Shown: in pieces, positions 1 to 64,000 of the stretch
Layout: each line of letters begins with the position of its first letter
Position numbering within the stretch: the stretch's first letter is position 1
NCBI GenBank assembly: GCA_032622095.1
Contig: CP136068.1
Span: 55,856,928-55,920,927 of the forward strand
Direction of reading: 5' to 3'
Length of the DNA stretch: 64,000 nt
DNA from: Siphonodentalium dalli
Lineage: Eukaryota > Mollusca > Scaphopoda > Gadilida > Siphonodentaliidae
Notes under the pieces: generated by a model
Seen by the model: the letters and a program-made list of their open reading frames with translations, nothing else
Databases searched by the model: none
What the model was told of the DNA's origin: nothing
Translations under genes and position numbers: made by a program

Positions 1-637
1 GTCATGTTGGCCCCAAGCTTTTCTTTCACAAGGATTATTCAAGATAGCAGGGGCTATATATCATGGAAAGCCAAGTTTTCACACGGAAGTGAACTCAAGC
101 AAATTTTCATATTTGTATTCACGAATAGTCCAATAAGAAATTATAACTAATCTCAGAACCTGAATTCATTTGACTGTTCAAGACGATGTCATTTACAAGT
201 TGTTAAAGATTCAATACCCGATATAATAGAAAGTAAATTATATTATTGTTTGTCAAAGATTGGGGTCCATGCCAATATGAATATACACATGAATATGGAG
301 ATGAGGACCAGCATTTCACCCTGTAGACGGGCTTCACAAAGGCTCTGGTTACAGATTTCCGCCATCAAAAAAATATAAAATCAGAATGGCGTTTTTTTCT
401 GGCCGGTGGGGACGCCGTCGTTACTGGGGCCGTACGTATTGGTTCAACGTGGTCAGGCCTATATCATTGTGAAATCAGAGCAATACACGGGACAGTCGCT
501 CGTCGTGGCTTGTTTCCAAACATAATTGGGTGTTTGTTATTAATTATTTCCAGTAGAGGGAAGACCTGTAGTGGGATACACCCACCAAAGCAGTACGCTA
601 GAAATGTGTTTTTGCTGAGGCTATTTAGGAGCGCGAA
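1..637. other. left-edge non-coding stretch
   Basis: No exon, RNA gene or repeat structure could be supported. The short open frames here have no family resemblance and overlap on both strands, as expected by chance. Confidence 0.5.
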
Positions 638-729
638 TGTTTCAATTCCATGTCTGTCGATTATTGCATACCAGAATGCATTCCTCGTCACCTGTGCAAA
701 GTCTGACATGCAATCGTGATACATATAAA

Positions 730-890
730 CGCACATACCAAATTTCATTCCATTCAGTTGAGACTAAAGTTATCATCCGGAAAGGAAAATTTATTACAAA
801 TTCCAACAAAAAGGGCCATAACTCTGGTGAAAATTTGTGTTCGGAACCTGAATTCGAACTTGACCTGTATTTTGTGCTTGTAAATGCGAA
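730..890 (+). repeat. dispersed repeat R1, single copy
   Basis: This stretch carries the R1 signature: 'aaatttcattccattcag', 'agttatcatccggaaa', 'gggccataactctggtgaaa' and 'cttgacctgtattttgtg'. The same modules recur at 15290-15905, 29090-30060 and 30970-31490. Reading frames through it are repeat-derived and not evidence of a gene. Confidence 0.85.
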
Positions 891-905
891 CGGGCAGACA
901 AATCT

Positions 906-1205
906 CTCTGTCTCTCCCTCCCACTCACCCAACTTCTCCGCTCTACTTGTTCTCTTTCTCTAGCTCCATCTTATCTCCTCTCCTGAAATCTCTCTCCAAC
1001 ATTATATTTAGTCCTTCCCAGCCACCCCCACTTAATGGAGAACAACATGGGAACAAACTTAGCATAAGCCCCAGGGCTTTAATCGCCTTTCCAATCACTC
1101 GTTTATGTATACATGCAATGTATTTTAAAATTGTGTTTGAATTGATGTTATTTACCTAAATGTATGCTATCAGGATTGGAAATAAATATGTTTACACTAA
1201 TATGC
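906..1205 (+). repeat. retroelement-like 3' tail, copy 1
   Basis: A pyrimidine-rich stretch leads to 'cataagccccagggctt' and ends in 'ggattggaaataaatatg' followed by 'tttacactaa'. A second copy with the same order of modules lies at 59985-60275. The AATAAA-like end and repeated 3' boundary suggest the 3' tail of a non-LTR retrotransposon or a SINE. No coding part is attached, so the family is not named. Confidence 0.5.
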
Positions 1206-1714
1206 ATGCATATATACAACGAGAACGAGGAACATGATTAGAATTATATCCGATTTACCATCTCTTGTAAAAGTTGCAACTTTGGTAGATTTATCATAAC
1301 AATAATATCGAAATTAATACGGATGAATATGGACAGCTGTCGAATAACTATGTGGAAATGCACATAAAATATGGTCTGGGACCTTATATAGTACCCGGCC
1401 TGCGCCCCCCCCCCCCCCCCGGACTTGACTTTACCGCACTCAGTTTGTTCCTTATTATAGTTAAACTTTTAGGCAATGTTAACACGAAAACAAAAGTGGC
1501 CGTGTAGACACCAGGCGCGTCCAGACAAGATGGTGTCCATCATGGCCGCCGTCTTTTCCGACGAGGCACTAAGTCAGTTTGATGCAAATTTATAGTGAGA
1601 GAATCTTGTCAAATTCATTATTTTATTTTTATTTTTGTGAAACAAGACATAATTCCACCTTTATAGGTCAAAATTGGATCTCCCCATACAAATGGCCACC
1701 AGAATGGGTGATAC
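1206..1714. other. intergenic stretch with C-homopolymer
   Basis: AT-rich sequence with no gene signal. It contains a run of about 18 C near 1406-1420, a common assembly and slippage weak point. Confidence 0.5.
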
Positions 1715-4080
1715 TAATTACCGAGAACAAGTCTAAAATTAATAATTAAATCTTAATAATGTTCAATTACAGTGTATATATCAATCTTAAGTGAATATTA
1801 TACCATATTTGACCTTTTGAATGACATATATGTAGTTATTATGAGTATACCGAGAAGTTGAAACATCGCGCAGCCGTCGTGCTTGTTCTCGGTTGGCGGT
1901 AACTACAAAGGCATGAGCCCTGCCTAAGTGTTAATTAACTAAGTACTAGCTGCATGATGGGTCTGATTGGTAAACAAAATTCATAGAGTTGAGTTATATT
2001 TGGTGCATATAACTGTTAATCACGCAAGAATTGAAAACAGAAGTAAAACATTCATCATCATTCCCCAGTTTATTGTTGAGCGGGCAGGACGTATTATTAC
2101 GTGCGCTCGAGCAACAGTATGGCGATCAGACAGATTCGTAGGTTAGTGTCACTCTACTCCGTTTCACTCCATGACGTCACCAAAAACGACGTAAAACCTC
2201 GTGGCGTTCTGACATTTTTACTGTGCCGCGTTTTTGCTATGTTTATTTTATGTGTTGTTTTCGATTATTTGTTTGTCGCCGATATCGCCATATGTCGGGA
2301 TTCCCTGTTTCTATATTTAAAACTGGCATGCTCGTAGTGAGCCTCGATTTCGATTTTTTCTCCCAGGTCAAAATACGTCAGAGTTATGACAAAAAAATAT
2401 CGACCTACATTTTCTCCATCAGAACTCTACATCAAAGAGTCTATAGACTCCTTCGGGACCTACATAGACTCCTTCATTTGGAAATTTGTACTTGTAATTG
2501 GGAAGTTTTATCATTTTTGGTTTGTGCGAAGACCTCTTTTTATCGTGCGGGAAAAGAGACACATTCAAAACGCGATTCCGTAATTCGACGCAATAGGCTG
2601 AATAGCCTATCCTTCAGCCGAGTTCCGGGTCAAATACGACGAATGACGTAACACAAAACAAAACGCATTTGTTGACACAAACACCGTTTGAAGAGTTTAT
2701 TATTACATAAAATGATCGTTATTGATTAATTATTGATAAATTATTGATATTTATTGTTGCATATTGGCTGCTATCAATATTTACACAAATGGTATTAATT
2801 ATTTCTTATAATTGCTCCTTTGGTCAACTTTGACTATCGGAAAATGAAAATATGCCGCTGAAAAAAATGTAATCGATAGTCTCATCCTTTCGGCAACATG
2901 GAATTGGTTTTAATTACTTAAATGATTAATATAGTAATTTGCCTTTTATCTGTGATGAAATGAGAAATGGTAATTGTCTTTTTTTGCTAACATTAAATAA
3001 AATAAAATAAATTAAGTAAAATACAGTGAAATTATTTTTTATTACATTTTTGCGCACGTTGGCATCTCTCTGAGTGCATTCTAGTTTATAGTGCATCTTG
3101 TCGCTGTTCCAATTGACTGGTCTAAGTCGCTTGTGAGTTATGTGGCCGACCTTCAGGTTAGCTGCCCGAGCGGCTTAGGTGAGCTGTTGACTGACTTGGC
3201 AGGGGATTATGGAATTAATCCCCTCGGCTTTGTTGGCGGCCTTGGATAGACAACACCCTCAGTTGGACTCTTCACCAAACTAAGGGGGGCTTCGTGATTC
3301 TATCCGTGAAATACAGGACTGCAGCAGCTGGACAGTGGTGCCTGAAAACTAACTTGCCAGTTTCACATACCCCAGCAAGTGCATAATATGTCTTTAAATT
3401 AAAACTTGTTCTCGGTAAATTTGACCGCACATATGGAGAGCGGTGCATTTTTTATATCTCTTAGCTGATCGTTTAAACAACATCGAAACGTCTATCTGTT
3501 TAATCTGGCAGTTTTAAAAATGTCTAGTCCGTCGATAATTTGATGTTGTTAATCTTGACATGAATTAATTGGTAAAATATCGTCTGTTTTGTGTAAGTAT
3601 ATCGGCTGCTATATATGCACTGTCTCATCAAATGTTCGATCCACTTTCATTTGCTAATTTAAGAAGAAACACCTCGACCTTTGTATACACAACTCAATGA
3701 ATTTTGATCACCAATCACACAGCTAGTTCTTAGCTAATTAACACATAGGCACGGCTCATGCCTTTGAGTTACCGCCAACCGAGAACAAGAACAGCGGATC
3801 GGTATACCCATAATAACAACATATATGTCATTTAATAGGTAAAACATGGCATAATATTCACTCAAGATTGATATATACACTATACTTGAACATTATTATG
3901 ACTTAATTATTAATTTTAGAATTGTGCTCGGTTGTTCTCGCCGATATACCCATAATAACTACATATATGTCATTTAAAAGGTCAAACATGGCATAATATT
4001 CACTAAAGATTGATATATACACTATAATTGAACATTATTATGACTTAATTATTAATTTTAGACTTGTTCTCGGTAAATAG
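1715..4080. mobile_element. long-inverted-repeat DNA element, non-autonomous
   Basis: The left arm (about 1712-1945) starts 'gatactaattaccgagaac' and its reverse complement is found at the right end (3732-4084). The arms match over about 230 bp, including 'ctcggttggcggtaact' and 'ggcatgagcc'. The right arm holds two tandem copies of the outer ~150-bp module (about 3780-3925 and 3926-4076); the left arm holds one. The 1.8-kb interior has no convincing coding sequence. A perfect CRE palindrome, tgacgtca, lies at 2172-2179. No clear target-site duplication was found, so the superfamily is left open. Confidence 0.65.
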
Positions 4081-4139
4081 TATCTCCGACCAGAATAGCC
4101 ACCGGCAGTGGAAAATATTAGGTTGTTTCCCTATATATA

Positions 4140-4795
4140 TTTTACTAGCTGGTGGGCCCGACTTCGTCCGGGCTGTTTCTCCTCTGCTTTCCGTCAAAAG
4201 GCGCGATTTGACCTTGAATTGACAATTTTGAAGGTCAAGGTCAGGTCGGAGTCACGATTTGACCAGTCCAAAACACTCCCCGGACAAAAGTAACCTAGGT
4301 ATCAAATATCGTCGAAATCCGTCCGTTTTACCCGATATGACATTTAATTGACCATTTTGAAGGTCAATGTCAGGTCGGGGTCACGATTTGACCCGTCGAA
4401 AACACTCCCCGGACAAAAGTACCCATAGGTATCAAATTTCGTCGAAATCCGTCCGTTTTACCAGATTTGACCTTGAATTGACCATTTTGAAGGTCAAGGT
4501 CAGGTCGGGGTCACGATTTGACCCGTTGAAAACACTCCCCGGACAAAAGTATCCCTAGGTATCAAATTTCGTCGAAATCCGTCCGTTTTACCCGATTTGA
4601 CCTTGAATTGACCATTTTGAAGGTCAAGGTCAGGTCGGGGTCACGATTTGACCCGTCAAAAACACTCTCCGGACAAAATTACCCCTAGGTATAAAATTTC
4701 GTCGAAATCCGTCTGGCAGTTTTCCTGGCCATTGCTAACAGACAAACAGACAGAAGTCCCAAAATATATATTAGACTAGATCAGTTTCTGCGGTT
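4140..4795 (+). repeat. 130-bp tandem repeat in a dispersed element
   Basis: Four head-to-tail units of 129-130 bp, with 'gtcacgatttgacc' starting at 4251, 4380, 4510 and 4640. Each unit contains 'gaaggtcaaggtcaggtc', 'acactccccggacaaaagta' and 'cgtcgaaatccgtc'. The array opens with 'ctagctggtgggcccgactt' and closes with 'acagacaaacagacag'. An inverted, diverged fragment lies at 57380-57600, so the family is dispersed. The open frames here come from the repeat period. Confidence 0.85.
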
Positions 4796-4886
4796 TTGGA
4801 ACTGGTTGAGAATTGTGACTTTAATTTGTAATTATTTTTCATTTTATCTGATCATTGGAGCAATGAAAATATGACATTCTTGTGGT

Positions 4887-4892
4887 CCCAGC
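4887..4892 (+). repeat. 6-bp target-site duplication, left
   Basis: cccagc directly abuts the outer end of the left inverted repeat; the identical cccagc abuts the right end at 7925-7930. Six bases is the duplication length known for Polintons. Confidence 0.85.
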
Positions 4893-5439
4893 AGTAGTAT
4901 ATAACGAGCTGTCTCAGCCCCAAGCGAGGTGGAGCCGTGGAGCCAATGTTTACATAACACGTTGCTTTGTTGTGTTGTTAAGGGGGGTATTTAAATTTAA
5001 AGGTAGACAATGGGTTTAAAGGGACAACAATTGAATTTAAATGCCTGTTATTGAAAGATGGATTTAAAGGGAAAGATAGAAAAATGAATCGGGTCATTGA
5101 ATTTAATGAGTGTGTTGAATGGGTTGTAATTGATAGAGTATACAAGAATGAATCGGGTCATTGAAACTGTTTCGAACGAGATCGGGTCAGTGATTTATCT
5201 AGCGGGAGGTATAATTGAAAGATAGATATATAAGAATTTGTTTTGTGCGGACGCAATGGTCATAGCTGAATTAGATAGGATCTTGCATGGGATAACATTA
5301 TATCGAGGGATGTCTAATTTATGAAACAGTATTTTTTAACAAGATGGCTATCAGATCGGTTTGAGATTGACACGTAAATGAATACTGTTTGCTATAAACA
5401 TAATTATACCGAGTAATCTTTAGGGCGAATTTTATCAAT

Positions 5440-5693
5440 ATGGAGTTTCCTAAAACATCGTTAGACTGCATACGATTGTTATACATAAGCTCAGATAACG
5501 AGTCGGATTTCGAAGCCGAATATGAATCTGGCTTGAATTCGATGGTGGAATGGATGCCGAATGTTACGAGTCAATATCTAGCGAGTCAGAGCATGAATTA
5601 GCATGGGAAACTGATTGGGACGTCCAAGTAATGGAATGGCAAGATAAGTCCTCATCCGATGACAGTGGGTACGAAGCGGACGATGACGAATGA
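5440..5693 (+). pseudogene. left-arm copy of the acidic small frame, broken
   Basis: This corresponds to the frame at 7110-7376 in the other arm. It starts with the same MEFPKTSLDCIRLLYISS, but the copy is broken. It is part of the fossil Polinton-type element. Confidence 0.6.
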
Positions 5694-5772
5694 ATACAGC
5701 GAAAAAGAAAAACTCGGGATTCTTTTGAACCCCCAACTATCAATTAATATTAGCTATCGATAATCGCTCGGT

Positions 5773-5838
5773 TGATTCAGTTGGTTAGGACTCCAAGCAG
5801 ATATTTCGTCACAGGTCGAGCAAGTCGTGGGTTCAAAC
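5773..5838 (+). promoter_or_regulatory. tRNA-like A and B boxes in left arm
   Basis: 'tgattcagttgg' (5773-5784) resembles a Pol III A box and 'ggttcaaac' (5830-5838) a B box, about 45 bp apart as in a tRNA gene. The flanks do not pair into an acceptor stem and the T stem is poor. This is a tRNA-like relic or internal promoter, not a tRNA gene. Confidence 0.4.
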
Positions 5839-6151
5839 AGAGTGTTAGTGGTCGACAAGTTTGAACATAACCTTTGGGCGCCGCTGGTTTACAGATATCA
5901 CGTGGTTTCAGCCACCAAGGTAGAGTTTATCCCTGTAGCAGAAGGTGACCGTATATGATCGAAAACATGAATGATACGAAATATTCGTAGCAAAACGGTT
6001 CTATCGGGGCGGCTAGTATCACGAAGGGGGGGGGGGGGGGGGGGGGGGCACTAAACAGAAAACTGACACAAATAAAAAAGAATCAATTCAGGACCAGGAC
6101 AGACAAATATTAAAACTTCCGACTGAAAAAGAAAATGATTATTTCGAAGAG

Positions 6152-6541
6152 GTGTGGTTACAGGCCCAAGATGACAATAAAGCAGAATTAGATGAATTAG
6201 TTGAAGGTTATATGAAGAAAGGATTGACGGAAGAAGAGGCTGAAGAAAAATCGAAAGTGAAGATACGTCCCGAGTATGAGAGGCGTTTCTTAAACATATA
6301 CGCTGCATTTATACAGAATTTACTTGAAGTTAGTGGTGGGAAAACTCATATCAAGATCATGGATCGTGTGTATAAGATGCTAGATGATGGCTATGCTATA
6401 CTCCCTGCCGTTCGGATTTCATTGAGGACATATAAACCCCTCCTGATGGAGTACATGAGAAATGAAAGTAAGGAAAAAAATGATAAACAGGTGGATTCCT
6501 CTCAAGAATCTGAGCAAGATGACGACGATGACAATCGATGA
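6152..6541 (+). CDS. unrecognised protein in Polinton-type element, plus strand
   Basis: The frame is open from the G-run at ~6050 and closes at 6541; no ATG precedes the conserved-looking part, so the start is uncertain (6152 is a GTG). Visible features are a charged helix-rich stretch (ELDELVEGYMKKGLTEEEAE), a middle region with RPEYERRFLNIYAAFIQNLL, then RISLRTYKPLLMEYM, and an acidic tail of Asp and Glu. Codon use looks protein-like rather than random. It converges tail to tail with the minus-strand frame ending at 6396. I do not recognise the family. It could be an element protein or a captured host fragment. Confidence 0.5.
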   Translation: MWLQAQDDNKAELDELVEGYMKKGLTEEEAEEKSKVKIRPEYERRFLNIYAAFIQNLLEVSGGKTHIKIMDRVYKMLDDGYAILPAVRISLRTYKPLLMEYMRNESKEKNDKQVDSSQESEQDDDDDNR

Positions 6542-6743
6542 TTAATTGCAATAAACCTCTTATTTTTGGTGCCGAATCAAGCAAATGTTGATATACTAAC
6601 TGTTTATTTGTCTTTATTATTTCATCTAATATTGGTGTTCGTAAAACAGCGTTATATATTCCTTTTATAGTACCAATATGTATCAATGGTATCTTCTTAT
6701 CTGCGATATCCGCTAATAGTTTGGTTACTTCAATATATCTCAT
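6396..6743 (-). CDS. unrecognised protein in Polinton-type element, minus strand
   Basis: An ATG at 6743 lies just inside the C-run that borders the right arm. The first ~70 residues look like a real helical protein (MRYIEVTKLLADIADKKIPL, then IYNAVLRTPILDEIIKTNKQ and GLLQLIID). The last ~45 residues overlap the 3' end of the plus-strand frame and are probably its shadow. The convergent arrangement matches the compact gene layout of Polintons. The family is not recognised. Confidence 0.4.
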   Translation of the reverse strand: MRYIEVTKLLADIADKKIPLIHIGTIKGIYNAVLRTPILDEIIKTNKQLVYQHLLDSAPKIRGLLQLIIDCHRRHLAQILERNPPVYHFFPYFHFSCTPSGGVYMSSMKSERQGV

Positions 6744-6763
6744 TTATCTTCTCTATAATATCT

Positions 6764-7924
6764 GCCCCCCCCCCCCCTTCGTGATACTAGCCGCCCCGAT
6801 AGAACCGTTTTGCTACGAATATTTCGTATCATTCATGTTTTCGATCATATACGGTCACCTTCTGCTACAGGGATAAACTCTACCTTGGTGGCTGAAACCA
6901 CGTGATATCTGTAAACCAGCGGCGCCCAGAGGTTATGTTCAAACTTGTCGACCACTAACACTCTGTTTGAACCCACGACTTGCTCGACCTGTGACGAAAT
7001 ATCTGCTTGGAGTCCTAACCAACTGAATCAACCGAGCGATTATCGATAGCTAATATTAATTGATAGTTGGGGGTTCAAAAGAATCCCGAGTTTTTCTTTT
7101 TCGCTGTATTCATTTGTCATCGTCCGCTTCGTACCCACTGTCATCGGATGAGGACTGATCTTGCCATTCCATTACTTGGACGTCCCAATCAGTTTCCCAT
7201 GCTAATTCACGCTCTGACTCGCTAGATATTGACTCGTAACATTCGGCATCCATTCCACCATCGAATTCAAGCCAGAAATCCGAATTTGATTCATATTCGG
7301 CTTCGAAATCCGACTCGTTATCTGAGCTTATGTATAACAATCGTATGCAGTCTAACGATGTTTTAGGAAACTCCATATTGATAAAATTCGCCCTAAAGAT
7401 TACTCGGTATAATTATGTTTATAGCAAACAGTATTCATTTACGTGTCAATCTCAAACCGATCTGATAGCCATCTTGTTAAAAAATACTGTTTCATAAATT
7501 AGACATCCCTCGATATAATGTTATCCCATGCAAGAGCCTATCTAATTCAGCTATGACCATTGCGTCCGCACAAAACAAATTCTTATATATCTATCTTTCA
7601 ATTATACCTCCCGCTAGATAAATCACTGACCCGATCTCGTTCGAAACAGTTTCAATGACCCGATTCATTCTTGTATACTCTATCAATTACAACCCATTCA
7701 ACACACTCATTAAATTCAATGACCCGATTCATTTTTCTATCTTTCCCTTTAAATCCATCTTTCAATAACAGGCATTTAAATTCAATTGTTGTCCCTTTAA
7801 ACCCATTGTCTACCTTTAAATTTAAATACCCCCCCTTAACAACACAACAAAGCAACGTGTTATGTAAACATTGGCTCCACGGCTCCACCTCGCTTGGGGC
7901 TGAGACAGCTCGTTATATACTACT
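6764..7924 (-). repeat. right terminal inverted repeat of the Polinton-type element
   Basis: Reverse complement of 4893-6048. The inner edge is a C-homopolymer of about 14 (6764-6777) mirroring the G-run of the left arm. It carries the intact-looking copy of the acidic small frame and the mirrored tRNA-like boxes (6965-7030). Confidence 0.9.
7110..7376 (-). CDS. acidic 88-aa small protein in the inverted repeat
   Basis: An ATG-started frame reading MEFPKTSLDCIRLLYISSDN and then a very acidic, Ser-rich body (SISSESERELAWETDW, SSSDDSGYEADDDK). The related copy in the opposite arm is at 5440-5693. It has no recognised domain, signal peptide or membrane segment. Its composition suggests an unstructured acidic peptide, perhaps an activation-like or DNA-mimic segment; that is inference. 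It belongs to a fossil element, and coding status is unproven. Confidence 0.45.
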   Translation of the reverse strand: MEFPKTSLDCIRLLYISSDNESDFEAEYESNSDFWLEFDGGMDAECYESISSESERELAWETDWDVQVMEWQDQSSSDDSGYEADDDK

Positions 7925-7930
7925 CCCAGC
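7925..7930 (+). repeat. 6-bp target-site duplication, right
   Basis: cccagc, identical to 4887-4892, directly follows the right terminus of the element. Confidence 0.85.
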
Positions 7931-8307
7931 CCCCTCCAATCCCTCAAAAAAATGTACAGAACGCCGTATCATAACATTTAACAACAGAAAAGCACAATTG
8001 GGATTATACTGAGTCATATTTCAGCAAGAAATGAGCAGAACTGTGTAATGTAAGTGAGGAATACCACAACACATTGGAACCGAAAGTGTTACACTGGCTC
8101 AAAATGGCCACCAAAATTTGGAAAATGGTAGAATTTGCCCCAGCGTGCCATGGAATCGCTTACAAGTTGTGGTTGATGAAATTCACTGTTCATCCTTCTA
8201 AACATTGAATACTAACATGTGTGGTGTAGCTTGGTTAATTGTTACGATCGTAACAAAGAAATAAAAAAAAATCAGCAAAATTATCACTTTTCAGGTTATA
8301 TAGCTTG
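7931..8307. other. non-coding stretch
   Basis: No gene, repeat or RNA signal was recognised. Confidence 0.5.
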
Positions 8308-8975
8308 AGATTAGATACGACAATCGGAAGTAATTTCTTCCCCATATTACTTGGGATAATTAACCCACAGATGTCCAACTCCCAATATGCATTATGTACT
8401 TCTTACCCTATGTAATACCTTCGTGAAATACACCACAGGTATAACTGAAGTACATGGTGACCCACACTAGACATATTCATAGACTGAGATTAGTCATGAT
8501 GACCAGAAATCGTCAACCCCATTACTTCGAGTAGTTAACACACAGCAGTCCAAATCTCAATATGCATTACACTCGTGCCCTAAATGTTCTGCGTGGGCTA
8601 GTCTCAAATTCTCGACAGATTTTGTGAAAATAAATTAGAACACATTCAGCTTTTTATGGGAATAAATCATCAAAAAGCTATATAAATATCAGAAACGAAT
8701 GTAGTGGGTGTGTGTTATTGTGGGATATAGTGCCGTGGTCTTGGGGGGGGGGGCACAGCGCTTTTTTACCAAATAGCACACACACTCACTACATTCAATT
8801 CATGTATGTGATACCTTCGTGACATACTCCATATGTATAACTCAAGTACATGGTGACCCAAACTAAACATATATTCATAGGCAGAGGTTAGTTAGGATGA
8901 CTAGAAGTCGTTTCTCCCCCGCTGACTCAGACTAGTTAACCCACAGCAGTCAAAATCTCATTATGCTTTAATGCT
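8308..8975 (+). repeat. 174-bp repeat, three diverged copies with an insertion
   Basis: Copies start near 8308 and 8482 ('gagattagatacg', 'gagattagtcatg'), with a third around 8805-8975. Shared modules are 'taataccttcgtgaaatac', 'gtacatggtgacccacacta' and 'taacccacagcagtc'. Between 8590 and 8808 a ~215-bp insertion with inverted ends ('gaatgtagtg...gtgtgt' near 8697 and 'acacacactcactacattc' near 8780) separates copies two and three. Confidence 0.7.
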
Positions 8976-9084
8976 GAATATGCAAATATTTAAAACTCTG
9001 CCATGACGGTGACCAGATGACCACCCGGAAAGACTGAGTGCGTACGACAAGTGTCCTTGGTAGCTGGGAGAAATCAGTACATTT

Positions 9085-9310
9085 TGTTGAGTTTAATTTG
9101 AATTATTGATATCATAAAATGTTGGGGAATTAGTGATATCACAAAATCATTATAAGATAACACAAATTGGAATTAGTGATATCATAAATTAATTTTGATA
9201 TTACTAAATCGAATGTATGATATCACAAAATAAGTAAGCATTTAGTTATATCAATAATTCAATTTTATGATATCAAAAAATGATTTAATGATTTAACGGA
9301 ACTTATGATA
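9085..9310 (+). repeat. AT-rich cluster of GATATCA palindromes
   Basis: At least five diverged copies of 'rtgatatcayaaaat' occur in both orientations, with the gatatc palindrome at the centre, embedded in 75-80% A+T. The function is not evident. Confidence 0.6.
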
Positions 9311-10689
9311 TGTTAATATCCTTTCTAGCATACTGGTCTATCACCATAACAAAGGCCATCAAAATTGGTCAAGCACTGCTTAAGTTAAAATCAAAAACAT
9401 TTATACAGACGGACGTCTTGGCTATATACCTTGAAAATCCCTGAGGCCAGGGCATAGTAAGGGGCTTATGAATTGAGGAACAATCTTTGACGTCTTTGTT
9501 TCAAGATAAGACCAGTTCACAACAACTTGCAAAGAGATACAGTATGTTGAAATGAATTTATATTCAATTTAAAACACATATTAATCTGATTACAGTATAA
9601 TGAAAATAATAAATTAACATCATTTCATGTAAATAGCCACTCTTCTGATGAATCTGAGCTACCATTACTGCACTGATATACGTCTGGATGAATATTCATC
9701 ATTCCTGGATAATCAAATTCAAGGTATAAATCAAGCTAGTTTCAAGCATGTAGATATTAAAGATTAAATTCCATTTGATGGAAACTATGAAAATTGAGTG
9801 TTTAAGTTAGAAGTTTCAGGAGGAACTCTTTCCTTTAATAGAATCAGAAAAAAACAAAATTTTGCCTGATGCGTGTCAATGGAGTAATGGTAGTCTGGAG
9901 TTTATGAGACTGATAGACCCATCAAGTATCATCCTGATTCATGAAATCTCTCAATACAACTATATACATTGCACATTATCTTATACAGCTGTAGGAATTC
10001 ATAACATAAGGTTGGTACCCTCATGTACAAAAATATGGACAGTTAATATCCACTGAAAAATGAAGAATGAAGCACACTTTTTTTGAATTTGTTCTCCCTT
10101 TGGCTTCCTTCTATCTGTGTAATATGTGGTTTGTGAAAAGACCCTTTAAAGCAACATTTGTTTCAACATTAAGACATATAAGAAATTAATATGGAATATG
10201 AAATAAGGAACTTAGATCCGCAAAAAGCTTTTCAGATGAAACAATTTTTCACAGATAAAGTGAATCTCTGGTTTAGATGGGAATTATGTATTGAAAATTC
10301 ATACACATAGAGCAGGTATAATGACAAAACATAATGGAAAAAGTAAATTTTCTCTTCAATGAATCTAACGGCATTTCATTACTTCTGATCAAAACTCGTA
10401 GCATTTCATATTATTCTGACATTGAATTTCCTTGGCCACAGTTAGACTGCAACCGGCACAATAATTTATGTTCCATGTGTAGAGGACCAATAGGGAGAGA
10501 GCTTGGTGATTTGGCAAAAACTAAACACCATGAATATATACATGGCAGATAAAAGGTCACTGACCAAACTGTCACCCGATTTAAAGGATTTGTGGGTTTC
10601 AGATCCCTTTACTACAAACTATAGGAGGAATTGATTACACCAATATAATAGATAGTGAATATTCACTTAAATATGTTACACATCTTCTA
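9311..10689. other. non-coding stretch left of AP3S
   Basis: No exon or repeat architecture was recognised. AP3S is transcribed towards this side, so its 3' UTR or downstream flank might reach here, but no clear minus-strand AATAAA was identified. Confidence 0.4.
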
Positions 10690-11370
10690 TATGTCGAGAA
10701 ACAGTCAACAACTCTAAAAAATGGCAATAACACTGCCAAAATGACTCCGTCGCAGGTTCCATGCTGGTTGACATCTGTGCCAAATTTAAAAGAAATTGAC
10801 TGGAAAATGACTGAATACAGACTCGGACAAAAGATGCATCCCGGGATATACAATTCTATGTCGAAAAATGGCAATAACTCTGCCAAAATGACTCCGACTG
10901 AACTCAAAATCGCAGGTGCGCAGGTTCCCATGCTGGTTGACATCTGTGCCAAGTTTAAAAATAATTGACTGGAAAATGACGGAATACAGGCTCGGACAAA
11001 ATATGCGTCCAAGATTGTATGATTCTATGTCGAAAAAGGGCAATAACTCTGCCAAAATGACTACGACTGAACTCAAAATCGCACGTGCGTAGTTCACATG
11101 CTGGTTGATATCTGTGCCAAGTTTTAAAATAATTTGACTGGAAAATGACGGAATACAGACTCGAACAAAAGTTTAATCCCAGGACGTACGATTATATGTG
11201 GAAAAATGGCAATAACTCTGCCAAAATGAGTCCATGCGAACTCAAAATCGCAGGTTCCCATGCTGGTTGACATCTGTGCCAAGTTTTAAACAAAAAAAAA
11301 TTGACCAGAAAATGACAGAATACAGACTCGGACAAAGTTCCGGACGGGGTTATTACTATGGTTTTCCGGC
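10690..11370 (+). repeat. dispersed repeat R2, ~169-bp tandem array
   Basis: Four units begin with 'ggcaataac' at 10723, 10870, 11039 and 11208, with spacing of 147, 169 and 169. Each has 'ctgccaaaatgactccg', 'atgctggttgacatctgtgc' and 'gacggaatacaggctcgg'. Further single or partial copies lie at 35630-35800, 37620-37865, 38905-39040 and 39885-40045. The open frames on both strands are by-products of the period. Confidence 0.9.
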
Positions 11371-12176
11371 GAAATGTCGGGGAACAATGAAAATCAGTAA
11401 CTACCATCTCTTAAATGACTATGCCAATTATTTGAGAAAATGAAAATGAATTGCCTATTTGAGAAGATTTGGTAATGATGGCAATACTTGAAGAGTAATG
11501 GCTGCTGTAATATGTCAGAATACACCTGAGAATTATGCACACTGGTAAGATGATAAAATTCCTGTCTGCCCCGAAGCCAATTCTGTCTGGAACAATACTC
11601 TTCTTAGTGCCAAACATGTTATGTGATCATAAGCTGGGCAAAATATTCTCCACCAAACCTGTCTTAGTTATTCTAATGGACAGTCACCATTTTTGCGAGA
11701 AGAAGCATTGTATGCATGGCATACTGACTATTGGTGTGTAATAAACACAGAACCACACAGGCATGTGAAGTATGTGAACTTTATCACACATATTTGGTAT
11801 GCCCCCAAGTTACAACTCGATCCTGATGGCTCTCGTTGTTACATTGCGCCACAACAAGCTTGTGCGAAAACTTTCTCTCTATTTACTTGTTGCTACAAAG
11901 GTTACCATTTTAAACTGATGAGTAGCTACTTGTTTCTCATTCAATCATTAAACAGAAATATGCAAGGTATTTATATAACAGTCACTTTGGTATATTATCA
12001 GGACATACCCTCTAATGAGAATAGACCATTAATTATATATCAGAATTGAATGGGAGAATCCAGCCAAGAATCAATGCATACAATGTTGCCTCTGTTGAAA
12101 ACAAATGTGTGTCAGAATAGCTGAGTATTGATTGCCAAAGAAGGAAACCCCATACTAAATGAAGTATGAGAATGAA
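11371..12176 (-). other. AP3S 3' flank, probable 3' UTR region
   Basis: This is directly downstream of the AP3S stop codon on the minus strand. No repeat was recognised. It probably includes the 3' UTR, but no polyadenylation signal could be fixed with confidence. Confidence 0.4.
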
Positions 12177-12302
12177 TCATAATTTGATGCTTATATTGCC
12201 AAGGGATGGTAGGTCTGGAAGTTTCATGTCCTTGATTTTCTGTGGTAAGTTCATGTCCTTAACTGCAGAGACAGCCCGAGCTGGTGCTGCTGTGATGCCA
12301 GC
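12177..12302 (-). CDS. AP3S: AP3S exon 6 (C-terminus and stop)
   Basis: Residues 152-192 then TGA. It reads AGITAAPARAVSAVKDMNLP, then QKIKDMKLPDLPSLGNISIK and L. The APARAVSAVK...NLP motif identifies the AP-3 sigma tail. The acceptor is tatctttacag; entry is in phase 0. Confidence 0.97.
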   Translation of the reverse strand, partial: AGITAAPARAVSAVKDMNLPQKIKDMKLPDLPSLGNISIKL

Positions 12303-15300
12303 CTGTAAAGATAGACACAAGTAGCATATAGATCAAAGGCGACCAATAGTTCACCTCATGCAATGTAACAAGCTATACAATAGGACCCAAGGATTCGGCA
12401 CTGTTCCGCATATTAAAAATCCGATATCGAATCAGGAGACTGATGTCGATATTGTATTGAATCTCGAATCGAATCAGCTGGCCGACAGTGCATAGATTAG
12501 GTCCTCAATAGGGCCCGACGAATCGGCAATTTCATTATCGAATCGAATCTCGAATCGAATCAGGATAATGGTTCGAAATCGAATTGAATCTCGAATTGAA
12601 TCTTTTTCAAACACTTTAGTAGATTTGCGGTACCGATCGGTTGGAGGTACGAGCAAAAATGGCCGCAAATGTCAGATGATTTTATAACGTCAGTGAGATA
12701 ACTCAGATTACGAAGGAGGTTCATTGAACTTAATTTCTATGACATGATATATATAAATACAATATTTAATCACAGTTTAAAACAGTTTAATATATGAGAA
12801 TGGCACGACATCATTTCATATTTTGTGTCACTGCCACTATGCGGGAAGTTCGTGAAAGAAAGCAGTTACTGTTTGGAACTTTGATGTCAATGGAGTCTGA
12901 TTCGAGTCATTGCAAACTGAAACACTTCTGCGCATGTACGCTTCACCCTGTCGCGCACTGCAGGCACGAGCGATATCAAAATTGCGCATCATGACTTGGG
13001 AATAGCGCGTACGCAAACGGGATTACAGAGAACTATATATAGTATCCCAACCGGGGCCTGTCTGTCGGAAAGCTGAATGGTTAACAAATTATATTCCATT
13101 TCCCGGATAAAGATGTTGGTCGGATTTGGAGATGGCATGATGGAGCCCAAAATGTTTATTTAATATATTTATATCGTTTTAATTTTGAGTTAAAAAAAAT
13201 ATGATATTATTTGATTCATCTGAGTAACGCAATATATGCTTTTCTGGTAAGAATGTCAGATACCGACATACAAATATGTCCCACAAGAAATTCACTAACT
13301 TCGAGGAAACCGTGTGCGCTACGATTATGGTACAACCGTGATGAACACGCAAACCATCACAGACCTATACCTGCATGTTGCACCGACCTTCCACGAGTAA
13401 CCAGAACTGGGACTGGTGGGGCAATATATACGAGCAATGAGCTTTTGGGCAACTTGCCCTAAACACATTGGACCATGGAGGTCACAGATGGTCGCGGAAG
13501 GAGACTTGTGTTAAGTATTGGGGATAATATGAATAATTTGTATAGATAATGCAGTCTATTCACAGTGATAAAGAACTTGTATATAACGATTCGAAATATC
13601 CCGAATCACCTGACCGCTTTCGAATCGAATCGAATCGGAACGTAAGATTCGAAATCGAATCGAATCTCGAAGCTTCGTCGGGCCCTAGTCCTCAAAGTCG
13701 GTTGTGAGTTTGTTCCTTTAAGGTAGTGCCTGCGATTCAGGCCTTATTTTTGGGATTTAATTTGGACATAATCGTGAAAGTACATTATTTGCACATAATG
13801 GAGAGGGGATAATTTTATATGTTATCATTCCAACAATTTTTATTCTTGTGAACTTGGTGAAGAACTTGCAGCGATTTCACAGTACTGTCAGTTTCCACTG
13901 GGAATGATATTGATACGGATACATGTAGTTCATCCACATACATGTATATTTACTCCCAAAAAATGTGACTGTCCGTAATCATCTGAAATCAACTGCAGTC
14001 TATCTTCCATCGACCCAATATTCTTTGCCGATCGAGCTAATTACGTATGACGTAATTTACGTTACCTTGACTTATTGGCAGCGTTTTCTACTTATTGGCT
14101 GACTTTTTGTTACTTATTGGCCGCGTTTTCTACTTATTGGCCGACTTTTTGTTACTTATGACGCGGGCAGCGTTCTTCTTATTATGGCCGATAACCTCTA
14201 GCTAATTAATAATGTGTGTTACAGTTCATGGAGTGATTAGGAATGCGGAAAGTTGACATGTCCAAGTAATACTAGATGTCAACATGAAGAGATATATATA
14301 AATTAAAATCCAAGATGGCTGCTGGCGGCCATGTTTTTCAACAAAAATTGCTCAAATTTGATAGCTCCCATCCAGAGGTGATCCTGAACATGCCTGTAAA
14401 TTTTCAAAACAATTCTCCAATGAAAGTGTCAATGACATTGTAGCTCAAATTGGAAACGGGGATCATGCCATTTATTACAGTCCATAGAGTGATAGGGGAC
14501 TCAGAGAGTTTATATGCTTATATAACCCTGAAGATGCATAAACAGTTTGGGATTAATTGGATGAAAAAGTTTGGCTGTAGGGAGTGCCAAAGGATGCAGT
14601 AATACTACTAGACAGATTAAAAACTGAGATTGCTCCCATCTACAGTTCATCCCGAAGATCCATATGAAGTTTGGTGATGATTGGATGAGGGAGTTGGCCT
14701 CTTGGGTGCACAGAAGGATTTTGTCATACAAAGAGTAAAATCCAAGATGGCCATTAACGGCCATGTTTTTCAATGAAATGCGGAAAATTTGATGGCTCCC
14801 ATCTAGTGGTCACCCAAAAGATCCATATGAAGTTTGGTGACGATCGTAGTATGTGCCAAAGGATTTAGTCATGCAAAGAGTAAAATCCAAGATGGCTGCC
14901 AGCAACCATATATTTCATAAAAAATTGCTCAAATTTGATAGCTTCGAGTCCATCTAGAGGTGATCCTGAACATTGCCAGTAAATTTTCAAAACAATTCTC
15001 CAATAAATTCGGGCTGCAGGGTACTGGTAGCCATGTTTTTAATTTTTTTAAAAAATAATAACAAAGTAAATAAAAGGTCGGCCGACAACAGTGTCCCCCG
15101 ACAACGTGGCAAGTCGATGCCACTTTGTATTAAAAAAATGTTAATAATTCTGTTAAAAAATATTTTCCCGTCATCTATATACATGTTGCACATCTCCAAT
15201 ATGTGGGTAACAATACTCTGAAGTTTCAAATTTCTACGATCAAAATTGTAGGAGGAGTTGATTACACCATGATGGTACCCTCATACAGAAAATTATAAAA

Positions 15301-18300
15301 AATGTTTTTCAAAGTCGAAAGGCCCATAACTCTGGGAAAAATCATTGGATCAAACTCAAATTCGAACTTGACCTGTATTTTGATATGAACGACCCACAAA
15401 AAAACAGAATTTCCAATTATACAATCCAAAATTGAGTTATCATCCGGAAACCAAAGAAAAAACAAGAAACATTGAATTTTCTAAGTCAAAAAGCCCATAA
15501 CTCTGAGAAAAATCATCGGTTCAAACTCAATTTCGAACTTGACCTGTATCAATGACTCACAAAAAACGGAATTTTCAATTGAATTCGAACTCAACCTGTA
15601 TCTTGATATGGCTGCTCCACATAAAAACGGTGTTTGCAATTAAAGGATCCAAACTTGAGATATCATCCGGAAACCGACAAAGTGAGAAATTTTCTAAGTA
15701 AAAAAAAAGTTGAAAAAAGGGAAATAACTCCATAAAAGAACATCGGATCAAACCAGAATTGCAGAGCACCTGTGTGCTTGGTTGAGACACCTACATACCA
15801 AGTTTCAATCAAATTGGATGATCATTACTGGAGTTATAACTCTGGACGGACGGACGCACGCACACAGGCGGACGGTACTACCTACGAAATGGTAGTCGTG
15901 GGGCTATAAGTTAGTGAGTCTGTAAAAAATTACTTGTGTGGCTTTTATTTTTGTTCTTGCAAACAGATAGTTGTGTGCTTTTGTAAACTGTCCGTTCTGT
16001 GTGGCTTTTTAAAATAGTTTTTGTTCTCGCAAATAGATAGTTGAATGAATGAATTACAGTGCATTTTGTGTGGTTTTTAAAATGAATTTGTGAGCCTTTT
16101 ATCCAAATCTGGCTGTGTCTTGACTCTATAGGCTAGTAGACACACATTTTTTTTTTATTGTCCAAGTTATGTGGCTAGCCACACAAGTCAAAAAAGACAC
16201 ACAAGGGGTTCCTCTCCACAAATAAAGCCACACAAAACCCTACTAAAACCGTAAAGTTTGAAGACAAATTCTATAATTGCTGTCATTTCTATAGCAGAAG
16301 TAATCAAGAAATTTAGGTTATCAAGAAATAACTTTAATGGCTAAATGTGTGACAACCAAATAGTTTTATAGTATTCTATGGACCGACAACTCATGGTTAA
16401 TTTAAAATTTGTAAAAATGCCCCCATGTGATGGGAATAAAAAAAGTAACAATTTAATGTTTTTGTCAGCTGGTAATAGCTGTTAAATTGGCATACCTGTT
16501 GGCCAGTTTTGACTGGCAAATTGGTTAACAAGTTTGGACAGTTCATGTTCTATTCAGACCTAGGAGAACCAGCTCTAATAATTTAACACGATATGCCTGT
16601 CGCGACAAATATCGCGGATGTATGAATCATTTCATCATCAACATGTGCAAAATTGGAAACAATGTGGAAAATGGACACTGAATCACACCGGCGATATTGA
16701 CGTAAAATCTTGATTATTCACAGGGCCCTAATATAAAACAATACATTTAAATTTTAGCCTCATGGTTAATACTTGTTTGGTTTTCTGTTGGGGACTATTG
16801 TGTTCTGTTAATACATAAAATCTCTCAGTTCTTTTTACTGATGCTCTTAAATGGTGATTCGGATAAATTCATTACTGGTAACCTGATATGAAATTTAACT
16901 GATTTTTCAAAGAGATACAAGGAGTTTCTCACCTAAGATCAATAAAATAAATCCACAGATCAGGACATTGTAATTGTCCATATTACCTGCTATATACTGT
17001 CTAACATTCAGCCTTATGATAGACAAAGGATCATTAGTGTTTTGCCTCATTACTGTTTTATTGCATTTGGTAGCCCATTGTTTGACAATGCATTGCCCTG
17101 GGTGCTTTGTATTACCAACTAAGCAGTATCACATAATTGATTAGTTAACACAGTCATTGCTCCCGTTATAAAATCAATTTGGTTTTTGAATTAGATATCC
17201 GATTTTGGGATAAAAAAAAACTTTGGGCATTTTAAAAAATGAAAGTGTCTTGACATTGTAGCTCAACTTCGAAAAGGAATAATTTCATGTGTTACAGTCA
17301 ATGAAGCGATTAGGAATGCGGAAAATTTAAATGTCTAAGTAATACTAGATTATCAATATGAGGAGATATATATAAAATAAAATACAAGAAGGCCGCTGGC
17401 AGCTATGATTTCCAATGAATATCAAAAACATTTGATAGCTCCCATCTAGTAGATCAATATCAATATGAAGGTTGGTGATGATCGGATGAGGGAAGTGGAC
17501 CGTAGGGTGTGCCAAAGGATTTAGTCATGCAAAGAGTACAATCCAATATGGCTGCTGGCAGCCATGTTTTATGGCAGATTGACCCCAAATTTACTCATTT
17601 CCATCTACAAGTCAAATTTAACACCCATGACAAATTGAATGATGATCAGATGAAAAGTTCTGCCTGTAGCTTGTAATGGATTGAATTGAAATCCAAGATG
17701 GCCACTGGCGGCCATGTTTGTTTGCCGAATGACCCCAAAATGACTCGTTTCCCATCAACATGTAAATGTCAACAGCCATGACAAATTTCATAATGATCCG
17801 ACCAAAGGTACGACTTGAAGCCCATGCCAAAGGATTTAGTCATGCAAAGAGTAAAATCCAATATGGCTGCCAGCGGCCATGTTTCATGGCCGAATGACCC
17901 CAAAATGACTCTTTCCCATCTACATGTCATTGTTAACATCCATGATAAATTTCATTACGGTATGATCCGACCAAAGGTACAACCTGTAGCCCGTGCCAAA
18001 GGATTTAGTCACGCAAAGAGTAAAATCCAAGATAACTGCCGGCCGAATGACCCCAAAATGACTCGTTCCCATCTACATGTCAATATTAACATCCATGACA
18101 AATTTCATGATGATCAGATGAACAGTATGACCTGTAGCCCATGCTAATGGATTTAATTTTGAAATCCAAGATTGCCACTGGCGGCCATGTTTTTTTGGCA
18201 AATGACCCCCAAAATGACTCGTTCCCATCTACATGTCAATGTCAACAGCCATGACAAATTTCATAATGATCTGACAAAAGGTACGACCTGTAGCCCGTGC

Positions 18301-21300
18301 TGAAGGAAATTGTTGATATACGTTGAGCTAAAAATTGGCCATTGGCCAATGACAGCATGAACCAGGCCTGCTTATCATGCTAAGCTGCATTGACCTTACA
18401 AATAATGGTGACCTCTATTAAATGTCAGTATCTCTCTCACTATTAGTGCTAGTGAAAACGGATTCAATTTTGGAAATTGTGCTATTTCAATTTTGATCAA
18501 TAGAGGGTTTACGTAGAATTACCTCCGACTTTTCTATCTTATTTTGTTCCTCTATCCTTGTCATTATCTCAGTCATATTGGTCTCCAGTACCATCCCACC
18601 CATGACTAGTTCAGAGAGGATATAATGGACCTGAAAACAAAACCAACAAGAGAATCAATATCACTCCACCCATGACTAGTTCAGAGAGGATATAATGGAC
18701 CTGAAAACAATGAAAGTGTCAATGACACTGTAGCTCAATTTGGAAAGGGAATAATTTAATGTATTACAGTCAATGGAGCGATTAGGAATGTGGAAAGTTG
18801 AATGTCTAATACTAGTTTATAGACATGAAGAGAAAAGTAAAATCCAAGATGGCTGCTGGCGGCCATGTTTTCGGTCAAATGACCCCAAAATGAGTCGTTC
18901 CCATCTACATGTCATCGTTAACATCAATGACAAATTTTATGACGATCAGACTAAAGGTACGACCTGTAGCCCATGCTGAAGAATTTAGTCATACAAAGAG
19001 TAAAATCCAAGATGGCTGCTGGCGGCCATGTTTTTTGGCCGAATGACCCCAAAATGACTCGTTCCCATCTACATGTCATTATTAACATTCATGACAAATT
19101 TTATGATGATCAGACTAAAGGTACGACATGTAGCCCGTGCTAAAGAATTTAGTCATACAAAGAGTAAAATCCAAGATGGCTGCTGGCGGCCATGTTTTTT
19201 CGTCAAATGACCCAAAATTACTCGTTCCCATCTACATGTCAATATTAATATGCATGACAAATTTCATGATGATCAGACGAACAGTACGACCTGTGGCCCG
19301 TGTTAATGGATTAAATTTTGAAATCCAAGATGACCCCAAAATGACTTGTTCCCATCTACATTCCAATTTCAACAGCCATGACAAATTTTATGATGATCAG
19401 ACTAAAGTTACGACCTGTAGCCCGTGCTAAAGGATTTAGTCATACAAAGAGTAAAATACAAGATGGCTGCTGGTGGCCATGTTTTTTGGCCGAATGACCC
19501 CAAAATTACTCGTTCCCATCTACATGTCAATATTATCATCCATGACAAATTTCATGATGATCAGACAAACAGTACGACCTGTGGCCCGTGCTAATGGATT
19601 AAATTTTGAAATCCAAGATGGCCGCTGGCAGCCATGTTTTTTGTACGAATGACCCCAAAATGACTCGTTCCCATCTACATGTCATTATTAACATTCTTGA
19701 CAAATTTTATGATGATCAGACTAAAAGTACGACCTGTAGCCCGTGCTAAAGAATTTAGTCATACAAAGAGTAAAATCCAAGATGGCTGCTGGCGGCCATG
19801 TTTTTGGGCCGAATGATCCCAAAATTACTCATTCCCATCTACATGTCAATATTAACATCCATGACAAATTTCATGATGATCAGACAAACAGTACGGCCTG
19901 TAGCCCGTGCTAATGGATTGAATTTTGAAATCCAAGATGGCCACTGGCGGCCATGTTTATTTTCCGAATGACCCCAAAATTAATCATTCTGGTCTAAATG
20001 TTGATGTCAACAGCTATGACAAATTTCATAATGATCCGACCAAAGGTACGACCTGTAGCCTGCATTGTTGAGGATACAATGGACCTGAAAACAAAACCAA
20101 CAAGAGAATCAATACCATTCCACCCATGACTAGATCAGAGAGGATATAATGGACCTGAAAACAAAACCAACAAGAGAATCAATGTAACAGTACCATTCCA
20201 CCCATGACTAGATCAGAGAGGATATAATGTACCTGAAAACAAAACCAACAAGAGAATCAATGTAACAGTACCATTCCACCCATGACTAGTTCAGAGAGGA
20301 TATAATGGACCTGAAAAAAAACCAACAAGAGAATCAATACCATTCCACCCATGACTAGTTCAGAGAGGATATAATGGACCTGAAAACAAAACCAACAAGA
20401 GAATCAATGTAACAGTACCATTCCACCCATGACTAGTTCAGAGAGGATATAATGGACCTGAAAACAAAACCAACAAGAGAATCAATGTAACAGTACCATT
20501 CCACCCATGACTAGTTCAGAGAGGATATAATGGACCTGAAAAAAAACCAACAAGAGAATCAATACCATTCCACCCATGACTAGTTCAGAGAGGATATAAT
20601 GGACCTGAAAACAAAACCAACAAGAGAATCAATGTAACAGTACCATTCCACCCATGACTAGTTCAGAGAGGATATAATGGACCTGAAAACAAAACCAACA
20701 AGAGAATCAATACAATTCCATCCATGACTAGTTCAGAGAGGATATAATGATATAATGTACCTGAAAACAAAACCAACAAGAGAATCAATGTAACAGTACC
20801 ATTCCACCCATGACTAGTTCAGAGAGGATATAATGGACCTGAAAACAAAACCAACAAGAGAATCAATACCATTCCACCCATGACTAGTTCAGAGAGGATA
20901 TAATGGACCTGAAAACAAAACCAACAAGAGAATCAATACAATTCCACCCATGACTAGTTCAGAGAGGATACAATGGACCTGAAAACAAAACCAACAAGAG
21001 AATCAATACCATTCCACCCATGGCTAGTACAGAGAGGATATAATGGACCTGAAAACAAAACCAACAAGAGAATCAATACCATTCCACCCATGACTAGTTC
21101 AGAGAGGATATAATGGACCTGAAAACAAAACCAACAAGAGAATCAATACAATTCCACCCATGACTAGTTCAGAGAGGATACAATGGACCTGAAAACAAAA
21201 CCAACAAGAGAATCAATACCATTCCACCCATGACTAGTTCAGAGAGGATATAATGGACCTGAAAACAAAACCAACAAGAGAATCAATACCATTCCACCCA

Positions 21301-24300
21301 TGACTAGTTCAGAGAGGATATAATGGACCTGAAAACAAAACCAACAAGAGAATCAATACCATTCACCCATGACTAGTTCAGAGAGGATATAATGGACCTG
21401 AAAACAAAACCAACAAGAGAATCAATGTAACAGTACCATCCCACCTATGACTATTTCAGAGAGTATATAATGGACCTGAAAACAAAACCAACAAGAGAAT
21501 CAATACCATTCCACCCATGACTAGTTCAGAGAGGATATAATGGACCTGAAAACAAAACCAACAAGAGAATCAATACCATTCCACCCATGACTAGTTCAGA
21601 GAGGATATAATGGACCTGAAAACAAAACCAACAAGAAAATCAATACCATTCCACCAATTGACTAGTTCAGAGAGGATATAATGGACCTGAAAACAAAACC
21701 AACAAGAGAATCGATACCATTCCACCCATGACTAGTTCAGAGAGGATATAATGGACCTGAAAACAAAACCAACAAGAGAATCAATACCATTCACCCATGA
21801 CTAGTTCAGAGAGGATATAATGGACCTGAAAACAAAACCAACAAGAGAATCAATGTAACAGTACCATCCCACCCATGACTAGTTCAGAGAGGATATAATG
21901 GACCTGAAAACAAAACCAACAAGAGAATCAATACCATTCCACCCATGACTAGTTCAGAGAGGATATAATGGACCTGAAAACAAAACCAACAAGAGAATCA
22001 ATACCATTCCACCCATGACTAGTTCAGAGAGGATATAATGGACCTGAAAACAAAACCAACAAGAAAATCAATACCATTCCACCAATGACTAGTTCAGAGA
22101 GGATATAATGGACCTGAAAACAAAACCAACAAGAGAATCGATACCATTCCACCCATGACTAGTTCAGAGAGGATATAATGGACCTGAAAACAAAACCAAC
22201 AAGAGAATCAATACCATTCCACCCATGACTAGTTCAGAGAGGATATAATGGACATGAAAACAAAACCAACAAGAGAATCAATACCATTCACCCATGACTA
22301 GTTCAGAGAGGATATAATGGACATGAAAACAAAATCAACTAGAGAATCAATACCATTCCACCCATGACTAGTTCAGAGAGGATATAATGGACCTGAAAAC
22401 AAATCCAACAAGAGAATCAATACCATTCCACCAATGACTAGTTCAGAGAGGATATAATGGACCTGAAAACAGAACCAACAAGAGAATCAATGTAACGGTA
22501 CCATTCCACCCATGACTAGTTCAGAGAGGATATAATGGACCTTGTTGTTACAGCTTAACTGTTACAGTTACTAGCTCACAGCATTAAAAAAAAAATTCCT
22601 TGTAGTGGCAAGTCGCCTGTAAAACCACATATTCAGTTAAATTCACCTGTAGTGAAAACCATTTTATCGCTTACACACTGTCGAAGCTCTATTGCTATCA
22701 TACACATGTACATCTCTTATTGACATTCAACTTAGTGAAGACTAAACAAAAGTAACCCATGTTTGCATGACGTAATAGTATGCAATGCCAAAATAGTGAC
22801 AAGTCAACCCCATTTGCACAAATCTGACTCCCAGTCACTCAAGGACACTCCATACAAAATGTAAGTCAAATAGGCTTTGGGTTGTGAGAATGGGTTGAGA
22901 GAATAATGGGTTGAGAAAAAATGTTCCCTGACTCCTCCTCTATTTTAACAGGTGCCGCCATTTGAATAAATCTGAATCCTTAAGACACCTAGGGCTAAAC
23001 AAACCAAATATGTCCCCTTTTAGTCTTGCGGTTTTGCCAATGTTTGAAGAATTGTTGTGGACAGCCGGATGACTATCCTTGAGATATGGGAGGTAATTCT
23101 GAAAAACAGTCTGCTATATGGTGGAAGTTTGTTTGAAGAAAATTTCCTCAAACATTATTAATATCAATTCTAATGAAAACACATGATTTAATGTTTAATA
23201 TTTGGAATAAAATCAGGCTAAAGAGGGTAATTTTGAGGCAAAAATTGTGTGTTTACTATCTAGTTTGGATGTTGTGGTCATATAATCTATATTAGTGGCA
23301 GCAACAGGTTATTTTTTTTTAGTCTGGACAACTTTTTTCTTAAAGAGTAAGGTGACATATCTTTCCAATGATCCTCTTCAAAGTACAGCATCTTGTGTTC
23401 TAGAATAGTCCAACTTACTAGTAAGTCATATTTCAGGGTGCTGTTTGAGTGTATCTTATTTGATAAGATACTTATGATATGATATGAACTTGTTGATATT
23501 TAGAAAAGCACACTCTACCTTAATTTTCTCTCCCTCTTTCCACACACACACACACAGCTACGAGTGTTCATAATCAAAATATGTTGTGGACTATGTATCT
23601 TCCGTGAGAATAAGAACATATTCAGCAGCACCTACCCGAAAGAGGACAATCCCTGTTTAAAGGGTGTTCACTGTGAATGTTGCAGTATCCTTCGCGTGAA
23701 ATCATTTCACGTATAAACAGGATAATAACAAGTAACATACAAAATAATCATTTTCAGAATGCATTTAGTACTACATATATAGTGGGGAATACCATGCTGC
23801 TGCATAACGTGGCCGTAATCCAATTCGTTGTGATAGAATCATGGGAATCTTTTTGTTCTCATGATATATGTCTTTACTGCATTAAATATTTGTTTGTTTT
23901 CGCAAAGGCTTATCTCCCTTGATCCCCGCAATAGAGTATTATTGGATAGGGCAATGTTGGGTAGGGCATCATATAGTTCTCTTCTGGGCTCTTGGTAAAA
24001 TGTACCTTCAAAGAGATAGTGGTAAGTGAAAGTTCAGAATTTCAGATGACCATGATTCAATTGTAAGTGGAGGAATCAGTCCTGACGAAATAATGGATAG
24101 TTTGTTCACACGATTGTGATCATTCCAGCTACGATTATTACATGTACACACAACTGCGATAACGTCCCAAGTGGAGGTAGCCACGATTTCGCATCTGAAA
24201 TCAAACAGTGCTTGATATTATTTTTTGACTTGCGATATTGACGTGAGCATGCGCAGTCTAACTGCCAGCTACTTCTTATGACGGAAATCTATCCACTTTC

Positions 24301-27300
24301 ATGATTGAATCGTGGTCGTCTGTACGTTCACTAAGTTGTCTCAAGTTCCCCACATAAACAGAAGGGGGATTTTTTTTACATGATTATCTGTCAGGTCGCA
24401 ACTCAGGTGGCTGCAGTTCAGTCTTAACCGGGTATGAAGGATATGAGATTAATGGCATTTACTATGATAAATAGAGGCAGGTGCATGCATATTGTCACTG
24501 TTGAGTTCTTTTTGGAAGTCTTTGATTGTACTGCTGTCTGCTAATCGGCTTTGTGAAACACATGTTTTTTACGTTTAACCAATTTATTTTCACATAGCAG
24601 GAACATGGGATTTTTAATGTGGATACATTATTAGAAAATATAAGTCCCACCATAAACTGTCTAAGATCGAAGTCAAAAATATAGACTAAATAGAAAAGTA
24701 TTTAGACATCCTCCTGTGTGTTGATAATATAGAGAATATGTCCTGAGGGACGTGATGTGAAATATAGTGGTGTGACAAGTCATACTTTACTGTATAAGGA
24801 AACGGGGTATATATACCACTTGTTAATAGGAAAGTGGAAACTATTGTTACTTCATGTGGCACTTTTTTTTTATTCTATACCCCGACAATGGCATTATTTT
24901 TCAGAGATCGGGCAGAAATTATAGTAATCCCATTGCAAACCACAGGGCCTATAACTTGCATGACCTGTTCCACAAAGCCCTTATGTATCTGGCGTTTGAG
25001 ATAACATATATATCTTTATTATCCTCCATATTTGAAGAGTTAGATACAAACTCACAGTAATGTGTAAAACATGTGTGCTATCACCCTATGTGATTTCGGC
25101 ATATTCCAATTAGAATAATCACAAAATTGTCTGAATGGACTTGTAATAATAAACAGATTAAAAAAAAAATGTTAGTATATAAAGAATGTACACGAAAACG
25201 GCTAACAGAATACGTTTTTCACACAAATTTTTTGCAACTCCCGAAACAGGAATATGTTATATTCTGTTACAAGAAAATAATTTTGCTGTGAAAATATAAA
25301 GTTCTTGTAATACCCTAAAAGATGCAGACAAACTTTTCTATTGTGTCCTAGGATTTTCATCCCATAGTCTATTTGTTTTCAATAACCCTATTTACAAACA
25401 AAAAATCGCGTGGTTTAGTTTCGTTTACGATTTATAGTTGAAGGAATTATTTTGTCAAATTTTTTTTTTTTTATTGTCAATTAAATACTAATTATATATC
25501 TAACAGACCCATTTCGCCAAGAAAATTCAAAATCGGCCAGGTAATATTTTTATTATTATGATATAAAAATAAATAGCGGAAGTATCCGAAGTGTAAGACA
25601 CGTGACTGATTGGTGCAATCGCATGACTACAATACGGTCACATGGCCGATCAGCTGCATCGCCGCGGTTAGTTTACCTGATTTACTTACCGGTGACATCG
25701 GTGGGCGGAGCTTGAAATAATTCCACCAATCGCGAAACGAGTTGATAAAGTACATATAAAATATCGCAGTCTCCGGTTAATTACCTTTATACAATAAATG
25801 GCCATCATTGAATAAAATTGTTTGAACATGCTTATTATGAACTGGATTCGCTAGAATGTTAGATTATATAATGAATAATGATGGCTAAAATGTACTTTGA
25901 AGCGATAAAATTCGTGTAAAATGAGATTAATTTATGCAGAAATGCAATGAGCAGAATATAGTGCAAAACTAAACTGAACTGTTTCTGAAAGAATACAAGT
26001 TGGGCCTTCTAGCTTCTTTTTTGTTGTATTGTACAAATTTCGGAAGCTAGTTTATGCCGCTGTGATTAAAAGGTGGCAGTTATTGTACTAGTACATGTAT
26101 CATGATGGCTCATATTCGTCATAATAATGTTCCTCTCTTGTTTCTTCACACGAAGCCTTTTGTGTGGAGCAGTGCACAACTAAAATCCTTCCAGTCAAGA
26201 TACGATAAGATAGTATGTAAACAAAAGAATTAACTCGAATACACAACAGACTGTCAAAACTACAATAATGATTAATTAGGCACTTTGGCATTTGTTTTTT
26301 AATTGATGGCTAACCGGGCATTGTTTTTGTGTTTGTTTTTTTTATTTCGTTTTATTTTACATTGTGGTGGCAGATATTGACTTTCAAGAGAGGAAGTTTT
26401 TAATTGTTGTTAGCCTATAAAAAATCCAATGATTGCCTCTAAATAAAGAGCGTCCATGCATGCTTTCATCGCGGTAGACAATAAAGAGCATTCTCATTTA
26501 TGAATTTGATCTATTTCGAGGTGTCATGGGCGATTTTGTATGCAGTATTGTGACATTTAAATATAAAGAGCGCCCATGCTTCCGTCTTCCAAACGCGATA
26601 GGCAATAAAGAGCGTTCTAAATTACGAACTGTGTTGTCTTTTTTGAGGTACTAAATAATGGTGATCTGAATGTGGCATGGTGGCATTAAAATATATGATT
26701 GATTGATAATTTGGTAATCACTTACAAATAACAACAAATGAAACACCTGATTGATGGTTCAGCCCAGTGTTTTTATAACGCTTGTGAGCTTCTAATGACA
26801 AAGTTGATGTGATTGTCTGCTGCCATTACCACTAACTTTGGGTCCCATTTTGTAGTGCAAACAATTTTGCCGGTTGACACTGCATGATGAATAATCGCTG
26901 ATCGACTATCAGATTTAGCACTATAGTAACATTGATTCAACAAACCAAACACGCGATGGAATGTTATTAATGGATGCAAAAACGACAACCATATGCGCTA
27001 CTAATAACTTTATTAATATAAGTATATGGTCTGGTATACGATAACGACTTCCAAAGTGAACCACGCTATCTTGATTTACTGAAATAACTCATTGCATAGT
27101 GATGTATCTATGTATACACCGCATGCGCACACACACATATTCCGCATTTTAGTATCGGCATAATAAAACTCCGGTTCAGAATCTGTGTTTTTAATTTGCT
27201 CACCCACAGCTAATAAGTCATCCGTAGTTTAGTCACGGAAATCTCCGAATATCGGTTATGGTATTATTTATGAATTTTCGGCTTATTTATTATCCAATCG

Positions 27301-30300
27301 GAATGGGACTTGGGCCATTTTAATCACAACAGGGAAGGCTTTCCGATTGCGTTTGGTAGTTTCTAGACCGAATAAATCCTTAATAAAACTAACTGTCAAA
27401 TCACTTAAAAATTATAGGTGAGAAACAACCATCGACAACAAAGCCTGCCGGCTCATGACCAAATCCCACATGACAGATATTAATTATCACCTATCAGCCG
27501 ATAGACTAATCCATGGCAGAAGTTTGTGTTCGGCTTTTCTATGCCGAACACAAACGCGTTGTACAAAAGATCTAATAAAATACTTAATATTGACCCAAAT
27601 TCCACCAAACTTCGTATAGTAATAGTTTGAACATGAATACATATGCCTATGAACTTTATTTGTTATATTTCCCATTAATTGAACTTGTGTTCAGTTGTGT
27701 TCGGTTGTGTTTGGCTTTTATGAGGACCGGTAAAAAAATGTTTGGCAAAAAGTTTGGCCAAATGAAATTTTTATTGGCCAATTTAAAAAAAAAATGGCCA
27801 TAGGACACTTCAGCCACCGACAGCGCGAGCACTGCATATGCTATGTAACAAGTTTTTTTTATCCCTAACAAAATTATCGCATTTCACTGATCAGTCTAAT
27901 TCTTTAAACCTCCTCAGTGGCCATCTAGAGTTCATCTGCCACATCAACACTACAGTGTATCTCCACCTTGGTCAATCAAAAGTCTGTCTCCAGGGCTGTT
28001 TCCACATGGGTGAATCTATAATCTATTTCTATATTTCTAATAACCACAATCTCACAATTATCATCTTCCTTTTTCACTAACTCCTTGTGTTCAATAGCTC
28101 ACCAATGTTAACTGTAATACAGTACGTGCTACTGGATCATAATAAAACAGATATTCTCTAGTTTGTTTATATCCAAGTCCAAACTTGTAGGCCTATAGGT
28201 AGTGATATTTAGCAGGTGTATAGCAGTTTACTTCTTCCATCTTCCAGGTTATTTAAATTTACATGTTTTATATGAAATATATATACAGCTTGCTGAATAA
28301 CTATACCAAGGATATGAAAGAGATTCGATGAAAATAAAGTTTCAGAGATAACTTTCAATGAGTATATTGACAATGTGTTCCAGTGTTAAGTTTCAAAGTA
28401 TTAGGTATGACCATGGGTTTAGAGTTATTCCTTTTGCATGCATGCACCATCCCACAATGCAACAGTATCATCTGATACAGTAATGTCCTAAATAATTGAC
28501 TCCTTAACCACAGCAGACATATGGGTAACTTTTCAGGATTTAGTCGGAAATATGGGTTGTTGCCATTCATCGGAAATAATTCTGCTGTGGTTAAGGAGTT
28601 GATTATTTAGGGCATTACTCTTCCAGCTACATGTTTTTGTCCAAATCTTTTCTGATTATCTCTCTAATATAGGTTTGGCATGAGGTTACATGTTTCATGT
28701 CCTTCTATTCATTACTGCCTATACAATTTACCAAATGTTCTGGTTCCCAGAGCGATCGTTTGATGGAATAAATACTTTCAAAACTATTGTGTGTTCATTA
28801 CCTCATATATCTCTTCATAGACGGGTTTCATTTCTGAATGAAATCTTATCCGTTTTTCCTTATCATTTTATTGTGGTTTAATATCACCTATTTTTTTATC
28901 TACAGTGCTATTATCAGCAATTTGGCCCATATTGCTTGTTTAGTAATAGTATGCAGTGTGATTTGTTTGTATTATGCTTGATACTTGATCATGGTAATAT
29001 CAAAGAGCTTGCCATATATAGTTACACAGAGTTGTGCGGCGGTCACGGCACATGTTTATTGGTGAATCAGTGGTGTTTCTTTCATAGCTGACTGTTGTAT
29101 TAATATTGAAAATTATAAGTCGAAGAGAGCCATCGGTCAGTAAAAAATATTTGGACCGATCCCATAATCGAACTTGGCCTGTATTTTGGTCTGGAAAACT
29201 CACATTTCAAATTTGGTTCCGATAAAATAACCCAAACTAATGTTATCGTCCGGAAACATCAAATATTGAAAATTCTAAGTCGAAAAGAGCCATAAGTCAG
29301 TACAAAATAATTGGAACGAACCCAAGTTCAAACTTGACCTGTAATTTGTTCTGGAAAACTCACATACCAAATTTAGTTCTGATAAAATAACCCAAACTAA
29401 AGTTTTCATCCGGAAACCAAAACTGCTAACGGACAGACTGACAGACGGGCAGACCAATCACATAATATGGCCGTTTTTGCTCAAGTTACCATCTGGACAA
29501 TGAGATAACAAAAACTAAAGTTATCATCCGGAAACCAAAATAATCAGCAAATTCTAAGTGGATAAGGACCATAACTCTGGGAAAAATGGGCAAACCAAAA
29601 CCATACTCGAACTTGACCTGTAATTTTGAGCTGATAACCTCACATACCAAATTTGGTTCAGATCCGATCATATAAACTAAAGTTATCATCCGGAAATCTC
29701 AAAACGACAAAATTCTAAGTCGAAAAGGGGCAATAACTCCAGCAAAAATGGGCAGAACGAACCCATATATGAACTTAACATGTATTTTGTGCTGATAAAC
29801 TCACATACCAAATTTGGTTTGAATCCGATAACCCAAAATAAAGTAAGGGGCCATACTGCTAACTCCAGCAAAAATGGGCAGACCGAACCCATATACAAAC
29901 ATGACCTGTATTTTGAGCTGATAAACTCATATACCAAATTTAGTTCCGATAAAATAACCCAACCTAAAGTTATCATCCAGAATCCAAAACTGCTAACGGA
30001 CGGACGGCTAGACAGACGGCTAGACCAATCACATAATACGGCCGTTTTTTCAAACGGGCGAGTAATAATTGTTGACTCGGCAACTTTCTAATGGGTCAGT
30101 CGGGTTAGTGGAAACAGTTAACTTTTCATTTTTTCCCCAAAAATCAGCAATTAAATGGTTGCAGTCGGCACTTTTTTCATGGGTTAGTGGAAACACGAAT
30201 ATTCTTTTTTTTAGGCTTGAGAGAAACCAAAAGTAGATGTAAATATAGTTAGAAAATGCTATATTTAAATCATTAATTTAATTTAAATACCATTTAACCT

Positions 30301-33300
30301 GATAGAAGCCCTCAACTTCAGCACAGGCTTCTCATAAGATGTTGGACAATCAAATGTTTCAGTCAGACTAATTAATCTTTAATTAACTAATCTTTAGGAC
30401 CATTTTGAAAAATTAAGGGATAAGAAGCAGGAAATACTCCTGCCTACTATGGGAGAGAGTGTAGTTTGTGCTAGGCATGAGTAAAATTATATCAAGTCAC
30501 CTTATCCACGTGGAATATCAGGTCCAGTTCACAGACATTCTCAAAACATTTGTCAAGTGTCTCTACAAACACCTGAAAGACAAAAATAAAGAATTCATTT
30601 TTACCATAGAATCTCAACCCTTGTTCAGCTTATTGGTGCCTATAGTGCTCAGGCCTTCCAAGTCTGCAAAAAGTGTGTCTGTCATTTGCAGAATGAGGGC
30701 CCCTGAGGGTGAATTTAGTGATGCTACCCCGCACAGCAGGCTAGCATCACTAAATTCACCCTCTGCGAACCTAATTCTGCTTAGGCCTCAACTATGCTAT
30801 GGGAGACCTAGGATCAGATTGAAGTTCCCCAGTTGAAGTTGATGATGTTCACCCATTAGTCACCTCGAATATACATTTTATCTTCTGCAGATAAGGGAAT
30901 ATAGAAACTTCCGAGAAGTGAACAAGAGCATCACTAGGGCGTGGCAAAATATGCCTGTTGTAATTTCAACAATGGGCCATAACTCAGGTGAAAATGGCGG
31001 GTGGAACCCAAATTTGAGTATGACCCATATTTTGTTCTAGTAAACTTACATACCAAATTTAATTACATTCAATTCAGACTTACTAAAGTTATGATCCGGA
31101 AACAAAAATCAAGTACAAATTCCAACAAAAAGGGCCGTAACTCTAGTGAAAATAGGCAGGCAGTACCCAAATTCTCACTTGACCTGTATTTTGTGTTAGT
31201 AAACCCAAATACCAAATTTCATTCCATTCAATTTAGACTTACTAAAGTTATCATCCGGAAATAAAAATTAAGTGCAAATTCCAACAAAAAGGGCAGAAAA
31301 TAGGCAGGCAGTACCCAACTTCGAACTTGACCTGCATTTTGGACTAGTAAACTCAAATACCAAATTTCATTCCATTCAATTCAGACTTACTAAAGTTATC
31401 ATCCGGAAACGAATAAAGCGAATGGATGGACAGATGGATAGGTGACGCATGCACCAATATCATAATACTTCGTTTTTTTTCAAAACGGGCATACAAAATG
31501 TTAATAAAAACAATATCAATTCCCAGAAGATGAGGTGACAGCAGAATGAGGTCCCAAGAGAGTGAATTCACACTCTTGAGACCTCATTCTGTAAATGACA
31601 AGACACACTATTTGCAGACTTGAGGCCTTCTATCTTATTTCTCGGTTGTAATTCTGGTGTAAAGATGGGCTGAAAGATATATATGTTAACTCTAGGTTCC
31701 AAACTTTTCCAATGTTATTGTTAAGGATATATTAACGATGTGAAGCTGTTGTTTCTGCTATTGAACAAGTGAATGTCAAACACTGCATTGATCATCAAAT
31801 GACCTGCCAAAGAACTTGCATGTTTAAACCAAGAACACAGTCGGGAGCTAATGGATCTCGCTCAACAGGATCAGCACACTGAGAATACCCATCAGCTTGA
31901 ATTGCATCCTCCATAGTAATGATGAGTAACTAATGACCTATGATCAGAGTAATACTGCTGGAAGTCACATTAAACTAATTCACAACAGAATGTGCTTGTA
32001 ACTCCATCCATTATTAAATCTGGATCTCATGCAAACAGTGAGAGATTAGGGCTTGTATCACAAAGTGATATCCCCCCATTAAAAACATTTCCTAACTACA
32101 TATTCATCATAATGTTTCGTCATAACAACGTTTTTTCCAGGTGGTTTGATGTGCGACAGGGAGCCAGGCAGGGAGGAATCCTCTCGCCGTTGTACTATAT
32201 GATCTACATTGACGAGTTGATACATATCCTTGCAAACTCGCCGTTTGGTTTAAACATGCTCGGTGTAAATTGTACGTCTCCGACACATGCAGACGATATG
32301 GTTCTGCTGTCTCTCAGCAAATCTGGTTTATCAGCACTATGTGAAATTTGCTACGATTACAGTAACAAATGGCGGTATCGATATAACCCAAATAAATGCG
32401 CTGTAGTGGTATTTAATGAAACTAAATCCGAATTTTCGCGTCAGGATCGACTTTGGAACCTTGGTACCTCAGATGTCAAAGAAACCACCAACATAACTCA
32501 TTTGGGCATTTATCTTGATAAGTATGACTTTAATAGAATATTCACAGAGCATATATGCGATAAGACTCGTAGCACGTTTATGATGCTCAACAACGCCGGC
32601 CTTTACCCGGGTGGTATGACCCCAACAAGTTGCTCGTTGATATATTCGTCGGTGGTCATACCTAAAGGGCTGTACGGGTCTGAACTTCTCTGGAATTTGA
32701 ACCAAAAACACGTTGATCGCCTGGAACGCACACAGAGATTCTGTTTAAAGTATTACCAGGGCCTTCACCGTCATACAAAAACGGTTATCTGCCGTCCATC
32801 CAACGTTATGCATGTCCCGGCTATGGGAAAATTGTCGCATATACCCAGCCCATAAAAAATCATATCTACTTATTGCATGCCTTATTTGTATCCTGGAAAC
32901 AAATGAGGAAACCTGCGTATTATGTGACAACAAACATAAAGATCTTGTAAAACATGCCTTAATCGAATGTTCTTCCATTTGCCACTATCGAAATACTTTT
33001 GAATTCGAGCTATTAAACTTGTTTCATGTAGACATGTATATGCAGTATGACAAACTGGATGTAGAATCCAAAACGCGCATTCTACTAACAGGTCTACATG
33101 AAAACATATACTGTGCTCCCGAAGAAGAAAAGCAACTAATAGACTTTTTCGTGAACAAAGCTGCATTCCTCTGGAGAGTATATGTTGATCGACTGACGCC
33201 AAGTCCTGACTAGGTCTCCCAAATCTTCATATAAACTCGATCATAACATGCAGTTATAAGCGTGTTCGTAATTGTTCATATCACATGTATCTGTGTATTG

Positions 33301-36300
33301 TTTTACCAGTAAGTACATTAGTCTGTATGTATGTATGTATGTCTGTCGTTTGTTTGTCTCGTATGCCTGCTTGTCTGACTGTCGTCTGTAAGTATGATAT
33401 GGCTGTATATATATATATATATATACATGAGTGGTGCTGGGAAATGGTCGGCTCTGAGTCGGTAAGACTGCACAAAGGCATTGGCGTTTGTGGGTCTTCC
33501 AGAGAGAGAGAGATCCCTGAATTGGGTCCAACTCCGGCTTGGTTGTCTCGGAGTATGCTATTTCTCTGTATGTAAGTACGATATGGCTGTAGAATGGAAT
33601 GTCTACCTTTTGTAGTGCATGAATGTGTGTATATGTGAATGTGTAGTTGGTTCATCATACATATTGAGACATGTGTTGTAGATATGTTTGTAATCTTATT
33701 TTTTTGTTATACACTGTGTTATGTACCAAATTGTGTTTGTTCTAATAATATAAATATTTATATATGAATCTCCATATATGGAGGATAATAAAGATATATA
33801 TATTACTCTATATCATCTTAACTAGGGCTTGCCACATCAATCGCTGATTCTCCAATTCAGCTTTATACACTTCTCATCAACTGCCATAAATGTTTACACC
33901 TCTATTGTTCTAAATATCTAGGTGGCAAATCTGCTTCATCCATTCGCTCTTCGTTGCATTGCCAATCAAATCCTTTGTTTAAGTAAAGTTATATGCATAT
34001 CAAAATCTCTAAATGAAAGTTATACTAGTTCTGATCACAGTGAGTGGGCCAGTTGTCTAAATAGGCTAACATCTTTAACAAACGCTAAGGATTCATGCTC
34101 AGGTCGCTCGATGGGAAGGATGTGCTTAGCGCATGCTGTGCTGTTCCATGAGCAACTGTGCATTTTTTGTTAGACCTGGCTGGACACAATGGATTTACAT
34201 GTATCTATTATCCCCAGCCAGGTATTGCATCCAGTCGGCCCATTGTATTGTTGACTGGAAGTAATTTTGGACTACCAAGTCGCTGGCTGACCTGACCAAA
34301 TCAACCTCTCTGGGGCTACCAAGAACAAGAACAAAGGGAGGAAGAATAAGACCCCCTCAAGATGACGCAGGGACGCCAACAGGAGGGCCAAATGGAGACG
34401 GGGAGAGCTGAAAGATGCCAAGCTCCCCATTTAACCTCTGAGCAGAACCACCAGCTCACCATAGAGGACATTAACAACAGCGGAGTCAGAGATGCTGACG
34501 TCACCCAGGACATCTCTGCAGCCATTTTCGAGTTGGAATTGGATGCTCCACCGAAACCAACTCAACCACATGCAGAGGAGGACTCGTTGACAGTACCGAA
34601 GATGCCGATGTATAAACCGCGACGTCACACCCAAAGGGAGAGAGAACCACTGGACATCGACAAGCTCATCCAAGAGATGAAGAACGAAATCAGAAGGACG
34701 AAATTACAAGTTCTGCAAACAAGAATACAAGCTCATTTGAAGCAGATTCAAGAGACCCAGCTGATGCTGAGTATAGAATGCGTGACAGCAGCAACAACAT
34801 CTCCACCTCTACCTTGGATTCCACTTCGTCTGCAACACTATGTAGGTGAAGAGGAAAAAGAAAAAAAATGCTTCTTTCTTTTTTTTTTTGTGTATTTTTA
34901 TAAATAAACGCCATATTAAAGATGAGGGGTTAAGGATAGGGCCGACTTGCCCATTTCAAGAATCTCGGGGTTAGCTTGTCGTAACTCGTAGTATAAGACA
35001 TCGAATAATTATCTCTATCAAGAAACTAACACAATTAGTCACAACAGGATTGAGATAATTGGGATCTTTTTGTGCCATGCCGAATTAATCTCTCTCAACC
35101 GCTAAAACTACATATAAGAACTTTATTAGATACACGTAAAACACAAATAAGAAAAACAAAGTTGGAAAAACATGGAAAAACACACATACCCTCACATGCA
35201 ATACATGGTACAAACAATTACAAAAGTCAGTCTTTGCCTCGGCTGAGGTCAGCGGGCTCCATCATTCATTCGACAGTATGGCTTTGCACCATCCAGAGAC
35301 GAGGAACCCCAAACAGACCTTATGTCAACCAAATGGCATTGCACCCTCTCCTAGGCGTTAAGCTTGAAATATAAGTCCAGAATCTGAGATTACAACAACA
35401 GGAGTCAATGCAAGCACTAACAAAAGGTAGCTGACCAAAATGTCCCCCGACGAAGGCGGCAGGTTTGAAAGATTTATGGGTAATGGGTTTCAGATCCCTT
35501 TACTACAAATTGTAGTAGGAATTGATTACACCAATATGATACAAAGTGCATGTTCACTAACTATGTTGCACATCTTCAATGTGGTGTGAAAGGGTCAATA
35601 ACTCTAAAATAAAAAACATAAAACATTTATATGTCGAAATATGGAAATAACTCAGCCAAAATGAGTCAGACTGAACTCAAAATCCCAGGTGCGCAGTTTC
35701 CCATGCTGGTTAACATCTGTGCCAAGTCTTTAAAATATTGACTGGAGAATGACGGAATGCAGGCTCGTACAAAAGATGAGTCCCAGGACGTACGATTCTA
35801 AGTTGAATGAAAGTGTCCATGACACTGTAGCTCAACTTGAAAAGGAAATAATTTCATGTGTCAATGGAGCGATTAGGAATGCGGAAAGTTGAAAAGTCTA
35901 AGTAATACTAGATTATCAACATGAAGAGATGTATATAAAGTAAAATCCAAGATGGTTGCTGGCAGCTCTGTTTTCAAATAAAATTCAATTTTTATTGCAA
36001 TGCCTGATGTTATGATATGTTTTTTTTTTTTTGGGGATTTTATCAACATGTCCATAACAGATATGTGTTGAATATTAGTGTGCATTGAGCTCTAACATGT
36101 AATGTGTTAAATAGTGACTTGCAGGCTTACAACATGAAGTAGATGACTACAATTAAGAAAATGATTAGCTGATCCTCATGCTCTTCTTACAATTAGTCAT
36201 TGTGAACAACTTACACTAATTGTAACTTTATACAATTGAAAGGCACAGGACTAAATTCAGGATCACATATTAGAATGGGGAGGTATCAGTTTTTAGACAA

Positions 36301-39300
36301 CAATAACAGTATTTAATGTCAGGGGCATTATATATTGTTAGGTCATCCCAGTCATACACTGGTAGTACAATGTCATTTTTATATAAGACTATATGAGTTT
36401 ATATGCATAACAGTTCCCTCTACCTTTCTGGTTATTACTAGACAGAGGAAGGTATCTTTGTCCATGCTTACTATGCGCAGAAAAAAATTAAAAATAAAAA
36501 TAAAACCCTCCCTCCCTCATTGATTTGAAAACAAAATTGCCCGAGAACCAAAACACTTCTTTTTTTTTGGCCTAAATAATTTTTATGAAGATCAGACAAA
36601 CAGTACTGCCTGTAGCTCGCGTCAACGGATTCAATTTTGAAATTCAAGATGGCCACCAGCAGCCACCCCCAAAATGACTCGTTACCATCTACATGTCAAT
36701 ATCAACATTCATGACAAGTTTCATAATGATCGGATCAGGGATGTGGTCTGTAGGATTTAGTGATGCAAGGATTTAGTGATGCAAGGAATAAATTCTAAAA
36801 TGGCCACTGGCGGCCATGTTTTTTGGCCGATTGACCCCAAAATGACTAGTTCCCATCTACATGTCAATGTCAACATCCATGACAACTTTTATGAAAATCA
36901 AACAAACAGATCGGTGTATAAGCTAATGGATTTTGTAGAAATATTTAGTCATCCAAAATGGCCATTGGTGGCCACATATTTTTGCCGAATGATCCCAAAA
37001 TGACTCGTTCCCATCAAGAGGTCACCCCGATGATCCATATGAAGTTTGGTGATGATCAGATCAGGGATGTAGTATGTAGGGTGTGTCAAAAGTATTTAGT
37101 GATGTAAAGAGTAAAATGCAATATGGCTGCCGGTGGCCATGTTTTTTGGCCAAATGACCCCAAAATGACTCGTTCCCATCTAGAGGTCACCCCGATGATC
37201 CATATGAAGTTTGGTGATGATCGGATCAGGGATGTGGTCTGTAGGATGTGTCAAAGGATTTAGTGATGCAAAGAGTAAAATCCAAGATGGCCACCAGCGG
37301 CCATGTTTTTTGGCCGATTGATCCTAAAATGACTCGTTCCCATCTACATGTCAATGTCAACATTCGTGACAAATTTTATGATGATCAGACAAACAGTACG
37401 GCCTGTAGCCCGCGCCAATGGATTTAATTTTGAAATCAAAGATGGCCGCCAGCGGCCATGTTTTTTGGCCGAATGACCCCAAAATGACTCGTTCCCATCT
37501 ACATGTCAATGTCAACATTCATGACAAATTTCATAAAGATCAGATCAAAGGTATGACCTGTAGCCCGCGCCAAAGGAAATTGTTGACGGACACACAGACA
37601 CACGCACACATGGCAATAGCTCAAACTTACAATTTACTGGAGAATGACGAAATACAGGGCAGACAAAGATGCATCCCAGGGTGTATGATTATATGTCGAA
37701 AAATGGCAGTAATTCCACCAAAATAAGTCCATCCCTTCAAAATTGCAGGTGCGCAAGTTCCCCATGCTGGTTGACATCTGTGCCAATTTAAAAAAAAATT
37801 TACTGGAAAATGACGGAATACAGGCTCCGACAAAAGATGCGTCCCACGATGTGCAATTCTATATCGAATGAAAGTGTCAATGACACTGTAGCTCAACTTG
37901 GAAAGGGAATAATTTCATGTATTTTAGTTGAAATGTCTATGTAATATTAGATTATCAACATGAAGAGATATATATAAAGTAAAATCCAAGATGGTTGGTG
38001 CCGGAAATGTTTCCAAATGAAATTCAAAAACATTTGATAACTTCCATCTAGTAGATCAATATTAAGATAAATTATGAAGTTTGGTGATGATCGGCTGAGG
38101 GAATTGGACTGTAGGGTGTGCCAAAGGATTTAGTCATGCAAAGAGTAAAATCCAAGATGGCTGCCAGTGGACATGTTTTATGGCGAATGACCCCATAATG
38201 ACTCATCTCCCATCTACACGTCAATGTTAACAGCCATGACAAATTTCATAATGATCAGGCGAACAAAGGTACGAACTGTAACCCATTCCAAAGGATTTAG
38301 TCATGCAAAGAGTAAAATCCAAGATGGCTGCTGGTGGCCATGTTTTATGGCATGTCAATATTAACTTCCACAACAAATTTCATGATCATCAGATGAACAC
38401 TCTGGTCTGTAGCCCGTGCTAATGGATTGAATTTTGAAATCCAAGATGGTCGCTGATGGCCATGTTTTTTTGCCGAATGACCCCAAAATGACTCGTTCCC
38501 ATATACATGTCAATGACCAAAGGTATGACATGTAGCCCGTGCCAAAGAATTTAGTCACGTAAAGAGTAAAATTCAAGATGGCTGCCGGCGGTCATGTTTT
38601 ATGGCTGATCGACCCCAAAATTACTCGTTCCCATCTACATGTCAATATTAACATCCATGACAAATTTCATGATGATCAGACGGACAGTAGGACCTGTAGC
38701 CCATGCTAATGGATTGAATTTTGAAATCAAAGATGGTCACTGGTGGCCATGTCTTTTTTCCGAATAACCTCAAAATGACTCATTCCCATCTACATGTCAA
38801 TGTAACAGCTATGACAAATTTTATAATGATTCGACCAAAGGAAATTGTTGACAAATCACACATGCACACACACACGCATGGACGACGGATACCAAGCCAT
38901 GAGTCTCAATGCCGAACTCAAAATCGCAGGTGCGCCAGTTCCATTGCTGATTGATATCTGTGCCAAGTTTTTTAAATATTTACTGGAGACAAAAGGGCAG
39001 ACAAAAGATGCGTCCCAGGATGTACGATTATATGTCAAAAGAAAGTGTCAATGACACTGTAGCTCAACTTAGGTAGGGGAATAATTTAATGATTGAAGTC
39101 ATGCAAAGAGTAAAATCCAAGATGGCTGCTGGCGGCCATGTTTTTTGGCCAATTGACCCCAAAGGACTCGTTCCCATCTACATGTCATTGTTAACATCCA
39201 TGACAAATTTCATGAAGATCTGACCAAAGCTACGACCTGTAGCCCGTGACAAAGGATTTAGTCATGCAAAGAGTAAAATCCAAGATGGCTGCTGGCGGCC

Positions 39301-42300
39301 ATGTTTTTTGGCCGAACGACCCCAACATGACTCGTTCCCATCTACATTTCATTGTTAACATCCATGACAAATTTCATGAAGTTGCGACCAAAGCTACGAC
39401 CTGTAGCCCGCGCCAAAGGATTTAGTCATGCAAAGAGTCAAATCCAAGATGGCTGCTGGCGGCCATGTTTTTTGGCCGAACGACCCCAAAATCACTCGTT
39501 CCCATCTACATGTCAATATTAACATCCATGACAAATTTCATGATGATCAGAACAAAGGTACGACCTGTAGCCCGCGCCAAAGGAAATTGTTGACGGACAC
39601 ACGCACACGCGGACGACAGATGCCAAACCATGGCAATAGCTCAAACTTACAAAGTAAGTTGAGCTAAAAAGGCAATAACTCCACCAAAATAAGTCCATCC
39701 CTACAGGGCTACAGGCCGGAGTGTTCATTATGAAATTTGTCATGGGCGTTGACATTGACATGTAGATGGGAACGAGTCATTTTGGGGTCATTCGGCAAAA
39801 AAACATGGCTGCCAGCGACCATCTTGGATTTCAAAATTCAATCCATTAGACGGGCTACAGGTTTGTTCATCTGATCATCATTAAATGGCAATAGCTCCGC
39901 CAAAATGAGTCCCAAATGAACTCAAAATATCAAAGGTTCCCATGCTGTTTGATATATGTGCCAAGAGTAAAATAAATTGACCAAAAAAAGACAGAATACA
40001 GACTCGGACAAAGTTCCCGACGGACGGCCAGACGGACGAGGGTCATTACTATAGGGACAACTAGCTCGAAAGGCCAAACCATATTCATATAGATATATAC
40101 ACACAGTACTATAAAAAGAAAAAGAAGGTAAGTCACAAATAGCTGGTCCACTTCTGGAATGGGGGCTTTGCTTCTTGCTGTGGCGGCATGTACCCCTGTC
40201 CATACACAGTAAGCAAAAAACCTACTGTGTATGGGCATTTAGGAATATATTCACACTCTTCAGGGGCATTACAACAATACCAATGTGGGTTGCAGCAGAG
40301 GGCTGCCAGCCCTTTCAAATGCTCCCGGGCCTCACTCCCAAACTTCTAATCATATGTTAGTTGGACTTCATTCTTCATGGCACCCGGCTCTTATTCATCC
40401 GTCATGACATCCAAATTTGGTTATATTTCATTGGCACCCAATCTACATAATTATTACTATTGTATGTGCTATCATCTCAATTTGAAATAAACAATAAATA
40501 CTATTATTACTACATTACTGGAGTTCATTTATTATCATCATTTTATCTACCAGAGCTAATTTCACCTCCTGTACAAAGTCATAATTTTTTAACTGAATGA
40601 CTATATTATCTAATGAGCAGTGAGGTCTTCCTCAAGGATATAGACCCATATATTGGCACTAATGTGTCTTTCGTTTGATGAATTCATACTAATTTGCGTT
40701 AACTGTTACCTGAATAAGATCGAGTATTCCCAACTCGCTTTCTGACGAATCAACACAGAATACAAAATAGAGTGTGGCGTAATGTCTGTAGATGAGTTTG
40801 TAGTCTGATCCTCCTATTAACCTGAATAAAACATGAATGTGTCAAAGATACTGATGCTCAACTTGACATTAACAAGATAATAGGCTAGACCATTTATATG
40901 GCTAGATATGCATGATAATGTCACCTGATACCTTGAATTAGTGGGACCATATTTGATATATGAGAATAAAGATGTTGCTGGTCTTCAGCAGGATGCAAAA
41001 TAATACAATTTTGACTTTTTTAGTATTCAGCCCCAAATTTGGTACTTTTTTATGAAATTACCTCATTTCTTATCCAAGTTGATAACATAATCTATTCATG
41101 CAAAATGGCAACACTGGTATTTGTCCAATTGCCTGATGGTCATTTTATCATTAAAATATCCGCTTGTCTATGCTCCAGTCTGTTGTGATCCACAAACGTT
41201 AAATTAAGGTAGGAATTATCCACTATTAGAGCTCGTCATATGTGTAAAAGTAAAAATTTCCAGCGAAAATTCAGAAGAAAACTCATACTAAACTAAATTG
41301 GGTTCTGTTACAATGACAGGTACAAACGGATTTGAGCCAGGCATGATATTAGGGAGGTTCCAAGGCTAGCTATTTTAAGGCTTGGTAATTCATATATTGT
41401 TTTATTAGCAACAACATACACGATATAATGCTATGAGCAAAAAATATCCATAGTTTGCCATAGTGAAGCTCAAATTCAATCAAACTAATAAGCATGTCCA
41501 GTTTCTTAATTCTAAGGTTTGACAACTAAAAATCAACACTGTCGTCCCTCCCTCTAGGAAGTTACGCATGTTATCATCTCTTGGATACTTACGTCCCTCC
41601 CTCAAGGAAATTACAAACATTATCATCTCTTTTGGATACTAAGTGGAATGTTTCTCTAATTATCTGGTGCTGTACATCTTCAGGCTGAAAACACAGGAGA
41701 AAGTAAAGGAGCTACTGCACAAAACTCCAACCAGATTAGCAGGTTTTCGGTAACTTATGAGATTAAAATATTAGTTATGAACTTCTAATTTTAATAATAA
41801 TAAAACCTTATTTCAAGAAGAGAGATAATTGATACGGTAGTTTTTCCAAATTTGAATGGAAACCCTCAATTTCTGAAATACCAGCAAAAAAGTGACAATG
41901 AGATAACTTCAGATAAGGCCCAGCAAAATAGCCTTTACAGATATTCTCGAAACCAATTTTGTTCTCATCTCACACATTTTTATGGAAGCCTAGTAGTGCC
42001 AGTTAGATTTTTGCTTAAAGTGAAAAAATTTAGATATAAAGTCGAATATAAGAGATAATAAGTCGAAAATTTTAGATTATAAGTCGAAAATTGAAGATAT
42101 AAAGTTGATTATTCAAGATATAAGTTGAATATTCAAGCTAAAAATTTGATAATTCAAGATAATAAGTCGAAAATTCTAAGATAATAATTTGAGATAAAAA
42201 GTTCAATATTTGAGATAAAAAGTTGAATATTTGAGATAAAAAATTGAAAATTCAAGATAAAAAGTTGAAAATTCAAGATAATAAGTTGAAAACTCAAGAT

Positions 42301-45300
42301 AATAAGTCGAACATTCAAGATATAAAATTTAATTTCAAGATATTCGGCATTGCTCAGGTGAAAACTGTCCAATATATGATGTGGATGACAGACTGCAAGA
42401 TAGATGACACCCACCCCCTCTATCCCTATTTGAATCAGGCACCCTTTGGGAGCCTTTATTCAGTGGCAAAGAGGCCTATAGACTATGGCCCCTCTAGCGG
42501 AATAGGGCCTGTGACGCCTGCAAGAAGGGCCTGCCGGCCAATTGGTTGTGCCTCGGGGGCTCCGAAGTTATTGATGTGGACTACCACTGTGTGCCTGTTG
42601 GGGCTTGGTGAACCGGTCATGACTGAAGAGCCGCCATTACCCATAGTGGGCGTGTGTTGGGTGAGGGGGGTATCTCGAGACTCAATGTTGGACAACACAT
42701 GAAGAGCACATAGCCACCTCCCTGGCTGAGCCATAGCACAGCGGGTCTGTTTTCCATTAAATTTCCTGGGCCACTGCTAATGGATATATACACATGAATT
42801 ATGAATAATTTGGACACTGGAACACCTTATGAATTGATAATATGAATTCTATAACTAAAATCTTTAGTTCTCACATCACAGCTCTCGGTAGACCTTATTT
42901 ATTTGTGGTGTTGTTTGCAAAGCTTCTACATAAACTATAAATTGTATGTAAAAGACAAAATGGGAACCAAGGGACGTAGCCAAAATCTTACGGATTTCCA
43001 CCTTTTGTGCCATTCCGGTCGAAACATGGTCATTTCGATAAGATATGATCATTAGTTCACACATATCAATAATATGACCTCATACTTAGTGTATATTGAG
43101 TGAATGGCGACATCCATTAGAGCCACTCTTACAAAAAAACACTCTGGTAAAGCCGGTAAACCATGGTAAAGTCAGGTTGTAAAGTCCATGTAAAAAGGAT
43201 TTATCCTTGAAAATTCCAAGTAAAGGCATGGTGTACCCAACTTTCCTCTTGTAAAATGAAATAGGACATATGGCTTGAGTTTTGGAGAAGACCTGACATC
43301 AGCCCTCTTAATTCAGATTGTTTGGCTTCGGCAATCCGCTACAGCAACTTTTTTTTTTTTGCAATAGCCCAGTTTGCTTCAACAAATTTCTTTGGCATTG
43401 CCGTAGCCAATTATGAGGGCTGTGACATGGTATAAGATTTGTCGAACTTCGACATCCTTACATAAAAACAGACCCCAAAAGTTTGAGAAATTCTATCTGC
43501 ATCTCCACTTGGGTTGCAATTTTCCAACTGGTACCTCAATATTTCCAACCAATGCAAATTTCCAACTTGACTCCACCCCCTCCAAGGTTGGCAAATTACC
43601 ACCAATGACCATTTCAGTCAAACAGATTGGCCACAACAAGTGTTTGAATTTTGGTCTAAAACAACAAATTTCACACTAAATATTGCTTGGAAAATCAAAG
43701 TACCAGAATAATTCAACTTATCTTTGGTCTGAAATGTCCAGCTTATGTTGTGTCAGGCAAGAAATGTTCAACTATTGAAAACTTTGACCACAGTTGGGGA
43801 TGTGACACCTCACCCCCTGTCGCCACGTCCTTGATTCACATGTTGACAAACTGACAATGTCCCAGTTCTCGACACGACCTCCAAATATATATCAATCTTA
43901 GTGTCAATAATAAGCAGTTGCAATTGAAATAAAGTAATTATTTTGTCATAAACTAATACAGTTTTTTTGTGTAACTGACATGTTGAAGTTATAAGTATGC
44001 TTTCAACCTGCAGGCCAGCAACATTAAAGAGTCTGTATAAAAAGATGATATTGTTATCTTATTCTACAGACAATTACAATTGCCACAAATCATGGTGGGG
44101 AATCATGTGGTTTCGAGGTTGGGGAGTACCACACATTCAAAATGTGCAAATGCACAAAAACATAATATTCGAGGAACTGACACAAAACATAGCAGTTTGA
44201 CTGTTACGAGCATATGCTAGTTTATTTTTGAAACAAGTTGATACCTTATTTGTTCCGAAATACTTAGTGGTTTTCTATAACATTCCGACCAAAGTTGCCA
44301 GTCGGAGGTGCGTGGAATACACCAGTCCATACATCTTGGAGAATCCTTCGACAGACAACTTTGGTCAGAATGTTAGAGGAAACAACTGTGCGTTTGGACA
44401 TAAATGAGGTACCGTATCAGCTTGTTTAAAAAATAGAATAGCATCTGCTCGTCGCTGTAAAAATAATATGTAGTATGTCATATCTTAGTTTATTACCTTT
44501 TTTCCTCGCGTCTGGTCACGTTTTAATAGATCGCCTGGCCATTCTGAATGCGTGATACTAATCAACATCGAAACCACATGATTCGGGATCATTCCCCACC
44601 GTGACAAATAAAAACTTTGAGCAACTTGAAATGTCAAAGTTGTTTGAGTATTTAGTCATCCATCATGGTGCATGAAACATGAGCTCAAATTCAAATTGCC
44701 ACTTCAATTTCAAGTCACACCCACTGGCACTGTCGTAGTTCACTCTTGTCCCAGTTCTCGGAACTCCCCAGTCTCCCCTACCCGTCGATTTGAACAGAAT
44801 GAATATTTGAGTAACAAAGAGCTATTGTCTGGTAAGTGGGGAAAGATAGAAACAATCTGAATACAACAGCATTTAAAGAAAAAAATACCAAATATGACTA
44901 CTAGTTTCCAAGATAAGAATTGATGATGTGTTATTTGACACAGAAACTTGTATTGCCCAATTTCGTGGAAATCATCTGCCAATGATAATGCAGCTACACA
45001 TTTTCTACTTGCCAGACTTATCTAATTTGTAGATATAGTTAATATTAATTAATCATCATTAACTGTTTATGCATGTTGAGGGACCTCCGCGATTTAATTT
45101 GCGTGATCAGGACAACTGCACAGCATTCTCCGGTAGTATATATGGGTCGGAGAAGATTCGGTCCAGGGAAGATTCGTCAGGGACGATTCGGCAGGGACAT
45201 TTCGGTCCATAGTTTGGACCGAATCTTCTCACCTAAAAATGTTTTTATCAGTAGAATATCTGGATGTTTATATATATTTTTCTTTTGTTTATATAATTTA

Positions 45301-48300
45301 TATTATATTTTGATCTTATGATTTGAACATTTTGTTATACTATATAATATTCTTTGTTTGAACAAGATACAATGGTGATCAATCCGAGTTGAGAATCACT
45401 CAGTTGGTGAGTTGTTTGTTTAAAGGAATATGATCCTGAAAATATATTGTCATGGCCAGGAGAAGAAAGTCGTGGCCACGAGAATATGCAGTCAGGGCCA
45501 CGAGAATATGAAGTTGTGGCCACGAGAAGAAAGTCGTGGCCACGGGAATATCAAGTACCCTAACTGTCAAACTACGTTTCGATGACCCATTAATCAGCCT
45601 ATTATGACCAAATTGGACAATCTAAACCAGTTTGTATGATATATAAGATAGGACACTGCATTCAATATCTGGAAATGACCATTTCCATTTATGTTACGAT
45701 TCACGAATAATAAAATAACAATCTTAAATACAACAAAAAGGGTCTGTTTTCCAGACTTCGTGATTGCATCTCAGCTTCAAGTGCATATATACAACAACAA
45801 TTGGAGGTCAGACTTGTCCCAGGAAACCTATACGGAATCCTGGACTCGCTAACCATATCGCCATGGCAAAAATAAAATGAAGAGCCTATAATCTGCGAAA
45901 ATAAGTAGCTTTTTCTAAAAGAAATTGTTGAGGGTAGCTTTCGGTCGAATCACGACTAAGCGGACAGATTTTTGGCGATTAATGATTTAAATTTTCGGGA
46001 CTAACCAGACTGTACTTTCGAAGTGGGTGCCTGCATCGAAAGATGAAATTTGGAACACTGAGACACTCCATGATGATATTCAATATATGCATTTGTAGAA
46101 TGAGAACAGGTCTAGCTATTGGAATATAAAATGTTGTTGTTGTTGTTTGAATCTGATATGGGGACCATCGAATCAGATTGAGTACCTTTAAATGGGTGAT
46201 TCTCGCTTGTGGGGAACATCTGTGCACAGTTCAACAAATATACAAAAATGAAACTGCGCTAGGGCAATTAGCTATAATTTTTTTCTTTTCTGTTGGATAC
46301 AAATATTCATCAAAATAATTTTCAGCAACACCACTCAAAAGAGTCAAAGGGATTCTAACATTTGGCTACCCCAATAAAGGTGACACCGATAGCAAAAAAT
46401 GCGTCCAGATAACTTGTTTTCAATAAATAAATTATCTTGTATTTATCAATTCTTCAATGTTTTAACTTGTTTTTAAACTGTTTTAATCTGTTTTAATAAA
46501 TACATTTTCGGATGTTTTATCATGTAAAATGTATATATTCATATCATTATTTGAATTTGTTGACGTGTTTTTATTACTATGTATATATATCCGTTAATAT
46601 TGTTGCCAATAAAAAACGTGAAGTACAAATATAATCTCCATTGTCATCAAAAGACCAGTCCCACATCAAAGGCAATCAAAACCCCCAAAATTTAATCAAC
46701 ATATATATATACAGGGTTTCCGCCAAGGGTAAATTAATGGTTCGTCCCGTCGGGCGAAAATTTTGTTATTTTACACTGAAAAGTAGCCATTTCCTTGCAC
46801 CTGAGTGTCCCACAAAACAATCCAAAGCTACGTATATTACGCAAGTCGATCATTTTCTGTGGGTGCATTAATTATGTTGATGGTATCCAGATAATTAATC
46901 ATGTAATTACGCACGTAAGACTGCCGTCTGATTGAATACTATATCAAGCTACAAGTTACAGTGTTTAAAAATTTATAACTTACAATAAGATTCCGTATAA
47001 TGAAACTAAACACTAAAAAGCATCTATGCATTGTCCAATACTACCTAGCTGGGAGAATTGAATTAAGTATTTCCTAGAATTTCAAGTGGCTTCCGTGAAA
47101 ATGAAACTGACTTTTCCATGTATTCTGTCAATCGTAAAACTGCAGGGTTTGTCTGCAGGAGATATTTATAGCGGCGAAATACGAATGGTAGCCAAATCTT
47201 TCAAACTCGGAACACATTGCTAGTCTATTAGTCCAACAACTGACGACTGCTGCTATAGAGTTTTAGCCAACGTGTTATAAAATATAATTGAGTTTTGGCG
47301 GGAAATGGGAACATTTGCGCCGTTGTTTGTGTTTGGGGACCCAGGCGGGACAACGAAACTATTATTGACCGTACTTTGACTTTATCTCCATATTTGGGGG
47401 GGGGGGGGGGGGGGGGGCATGTTTTTTGTGTTTATCCTCCAATGCATGTAATATGGGTCATATGAATGATTTTGTCACTATGAATTCCAGCTATAAAGAC
47501 TGATTTGGGACAGGTTCGGTATTATAACAGTACGATAGCACGGGATCTCGGAGGTAGATACCTCCTTTGGTAGGAGAACCGGGGCCGCCTGTTGGCGTAT
47601 GTTGATCCCTACTCTGCCTAACTCAGCAATTCGGCATTCTTTGATCAAATTATGTAATCGTACGATAGCACGGGATCTCCGAGCGTGAGTAGTTTCAACC
47701 ACAGAAATCCCGTGCAAAATAATATCCGTACTCAGCAGTCAAGACATTCTTTGATGTTACCGCGACATTTATTACGTTATTTCAATGCACACCAAACATT
47801 ACGTTGTAGTTTTGGCGCTTTGATTTCAAAGGGTTACGCTGCACTGGTAACACACTGTGCTCAATTGACCCGCTTTTTCACCAGTATTCTGTTTAACCCC
47901 CAGAACTCCCGCTGCAGCCGGATTTTGTATGACATATTGCTACTGACTTTTGGTACATGTATGAATCAAACAGATCATCTGTGAGGGGAATGGGTCCGTG
48001 GGACGGACCCGCAGCCGGCCTGGCGGAAACCCTGATATATAGGAACTTGCTAAAGAATAATATTATTTAATTGACTGAATAACATCTCATGGCATATACC
48101 GGGACATTGATAGGCCTATATCAAATGTTTAATATAATATTGATTTGCTCCAAATTGCCAAGTGTCCTCCGTGAATATAACTGATAGAACAAGCCACTAA
48201 ATTACGAACTAAAGCCAGTAAGGCAAGTGCTATATTAGTATTATCGATTTTTGTGTCGTTATTTGTTTAAAATACTCTCAATTGACATATACATTACACA

Positions 48301-49593
48301 GCTGTTCCTCGCATTAAAGTCGTCACTTTCGCGCATTTTAGGGGGCCTCTGCGAATTCGGGGATTTCCACAAAGGGCTTACACCATCTAAGTTCCATTGC
48401 GAGCTTTAAACACTATGAGCGAATAGATTTTCAATAAAAGTAACAATTATAACCAACGCACATGTATTTATCAACTAAATACTAATACAAGCGTGAAACC
48501 ATCCACTCACCTACGTGTCATTTATCCTTAAAATCCGACAAATAACAGAGTGTAAACACTGACATGTCGTGTGTTCGTCGACCATTGCATATGTGACCCA
48601 TCATTTCATGAATCCCCCTGTGAGTTCCCTGTGCACATGTCAAGGTAATCACTGAGTGTACAATTCATGTAGCCTGATATAATTCAAGTTGTGGGTAACT
48701 ACAATCTGCGCATGCATGTAGTTTTTACAACTAACCAATTCCAATTTGTTACACATGCGTACCGTTAACTTCCTGATAGTCATGCGGGTTGCAGAATCAT
48801 GTTCGGATACATGAGCCATGCACGGTAATTTGCACGGGACGCACGTAGTCATGTGATATGTTAGCTCCTCCTACTTCGGCCATTTAACAATGTTTTGTCA
48901 ACATGTTTTCCGACTGGATTTTTGAATTAAATAATTACGGAATTATACACACTTTCTGGTAGGTGTCAGAGTTAATATAGATATAATTCAAGTTGAGGGT
49001 AACTACAATCTGCGCATGCATGTAGTTTTTTACAACTAACCAATTCCAATTTGTTACACATGCGTACCGTACTGTTAACTTCCTGATACAGTCATGCAGG
49101 TTGCAGAATCTTGTTCGGTGACATGTGCCGTGCACGGTAATTTGCACGGGACGCACATAGTCATGTGATATGTTAACTCCTCCTACTTCAGCCATTTAAC
49201 AATGTTTTGTCAACATGTTTTCCGACTGGATTTTTTTATTAAATAATTATGGAATTATACACACTTTCTGGTACTAGTACAGTAGTAGTGGTAGGTGTCA
49301 GAGTTAATATAGATTGCAATATTGTTAACATTAATCACTGTGTTAGTTGATTCTTAAAATTAAGTGTATTTAAATTTTTTTAGCTAATCGCCCATGCTGA
49401 AGCGCGACGGCTATGCGACCGGTCGGAGTCTGACTATCCCCTAAACAGGGCCTTCTGCAATTTGCACCCACTATCGAAATTAGGCGAAGTGATTTTTTTA
49501 TATAAATATTACGGCAGTTCATACATAGTATTGGTAGAACCTCGACATCCTTGCTTTCCCATGATTGTTGAAAACCAAGATAGCTTTGATCAT
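12177..49593 (-). CDS. AP3S: AP-3 adaptor complex sigma subunit, 6-exon gene
   Basis: Six exons on the minus strand (listed separately) give a 192-residue protein, against about 193 in vertebrates. AP-3 sigma is the small subunit of the heterotetrameric AP-3 coat, which sorts cargo from endosomes to lysosomes and lysosome-related organelles. The longin-like clathrin-adaptor small-chain fold fills residues 1-150. Family signatures are MIKAILVFNNHGKARMSRFY, NVCNFLEGG, LIYRHYATLYFVFCVDSSES, TLDKCFENVCELDLIFHVDK and the AP-3-specific tail APARAVSAVKDMNLP. All junctions are GT-AG with coherent phases (0, 2, 0, 0, 0). The sequence mixes features of vertebrate AP3S1 and AP3S2, as expected for the single invertebrate orthologue. 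The introns are repeat-filled; intron 4 contains an array of exon 5 starts. Confidence 0.97.
12382..12480 (+). repeat. older hAT-like end fragment
   Basis: 'taggacccaaggattcggc' followed by CGAATC-rich sequence is a diverged match to the left end of the 12509-13687 element. It appears to be a truncated older relative lying next to the younger insertion, inside AP3S intron 5. Confidence 0.5.
12509..13687. mobile_element. non-autonomous hAT-like transposon with 8-bp duplication
   Basis: Terminal inverted repeats TAGGGCCCGACGAA (12509-12522) and its reverse complement (13674-13687) are flanked by a perfect 8-bp duplication gtcctcaa (12501-12508 and 13688-13695). An 8-bp duplication and a TAGGG-type terminus fit hAT. 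Subterminal regions on both sides are packed with 'cgaatcgaat' motifs, the usual place for hAT transposase binding sites. The 1.18-kb element has no transposase and depends on a partner elsewhere. It sits in AP3S intron 5. Confidence 0.85.
13700..14075. other. intron 5 stretch without recognised features
   Basis: Nothing beyond ordinary AT-rich intron sequence was seen here. Confidence 0.4.
14076..14165 (+). repeat. ATTGG minisatellite, ~42-bp units
   Basis: Two ~42-bp units alternate 'tacttattggc' with 'gcgttttc' and 'gactttttgt'. Four 'cttattggc' motifs are spaced ~20 bp apart, each an inverted CCAAT box. A CRE-like 'atgacgtaa' lies just before, at about 14047-14055. It could be a chance minisatellite or a promoter-like module. 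Confidence 0.5.
14210..15010 (+). repeat. dispersed repeat R3, diverged copies
   Basis: R3 modules are present: 'aaaatccaagatggctgctg', 'gcggccatgttttt', 'gatagctcccatc', and 'ttggtgatgat...ggatgag'. It is an older and more diverged form than the 17-20 kb arrays. Confidence 0.8.
15011..15289. other. junction between R3 and R1 repeats
   Basis: Short AT-rich spacer with the R2-like pieces 'ggaggagttgattacacc' and 'acatgttgcacatctcc', seen also at 10620 and 35520. These are probably part of a composite repeat. Confidence 0.4.
15290..15905 (+). repeat. dispersed repeat R1, tandem copies
   Basis: About three copies of 'aaaggcccataactctggga', 'tcgaacttgacctgtatttt' and 'gttatcatccggaaacc'. The array closes with 'cggacggacgcacgcacac', a typical R1 tail. 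Confidence 0.88.
15940..16230 (+). repeat. diverged duplicated TGTGTGGC segment
   Basis: 'tgtgtggcttttatttttgt' with 'cgcaaatagatagttg'-type modules appears twice (near 15944 and 16000), followed by short TGTGTGG/CCACACA pieces near 16165-16230. It is an old local duplication. Confidence 0.5.
16231..17234. other. intron 5 stretch without recognised features
   Basis: No exon, RNA or clear repeat is seen. The boundary to R3 is at about 17235. Confidence 0.45.
17235..18300 (+). repeat. dispersed repeat R3 tandem array, intron 5
   Basis: It begins with the R3 head ('gaaagtgtcttgacattgtagc', palindromic in better copies) and continues as ~150-170-bp units. These start near 17390, 17541, 17692, 17858, 18028 and 18166 with 'ccaagatggc...ggccatgtt' and 'cattcccatctacatgtca'. 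Confidence 0.9.
18523..18630 (-). CDS. AP3S: AP3S exon 5
   Basis: Residues 116-151: VHYILSELVMGGMVLETNMT then EIMTRIEEQNKIEKSE. Both ends are in phase 0. The acceptor is ttggttttgttttcag and the donor is gtaattc. The first ~40 nt and the acceptor are the source of the intron 4 tandem array. Confidence 0.97.
18631..18710 (-). repeat. exon 5 start duplicate nearest the real exon
   Basis: Immediately upstream of exon 5 (minus strand), the acceptor tract and first ~40 nt of the exon are repeated once more. The sequence is then interrupted by R3 sequence starting at ~18710 and resumes as the large array at 20071. Confidence 0.9.
18711..20070 (+). repeat. dispersed repeat R3 inserted in the exon-start array
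   Basis: R3 head ('tgaaagtgtcaatgacactg') followed by eight ~130-166-bp units starting with 'ccaagatgg' near 18843, 19009, 19171, 19323, 19452, 19614, 19780 and 19931. Exon-5-start sequence lies on both sides, so R3 splits the array. Confidence 0.9.
20071..22540 (-). repeat. 70/78-bp tandem array of AP3S exon 5 splice-acceptor cassettes
   Basis: About 35 head-to-tail units of 70 bp, some 78 bp by an extra 8 bases (tgtaacag on the plus strand). On the minus strand each unit reads: branch-like ttgat, pyrimidine tract 'tctcttgttggttttg', tttcag, then about 40 nt identical or nearly so to the start of exon 5 (GTC CAT TAT ATC CTC TCT ..., VHYILSELVMGGM). The last unit (ending 22540) has a different upstream flank. 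Units follow a higher-order pattern: 428 bp (five of 70 plus one of 78) near 21361-22216 and 225 bp near 20311-20536. The array lies in AP3S intron 4. Confidence 0.97.
22541..25575. other. intron 4 stretch without recognised exons
   Basis: A (CA)n tract lies at ~23541-23557. Otherwise no coding exon, RNA gene or strong repeat was found. Open frames such as 23677-23922 and 24854-25060 have no protein-like features. Confidence 0.45.
25576..25770. promoter_or_regulatory. promoter-like motif cluster in AP3S intron 4
   Basis: Within 160 bp are an ETS/GABP-like gcggaagt (25576-25583), an E-box cacgtgac (25599-25606), an inverted CCAAT box attgg (25609-25613), a GC box gggcgg (25703-25708) and a CCAAT box (25726-25730). 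The segment is CpG-richer than its AT-rich surroundings. No exon is attached on either strand, so it may be an intronic promoter, an enhancer, or a relic inside a repeat. Confidence 0.4.
25771..26440. other. intron 4 stretch without recognised features
   Basis: AT-rich, no supported gene or repeat. Confidence 0.4.
26441..26690 (+). repeat. ~122-bp direct tandem duplication
   Basis: 'ataaagagcgtccatgc' (near 26443) and 'ataaagagcgcccatgc' (near 26563) start two diverged units. Each also contains 'caataaagagcrttct' and a gaggt module. Confidence 0.65.
26691..28478. other. intron 4 stretch, with one hairpin
   Basis: No exon recognised. It includes a perfect 13-bp inverted repeat with an 8-nt loop at 27522-27555 (gtttgtgttcggc and its reverse complement) and TGTGTTCGG-like repeats near 27685-27720. 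Confidence 0.45.
28479..28619. mobile_element. 141-bp MITE-like foldback
   Basis: Inverted arms of 39 bp (28479-28517 and 28581-28619) differ at three positions; both contain 'ctccttaaccacagcaga'. The loop is about 63 bp. No target-site duplication is clear. Confidence 0.65.
28620..29089. other. intron 4 stretch without recognised features
   Basis: Nothing supported. Confidence 0.4.
29090..30060 (+). repeat. dispersed repeat R1 tandem array
   Basis: About five units with 'gttatcatccggaaa' modules (near 29251, 29411, 29529, 29690 and a diverged one near 29975), plus 'cttgacctgtattttg' and 'accaaatttggttc'. Two tails of the gacggac/gacagac type occur at ~29430 and ~30000. Confidence 0.9.
30061..30500. 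other. intron 4 end near exon 4
   Basis: Ordinary AT-rich sequence between R1 and exon 4. The donor of exon 4 (gtgactt, minus strand) abuts 30501. Confidence 0.45.
30501..30572 (-). CDS. AP3S: AP3S exon 4
   Basis: Residues 92-115: VFVETLDKCFENVCELDLIF then HVDK, nearly invariant across animal AP-3 sigma proteins. Phase 0 at both ends. The acceptor is tttgtctttcag and the donor is gtgact. Confidence 0.98.
30705..30763. repeat. perfect 22-bp inverted repeat hairpin
   Basis: gagggtgaatttagtgatgc... (30705-30726) and its exact reverse complement (30742-30763) flank a 15-nt loop. Probably a small MITE end pair. It lies in intron 3, about 130 bp upstream of exon 4 on the minus strand. Confidence 0.75.
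30970..31490 (+). repeat. dispersed repeat R1, three copies
   Basis: Units near 30970, 31110 and 31265 carry 'gggccataactcaggtgaaa', 'ccaaatttcattccattcaa' and 'gttatcatccggaaa'. The tail is 'gaatggatggacagatgg'. The long open frame through it is repeat-derived. Confidence 0.9.
31543..31590. repeat. 48-bp near-perfect palindrome
   Basis: 'agaatgaggtcccaagag' and its inverted partner 'ctcttgagacctcattct' meet with almost no loop; 22 of 24 positions pair. Another small foldback in intron 3. Confidence 0.75.
31591..32084. other. sequence upstream of the LINE fragment
   Basis: No recognised feature. The LINE homology begins only at about 32085-32105. Confidence 0.45.
32085..33800 (+). mobile_element. 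5'-truncated LINE with reverse transcriptase remains
   Basis: The first coding part (to 32855) has reverse transcriptase blocks: VFSRWFDVRQGARQGGILSP, the catalytic THADDMVLLS (intact Asp-Asp), and a thumb-like region with NPNKCAVVVFNE. A frameshift near 32810 moves the rest to another frame, 32812-33213. That part ends in a CX2C...HX4C zinc-knuckle (CVLCDNKHKDLVKHALIEC) typical of non-LTR element C-termini. The endonuclease and palm N-terminus are missing. An AT-rich 3' UTR with (TA)n at ~33402-33424 and 'aataaagatata' near 33786 follows. Clade not certain. Inside AP3S intron 3, antisense to the gene. Confidence 0.88.
33801..34361. other. stretch between the LINE and the 34.4-kb open frame
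   Basis: No exon is assigned. A Lys/Arg-rich basic frame near 34325-34360 (NKNKGRKNK) may be an upstream part of the same transcript as 34362-34907, in another frame. Confidence 0.35.
34362..34907 (+). CDS. hypothetical 181-aa coiled-coil protein
   Basis: An ATG-started frame with an in-frame stop just upstream. The N-terminus is polar (MTQGRQQEGQMETGRAERCQ), the middle is acidic/Pro-rich, then a basic stretch (KPRRHTQREREPLD) leads into a predicted coiled coil (LIQEMKNEIRRTKLQVLQTR). The last ~15 residues come from a T-rich tract (FFLFFFVYFYK) and may not be real. An aataaa lies at about 34902-34908. It has no recognised domain. It could be a retroelement ORF1-type protein, a lineage-specific gene nested in AP3S intron 3, or a chance frame. 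Confidence 0.35.
   Translation: MTQGRQQEGQMETGRAERCQAPHLTSEQNHQLTIEDINNSGVRDADVTQDISAAIFELELDAPPKPTQPHAEEDSLTVPKMPMYKPRRHTQREREPLDIDKLIQEMKNEIRRTKLQVLQTRIQAHLKQIQETQLMLSIECVTAATTSPPLPWIPLRLQHYVGEEEKEKKCFFLFFFVYFYK
34930..35419. other. unassigned stretch
   Basis: An open frame at 35072-35374 (plus) is compositionally protein-like but has no recognisable motif. It is not called as a gene. Confidence 0.35.
35420..35800 (+). repeat. dispersed repeat R2 copy
   Basis: It contains 'ggaattgattacaccaatat', 'tgttgcacatcttcaatg', 'gttaacatctgtgccaag' and 'gacggaatgcaggctcg', matching the 10.6-11.3 kb array in order. Confidence 0.85.
35801..36000 (+). repeat. dispersed repeat R3 head
   Basis: 'tgaatgaaagtgtccatgac', 'gcgattaggaatgcggaaag', then 'aaaatccaagatggttgctg'. 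It is the same head-body order as at 17235, 18711 and 37866. Confidence 0.85.
36001..36569. other. intron 3 stretch without recognised features
   Basis: Nothing supported beyond short homopolymer tracts. Confidence 0.4.
36570..37600 (+). repeat. dispersed repeat R3 tandem array
   Basis: Seven or so units with 'ggccatgttttttggccgaa' and 'gaccccaaaatgactcgttc'. It ends in 'gacggacacacagacacacg'. Two variants alternate: 'acatgtcaatgtcaacat' and 'agaggtcaccccgatgatcc'. Confidence 0.9.
37601..37865 (+). repeat. dispersed repeat R2 copies
   Basis: 'ggagaatgacgaaatacagg', 'gatgcatcccagg', 'atgctggttgacatctgtgc' and a second 'tgacggaatacaggctcc'. Confidence 0.88.
37866..38850 (+). repeat. dispersed repeat R3 array with head
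   Basis: The head ('gaatgaaagtgtcaatgac') is followed by units starting with 'ccaagatgg' near 37986, 38153, 38320, 38440, 38573 and 38730. Confidence 0.9.
38880..39040 (+). repeat. dispersed repeat R2 copy
   Basis: 'aactcaaaatcgcaggtgcg', 'ttgatatctgtgccaag', 'gatgcgtcccaggatgtacg'. Confidence 0.85.
39041..39660 (+). repeat. dispersed repeat R3 array
   Basis: Head ('agtgtcaatgacactg') plus units near 39117, 39283 and 39445. The tail is 'gacggacacacgcacacgcg'. Confidence 0.9.
39700..39870 (-). repeat. inverted R3 unit
   Basis: The reverse complement of one R3 unit ('gaacgagtcattttggggtc', 'catcttggatttcaaaattc'). It is the only clear minus-orientation copy in the 35-40 kb block. Confidence 0.85.
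39885..40045 (+). repeat. dispersed repeat R2 copy with tail
   Basis: 'atggcaatagctccgccaaa', 'agacagaatacagactcgg', and the tail 'cggacggccagacggacg'. Confidence 0.85.
40133..40345 (-). CDS. Cys-rich open frame, possible alternative 3' exon
   Basis: Minus-strand frame of ~70 residues: KFGSEAREHLKGLAALCCNP, HWYCCNAPEECEYIPKC, then PYTVGFLLTVYGQG and a polar end with stop. Paired cysteines (CC, CC, C, C) and aromatic residues look protein-like. It begins after 'actaacatatgattag', which holds a good branch-like ctaac and an AG, and it would join AP3S exon 3 in phase 0. It has no pyrimidine tract, no visible polyadenylation signal and no recognised family. A transposon fragment is equally possible. 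Inside it is a perfect 12-bp inverted repeat (ccatacacagta / tactgtgtatgg) near 40200-40236. Confidence 0.3.
   Translation of the reverse strand, partial: KFGSEAREHLKGLAALCCNPHWYCCNAPEECEYIPKCPYTVGFLLTVYGQGYMPPQQEAKPPFQKWTSYL
40346..40709. other. intron 3, first part after exon 3
   Basis: No further repeats recognised. The donor of exon 3 (gtaacag, minus) abuts 40710. Confidence 0.45.
40710..40821 (-). CDS. AP3S: AP3S exon 3
   Basis: One base completing residue 54, then residues 55-91: LIGGSDYKLIYRHYATLYFV then FCVDSSESELGILDLIQ, the core of the adaptor small-chain fold and almost invariant. The acceptor is ttttattcag and the donor is gtaaca. Confidence 0.98.
41544..41592 (-). repeat. intronic copy of the exon 2 end
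   Basis: The first 49 bases of intron 2 (minus strand) repeat the last ~51 bases of exon 2 with few differences: exon 'agtatccaaaagagatgata' against intron 'agtatccaagagatgataac', both ending in gagggagggac. The donor gtaagtatcc comes from the duplicated exonic ttagtatcc. Confidence 0.93.
41593..41684 (-). CDS. AP3S: AP3S exon 2
   Basis: Residues 24-53 and two bases of codon 54: PEDVQHQIIRETFHLVSKRD then DNVCNFLEGG. The acceptor is tgtgttttcag and the donor is gtaagt. Junction codon AC|G gives Thr, a position that varies in the family (Leu, Ser or Thr). Confidence 0.98.
41685..42029. other. intron 1, last part
   Basis: No feature other than the acceptor of exon 2. Confidence 0.4.
42030..42345 (+). 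repeat. ~20-bp AT-rich minisatellite
   Basis: About 14 diverged units of 'aagttgaaaattcaagataa' with variants in gtcg/gttg and attc/tttg. The reading frames on both strands reflect the unit. Confidence 0.85.
42346..43299. other. intron 1 stretch with a GC-richer island
   Basis: 42400-42780 is GC-richer than its surroundings ('cctgccggccaattggttg', 'gtgcctcgggggctccg') and may be a fragment of an unrecognised repeat. The rest is featureless. Confidence 0.4.
43300..43815 (+). repeat. dispersed 'tttccaac' repeat, copy 1
   Basis: It has 'gcaattttccaactgg', 'aaggttggcaaatt', 'aatgaccatttcagtcaaa' and 'ccctgtcgccacgtcc'. Related copies are at 54860-54990, 56213-56580 and 61195-61320. Confidence 0.65.
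44081..44609. mobile_element. ~530-bp imperfect palindrome, MITE-like
   Basis: Outer arms 'catggtggggaatcatgtgg' (left) and 'ccacatgattcgggatcatt' with 'ccccaccgtg' (right) pair. Inner arms 'cattccgaccaaagttg' and 'caactttggtcagaatg', and 'gaaacaagttgatacc' and 'ggtaccgtatcagcttgttt', also pair. The centre is near 44330. No coding capacity. Confidence 0.6.
44610..45139. other. intron 1 stretch without recognised features
   Basis: Nothing supported. Confidence 0.4.
45140..45235. repeat. hairpin with GATTCGG repeats
   Basis: 'gagaagattcggtcca' and its inverted partner 'tggaccgaatcttctc' flank a 45-bp core of 'agattcgtcagggacg'-type repeats. Related fragments occur at 56030-56100. Confidence 0.65.
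45450..45560 (+). repeat. GTGGCCACGAGAA minisatellite
   Basis: Five units of about 20-22 bp ('gtggccacgagaatatgaag', 'gtggccacgagaagaaagtc'). tggcca is palindromic. Confidence 0.75.
45561..46711. other. intron 1 stretch with one MITE end
   Basis: 46135-46187 matches the right end of the TTAA-flanked MITE at 51008-51445 ('cagattgagtacctttaa'). The rest has no recognised feature. Confidence 0.45.
46712..48034. mobile_element. CAGGG-ended inverted-repeat element, probably hAT-like
   Basis: The ends are CAGGGTTTCCGCCA (46712) and TGGCGGAAACCCTG (48021-48034). The flanks are (TA)n, so an 8-bp duplication cannot be confirmed (atatatat and atatatag, allowing one base of slip). Inside are a G-homopolymer (~47396-47418) and a direct repeat of 'gtacgatagcacgggatctc' (near 47529 and 47658). 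No transposase is present. Confidence 0.6.
48035..48675. other. intron 1 stretch without recognised features
   Basis: Nothing supported. Confidence 0.4.
48676..49314 (+). repeat. 304-bp tandem duplication near exon 1
   Basis: 'gatataattcaagttg' starts at 48676 and at 48980. The units share 'actacaatctgcgcatgcat', 'ttgcacgggacgcac' and 'gtcaacatgttttccgactg' at about 93% identity by eye. The second unit carries a small extra 'actagtacagtagtagt' piece. It lies in intron 1, 210 bp past exon 1. Confidence 0.9.
49525..49593 (-). CDS. AP3S: AP3S exon 1 with start codon
   Basis: Residues 1-23: MIKAILVFNNHGKARMSRFY then QYY. The ATG at 49593 is the family's normal start; the context acaaacATGA is acceptable. 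The donor gtatga follows in phase 0. Confidence 0.98.
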
Positions 49594-49760
49594 GTTTGTT
49601 TTAGCCTCAAATTCGAGGCGTAAATTCAGAGCTATCAAAAAATAAATTTATGCCAGCTGGACATGCGGAAGTAAATTTCAGATGCGAGTAAATATAATAT
49701 CCGGTTTTCAACACTAGCTCTTAATCCGGTCCAATGTAGGCCTACTTCCAGGAACGTAAC
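49594..49760 (-). promoter_or_regulatory. AP3S 5' UTR and probable promoter
   Basis: Immediately upstream of the AP3S start. An ETS/GABP-like gcggaagt lies at 49665-49672; no TATA box is visible at a suitable place. The transcription start is not determinable from sequence alone. Confidence 0.4.
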
Positions 49761-49949
49761 TATGTTGCATTTTTGTGTTCATAAGTTATAATATGATTAC
49801 GTCAGTACGTATGGACAACCCAAAACACGTACGTCCATCTATAAAATGATAAATGTATGTTTCATAGGAGTGCCTGTATTTCTGGCCAACTTGGGATATA
49901 CGATCACGCCAGTGCGTATGGGCCGTAGGACGGCGACATGTCACTCTAT

Positions 49950-50130
49950 GTCCAAAGGTTCGCTATTCCCAAGGTTCATTATACCGAAGTTTCGCTATTC
50001 CCAAGGTTCTCTATATTCCTCAATATTCAGAAGGTTTTTATAACTTGTTATTTTGAAGTTTCATTCTATTATCTATATTCTAAAGTATTGAGAGGGTTCT
50101 TTATCATAAGACTCTTTTTATGAAGGAAAT
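49950..50130 (+). repeat. 'cgctattcccaaggttc' repeat, copy 1
   Basis: Several degenerate 'gctattcccaaggttc' modules are followed by 'agtattgagagggttct' and 'atgaaggaaat'. An inverted set of the modules lies at 50395-50510 and a longer inverted copy at 63060-63225. Confidence 0.7.
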
Positions 50131-50137
50131 AACTTAA

Positions 50138-50400
50138 AGGTACTCAATCCGATAACTTCGATAAGACGCTGCTAAATTACTCTTTCTTTGGCTTCGGTGG
50201 GAAAAAAATATTTGATTAGTGTCGAACCCACCCATCAAAGCTCAGAGTAATTAGATATCGATCTTTACAGTTTGCTATTTTTATTGTTTCTGGGCCTAAT
50301 CGTGCCAGGACGAGGTCAAACGGGCGGTCTTCCAGATAAAGATGGATAACTGTAAAATCGTGGTAATAATAACTACTTGGTATTAGAGTTGTCCATCTTT
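50138..50400 (+). mobile_element. fragment of the TTAA-flanked MITE
   Basis: It begins TTAA-AGGTACTCAATCCGA (TTAA at 50134-50137) and aligns with 51008-51220 ('ctttgg/ccttgacttcgg', 'aatatttgatt', 'catcaaagctcagagt'). The right end is missing. It is nested between the copies of the 'cgctattccc' repeat. Confidence 0.65.
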
Positions 50401-50510
50401 TCTGGTTAAATACGCCCAGAATAGCCTACCTTCAGAATAGCGAACCTTCTGAATAAGAACCTTTGGAATAGCGACCCTTCGGAATGTGGAACCGCGGAAT
50501 AATGAACCTG
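50395..50510 (-). repeat. 'cgctattccc' repeat, inverted part
   Basis: 'cagaatagcgaaccttctga' and 'ggaatagcgacccttcgg' are reverse-complement versions of the modules at 49950-50010. With the left copy they make an inverted pair around the MITE fragment. Confidence 0.6.
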
Positions 50511-51003
50511 ATCCTGTATGAAGAGCCCATGAAACGTCCATCAATAAATGTATACATGTTTCATGGGACTGTTTAAGACTGGAGTAAAGTTGAGACCAAC
50601 ATGTCTTTGTTAATATCGGTGCTCAGATTTCAACGAAATTTGGTGTGGTGACTCAGGGTGCCCTGGCAGAGTTTTTCTAAATTTGTATTTAAACAAATTT
50701 AAATAAATTAAAAAAATATGAACATATGTGAATATTTAGGTACAAATAAACCTATTTGCACGAGAATATGTTGCAGCACCAGATATAGAGGAATGTGGGC
50801 CACAGTTAGACATGGGTCAGAGTGAGATATTGCCTCTAACATTTCTCTAATTTCCAGACCAATATCCATGGCGCCAGTCAAGAGATATTAGCCATATAGC
50901 ACATGTTACTATATTTCTTCAAAATGCAATCATCAGGTGAAGGTTGAATCTGGCCAAGCAACCAATTTTCAAGGCAAAATTATTTTATTTAATTTTTGCA
51001 ATT
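50511..51003. other. intergenic stretch without recognised features
   Basis: Nothing supported. Confidence 0.4.
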
Positions 51004-51007
51004 TTAA

Positions 51008-51445
51008 AGGTACTCAATCCGAATTAACCCTCGCAGATTATTATTTCCTTGACTTCGGAGGTGAAAAATATTTGATTCAAGTCGAGGAACCCACAACATC
51101 AAAGCTCAGAGTGATCAGATACCGATTTTTTAAATCTATCATTTTAATTTTAAGTGGCCCAGCAAACAGCAGACGAGAATACTTTTTCTGACCAAATTGC
51201 AGATGAAGATGGATAATTCTAAAATCAACTCTTTTTTTTTGTGTGTGTCAGATGTTTGACAAATCAGCAATATTCGTTGAGCAAAAAGTTGATAAATTAC
51301 AAGTTTTTGTCGATTTTATGCTATAATTGACTGCAGTTTTTTTTCGAGCAATTAATCGATTCTGTCAACTGAAGCGGCATTTCAAAAAATCTTCTTGTTG
51401 TTGGAATCTGATGATATGGGGACTATTGATTCGGATTGAGGACCT
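51008..51445. mobile_element. 438-bp TTAA-flanked MITE, piggyBac-like
   Basis: Ends AGGTACTCAATCCGAAT (left) and, inverted, AGGTCCTCAATCCGAAT (right) differ at one of 17 positions. TTAA lies on both sides (51004-51007 and 51446-51449). A TTAA duplication is the piggyBac hallmark; no transposase is present. Partial copies lie at 50138-50400 and 46135-46187. Confidence 0.75.
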
Positions 51446-51449
51446 TTAA

Positions 51450-53296
51450 GGGAAAAATATCTTTATTGGATAAATTTACATATAATACTGAATACATTTT
51501 TATGAAAACGGGTTACGTGGATGGGGCACAATGACTCAATGAGACATAATTTATGGCCTGTGGTAGGATCCAACTTCAGTAGATGACAGGCACTTCAAAA
51601 AGGAATGAGATAATTTGCCAAATGACTATTGTTTTGGGGCTGGAGTGGATAAATAATTTAGATCAAACAAACTGATGTCATTGTGCAATTGTCAGTATGT
51701 TCGGTGCATTTCCTATATGGTTACTACTTAGGGGTGACCCCTCTGTGAAGTAGATGATAAGAAACAAGTATTAAGGGTGGTCCCAGCTCGAGATTTCATG
51801 CTTGTTCGTGACTTTTGTGAGCTTTTATCGTACTCTCAGATGTCTAATCATTGTAATGGTCAATAATAGTGATAGCGGAGACCTAGACTGAAATTAACAA
51901 TATTGATGGAAATTTAATTCTATTTAATTCTATTTCAATTTAATTCTATATATGTCTCTTTGCCAAAAAAGTTAATGATCGTTGAGAATTTTATCTAAAA
52001 TTACTAATCATGCGACACATGCTGACACTATTGGTTAATAGGCATCTGATAGTGTATAAACATTTTAATAATTGCCCGGGAGGAATGCCATTATTCTTGA
52101 CAGGCATAGATACATAGATGTTCATGGCATGGTCTGAGAAAATGCTACTAGATTAAACATTTATATGATTGCCTCATTAGTCATGTACATGTATAACTAG
52201 AAGGTCGTGACAGTTCAACTAAGTTGGCCTGGAATTATATTAATATAATGTTTAGCATACATATTATTCGACAATAGCAAGTACGCAGGGCTATATTTAA
52301 CAATTTTTCCACAAATAGCCACTAGTTAATATATATGCTAGCCATGCTGATCAAGCTCCCGCTTAATGCTTAAGGTTTAAATCGAGAACACAGTGTTAAA
52401 ATCATGAATTATTTAATATGTGAGAATGCTAAAATTAATCACCGTGCAATATAATTATTAAATTTAACTTGATGTGTGCATCACAGGAAACAGAATTCAT
52501 ACACACAGATGGAAAGTTGACCCGGAAGCATATCCTCTCACCAGTCACTGCATGAACTCTTCCGTGTGCCCAGACCAAGTGGGATTGGGAGATATTCTTC
52601 TTTTCCTTCACTCAACAAGAAGATAAATGACTCACTTTGTTAGTCACCAATTCACTGGGCTTCACATGTTTGTTACATCTGTGTGTCGACTGTAGGTGGC
52701 TAGAATTGTATTTTGACCTGAGTCACGGCATTCACAGTGAGTGGGTGAGGCTGAGCCTGAAGTCGTTGATAACTAAATTTAGTAATCTGTAATCACTAAA
52801 TTGACTAATACAATCCTAATATTATTAGATTAGTAAGCCACATGAACGCTTTCACCAATTACAGCGTCCACAAGTTCCAGCTACGCGCTACGTTCAACCA
52901 ACGGTTCATGACTGAACTATACTGTCTATAGTAAATCAGTCAGCTCTAAAATGTCCATTTTCTGATTTCCTTGACCCAAGTTGAGGCTTGACCTGACAGT
53001 GTTAGATATTAACAATTAAATTTACTATTTAGAGAAGTAGTTAGTAGATTGAACGATTTGCCTCTAAGTCTAACCACTAAACCAGTCCAGGTGAAAACAG
53101 ACTTAAAATTGAACAATAACAGAAGTTCAGAACAAGTCAAATCGCCGTGGTGATCAGTCTGCACAGACCAGTCCACATTCCAGTGACCTTCATTTTCATA
53201 TTTTTTTCAGTCACAGATTCGTCATTGAGTTTCTTTCCGACTGACTGATTTTCGTTTTGAACACAGTTCACTTCAAGTTCAACTTCAAAACAAGTT
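51450..53296. other. intergenic stretch upstream of AP3S
   Basis: No convincing exon or repeat. Confidence 0.4.
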
Positions 53297-53345
53297 GTTG
53301 TTGTTGTTGTTGACATGTTGTTGTTGTTATTCTTCTTCTTCTTTT
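53297..53345 (+). repeat. GTT/CTT microsatellite
   Basis: (gtt)n, acat, (gtt)n, then (ctt)n. Confidence 0.9.
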
Positions 53346-53399
53346 GACTGCTTTGACTCTAAAGTCATTCCAGTAATGGGCTCGTTGTGCTATCTTCGC

Positions 53400-53960
53400 T
53401 TGTGCTTTCTCGTTTGTTCTTAACGCTTACGTGCTGTGATACCGTTGTACATTTAAAATACGAGCGATAACAATAACAAGCAATTCAATTTCAAATTTCG
53501 CAAACAAGAGAGCGCCACCATTTTGTAACGAAATTACGTCATCATTTCCAACGTTGCCATGGCCTGCCAGGTGACGTAATATTCTAACTGTAACGGTACG
53601 GAATCTGGCGAGGTTTGCCGAATGCTAGGCGCCCGCGTCAGCTAAATCCACATTAAGCATTTAATTTTGAATAAGGTTAATTTTGTTTTTTCAAATTTAA
53701 TAGTATTGCTATAGGGAGGCTGATCGAAGAAGAAACATAAATTCGTTTTATTAATTTGTCAATCCTATTCCAACATGGCGGCCACCATAGTAGTCCCGTC
53801 GCTGGCTCAGTCCACTCCGCTTACTACTCCGTAACGTTACGCTCCCGACAGACATGGTGGTACTGACTAGTCTCTCATGCTGGGAACGTTACGCCTTAGC
53901 GTAGTGAAGGCATAGAGCTAGCGTCTGGTCTACCACCATAGGGGCCCATAGGTCTGAATC
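53400..53960. promoter_or_regulatory. promoter-like region with CRE pair and ATGGCGGC
   Basis: Two CRE-like sites face each other (ttacgtca at 53534-53541 and tgacgtaa at 53572-53579). CpG frequency is higher than nearby. 'caacatggcggccacc' at 53771-53786 resembles a YY1 initiator and also a start context: the frame from 53775 reads MAATIVVPSLAQSTPLTTP and stops at 53834. It could be the 5' end of a plus-strand gene whose later exons I cannot recognise, or part of a repeat. Confidence 0.35.
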
Positions 53961-54208
53961 GCCCGGATGTAAAAAAAAAATTCATGTTGATGGGGTATAG
54001 AAATTACTGACGTCACAAATATACTTGCTTCGCTTATGTTACCGTAAAACAACCCTTTGGGTTGTGATTATATTACATACGAGTGTATTTATTGTTGTCC
54101 ATGTTGTTAAATCAAATACAAATCTATAAAAAAAACAACCCAGTTTCGTTAAACAAACATCTCATAATCCTCTCACACCTTCTAATTAGCCACTGATTAC
54201 CGCTAATT
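53961..54208. other. short non-coding stretch
   Basis: Nothing supported. Confidence 0.4.
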
Positions 54209-54290
54209 GATTTTTGGGGGCGGGTTGTCCGGGGCGGGTTGTCTCAGAGTGAAAGGGGACGGGTTGTCTCGGGGGCGGGTAGTCACGGAC
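54209..54290 (+). repeat. GGGCGGGTTGTC minisatellite
   Basis: Four degenerate units of 'gggcgggttgtc' spaced 15-25 bp apart. G-runs make it a possible quadruplex former. Confidence 0.7.
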
Positions 54291-54457
54291 CCTGTCCCTG
54301 GTACTTCCAAACTCCATGCAGGGTTAACATCCCTTGGTGACTCGGTAAGACTGATGCGCTCTGGTAGAGATTGCGGTACTTCGTGTACAGATAGATATAT
54401 ATAATTTATTCAATGACTCGTAAGCAGAGATGTGACTAGAGGCCGGGTCTCCGTTTG

Positions 54458-54590
54458 GGGGGGGGGGGGGGGGGTCCACCTTGGGAAATTCCAATCCAAC
54501 TGCACCCCCCTCCCTTGAATCAGAATTCAGACCAAACACAAGTTTTGTATAATTCCATTTGCACCCCCCCCCCCCCCCCCCCCGTTGCAC
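54458..54590. repeat. G-run and C-run with shared flanks
   Basis: G-homopolymer (54458-54474) and C-homopolymer (~54566-54583). 'gcacccccctc' and 'gcaccccccc' are each preceded by a similar 'aattccaa/aattccatt' module, suggesting a local duplication. Confidence 0.6.
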
Positions 54591-54729
54591 CTCGGTGCTC
54601 AGGCCTAATATCCTATATATTCATAAACCATGGTTCTATATATATTCCCGGTATGAGAACATTCAGATATTTTAACCTGAAAAATTGCATAAATCATAAC
54701 ATCTAGTGGTCTAACTCCAGACAAATGCA

Positions 54730-54990
54730 CACGGCTACGGGCAAGAGACCAGGGCACACCGGGCTGACCATGGTTGTTCGGTCCGGTCTGAGAAAAGTTT
54801 GAAAACTATACAAGAAAATCGCAAATCCTAGCATCTAGACTGGCCTCAACTGAAGTTTTCCCATAGTGTTGGAAATTTCCAACCTCATACTCCCCCTCAG
54901 GTTGGAAATTTCTCCAACTGATGACCATTTTAGTCCACAAGTTTGACCAAATGTAGTCAAATATTGTTTTGCTAAACTAATTAGCAGTTT
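54730..54990 (+). repeat. dispersed repeat with 'cacaccgggc' and 'tttccaac', copy 2
   Basis: Same module order as 56095-56345: 'caccgggctgaccatggtt', 'aagaaaatcgcaaatcc', 'catctagactggcct', 'gttggaaatttccaacc', 'caactgatgacca'. Confidence 0.75.
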
Positions 54991-56094
54991 TGTATTGGCC
55001 ATGGGGCAATGACGGGAGATTTTATGTTTTAAGTTTTATGAATTATGTGGACATATTTTTTAATAATATATTGGATGAATAAATTAAATTAAATGAAGCT
55101 ATTACTTTTATGATGTTTTGTTGGAGATTATTTATATGTTTTATGAGTGAATATTTTACAAGAATAAATTACTTTTATTATTACTTTTGTTAATACTTTT
55201 ATGATGTTTTGTCATCATATAGTTTGTTTGACATATTTTATGAGATTATTTTAGGTTTATGATAAAGCAAGTTTATTGTGAATATATTGAAGTTATTACT
55301 TACAAATTACGTGGTAAATCCAAATATCACGTTCGAACACTATAAGGAATTATGATTAATGAAGATTCAATGAGAAAACGAATAAAATTTTTGACAGTTG
55401 TTCACACTCTGTTCACGTTGGCACCAAGTGTTTGTATAACAGTCGGTAGAATATACAGAGTCGTCTTTCTTATGCTGATATGATCTCAGTGAGAACTATT
55501 CGATGTTTGTTTAGATAAGTTTGCTGAGTGCTTTTCAGTTAGAACTGATCAGTTGTTTGTTTTACCGCATCAGATCTAACGACTTTTAGACTACGAAGAT
55601 CAGCGACCTATGGGCAAAATACAGAGAAGAGGACATCAGAACATCGGAATTCCTACAAGAAGTGACCAAGATCTACATAATCGGCAAGGCAAAGAAATAA
55701 GAAGACAACAAGACAACAAGACAAGACTATTAGTTTATTTTGTATGTTTCAAATAAAGAATGCCGGTTATAAATGTATTTTAAATTGTTTTGTTTGTATT
55801 TCTGTTACACCTTATGTTATATCAGCTTGTGCATGTAAATATGTTTCATCCATTCTAATATAAGTCTAATAAAATATGTCATTACTAAAAATGAGTTAAT
55901 CAAGACCCAACAAACAATCCCTCTAATTAGTTGTTATTGTTACAACAAAGAATAAGTGCGCACACAAGCTTAGTCCCACATAAGCCGTAATCCCTCCTCT
56001 AATTAGTTGGATCAATCGACTGGCCGAATCTTCGCTGCGGAATCCTCCCTCCGCCGAAAAATACATGGCCGAAACTTCCCTCCGCCGAATCTTC
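54991..56094. other. AT-rich intergenic stretch
   Basis: 'acttttatgatgttttgt' occurs twice (near 55103 and 55195). A segment around 55400-55780 ends in 'tcaaataaagaatgcc' and has some look of a retroelement terminal region, but no matching second copy is in the window. 56030-56095 has 'ccgaatcttcc' repeats related to 45140-45235. Confidence 0.4.
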
Positions 56095-56580
56095 CCGTTC
56101 CCCGTACACCGGGCCGACCATGGTTCGGCCCGGTGTGCGAAAATTTTTAAATCTGAACAAGAAAGTCGCAAAATCCCCTAACATCTAGACTAGCCTTGCA
56201 AGCCTTCCTACTGTTGGAAATTTCAAACCCTACACCCCCACTTAGGTTGGAAAATTTCCAACTGATGACAATTCCAATGACAATGTTGACCAAATGTATG
56301 ACAATATTGTTTTCTTAAAATAACTAGAAGTTTTTGACTGGCCACGGGAGGGACCAGGACACAAGGTTTCCAAGTGTTGGAAATTTCCAACCTGTCACAC
56401 CCCCTAAGGTTGGAAAATTTCCAACTGATGACCATTTCTGTCAAAATTTTTGACCAAATATAGGAACATATGCAAATATTGGTCCAAAAACAATAAATTG
56501 TTCTATAAGAACATTTTCAACCTATTGTTGGTGTGAAATTTCCAACTAATGTTTTGGCCCCTGTCGCCACGTCTCTGCAC
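56095..56580 (+). repeat. dispersed repeat with perfect hairpin, copy 3
   Basis: acaccgggccga (56105 on) and its reverse complement tcggcccggtgt flank ccatggt, a perfect 12-bp GC-rich stem. It is followed by two 'aaatttccaac...ggttggaaa' modules (56213-56300 and 56382-56450) and 'cccctgtcgccacgtct'. Confidence 0.75.
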
Positions 56581-57379
56581 AGAACCCACAGACTTTCCTG
56601 AGGATCAAATATACAACTTGCTTTTCACTCCTTACACCTAGGTCACTGTGTAGGAACTGCATGTTACATCGGAAGTCGTCTATCGCCGGTACTGTGATGG
56701 TTCTTGCCTGACTTGTCAGTTACGGTTCCTTCTGATTGAAAATAATCATTTTTGTGACAAAATCACGCATAATTATAGATATCTTGAATATATTACACTT
56801 TCATGAATGAACAGAGGCTGCAGAAGTGCCGTGTTATCGAAACCTGAACTATAGACCACAATTAACTCGGTTATATTAGCGAGTTAACGCGTTTATCAAC
56901 ATGTTATTTGAGTTTATCAACATGTTATCACTGAAAATCAAGCCACGTGGACGCAATTTCTTTGTTTTTCGTGGCGTATAAAATATGAAACACATTCTGA
57001 AGACAAACACTGATATAAAGTATACCCGTGTTATATTCTTCTGTAAAATAGCTGAGAAAGTATCCCGATAGGGGTTGATAATTGGGAGCTGTGGCCTCGT
57101 AATCAACACTGATGCGTGTTACGGTTCTATTTCAAACCAAGCATGGCTGTGACAGTTCTGTATATACATGAGATTTATTCGAACGATTTCTGCACTTTGG
57201 TCCGAAAATCGTCTTGTGTATCTGACATTTTAAACCAGATAGTGATTGTAGCTTATGTAATTTGCATAACAGAACAGGTATATTAAGAAATAACACAATA
57301 AATACCTAATACGGGAGATTAAGTGATATTAATCGGCAGAAATAAAATATTGAAAGTCCCGATGAGTAGGATGTGACAT
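56581..57379. other. intergenic stretch without recognised features
   Basis: Nothing supported. Confidence 0.4.
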
Positions 57380-57600
57380 TGACCTTCAAACTGGTAAATT
57401 CAAGGTCAAATTGGGTAAAACTGGCGGATTTCTGTACTTTTGTCCGGGGAGTGTTTTGGACATTTCTGTACTGTTGTCCGTGAGTGTTTTGGACGGGTCA
57501 AATCATGACCACGACCGGACCTTGACCTACAAAATTGTCAATTCAAGGTCAAATCGGGTAAATTAACTTGCTGATTTCGACGAAATTTGGTACAAATGCT
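57380..57600 (-). repeat. inverted fragment of the 130-bp repeat family
   Basis: 'ttgtccggggagtgttttgg', 'gaccttgacctacaaaattg' and 'gatttcgacgaaatttgg' are reverse-complement matches to the 4140-4795 array. Confidence 0.8.
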
Positions 57601-57894
57601 TGAAATGCAGCACAAGTGTCTCGGAACCTGTTGCAATTGCTTTTTCGAACAAAGCCATGGGACGAATGCCGCCAGCGGCGGGCTAACCTGCTAGTCTCTC
57701 TACTATATATTTTGAGAACTCCGTATGTATATATATAAATATATGTGTCCTCTATAGACTCTAAAACGGCTGGCTCGATTGAGTTCAAACTTCCCATCTA
57801 AGGGTAAAAAACCACGAGAATCGTCGTCTCGGCGTTTTGGAGCAGCTCAGACCACCCGTTCTCCACTCTCAGTCACAAAAACGGCACTGCGGTG

Positions 57895-59760
57895 GTTAAT
57901 CAAGTGATAATTTAATGAGCCTCCTCGCTCTGTGAACCTCTTGAATTCTATTTTAGAACATTTACCGAAAACAATTACTACCCACACCAGTGGAAGCGTT
58001 CACATGTTACACCTATATTTAAGAGTGGTGATCCCGGTCTTATATCAAATTACCGACCAATTTCTCTACTAAGCTGCGTCTCAAAGGTCTATGAAAAATG
58101 TATTTATAAATATCTATGGGAATTTCTTGATGAAAACAAACTCCTATCATTTTATCAAGCTGGTTTCATGCGCAACGATTCAACCGTTTTTCAACTTACC
58201 GAAATATATGTCGATCATTAGACGACGGAAAAGAGGTCCGGTGTATATTCTGTGACATAAGTAAAGCATTCGATAAAGTCTGGCACCGTGGCCTCTTGAA
58301 CAAACTGACAAAAATTGGTATAAGAGGAAACTTGTATAACTTGATGAAATCGTATCTAGAATGTAGACAACAACAGGTTGTCATAGACGGCACACGTTCG
58401 GAACTACAAGATGTAACAGCAGGTGTGCCGCAATGCTCTGTATTAGGCCCACTTCTGTTTTTAATTTATATTAATGATATAACCGAAAATATGCTGATGA
58501 CACTTCTCTATTTCTTACCATCGAAGACCCCACCATGGCCGCAAAACTAATCTACGATGACCTCGAAACTCTCATGTGTTGGGCATCAGAATGGCTTGTA
58601 AAATTCAATCCCCTGAAAACGGAATCTCTCTTAATCTCCAGGAAAGAAACACCAGTATATCATCCACATTTGACCATGGGAACCGCGACAATTGTTGAGG
58701 TTGACAGCCATAAACATCTGGGACTTACTTTCGACAACATGGGCTCTTGGGGTATCCACATCAGATCTATGCTTGACAAAGCATGGAGTCGAGTAAATCT
58801 AGTACGTAAAAACAGATACAAGCTAAGCAGAGTAACGCTTGAAAAAATACATTATACATTTATCCGACCAATACTGGAATATGCCTCCCCTGTTTGGGAT
58901 AACTGCCCTGATTATCGTAGTGATGACATTGAAAAGGTTCAGTATGAAATGGCCCGAATAGTAACAGGTGCAACCATCAGTACGAGTAACGCGTGCCTTT
59001 TGTCAGAGACTGGCTGGGAACTCCTCTCTTCACGCCGTAGAAAACACAAGCTATGCCAATTTTTTAAAATGATACGAGGAACTGCTCCATCAATTTTAAG
59101 AAATTATGTACGACCAATTCAGGCAAATAATTCCAGATATAACTTAAGATTTGAACATATAAGACTACCCTCGAATATTAATTATGACTATTATATGGAT
59201 TCTTTCTTACCATCTGCAATTACCGAATGGAACAAACTGTCAGAAACTACAAAGAGCAGCAGTACAATCGAAGACTTAAAAAAGGAACTGAACAGTGACA
59301 ATATACGTCCACCTGCCTATTTTTATCATAGTAAATGTCGTAAATCTCATATCCTCCATACCCGGTTAAGATTGAACTGCAGCCACCGGTGGCCTAAGTG
59401 GTGACCTGACAGATAACCATGTAAAAATTTCCCCCTTCTGTCTATGTGGGGAATTTGAGACAACTTACCACTATCTCTTTGAATGTACATTTTATCAAGA
59501 GCCCAGAAGAGAACTATATGACTCCCTACCAAATGTTTGCCTTATCTGAGAATACACTAATGCGGGGGTCAAGAGAGCGTAGTCTTCGCGAAAACAAACA
59601 AATATTTAATGCAGTACAGACATATATTATGAGAACAAAAAGATTTCCATGATCTGTATGGGTAACAAATTGCTTTGGATTCCGGCCGCGTTATGCGGCA
59701 GCACGATGTTCTCCATTATATATTTAGTACTAAATGTCTTCCGATAACGATTATTTTGTA
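57895..59760 (+). mobile_element. Jockey/CR1-like LINE fragment
   Basis: The reverse transcriptase is readable over three frames: NYRPISLLSCVSKVYEKCIY (near 58049), a frame change near 58217, then FCDISKAFDKVWHRGLLNKL and AGVPQCSVLGPLLFLIYIND (usual Gly replaced by Cys in VPQG). A second frame change lies near 58493, just before the catalytic YADDTSLFL box. The thumb and C-terminal region follow in 58535-59404, then a further frame change near 59400. A zinc-knuckle (FCLCGEFETTYHYLFEC) and the end KRFP at 59652 follow. The endonuclease and ORF1 are absent. At least three frameshifts make it inactive. Confidence 0.9.
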
Positions 59761-59984
59761 AGTTACTTTACTTGTCACTATCCTGTATATACGTGAAATG
59801 ATTCTACATGAAGAATGCAGCGATATTCACAGTGAACCCCATTGAAATAGGAATTGGCCATTGCGATTGACCCCCTCCCATGGAGCCTGACGCATGCATA
59901 TTACTACGAGCATAATTTTCATCACGCAGCAACTAAATTATTGAAAACTCTGTCCCCTCTACTTTCTCACTCTCCCTCTCAGCC

Positions 59985-60275
59985 TCCTGCTATCCCTAAC
60001 ACTATCTTCCCGCTGTGTCCATCCAACTTAAACTTAGTTACTTCTCCTTTAAAAAATATTATTTCTATTATTTCCCGTCTGATCGATACCCCTCCCTCAC
60101 TTATTGGGGAAGGGGCATGTCGCCAAAGAGGAGAAGACTTCATATAAGCCCTCGGGCTTGTTGTCTGATCCTCATTTCCATACATTATCTCTTATATGTT
60201 GTATATTTATGTCATTTGTGTATTATGTGTATTATGTTTGGATTTGGAAATAAAAATATGTTTACACTAATTTAA
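59985..60275 (+). repeat. retroelement-like 3' tail, copy 2
   Basis: 'ctcacttattggggaagggg', 'catataagccctcgggctt', then 'ggatttggaaataaaaatat' and 'tttacactaa', matching 906-1205 in order. Confidence 0.55.
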
Positions 60276-61545
60276 TGAGCGTTTGTTTTTGACGCATCGC
60301 TATAAAAGAGTGTTTGTTTACAATTCAACGCAACAGAGATATACGGGAACAGACGCAGTTGATTTACAATTCTTTGTGAATAGCTAGACTGCCATTCGTT
60401 CCGAGTTGTTTTAGATCAAACAATATTCTCTGTCGCACTCATATTTCGTCATGAACGAATCCACTGTAATCGACCTATTTTTTAGAACGCAACACATGAT
60501 ACCAAACAAAATTACGTCGCGTTGGTGAGGGGGTTCACGGCGGGGTTAATTGACTGTCCGCTCTTTGCGGGGACTATTGACCATCTTGCAATGGTGGACA
60601 ACCTCTGTCAGGGGCTGCTCAATGGCCACGGGCAGGTTAAAAAAAATCATACTTCTTTTAGGGACGGGTATCATTATTTCTCTTGATTAAAAAGTATGTC
60701 GTTCCTAGGAACGGGGAATTTTAGGACGGGTACCATGGATTAACTCATTGAAAAACAAAGAATGCGTTGCAAGGGGGGGGGGGGGGGGGGGGATTTAATC
60801 GGGTCAATTTTTCCGCCAGAAAAAGGCACAATTACTTCATTGAAAAAAAGAAAAAAAAACATTAAATATTAAATGTCATGTTTCTGACCAACCACGCCAA
60901 TAATAATATCATAATCTTGCCTGCCTGTATAGATACCAATGGTAATAGAAATCTACTCTCATGAGATTTTATATTCATTTAATTAATACAGGGCCATTAT
61001 TGAAATATCCAGGTGGGACAATGTTTCGATGCCAGCACCAACATATTTCTTCCTCGAAAGTCCCGCCTAAGGGACATTTACGCATGTTCGTCGCCCAGAC
61101 ATGAACATATCTTATTAAATCACGTTCAACTGAATCATTGATATGTTATGGGTGACCGGGGGATATGCTTGGTGGGGTGGGGCTTGGACAGGGAGGGGTG
61201 CTTAATTGTTGTATGCCCCAAACTTTGGTCAAATGTTTCAACAGTTACACAATTCATACCTTACACTAGATTGGTTGGAAATTTCACACCAACAATATGT
61301 TGAAATTGTTCCCTTAGTTTGATTTTACAACAACGACTGAGGGAAGTCACTCCTTATGTACATACACACATTGTAATAATAATGTGTTCGCTTAGAAGTT
61401 GGAACAAACCCTGAGTGATTGCCGGTCAGATTATCCCGAACAGCAGAACAAGATTAGTGCGATAAAGAAATAACGAATTCTAGCACCCAACATATATAAT
61501 CAGCATCCAGCAAGCGGATGCCCAACATAAACTTCATAAATTGCG
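60276..61545. other. intergenic stretch with a G-run
   Basis: G-homopolymer at ~60774-60792; a 'ttggaaatttcacacc' fragment of the tttccaac repeat at 61195-61320. No gene recognised. Confidence 0.45.
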
Positions 61546-61547
61546 TA

Positions 61548-62210
61548 CCTTACTCGTATTTAAATTCGCGCAGAACTATTTTTCGCGCAGCCGTCGGTGC
61601 GCGAATTTAAAAATGAGCGAAAAATAGTACGACTATGACAATATACACAGGGAAAACAAGAGAGTTATGTTGACGAGTTACATACAATATGAAAATTTGG
61701 ACACTGAATTGACAATTACGCCTATACATTTATAGGCCTATATGTTTACATTCTATCAAGCAAATATAAAAAAATTAAAGCCAATGCCAAGCGACGTACG
61801 ATGTTGAAATTCTTGTAAGATATACACACATTCTAGGAGTCATTTGCATGAAAGCACGTCGCCCCTACTCTGTAATGACACCGCATATATACACCATGAG
61901 TAAGTTATATCTTCACAACCCGCAGCCGAGTATTGATTTTTCTGAAGTCAGTTGCCTTCGCGGTTGTGGTTCTCTGTTTTCGAGTTCATTCCAGTTCATA
62001 ACTATTTCAAATCAGCACAATTATTTGGAGCATCCATCATCTCAACATATTGATGATGTAGTTATGTTTTACACGATGTAAATCCACTGTGATCGTGTTC
62101 AATATACACACGTATCTTCAGAAAAGACAGAGAACTGAAACTGTCATCAGATCCAAGACTTTTACGAAAATATTTTTGTCAATTTTGAGCGAATTTAAAT
62201 ACGAGTAAGG
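61548..62210. mobile_element. TA-flanked MITE, Tc1/mariner-like
   Basis: A perfect 22-bp inverted terminus (begins CCTTACTCGTATTTAAATTC) is at both ends; TA lies directly outside each (61546-61547 and 62211-62212). Near the left end a second inverted pair ('actatttttcgcgc' and 'gcgaaaaatagt', 61568-61630) makes a nested hairpin. No transposase; a TA duplication fits Tc1/mariner. Confidence 0.75.
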
Positions 62211-62212
62211 TA

Positions 62213-63059
62213 ATCGGAACAATGTATGGGTGTCAACGAACTTCTAACGTCTTATTTTTTGCTGATTAAAATGCGTCTACGAAAATATAGACAACACAAA
62301 TACAAGACAGATAACACTATATGTCTATGATCACGCTTTCCGAAGTCAAGCGCTATGCAATTACACTATAGTTAACCGGATATTGATGCATGGCAATGTT
62401 GGGTCTGCAAAACGCGTTATTGTTCAAACTAGCTGGCGGCTTGGTGAATTTTGATAGGCGTAACACATGTTATTGAATAACCACGGGAAGGCAGTGTAAT
62501 TCATAGAAATTGGTGAAAATGGTGCAAATTTCAACTCAGTTAATGCATATTTTATTGTGTTTATCTTTTGGTTAATTTCACGACATGGTCAGTTTGAACC
62601 ATTATCTTGCTAAATATTAGCCGTAGTAGTATCCGTATAAAACCGATTAAATGGGGAGAAAACCGACTCGCTCAGGAGAGAACCCAAACAAATATCAAAA
62701 TTCGCGGTTTTCGTCGTTGTTATGACACACACAATGGAATGTTCGTTATTATTACGATCGTTTGGGCCACCGATAGTGACGGGGATGGAAAAATTATTCG
62801 AATATCAGCCAGATGGCTCCAAAATTGTGTTTTAACTGTCAAAAATTCGCGAAAATGTATAACTTCAATCATAAGGAACGGTCACAAATCAGTCAAGAAC
62901 CACCACAAACCGGCGATAGAATGACTTCCGATGTAACAGTTACTACACAGTAGTCTGCGTTACGTGAATATGTATTGAGAAATAACCTCATTAGTCATAG
63001 GTAATGACATTAAACCCCCCCAAGGAATTCCGAAAAAAAATCACATTTATTGTTTTAAT
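62213..63059. other. intergenic stretch
   Basis: An open frame at 62607-62924 has no recognisable protein features. No repeat was identified. Confidence 0.4.
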
Positions 63060-63225
63060 GTTTTAAAATATTTCCTTCATAAAAAGAGTCTTCCTGATAA
63101 AGAACCCTCTCAATACTTTAGAATATAGAATTGACTTTTAAAATAACAAAAACCTTTGGCATAGACTACCTTCAGAATAGCGAATAGAGAACCTTCATAA
63201 TAGTGAACCTTGGGAATAGACATGT
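63060..63225 (-). repeat. 'cgctattccc' repeat, inverted copy
   Basis: Reverse-complement match to 49960-50130: 'atttccttcataaaaagagt', 'agaaccctctcaatacttta', 'ttcagaatagcgaat'. Confidence 0.8.
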
Positions 63226-63235
63226 CCGCAATAAT

Positions 63236-64000
63236 TATGATCCCATTTACATCTGTCAACTTGGTACCATCAACACCAAATATGATCCCATTTACCTAGG
63301 GATCATCAGCACCAAATATGATCCCATTTACCTTGGGATCATCAACACCAAATATCATCCCATTTACCTAGGGACCATCAGCACCAAATATGATCCCATT
63401 TACCTTGGGATCATCAACACCAAATATGATCCCATTTACCTTGGGATCATCAACACCAAATATGATCCCACTTACCTAGGGACCATCAGCACCAAATATG
63501 ATCCCATTTACCTTGGGATCAACACCATATATGATCCCATTTACCTAGAGATCATCAACACCAAATATGATCCCATTTACCTTGGGATCATCAACACCAA
63601 ATATGATCTCATTTACCTTGGGATCATCAGCACCAAATATGATCCCATTTACCTTGGGATCAACACCATATATGATCCCATTTACCCAGAGATCATCAGC
63701 ACCAAATATGATCCCATTTACCTTGGGATCATCAACACCAAATATCACCCCATTTACCTTGGGATCATCAACACCAAATATGGTCCCATTTACCTCGGGA
63801 TCATCAGCACCAAATGTGATCCCATTTACCTTGGGATCATCAACCCCAAATATCACCCCATTTACCAGTCACCTAGGGACCATCAACACAAAATATGATC
63901 CCATTTACCTTGGGATCATCAACACCAAATATGATCCTATTTACCAGTCACCCAGGGATCATCAACACCAAATATGATCCCATTTACCAGTCACCCAGGG
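63236..64000 (+). repeat. 36-bp minisatellite running off the right edge
   Basis: About 20 units of 36 bp ('atgatcccatttaccttggg' + 'atcatcaacaccaaat'), with 33-bp variants and a few with an extra 'cagtcaccc' piece. Because 36 is a multiple of three and the unit lacks stops, frames stay open in more than one register on both strands (for example a 12-residue IYLGIINTKYDP period). No ATG with a gene-like context is seen. Confidence 0.92.

What the first reader, a model, noticed from the sequence alone, without database searches (positions are those of the whole stretch)
18523..22540. Tandem amplification of a splice acceptor plus exon start inside a conserved gene
Each 70/78-bp unit of the array carries a yUnAy-like ttgat, a pyrimidine tract, tttcag and the first ~40 nt of AP3S exon 5. 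About 36 decoy 3' splice sites therefore precede the true one. The decoys share the real site's sequence, so selection must rest on the nearest-to-donor rule, the missing exon body (no downstream donor or enhancers), or RNA structure. A weak GT after 39 nt (ATG|GTATTG) would define an in-frame 13-residue mini-exon VHYILSELVMGGM, so inclusion could in principle lengthen the protein in 13-residue steps. Reading through a 70-bp unit instead hits a stop in the next unit.
Basis: partly seen in the sequence, partly recalled or inferred. Interest (0 to 1): 0.88.

Follow-up and report, generated by a model that had tools for sequence, protein, structure and literature searches.

The report
Repeated splice-acceptor decoys inside AP3S gene
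In what is probably a bivalve, the start of one exon of a housekeeping gene and the intron end before it have been copied dozens of times in a row inside the intron; similar structures described in lancelets do not disturb splicing, so this is an unusually large example of a known oddity and a natural test of how cells find the right splice site.

Summary
On the minus strand, intron 4 of an intact six-exon AP-3 sigma gene (192 aa) holds 36 extra copies of the end of intron 4 plus the first ~40 nt of exon 5, mostly in 70/78-bp units. Of these, 33 keep a TTTTCAG|GT acceptor and 26 match the true site over its last 24 nt. Corrections: two units lost the AG, one has no pyrimidine tract, and a ~1.36-kb transposon (18712-~20069, resembling bivalve HINE/Pearl elements) splits the array, leaving one decoy (18700) within ordinary exon length of exon 5's donor.

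The units look like neutral minisatellite: exonic and intronic parts differ equally (1.54% v 1.38%), changes are not biased to synonymous, and 5 of 35 units have indels in the exonic part. This argues against maintained 13-residue mini-exons.

The closest known kind is the amphioxus 'mirage', a tandem duplication of an exon-intron boundary reported not to disturb splicing (PMC3087553, PMC3902484). The same gene has a second boundary duplication, at exon 2's 3' end. Most likely a passive mirage, large, in a probable bivalve. No RNA or population data could be examined.

The parts
18523..18630 (-). AP3S exon 5 (108 nt), true acceptor TTTTCAG|GTCC, donor GAG|GTAATT
   Evidence: frame joins DK|VHY..SE|AG and matches AP-3 sigma homologues
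18631..18700 (-). decoy unit nearest exon 5; its exonic copy starts at 18700, giving a 178-nt alternative exon with a frameshift and stop
   Evidence: acceptor tract partly made of transposon sequence (14 of 20 pyrimidines v 16 of 20 at the true site)
18712..20069 (.). HINE/Pearl-like non-autonomous mobile element inserted in the array (124-bp flank plus 164-bp tandem monomers); ends approximate
   Evidence: dispersed copies elsewhere in the window and shared ends; build compared with passages of PMC7492417
20070..22540 (-). main array: 35 of the 36 extra exon-5 starts (the last, at 20084, truncated)
22253..22324 (-). two neighbouring copies (starts 22322 and 22253) whose acceptor AG is AT
30501..30572 (-). 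AP3S exon 4, donor AAG|GTGACT
12177..12302 (-). AP3S exon 6 with stop codon
40710..40821 (-). AP3S exon 3
41593..41684 (-). AP3S exon 2, donor GAC|GTAAGT
41543..41589 (-). second boundary duplication: an extra copy, in intron 2, of the 3' end of exon 2 (original at 41640-41592); 41 of 49 aligned columns identical; its GT is lost (GAC|GACAGT)
   Evidence: TRF row 41543-41640; local score 56 v maximum 22 in 1000 letter shuffles; columns counted
49525..49593 (-). AP3S exon 1 with start codon

Best explanation
A 'mirage'-type minisatellite. A segment of about 78 bp spanning the intron 4/exon 5 boundary (branch point, pyrimidine tract, AG and about 45 nt of exon) was duplicated in tandem and grew by multi-unit exchange; an 8-bp deletion gave the 70-bp form; a HINE/Pearl-like transposon later split the array [all inferred from sequence]. 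The array lies in intron 4 and is removed with it [inferred]. The true acceptor wins by exon definition: it is followed at 108 nt by a good donor and the rest of the exon, while 35 of 36 decoys lie 1562 nt or more from that donor and the one at 178 nt has a somewhat poorer tract [distances and sequences shown; choice of site inferred]. The units show no detectable coding or splice-site constraint [shown]. Occasional use of a decoy without a second splice gives an early stop [frames shown], and such RNA is probably degraded [inferred].
For: Intact six-exon gene. 37 exon starts, 34 of them with TTTTCAG|GT, the true one included. Equal divergence of exonic and intronic parts, 21 of 1362 v 14 of 1013 cells (Fisher p 0.86); 10 non-synonymous and 4 synonymous distinct changes, v 90 and 27 possible ones (p 0.74). 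Identical units recur at lags 3 and 6 (2 and 11 of 500 order shuffles reach the value; 12 lags tried). Transposon inside the array. Second boundary duplication in the same gene. Amphioxus Adh3 and globin mirages have the same layout and are reported not to disturb splicing (PMC3087553, passages; PMC3902484, passage).
Against: No transcript was seen, so correct splicing is inferred from an intact frame and from amphioxus. The decoy at 18700 is within exon range and has a TTGAC branch-like motif and a fair tract, so exon definition alone does not exclude it; before the transposon more decoys were in range. Single units hold fair donors: TAG|GTGGGA 2.70 and two CAG|GTACAT 1.48, v 2.94-4.27 for exons 2-5 and -1.12 for exon 1. 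31 of 36 decoys with no sign of decay at the AG could also be read as a young array rather than a tolerated one.
Confidence: 0.75

Rival explanations
1. Leaky decoys as a brake: a sizeable fraction of transcripts joins exon 4 to decoy acceptors, read-through products carry early stops, and array length tunes AP3S output through mRNA decay.
For: 33 of 36 decoys have intact acceptors; 36 of 36 give a stop on read-through; decoy 18700 would form a 178-nt exon ending at the real donor.
Against: No sign of selection on the units, two acceptors dead and one missing; amphioxus mirages are reported harmless to splicing.
Confidence: 0.1
2. Mini-exons: units are sometimes included as 39-nt in-frame exons, giving sigma-3 proteins longer by 13-residue steps, a ladder like that of human polyubiquitin UBC.
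For: 27 of 36 units have acceptor, 39 nt and GT. UBC shows that a tandem array of AGGT sites can splice stochastically (PMC10809524, abstract and one section). Four of 131 listed homologues (three rodents, one fluke) have 10-21 aa insertions at the same exon 4/5 junction, so some insertion may be tolerated, though these may be annotation errors.
Against: Usual donors ATG|GTATTG and ATG|GTACTG score -1.89 and -2.25, 81st and 78th percentile of all GT in the window (recalled vertebrate matrix); no coding constraint and 5 of 35 units with indels in the exonic part; no duplicated peptide in 131 listed homologues.
Confidence: 0.05
3. Recursive or dual-specific splicing: each CAG|GT acts first as acceptor and then as donor, so the intron is removed in steps along the array.
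For: AG|GT in every unit with an intact acceptor.
Against: CAG|GTCCAT is a poor donor (-2.55); only two units have GTACAT.
Confidence: 0.03
4. Assembly artefact: the array is absent, or its length is wrong.
For: Long near-identical arrays are easily collapsed or inflated; PMC3087553 says that the draft assembly of the BflGb6 mirage looked aberrant. No reads could be examined.
Against: Units carry private and shared variants in multi-unit blocks, and a transposon lies inside. The copy number may still be off.
Confidence: 0.05

Closest known systems
Amphioxus 'mirages' (Adh3, globins BflGb6 and BflGb9, troponin C, PGBD5; PMC3087553 and PMC3902484, passages)
   Same: Minisatellite-like tandem duplication of an exon-intron boundary inside a conserved gene; BflGb6 has exactly the end of an intron plus the start of the next exon; many units carry AG/GT signals; both 5' and 3' boundaries can be hit, as in this gene.
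   Different: Probably a bivalve, not a lancelet; 36 extra copies v 3 and 6 units in the two BflGb6 haplotypes; 70/78-bp units v 150-160 bp in BflGb6 (10-72 bp in Adh3); split by a transposon. Splicing and instability not tested here.
[quoted passage not shown] only the title seen in a reference list)
   Same: A tandem repeat carrying many splice sites at an exon edge.
   Different: Donors, not acceptors; from the title and recall, some are used.
Human polyubiquitin UBC array of dual-specific splice sites (PMC10809524; abstract and one section read)
   Same: Tandem array with an AGGT splice-type motif per unit.
   Different: UBC units are whole coding monomers of 228 nt and are shown to be spliced in a ladder; here units are partial exons inside an intron with poor donor context.
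Internal tandem repeats altering human genes in segmental duplications (PMC2812944, passages)
   Same: Minisatellite expansion that can lie at an exon-intron boundary.
   Different: There it lengthens exons or is thought to create introns; here the frame and the exon count are intact.
Intron gain by tandem duplication of AG/GY sites (PMC2891723, passages)
   Same: Tandem duplication carrying a splice motif.
   Different: No new intron has arisen here; the copies lie in an existing intron.

Membership tests
mirage (boundary minisatellite) | Tandem, minisatellite-like repeat whose unit spans an exon-intron boundary of the gene | tested here: met
   Units = end of intron 4 plus first 39-45 nt of exon 5; 36 copies
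mirage (boundary minisatellite) | Many but not all units carry AG/GT splice signals | tested here: met
   33 of 36
mirage (boundary minisatellite) | Units similar and homogenised, cluster edges less so | tested here: met
   Mean identity 97% over 595 pairs; blocks at lags 3 and 6; outermost unit lacks the tract
mirage (boundary minisatellite) | Regular splicing undisturbed | not testable with these tools
   No RNA held
mirage (boundary minisatellite) | Length differs between alleles or within the body | not testable with these tools
   One assembly only
mirage (boundary minisatellite) | Host is a cephalochordate (where the name was used so far in what I found) | tested here: inconclusive
   Best named AP3S hits are bivalves (Saccostrea 91%, Mytilus 91%) and no lancelet name among the 120 rows listed in each of two searches, many rows being unnamed; reverse transcriptase hits named Mytilus or Thiodiazotropha. 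Points to a bivalve; species unknown
HINE/Pearl element (18712-~20069) | Central ~160-bp tandem repeats between conserved flanks, dispersed | tested here: met
   164-bp monomers; left flank shared from its first base by five other places
HINE/Pearl element (18712-~20069) | Right flank with stem-loop and microsatellite; insertion without target-site duplication | tested here: inconclusive
   Four other ends carry AATTGTTGA, three of them followed by CA-rich sequence; this copy has ATTGTTGA but no microsatellite; stem-loop and insertion rule not tested
UBC-like array of dual-specific sites | Each AG|GT usable as acceptor and donor | tested here: inconclusive
   Acceptors good, donor context poor by a recalled matrix (-2.55); use not observed

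The most novel reading that the evidence does not exclude
The array is a working splicing device: decoys or 39-nt mini-exons are used at a meaningful rate, so that array length sets AP3S output or creates sigma-3 isoforms in 13-residue steps, and boundary minisatellites are a wider animal source of regulation or of new introns rather than a lancelet peculiarity.
Probability: 0.1. Interest if true: 0.78.

Novelty: new member of a known kind. Interest (0 to 1): 0.4.

Why it matters
It is a natural experiment on 3' splice-site choice: 26 of 36 decoys are identical to the true site over the last 24 intron nt, so correct splicing would have to come from the surroundings. It also suggests that boundary minisatellites of the amphioxus kind occur in a second, distant animal group, with two cases in one gene, which bears on models that derive new introns from such arrays.

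Tried and rejected
RNA structure as selector: 706 nt of the array (20655-21360, part of it) fold no better than shuffles (z +1.45; 18 of 20 shuffles fold at least as well). Recursive splicing: donor context too weak by a recalled matrix. Retrocopy as source: rejected, the units carry intron sequence. 18712-18835 as the original 3' end of intron 4: first considered, rejected because it is a dispersed repeat. Outer edge at 22541 (CTGTAACAACAAG|GTCC): looks like a unit that lost its tract, not resolved; 22542-22900 has no other match in the window at E 1e-3. Boundary copies of the other exons: a BLAST of each exon +-60 nt found none for exons 1, 4 and 6 apart from a weak 38-nt match of exon 4 (E 0.009) and only transposon-end matches for exon 3; that run did not list the exon-2 copy either, since it drops close diagonals, so TRF is the better test and shows no row at exons 1, 3, 4 or 6. 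Species by transposon protein: best hits 41-49% identical, a hint at phylum level only. Copies elsewhere: 0 exact matches of a 32-nt pattern in viral contigs and genome contigs, which hold no animal genomes and may leave out the window's own records. Literature: ten searches gave the word mirage only for lancelets; boundary tandem repeats in human genes are described under other names (PMC2812944). Most subscription papers are not in the library.
Full report
What is there. The minus strand carries a complete AP-3 sigma gene: six coding exons and an open 192-aa frame, Pfam Clat_adaptor_s (E 1.6e-48), closest solved sequences AP-3 sigma-1 (E 8.2e-99). Exon 5 is 18630-18523 and begins in phase 0 after the DK of exon 4. 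Upstream of it in intron 4 lies a tandem array (TRF 20070-22542, period 70, 34.2 copies, score 3972). A motif scan counts 37 exon-5 starts, the true one included. A full unit holds the first 39-45 nt of exon 5, a branch-like TTGAT, a pyrimidine tract and TTTTCAG.

How good the decoys are. 33 of 36 copies keep TTTTCAG|GT; two have CAT and the outermost has AACAACAAG. 26 of 36 are identical to the true site over the last 24 intron nt, and 20 of 36 carry the commonest form of the 39 exonic nt, which differs from exon 5 by one synonymous base. Local sequence cannot tell true from false. 27 of 36 could in principle be 39-nt exons with a GT behind, 19 of them with the exact peptide VHYILSELVMGGM. 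Without a second splice, 36 of 36 read into a stop after 10-54 codons.

The array is broken by a transposon. The 124 bp next to the 18700 unit look like unique intron but match five further places in the window from their first base and a sixth in part. With the 164-bp monomers they form an element of about 1.36 kb (18712-~20069). Five of the six starts compared have AAT before GAAAGTGTC; four of the other ends inspected carry AATTGTTGA and three of these run on into CA-rich sequence, whereas the copy in the array has ATTGTTGA and no microsatellite. The build resembles bivalve HINE/Pearl elements (PMC7492417, passages: ~160-bp central repeats, flanks with subterminal repeats and microsatellite). 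The array therefore probably once ran up to exon 5. Today one decoy start lies 178 nt from the exon-5 donor and the other 35 at 1562 nt or more.

No constraint on the units. In 35 aligned units (the copy truncated by the transposon and the true exon were left out) the 39 exonic columns show 21 substitutions in 1362 cells and the 29 intronic columns 14 in 1013 (1.54% v 1.38%; Fisher p 0.86). Ten distinct exonic changes are non-synonymous and four synonymous, while all possible single changes split 86 non-synonymous, 4 stop and 27 synonymous (p 0.74). Power is low with 14 changes. Five of 35 units have indels in the exonic part. Mean pairwise identity is 97% over 595 pairs. Among 34 units, identical ones recur at lags 3 and 6 (2 and 11 of 500 order shuffles reach the value; 12 lags tried), as in arrays that grow by multi-unit exchange. 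A folded 706-nt part shows no excess structure (z +1.45).

Donors (recalled vertebrate matrix). True donors of exons 1-5: -1.12, 3.25, 2.94, 4.27, 3.52. Mini-exon donors: -1.89 (70-type) and -2.25 (78-type). AG|GTCCAT read as donor: -2.55. Against my reading, a few single units hold better GTs: TAG|GTGGGA 2.70 (21444), two CAG|GTACAT 1.48 and three TGG|GTGAAT 0.87; and exon 1's real donor is itself weak.

A second boundary duplication. The last ~47 nt of exon 2 and the first base of its intron are repeated once in intron 2 (41640-41592 and 41589-41543; TRF row; local score 56 v a maximum of 22 in 1000 letter shuffles; 41 of 49 columns identical). At 84% it is probably older than the 97% array (inference). 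TRF shows no row at exons 1, 3, 4 or 6.

Relation to known things. [quoted passage not shown] BflGb6 has the end of an intron plus the start of the next exon, units of 150-160 bp, 6 and 3 units in two haplotypes; BflGb9 has a duplicated 3' boundary of an exon; Adh3 units are 10-72 bp. The authors say that Adh3 data and their RT-PCR suggest no interference with regular splicing, that clusters vary in length, and that mirages could seed new introns. PMC3902484 (passage) adds PGBD5 and troponin C. The present array meets the structural definition; splicing and instability were not testable. Boundary repeats are also mentioned for human genes (PMC2812944, passages), and splice-site arrays for human UBC (PMC10809524) and IFI6 (title only), so the general idea is not confined to lancelets.

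Which animal. The best named AP3S hits are Saccostrea (91%), Mytilus (91%), Crassostrea (89%) and Lingula (88%), and no lancelet is named in the 120 rows listed by either search, though many rows are unnamed (the query was tentative). Reverse transcriptase hits with an organism name are Mytilus edulis and five Candidatus Thiodiazotropha MAG proteins; these bacteria are symbionts of lucinid clams (recalled) and such MAGs may hold host DNA (inference). With the HINE/Pearl-like element this points to a bivalve; the species is not known.

Protein-level check for mini-exon use. A search with a made-up query holding one extra 13-residue unit returned no protein with the duplicated peptide. Over the 131 proteins listed by the two searches, four have insertions of 10-21 aa at the same exon 4/5 junction, none of them the duplicated peptide. 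Only 120 rows per search are shown out of about 4800 hits, and the database is clustered at 90%, so this is weak evidence.

Verdict. Passive removal with the intron is most likely. How the decoy at 18700 is avoided is the sharpest open question.

Noticed in passing
41543-41640: The 3' end of exon 2 is duplicated once into intron 2, a second exon-boundary duplication in the same gene.
   Followed up: partly
40828-40865 (minus strand, just before exon 3): The end of intron 2, up to the exon 3 acceptor, resembles the terminus of the same transposon (82-85% over 30-39 nt, best E 8e-5), as if a transposon end supplied part of a real acceptor.
   Followed up: no
14215-14915, 17241-18307, 35809-38841, 39041-39584: Further copies or pieces of the HINE/Pearl-like element in and around this gene.
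   Followed up: partly
31974-32855 and 58134-58550: Reverse transcriptase fragments (Pfam RVT_1).
   Followed up: no
63260-64000: 36-bp tandem array running to the window's end.
   Followed up: no
intron 5, between 18523 and 12302: 21 of 131 listed homologues, four named molluscs among them, have 4-50 extra aa exactly at the exon 5/6 junction; whether this gene has such an optional exon was not checked.
   Followed up: no
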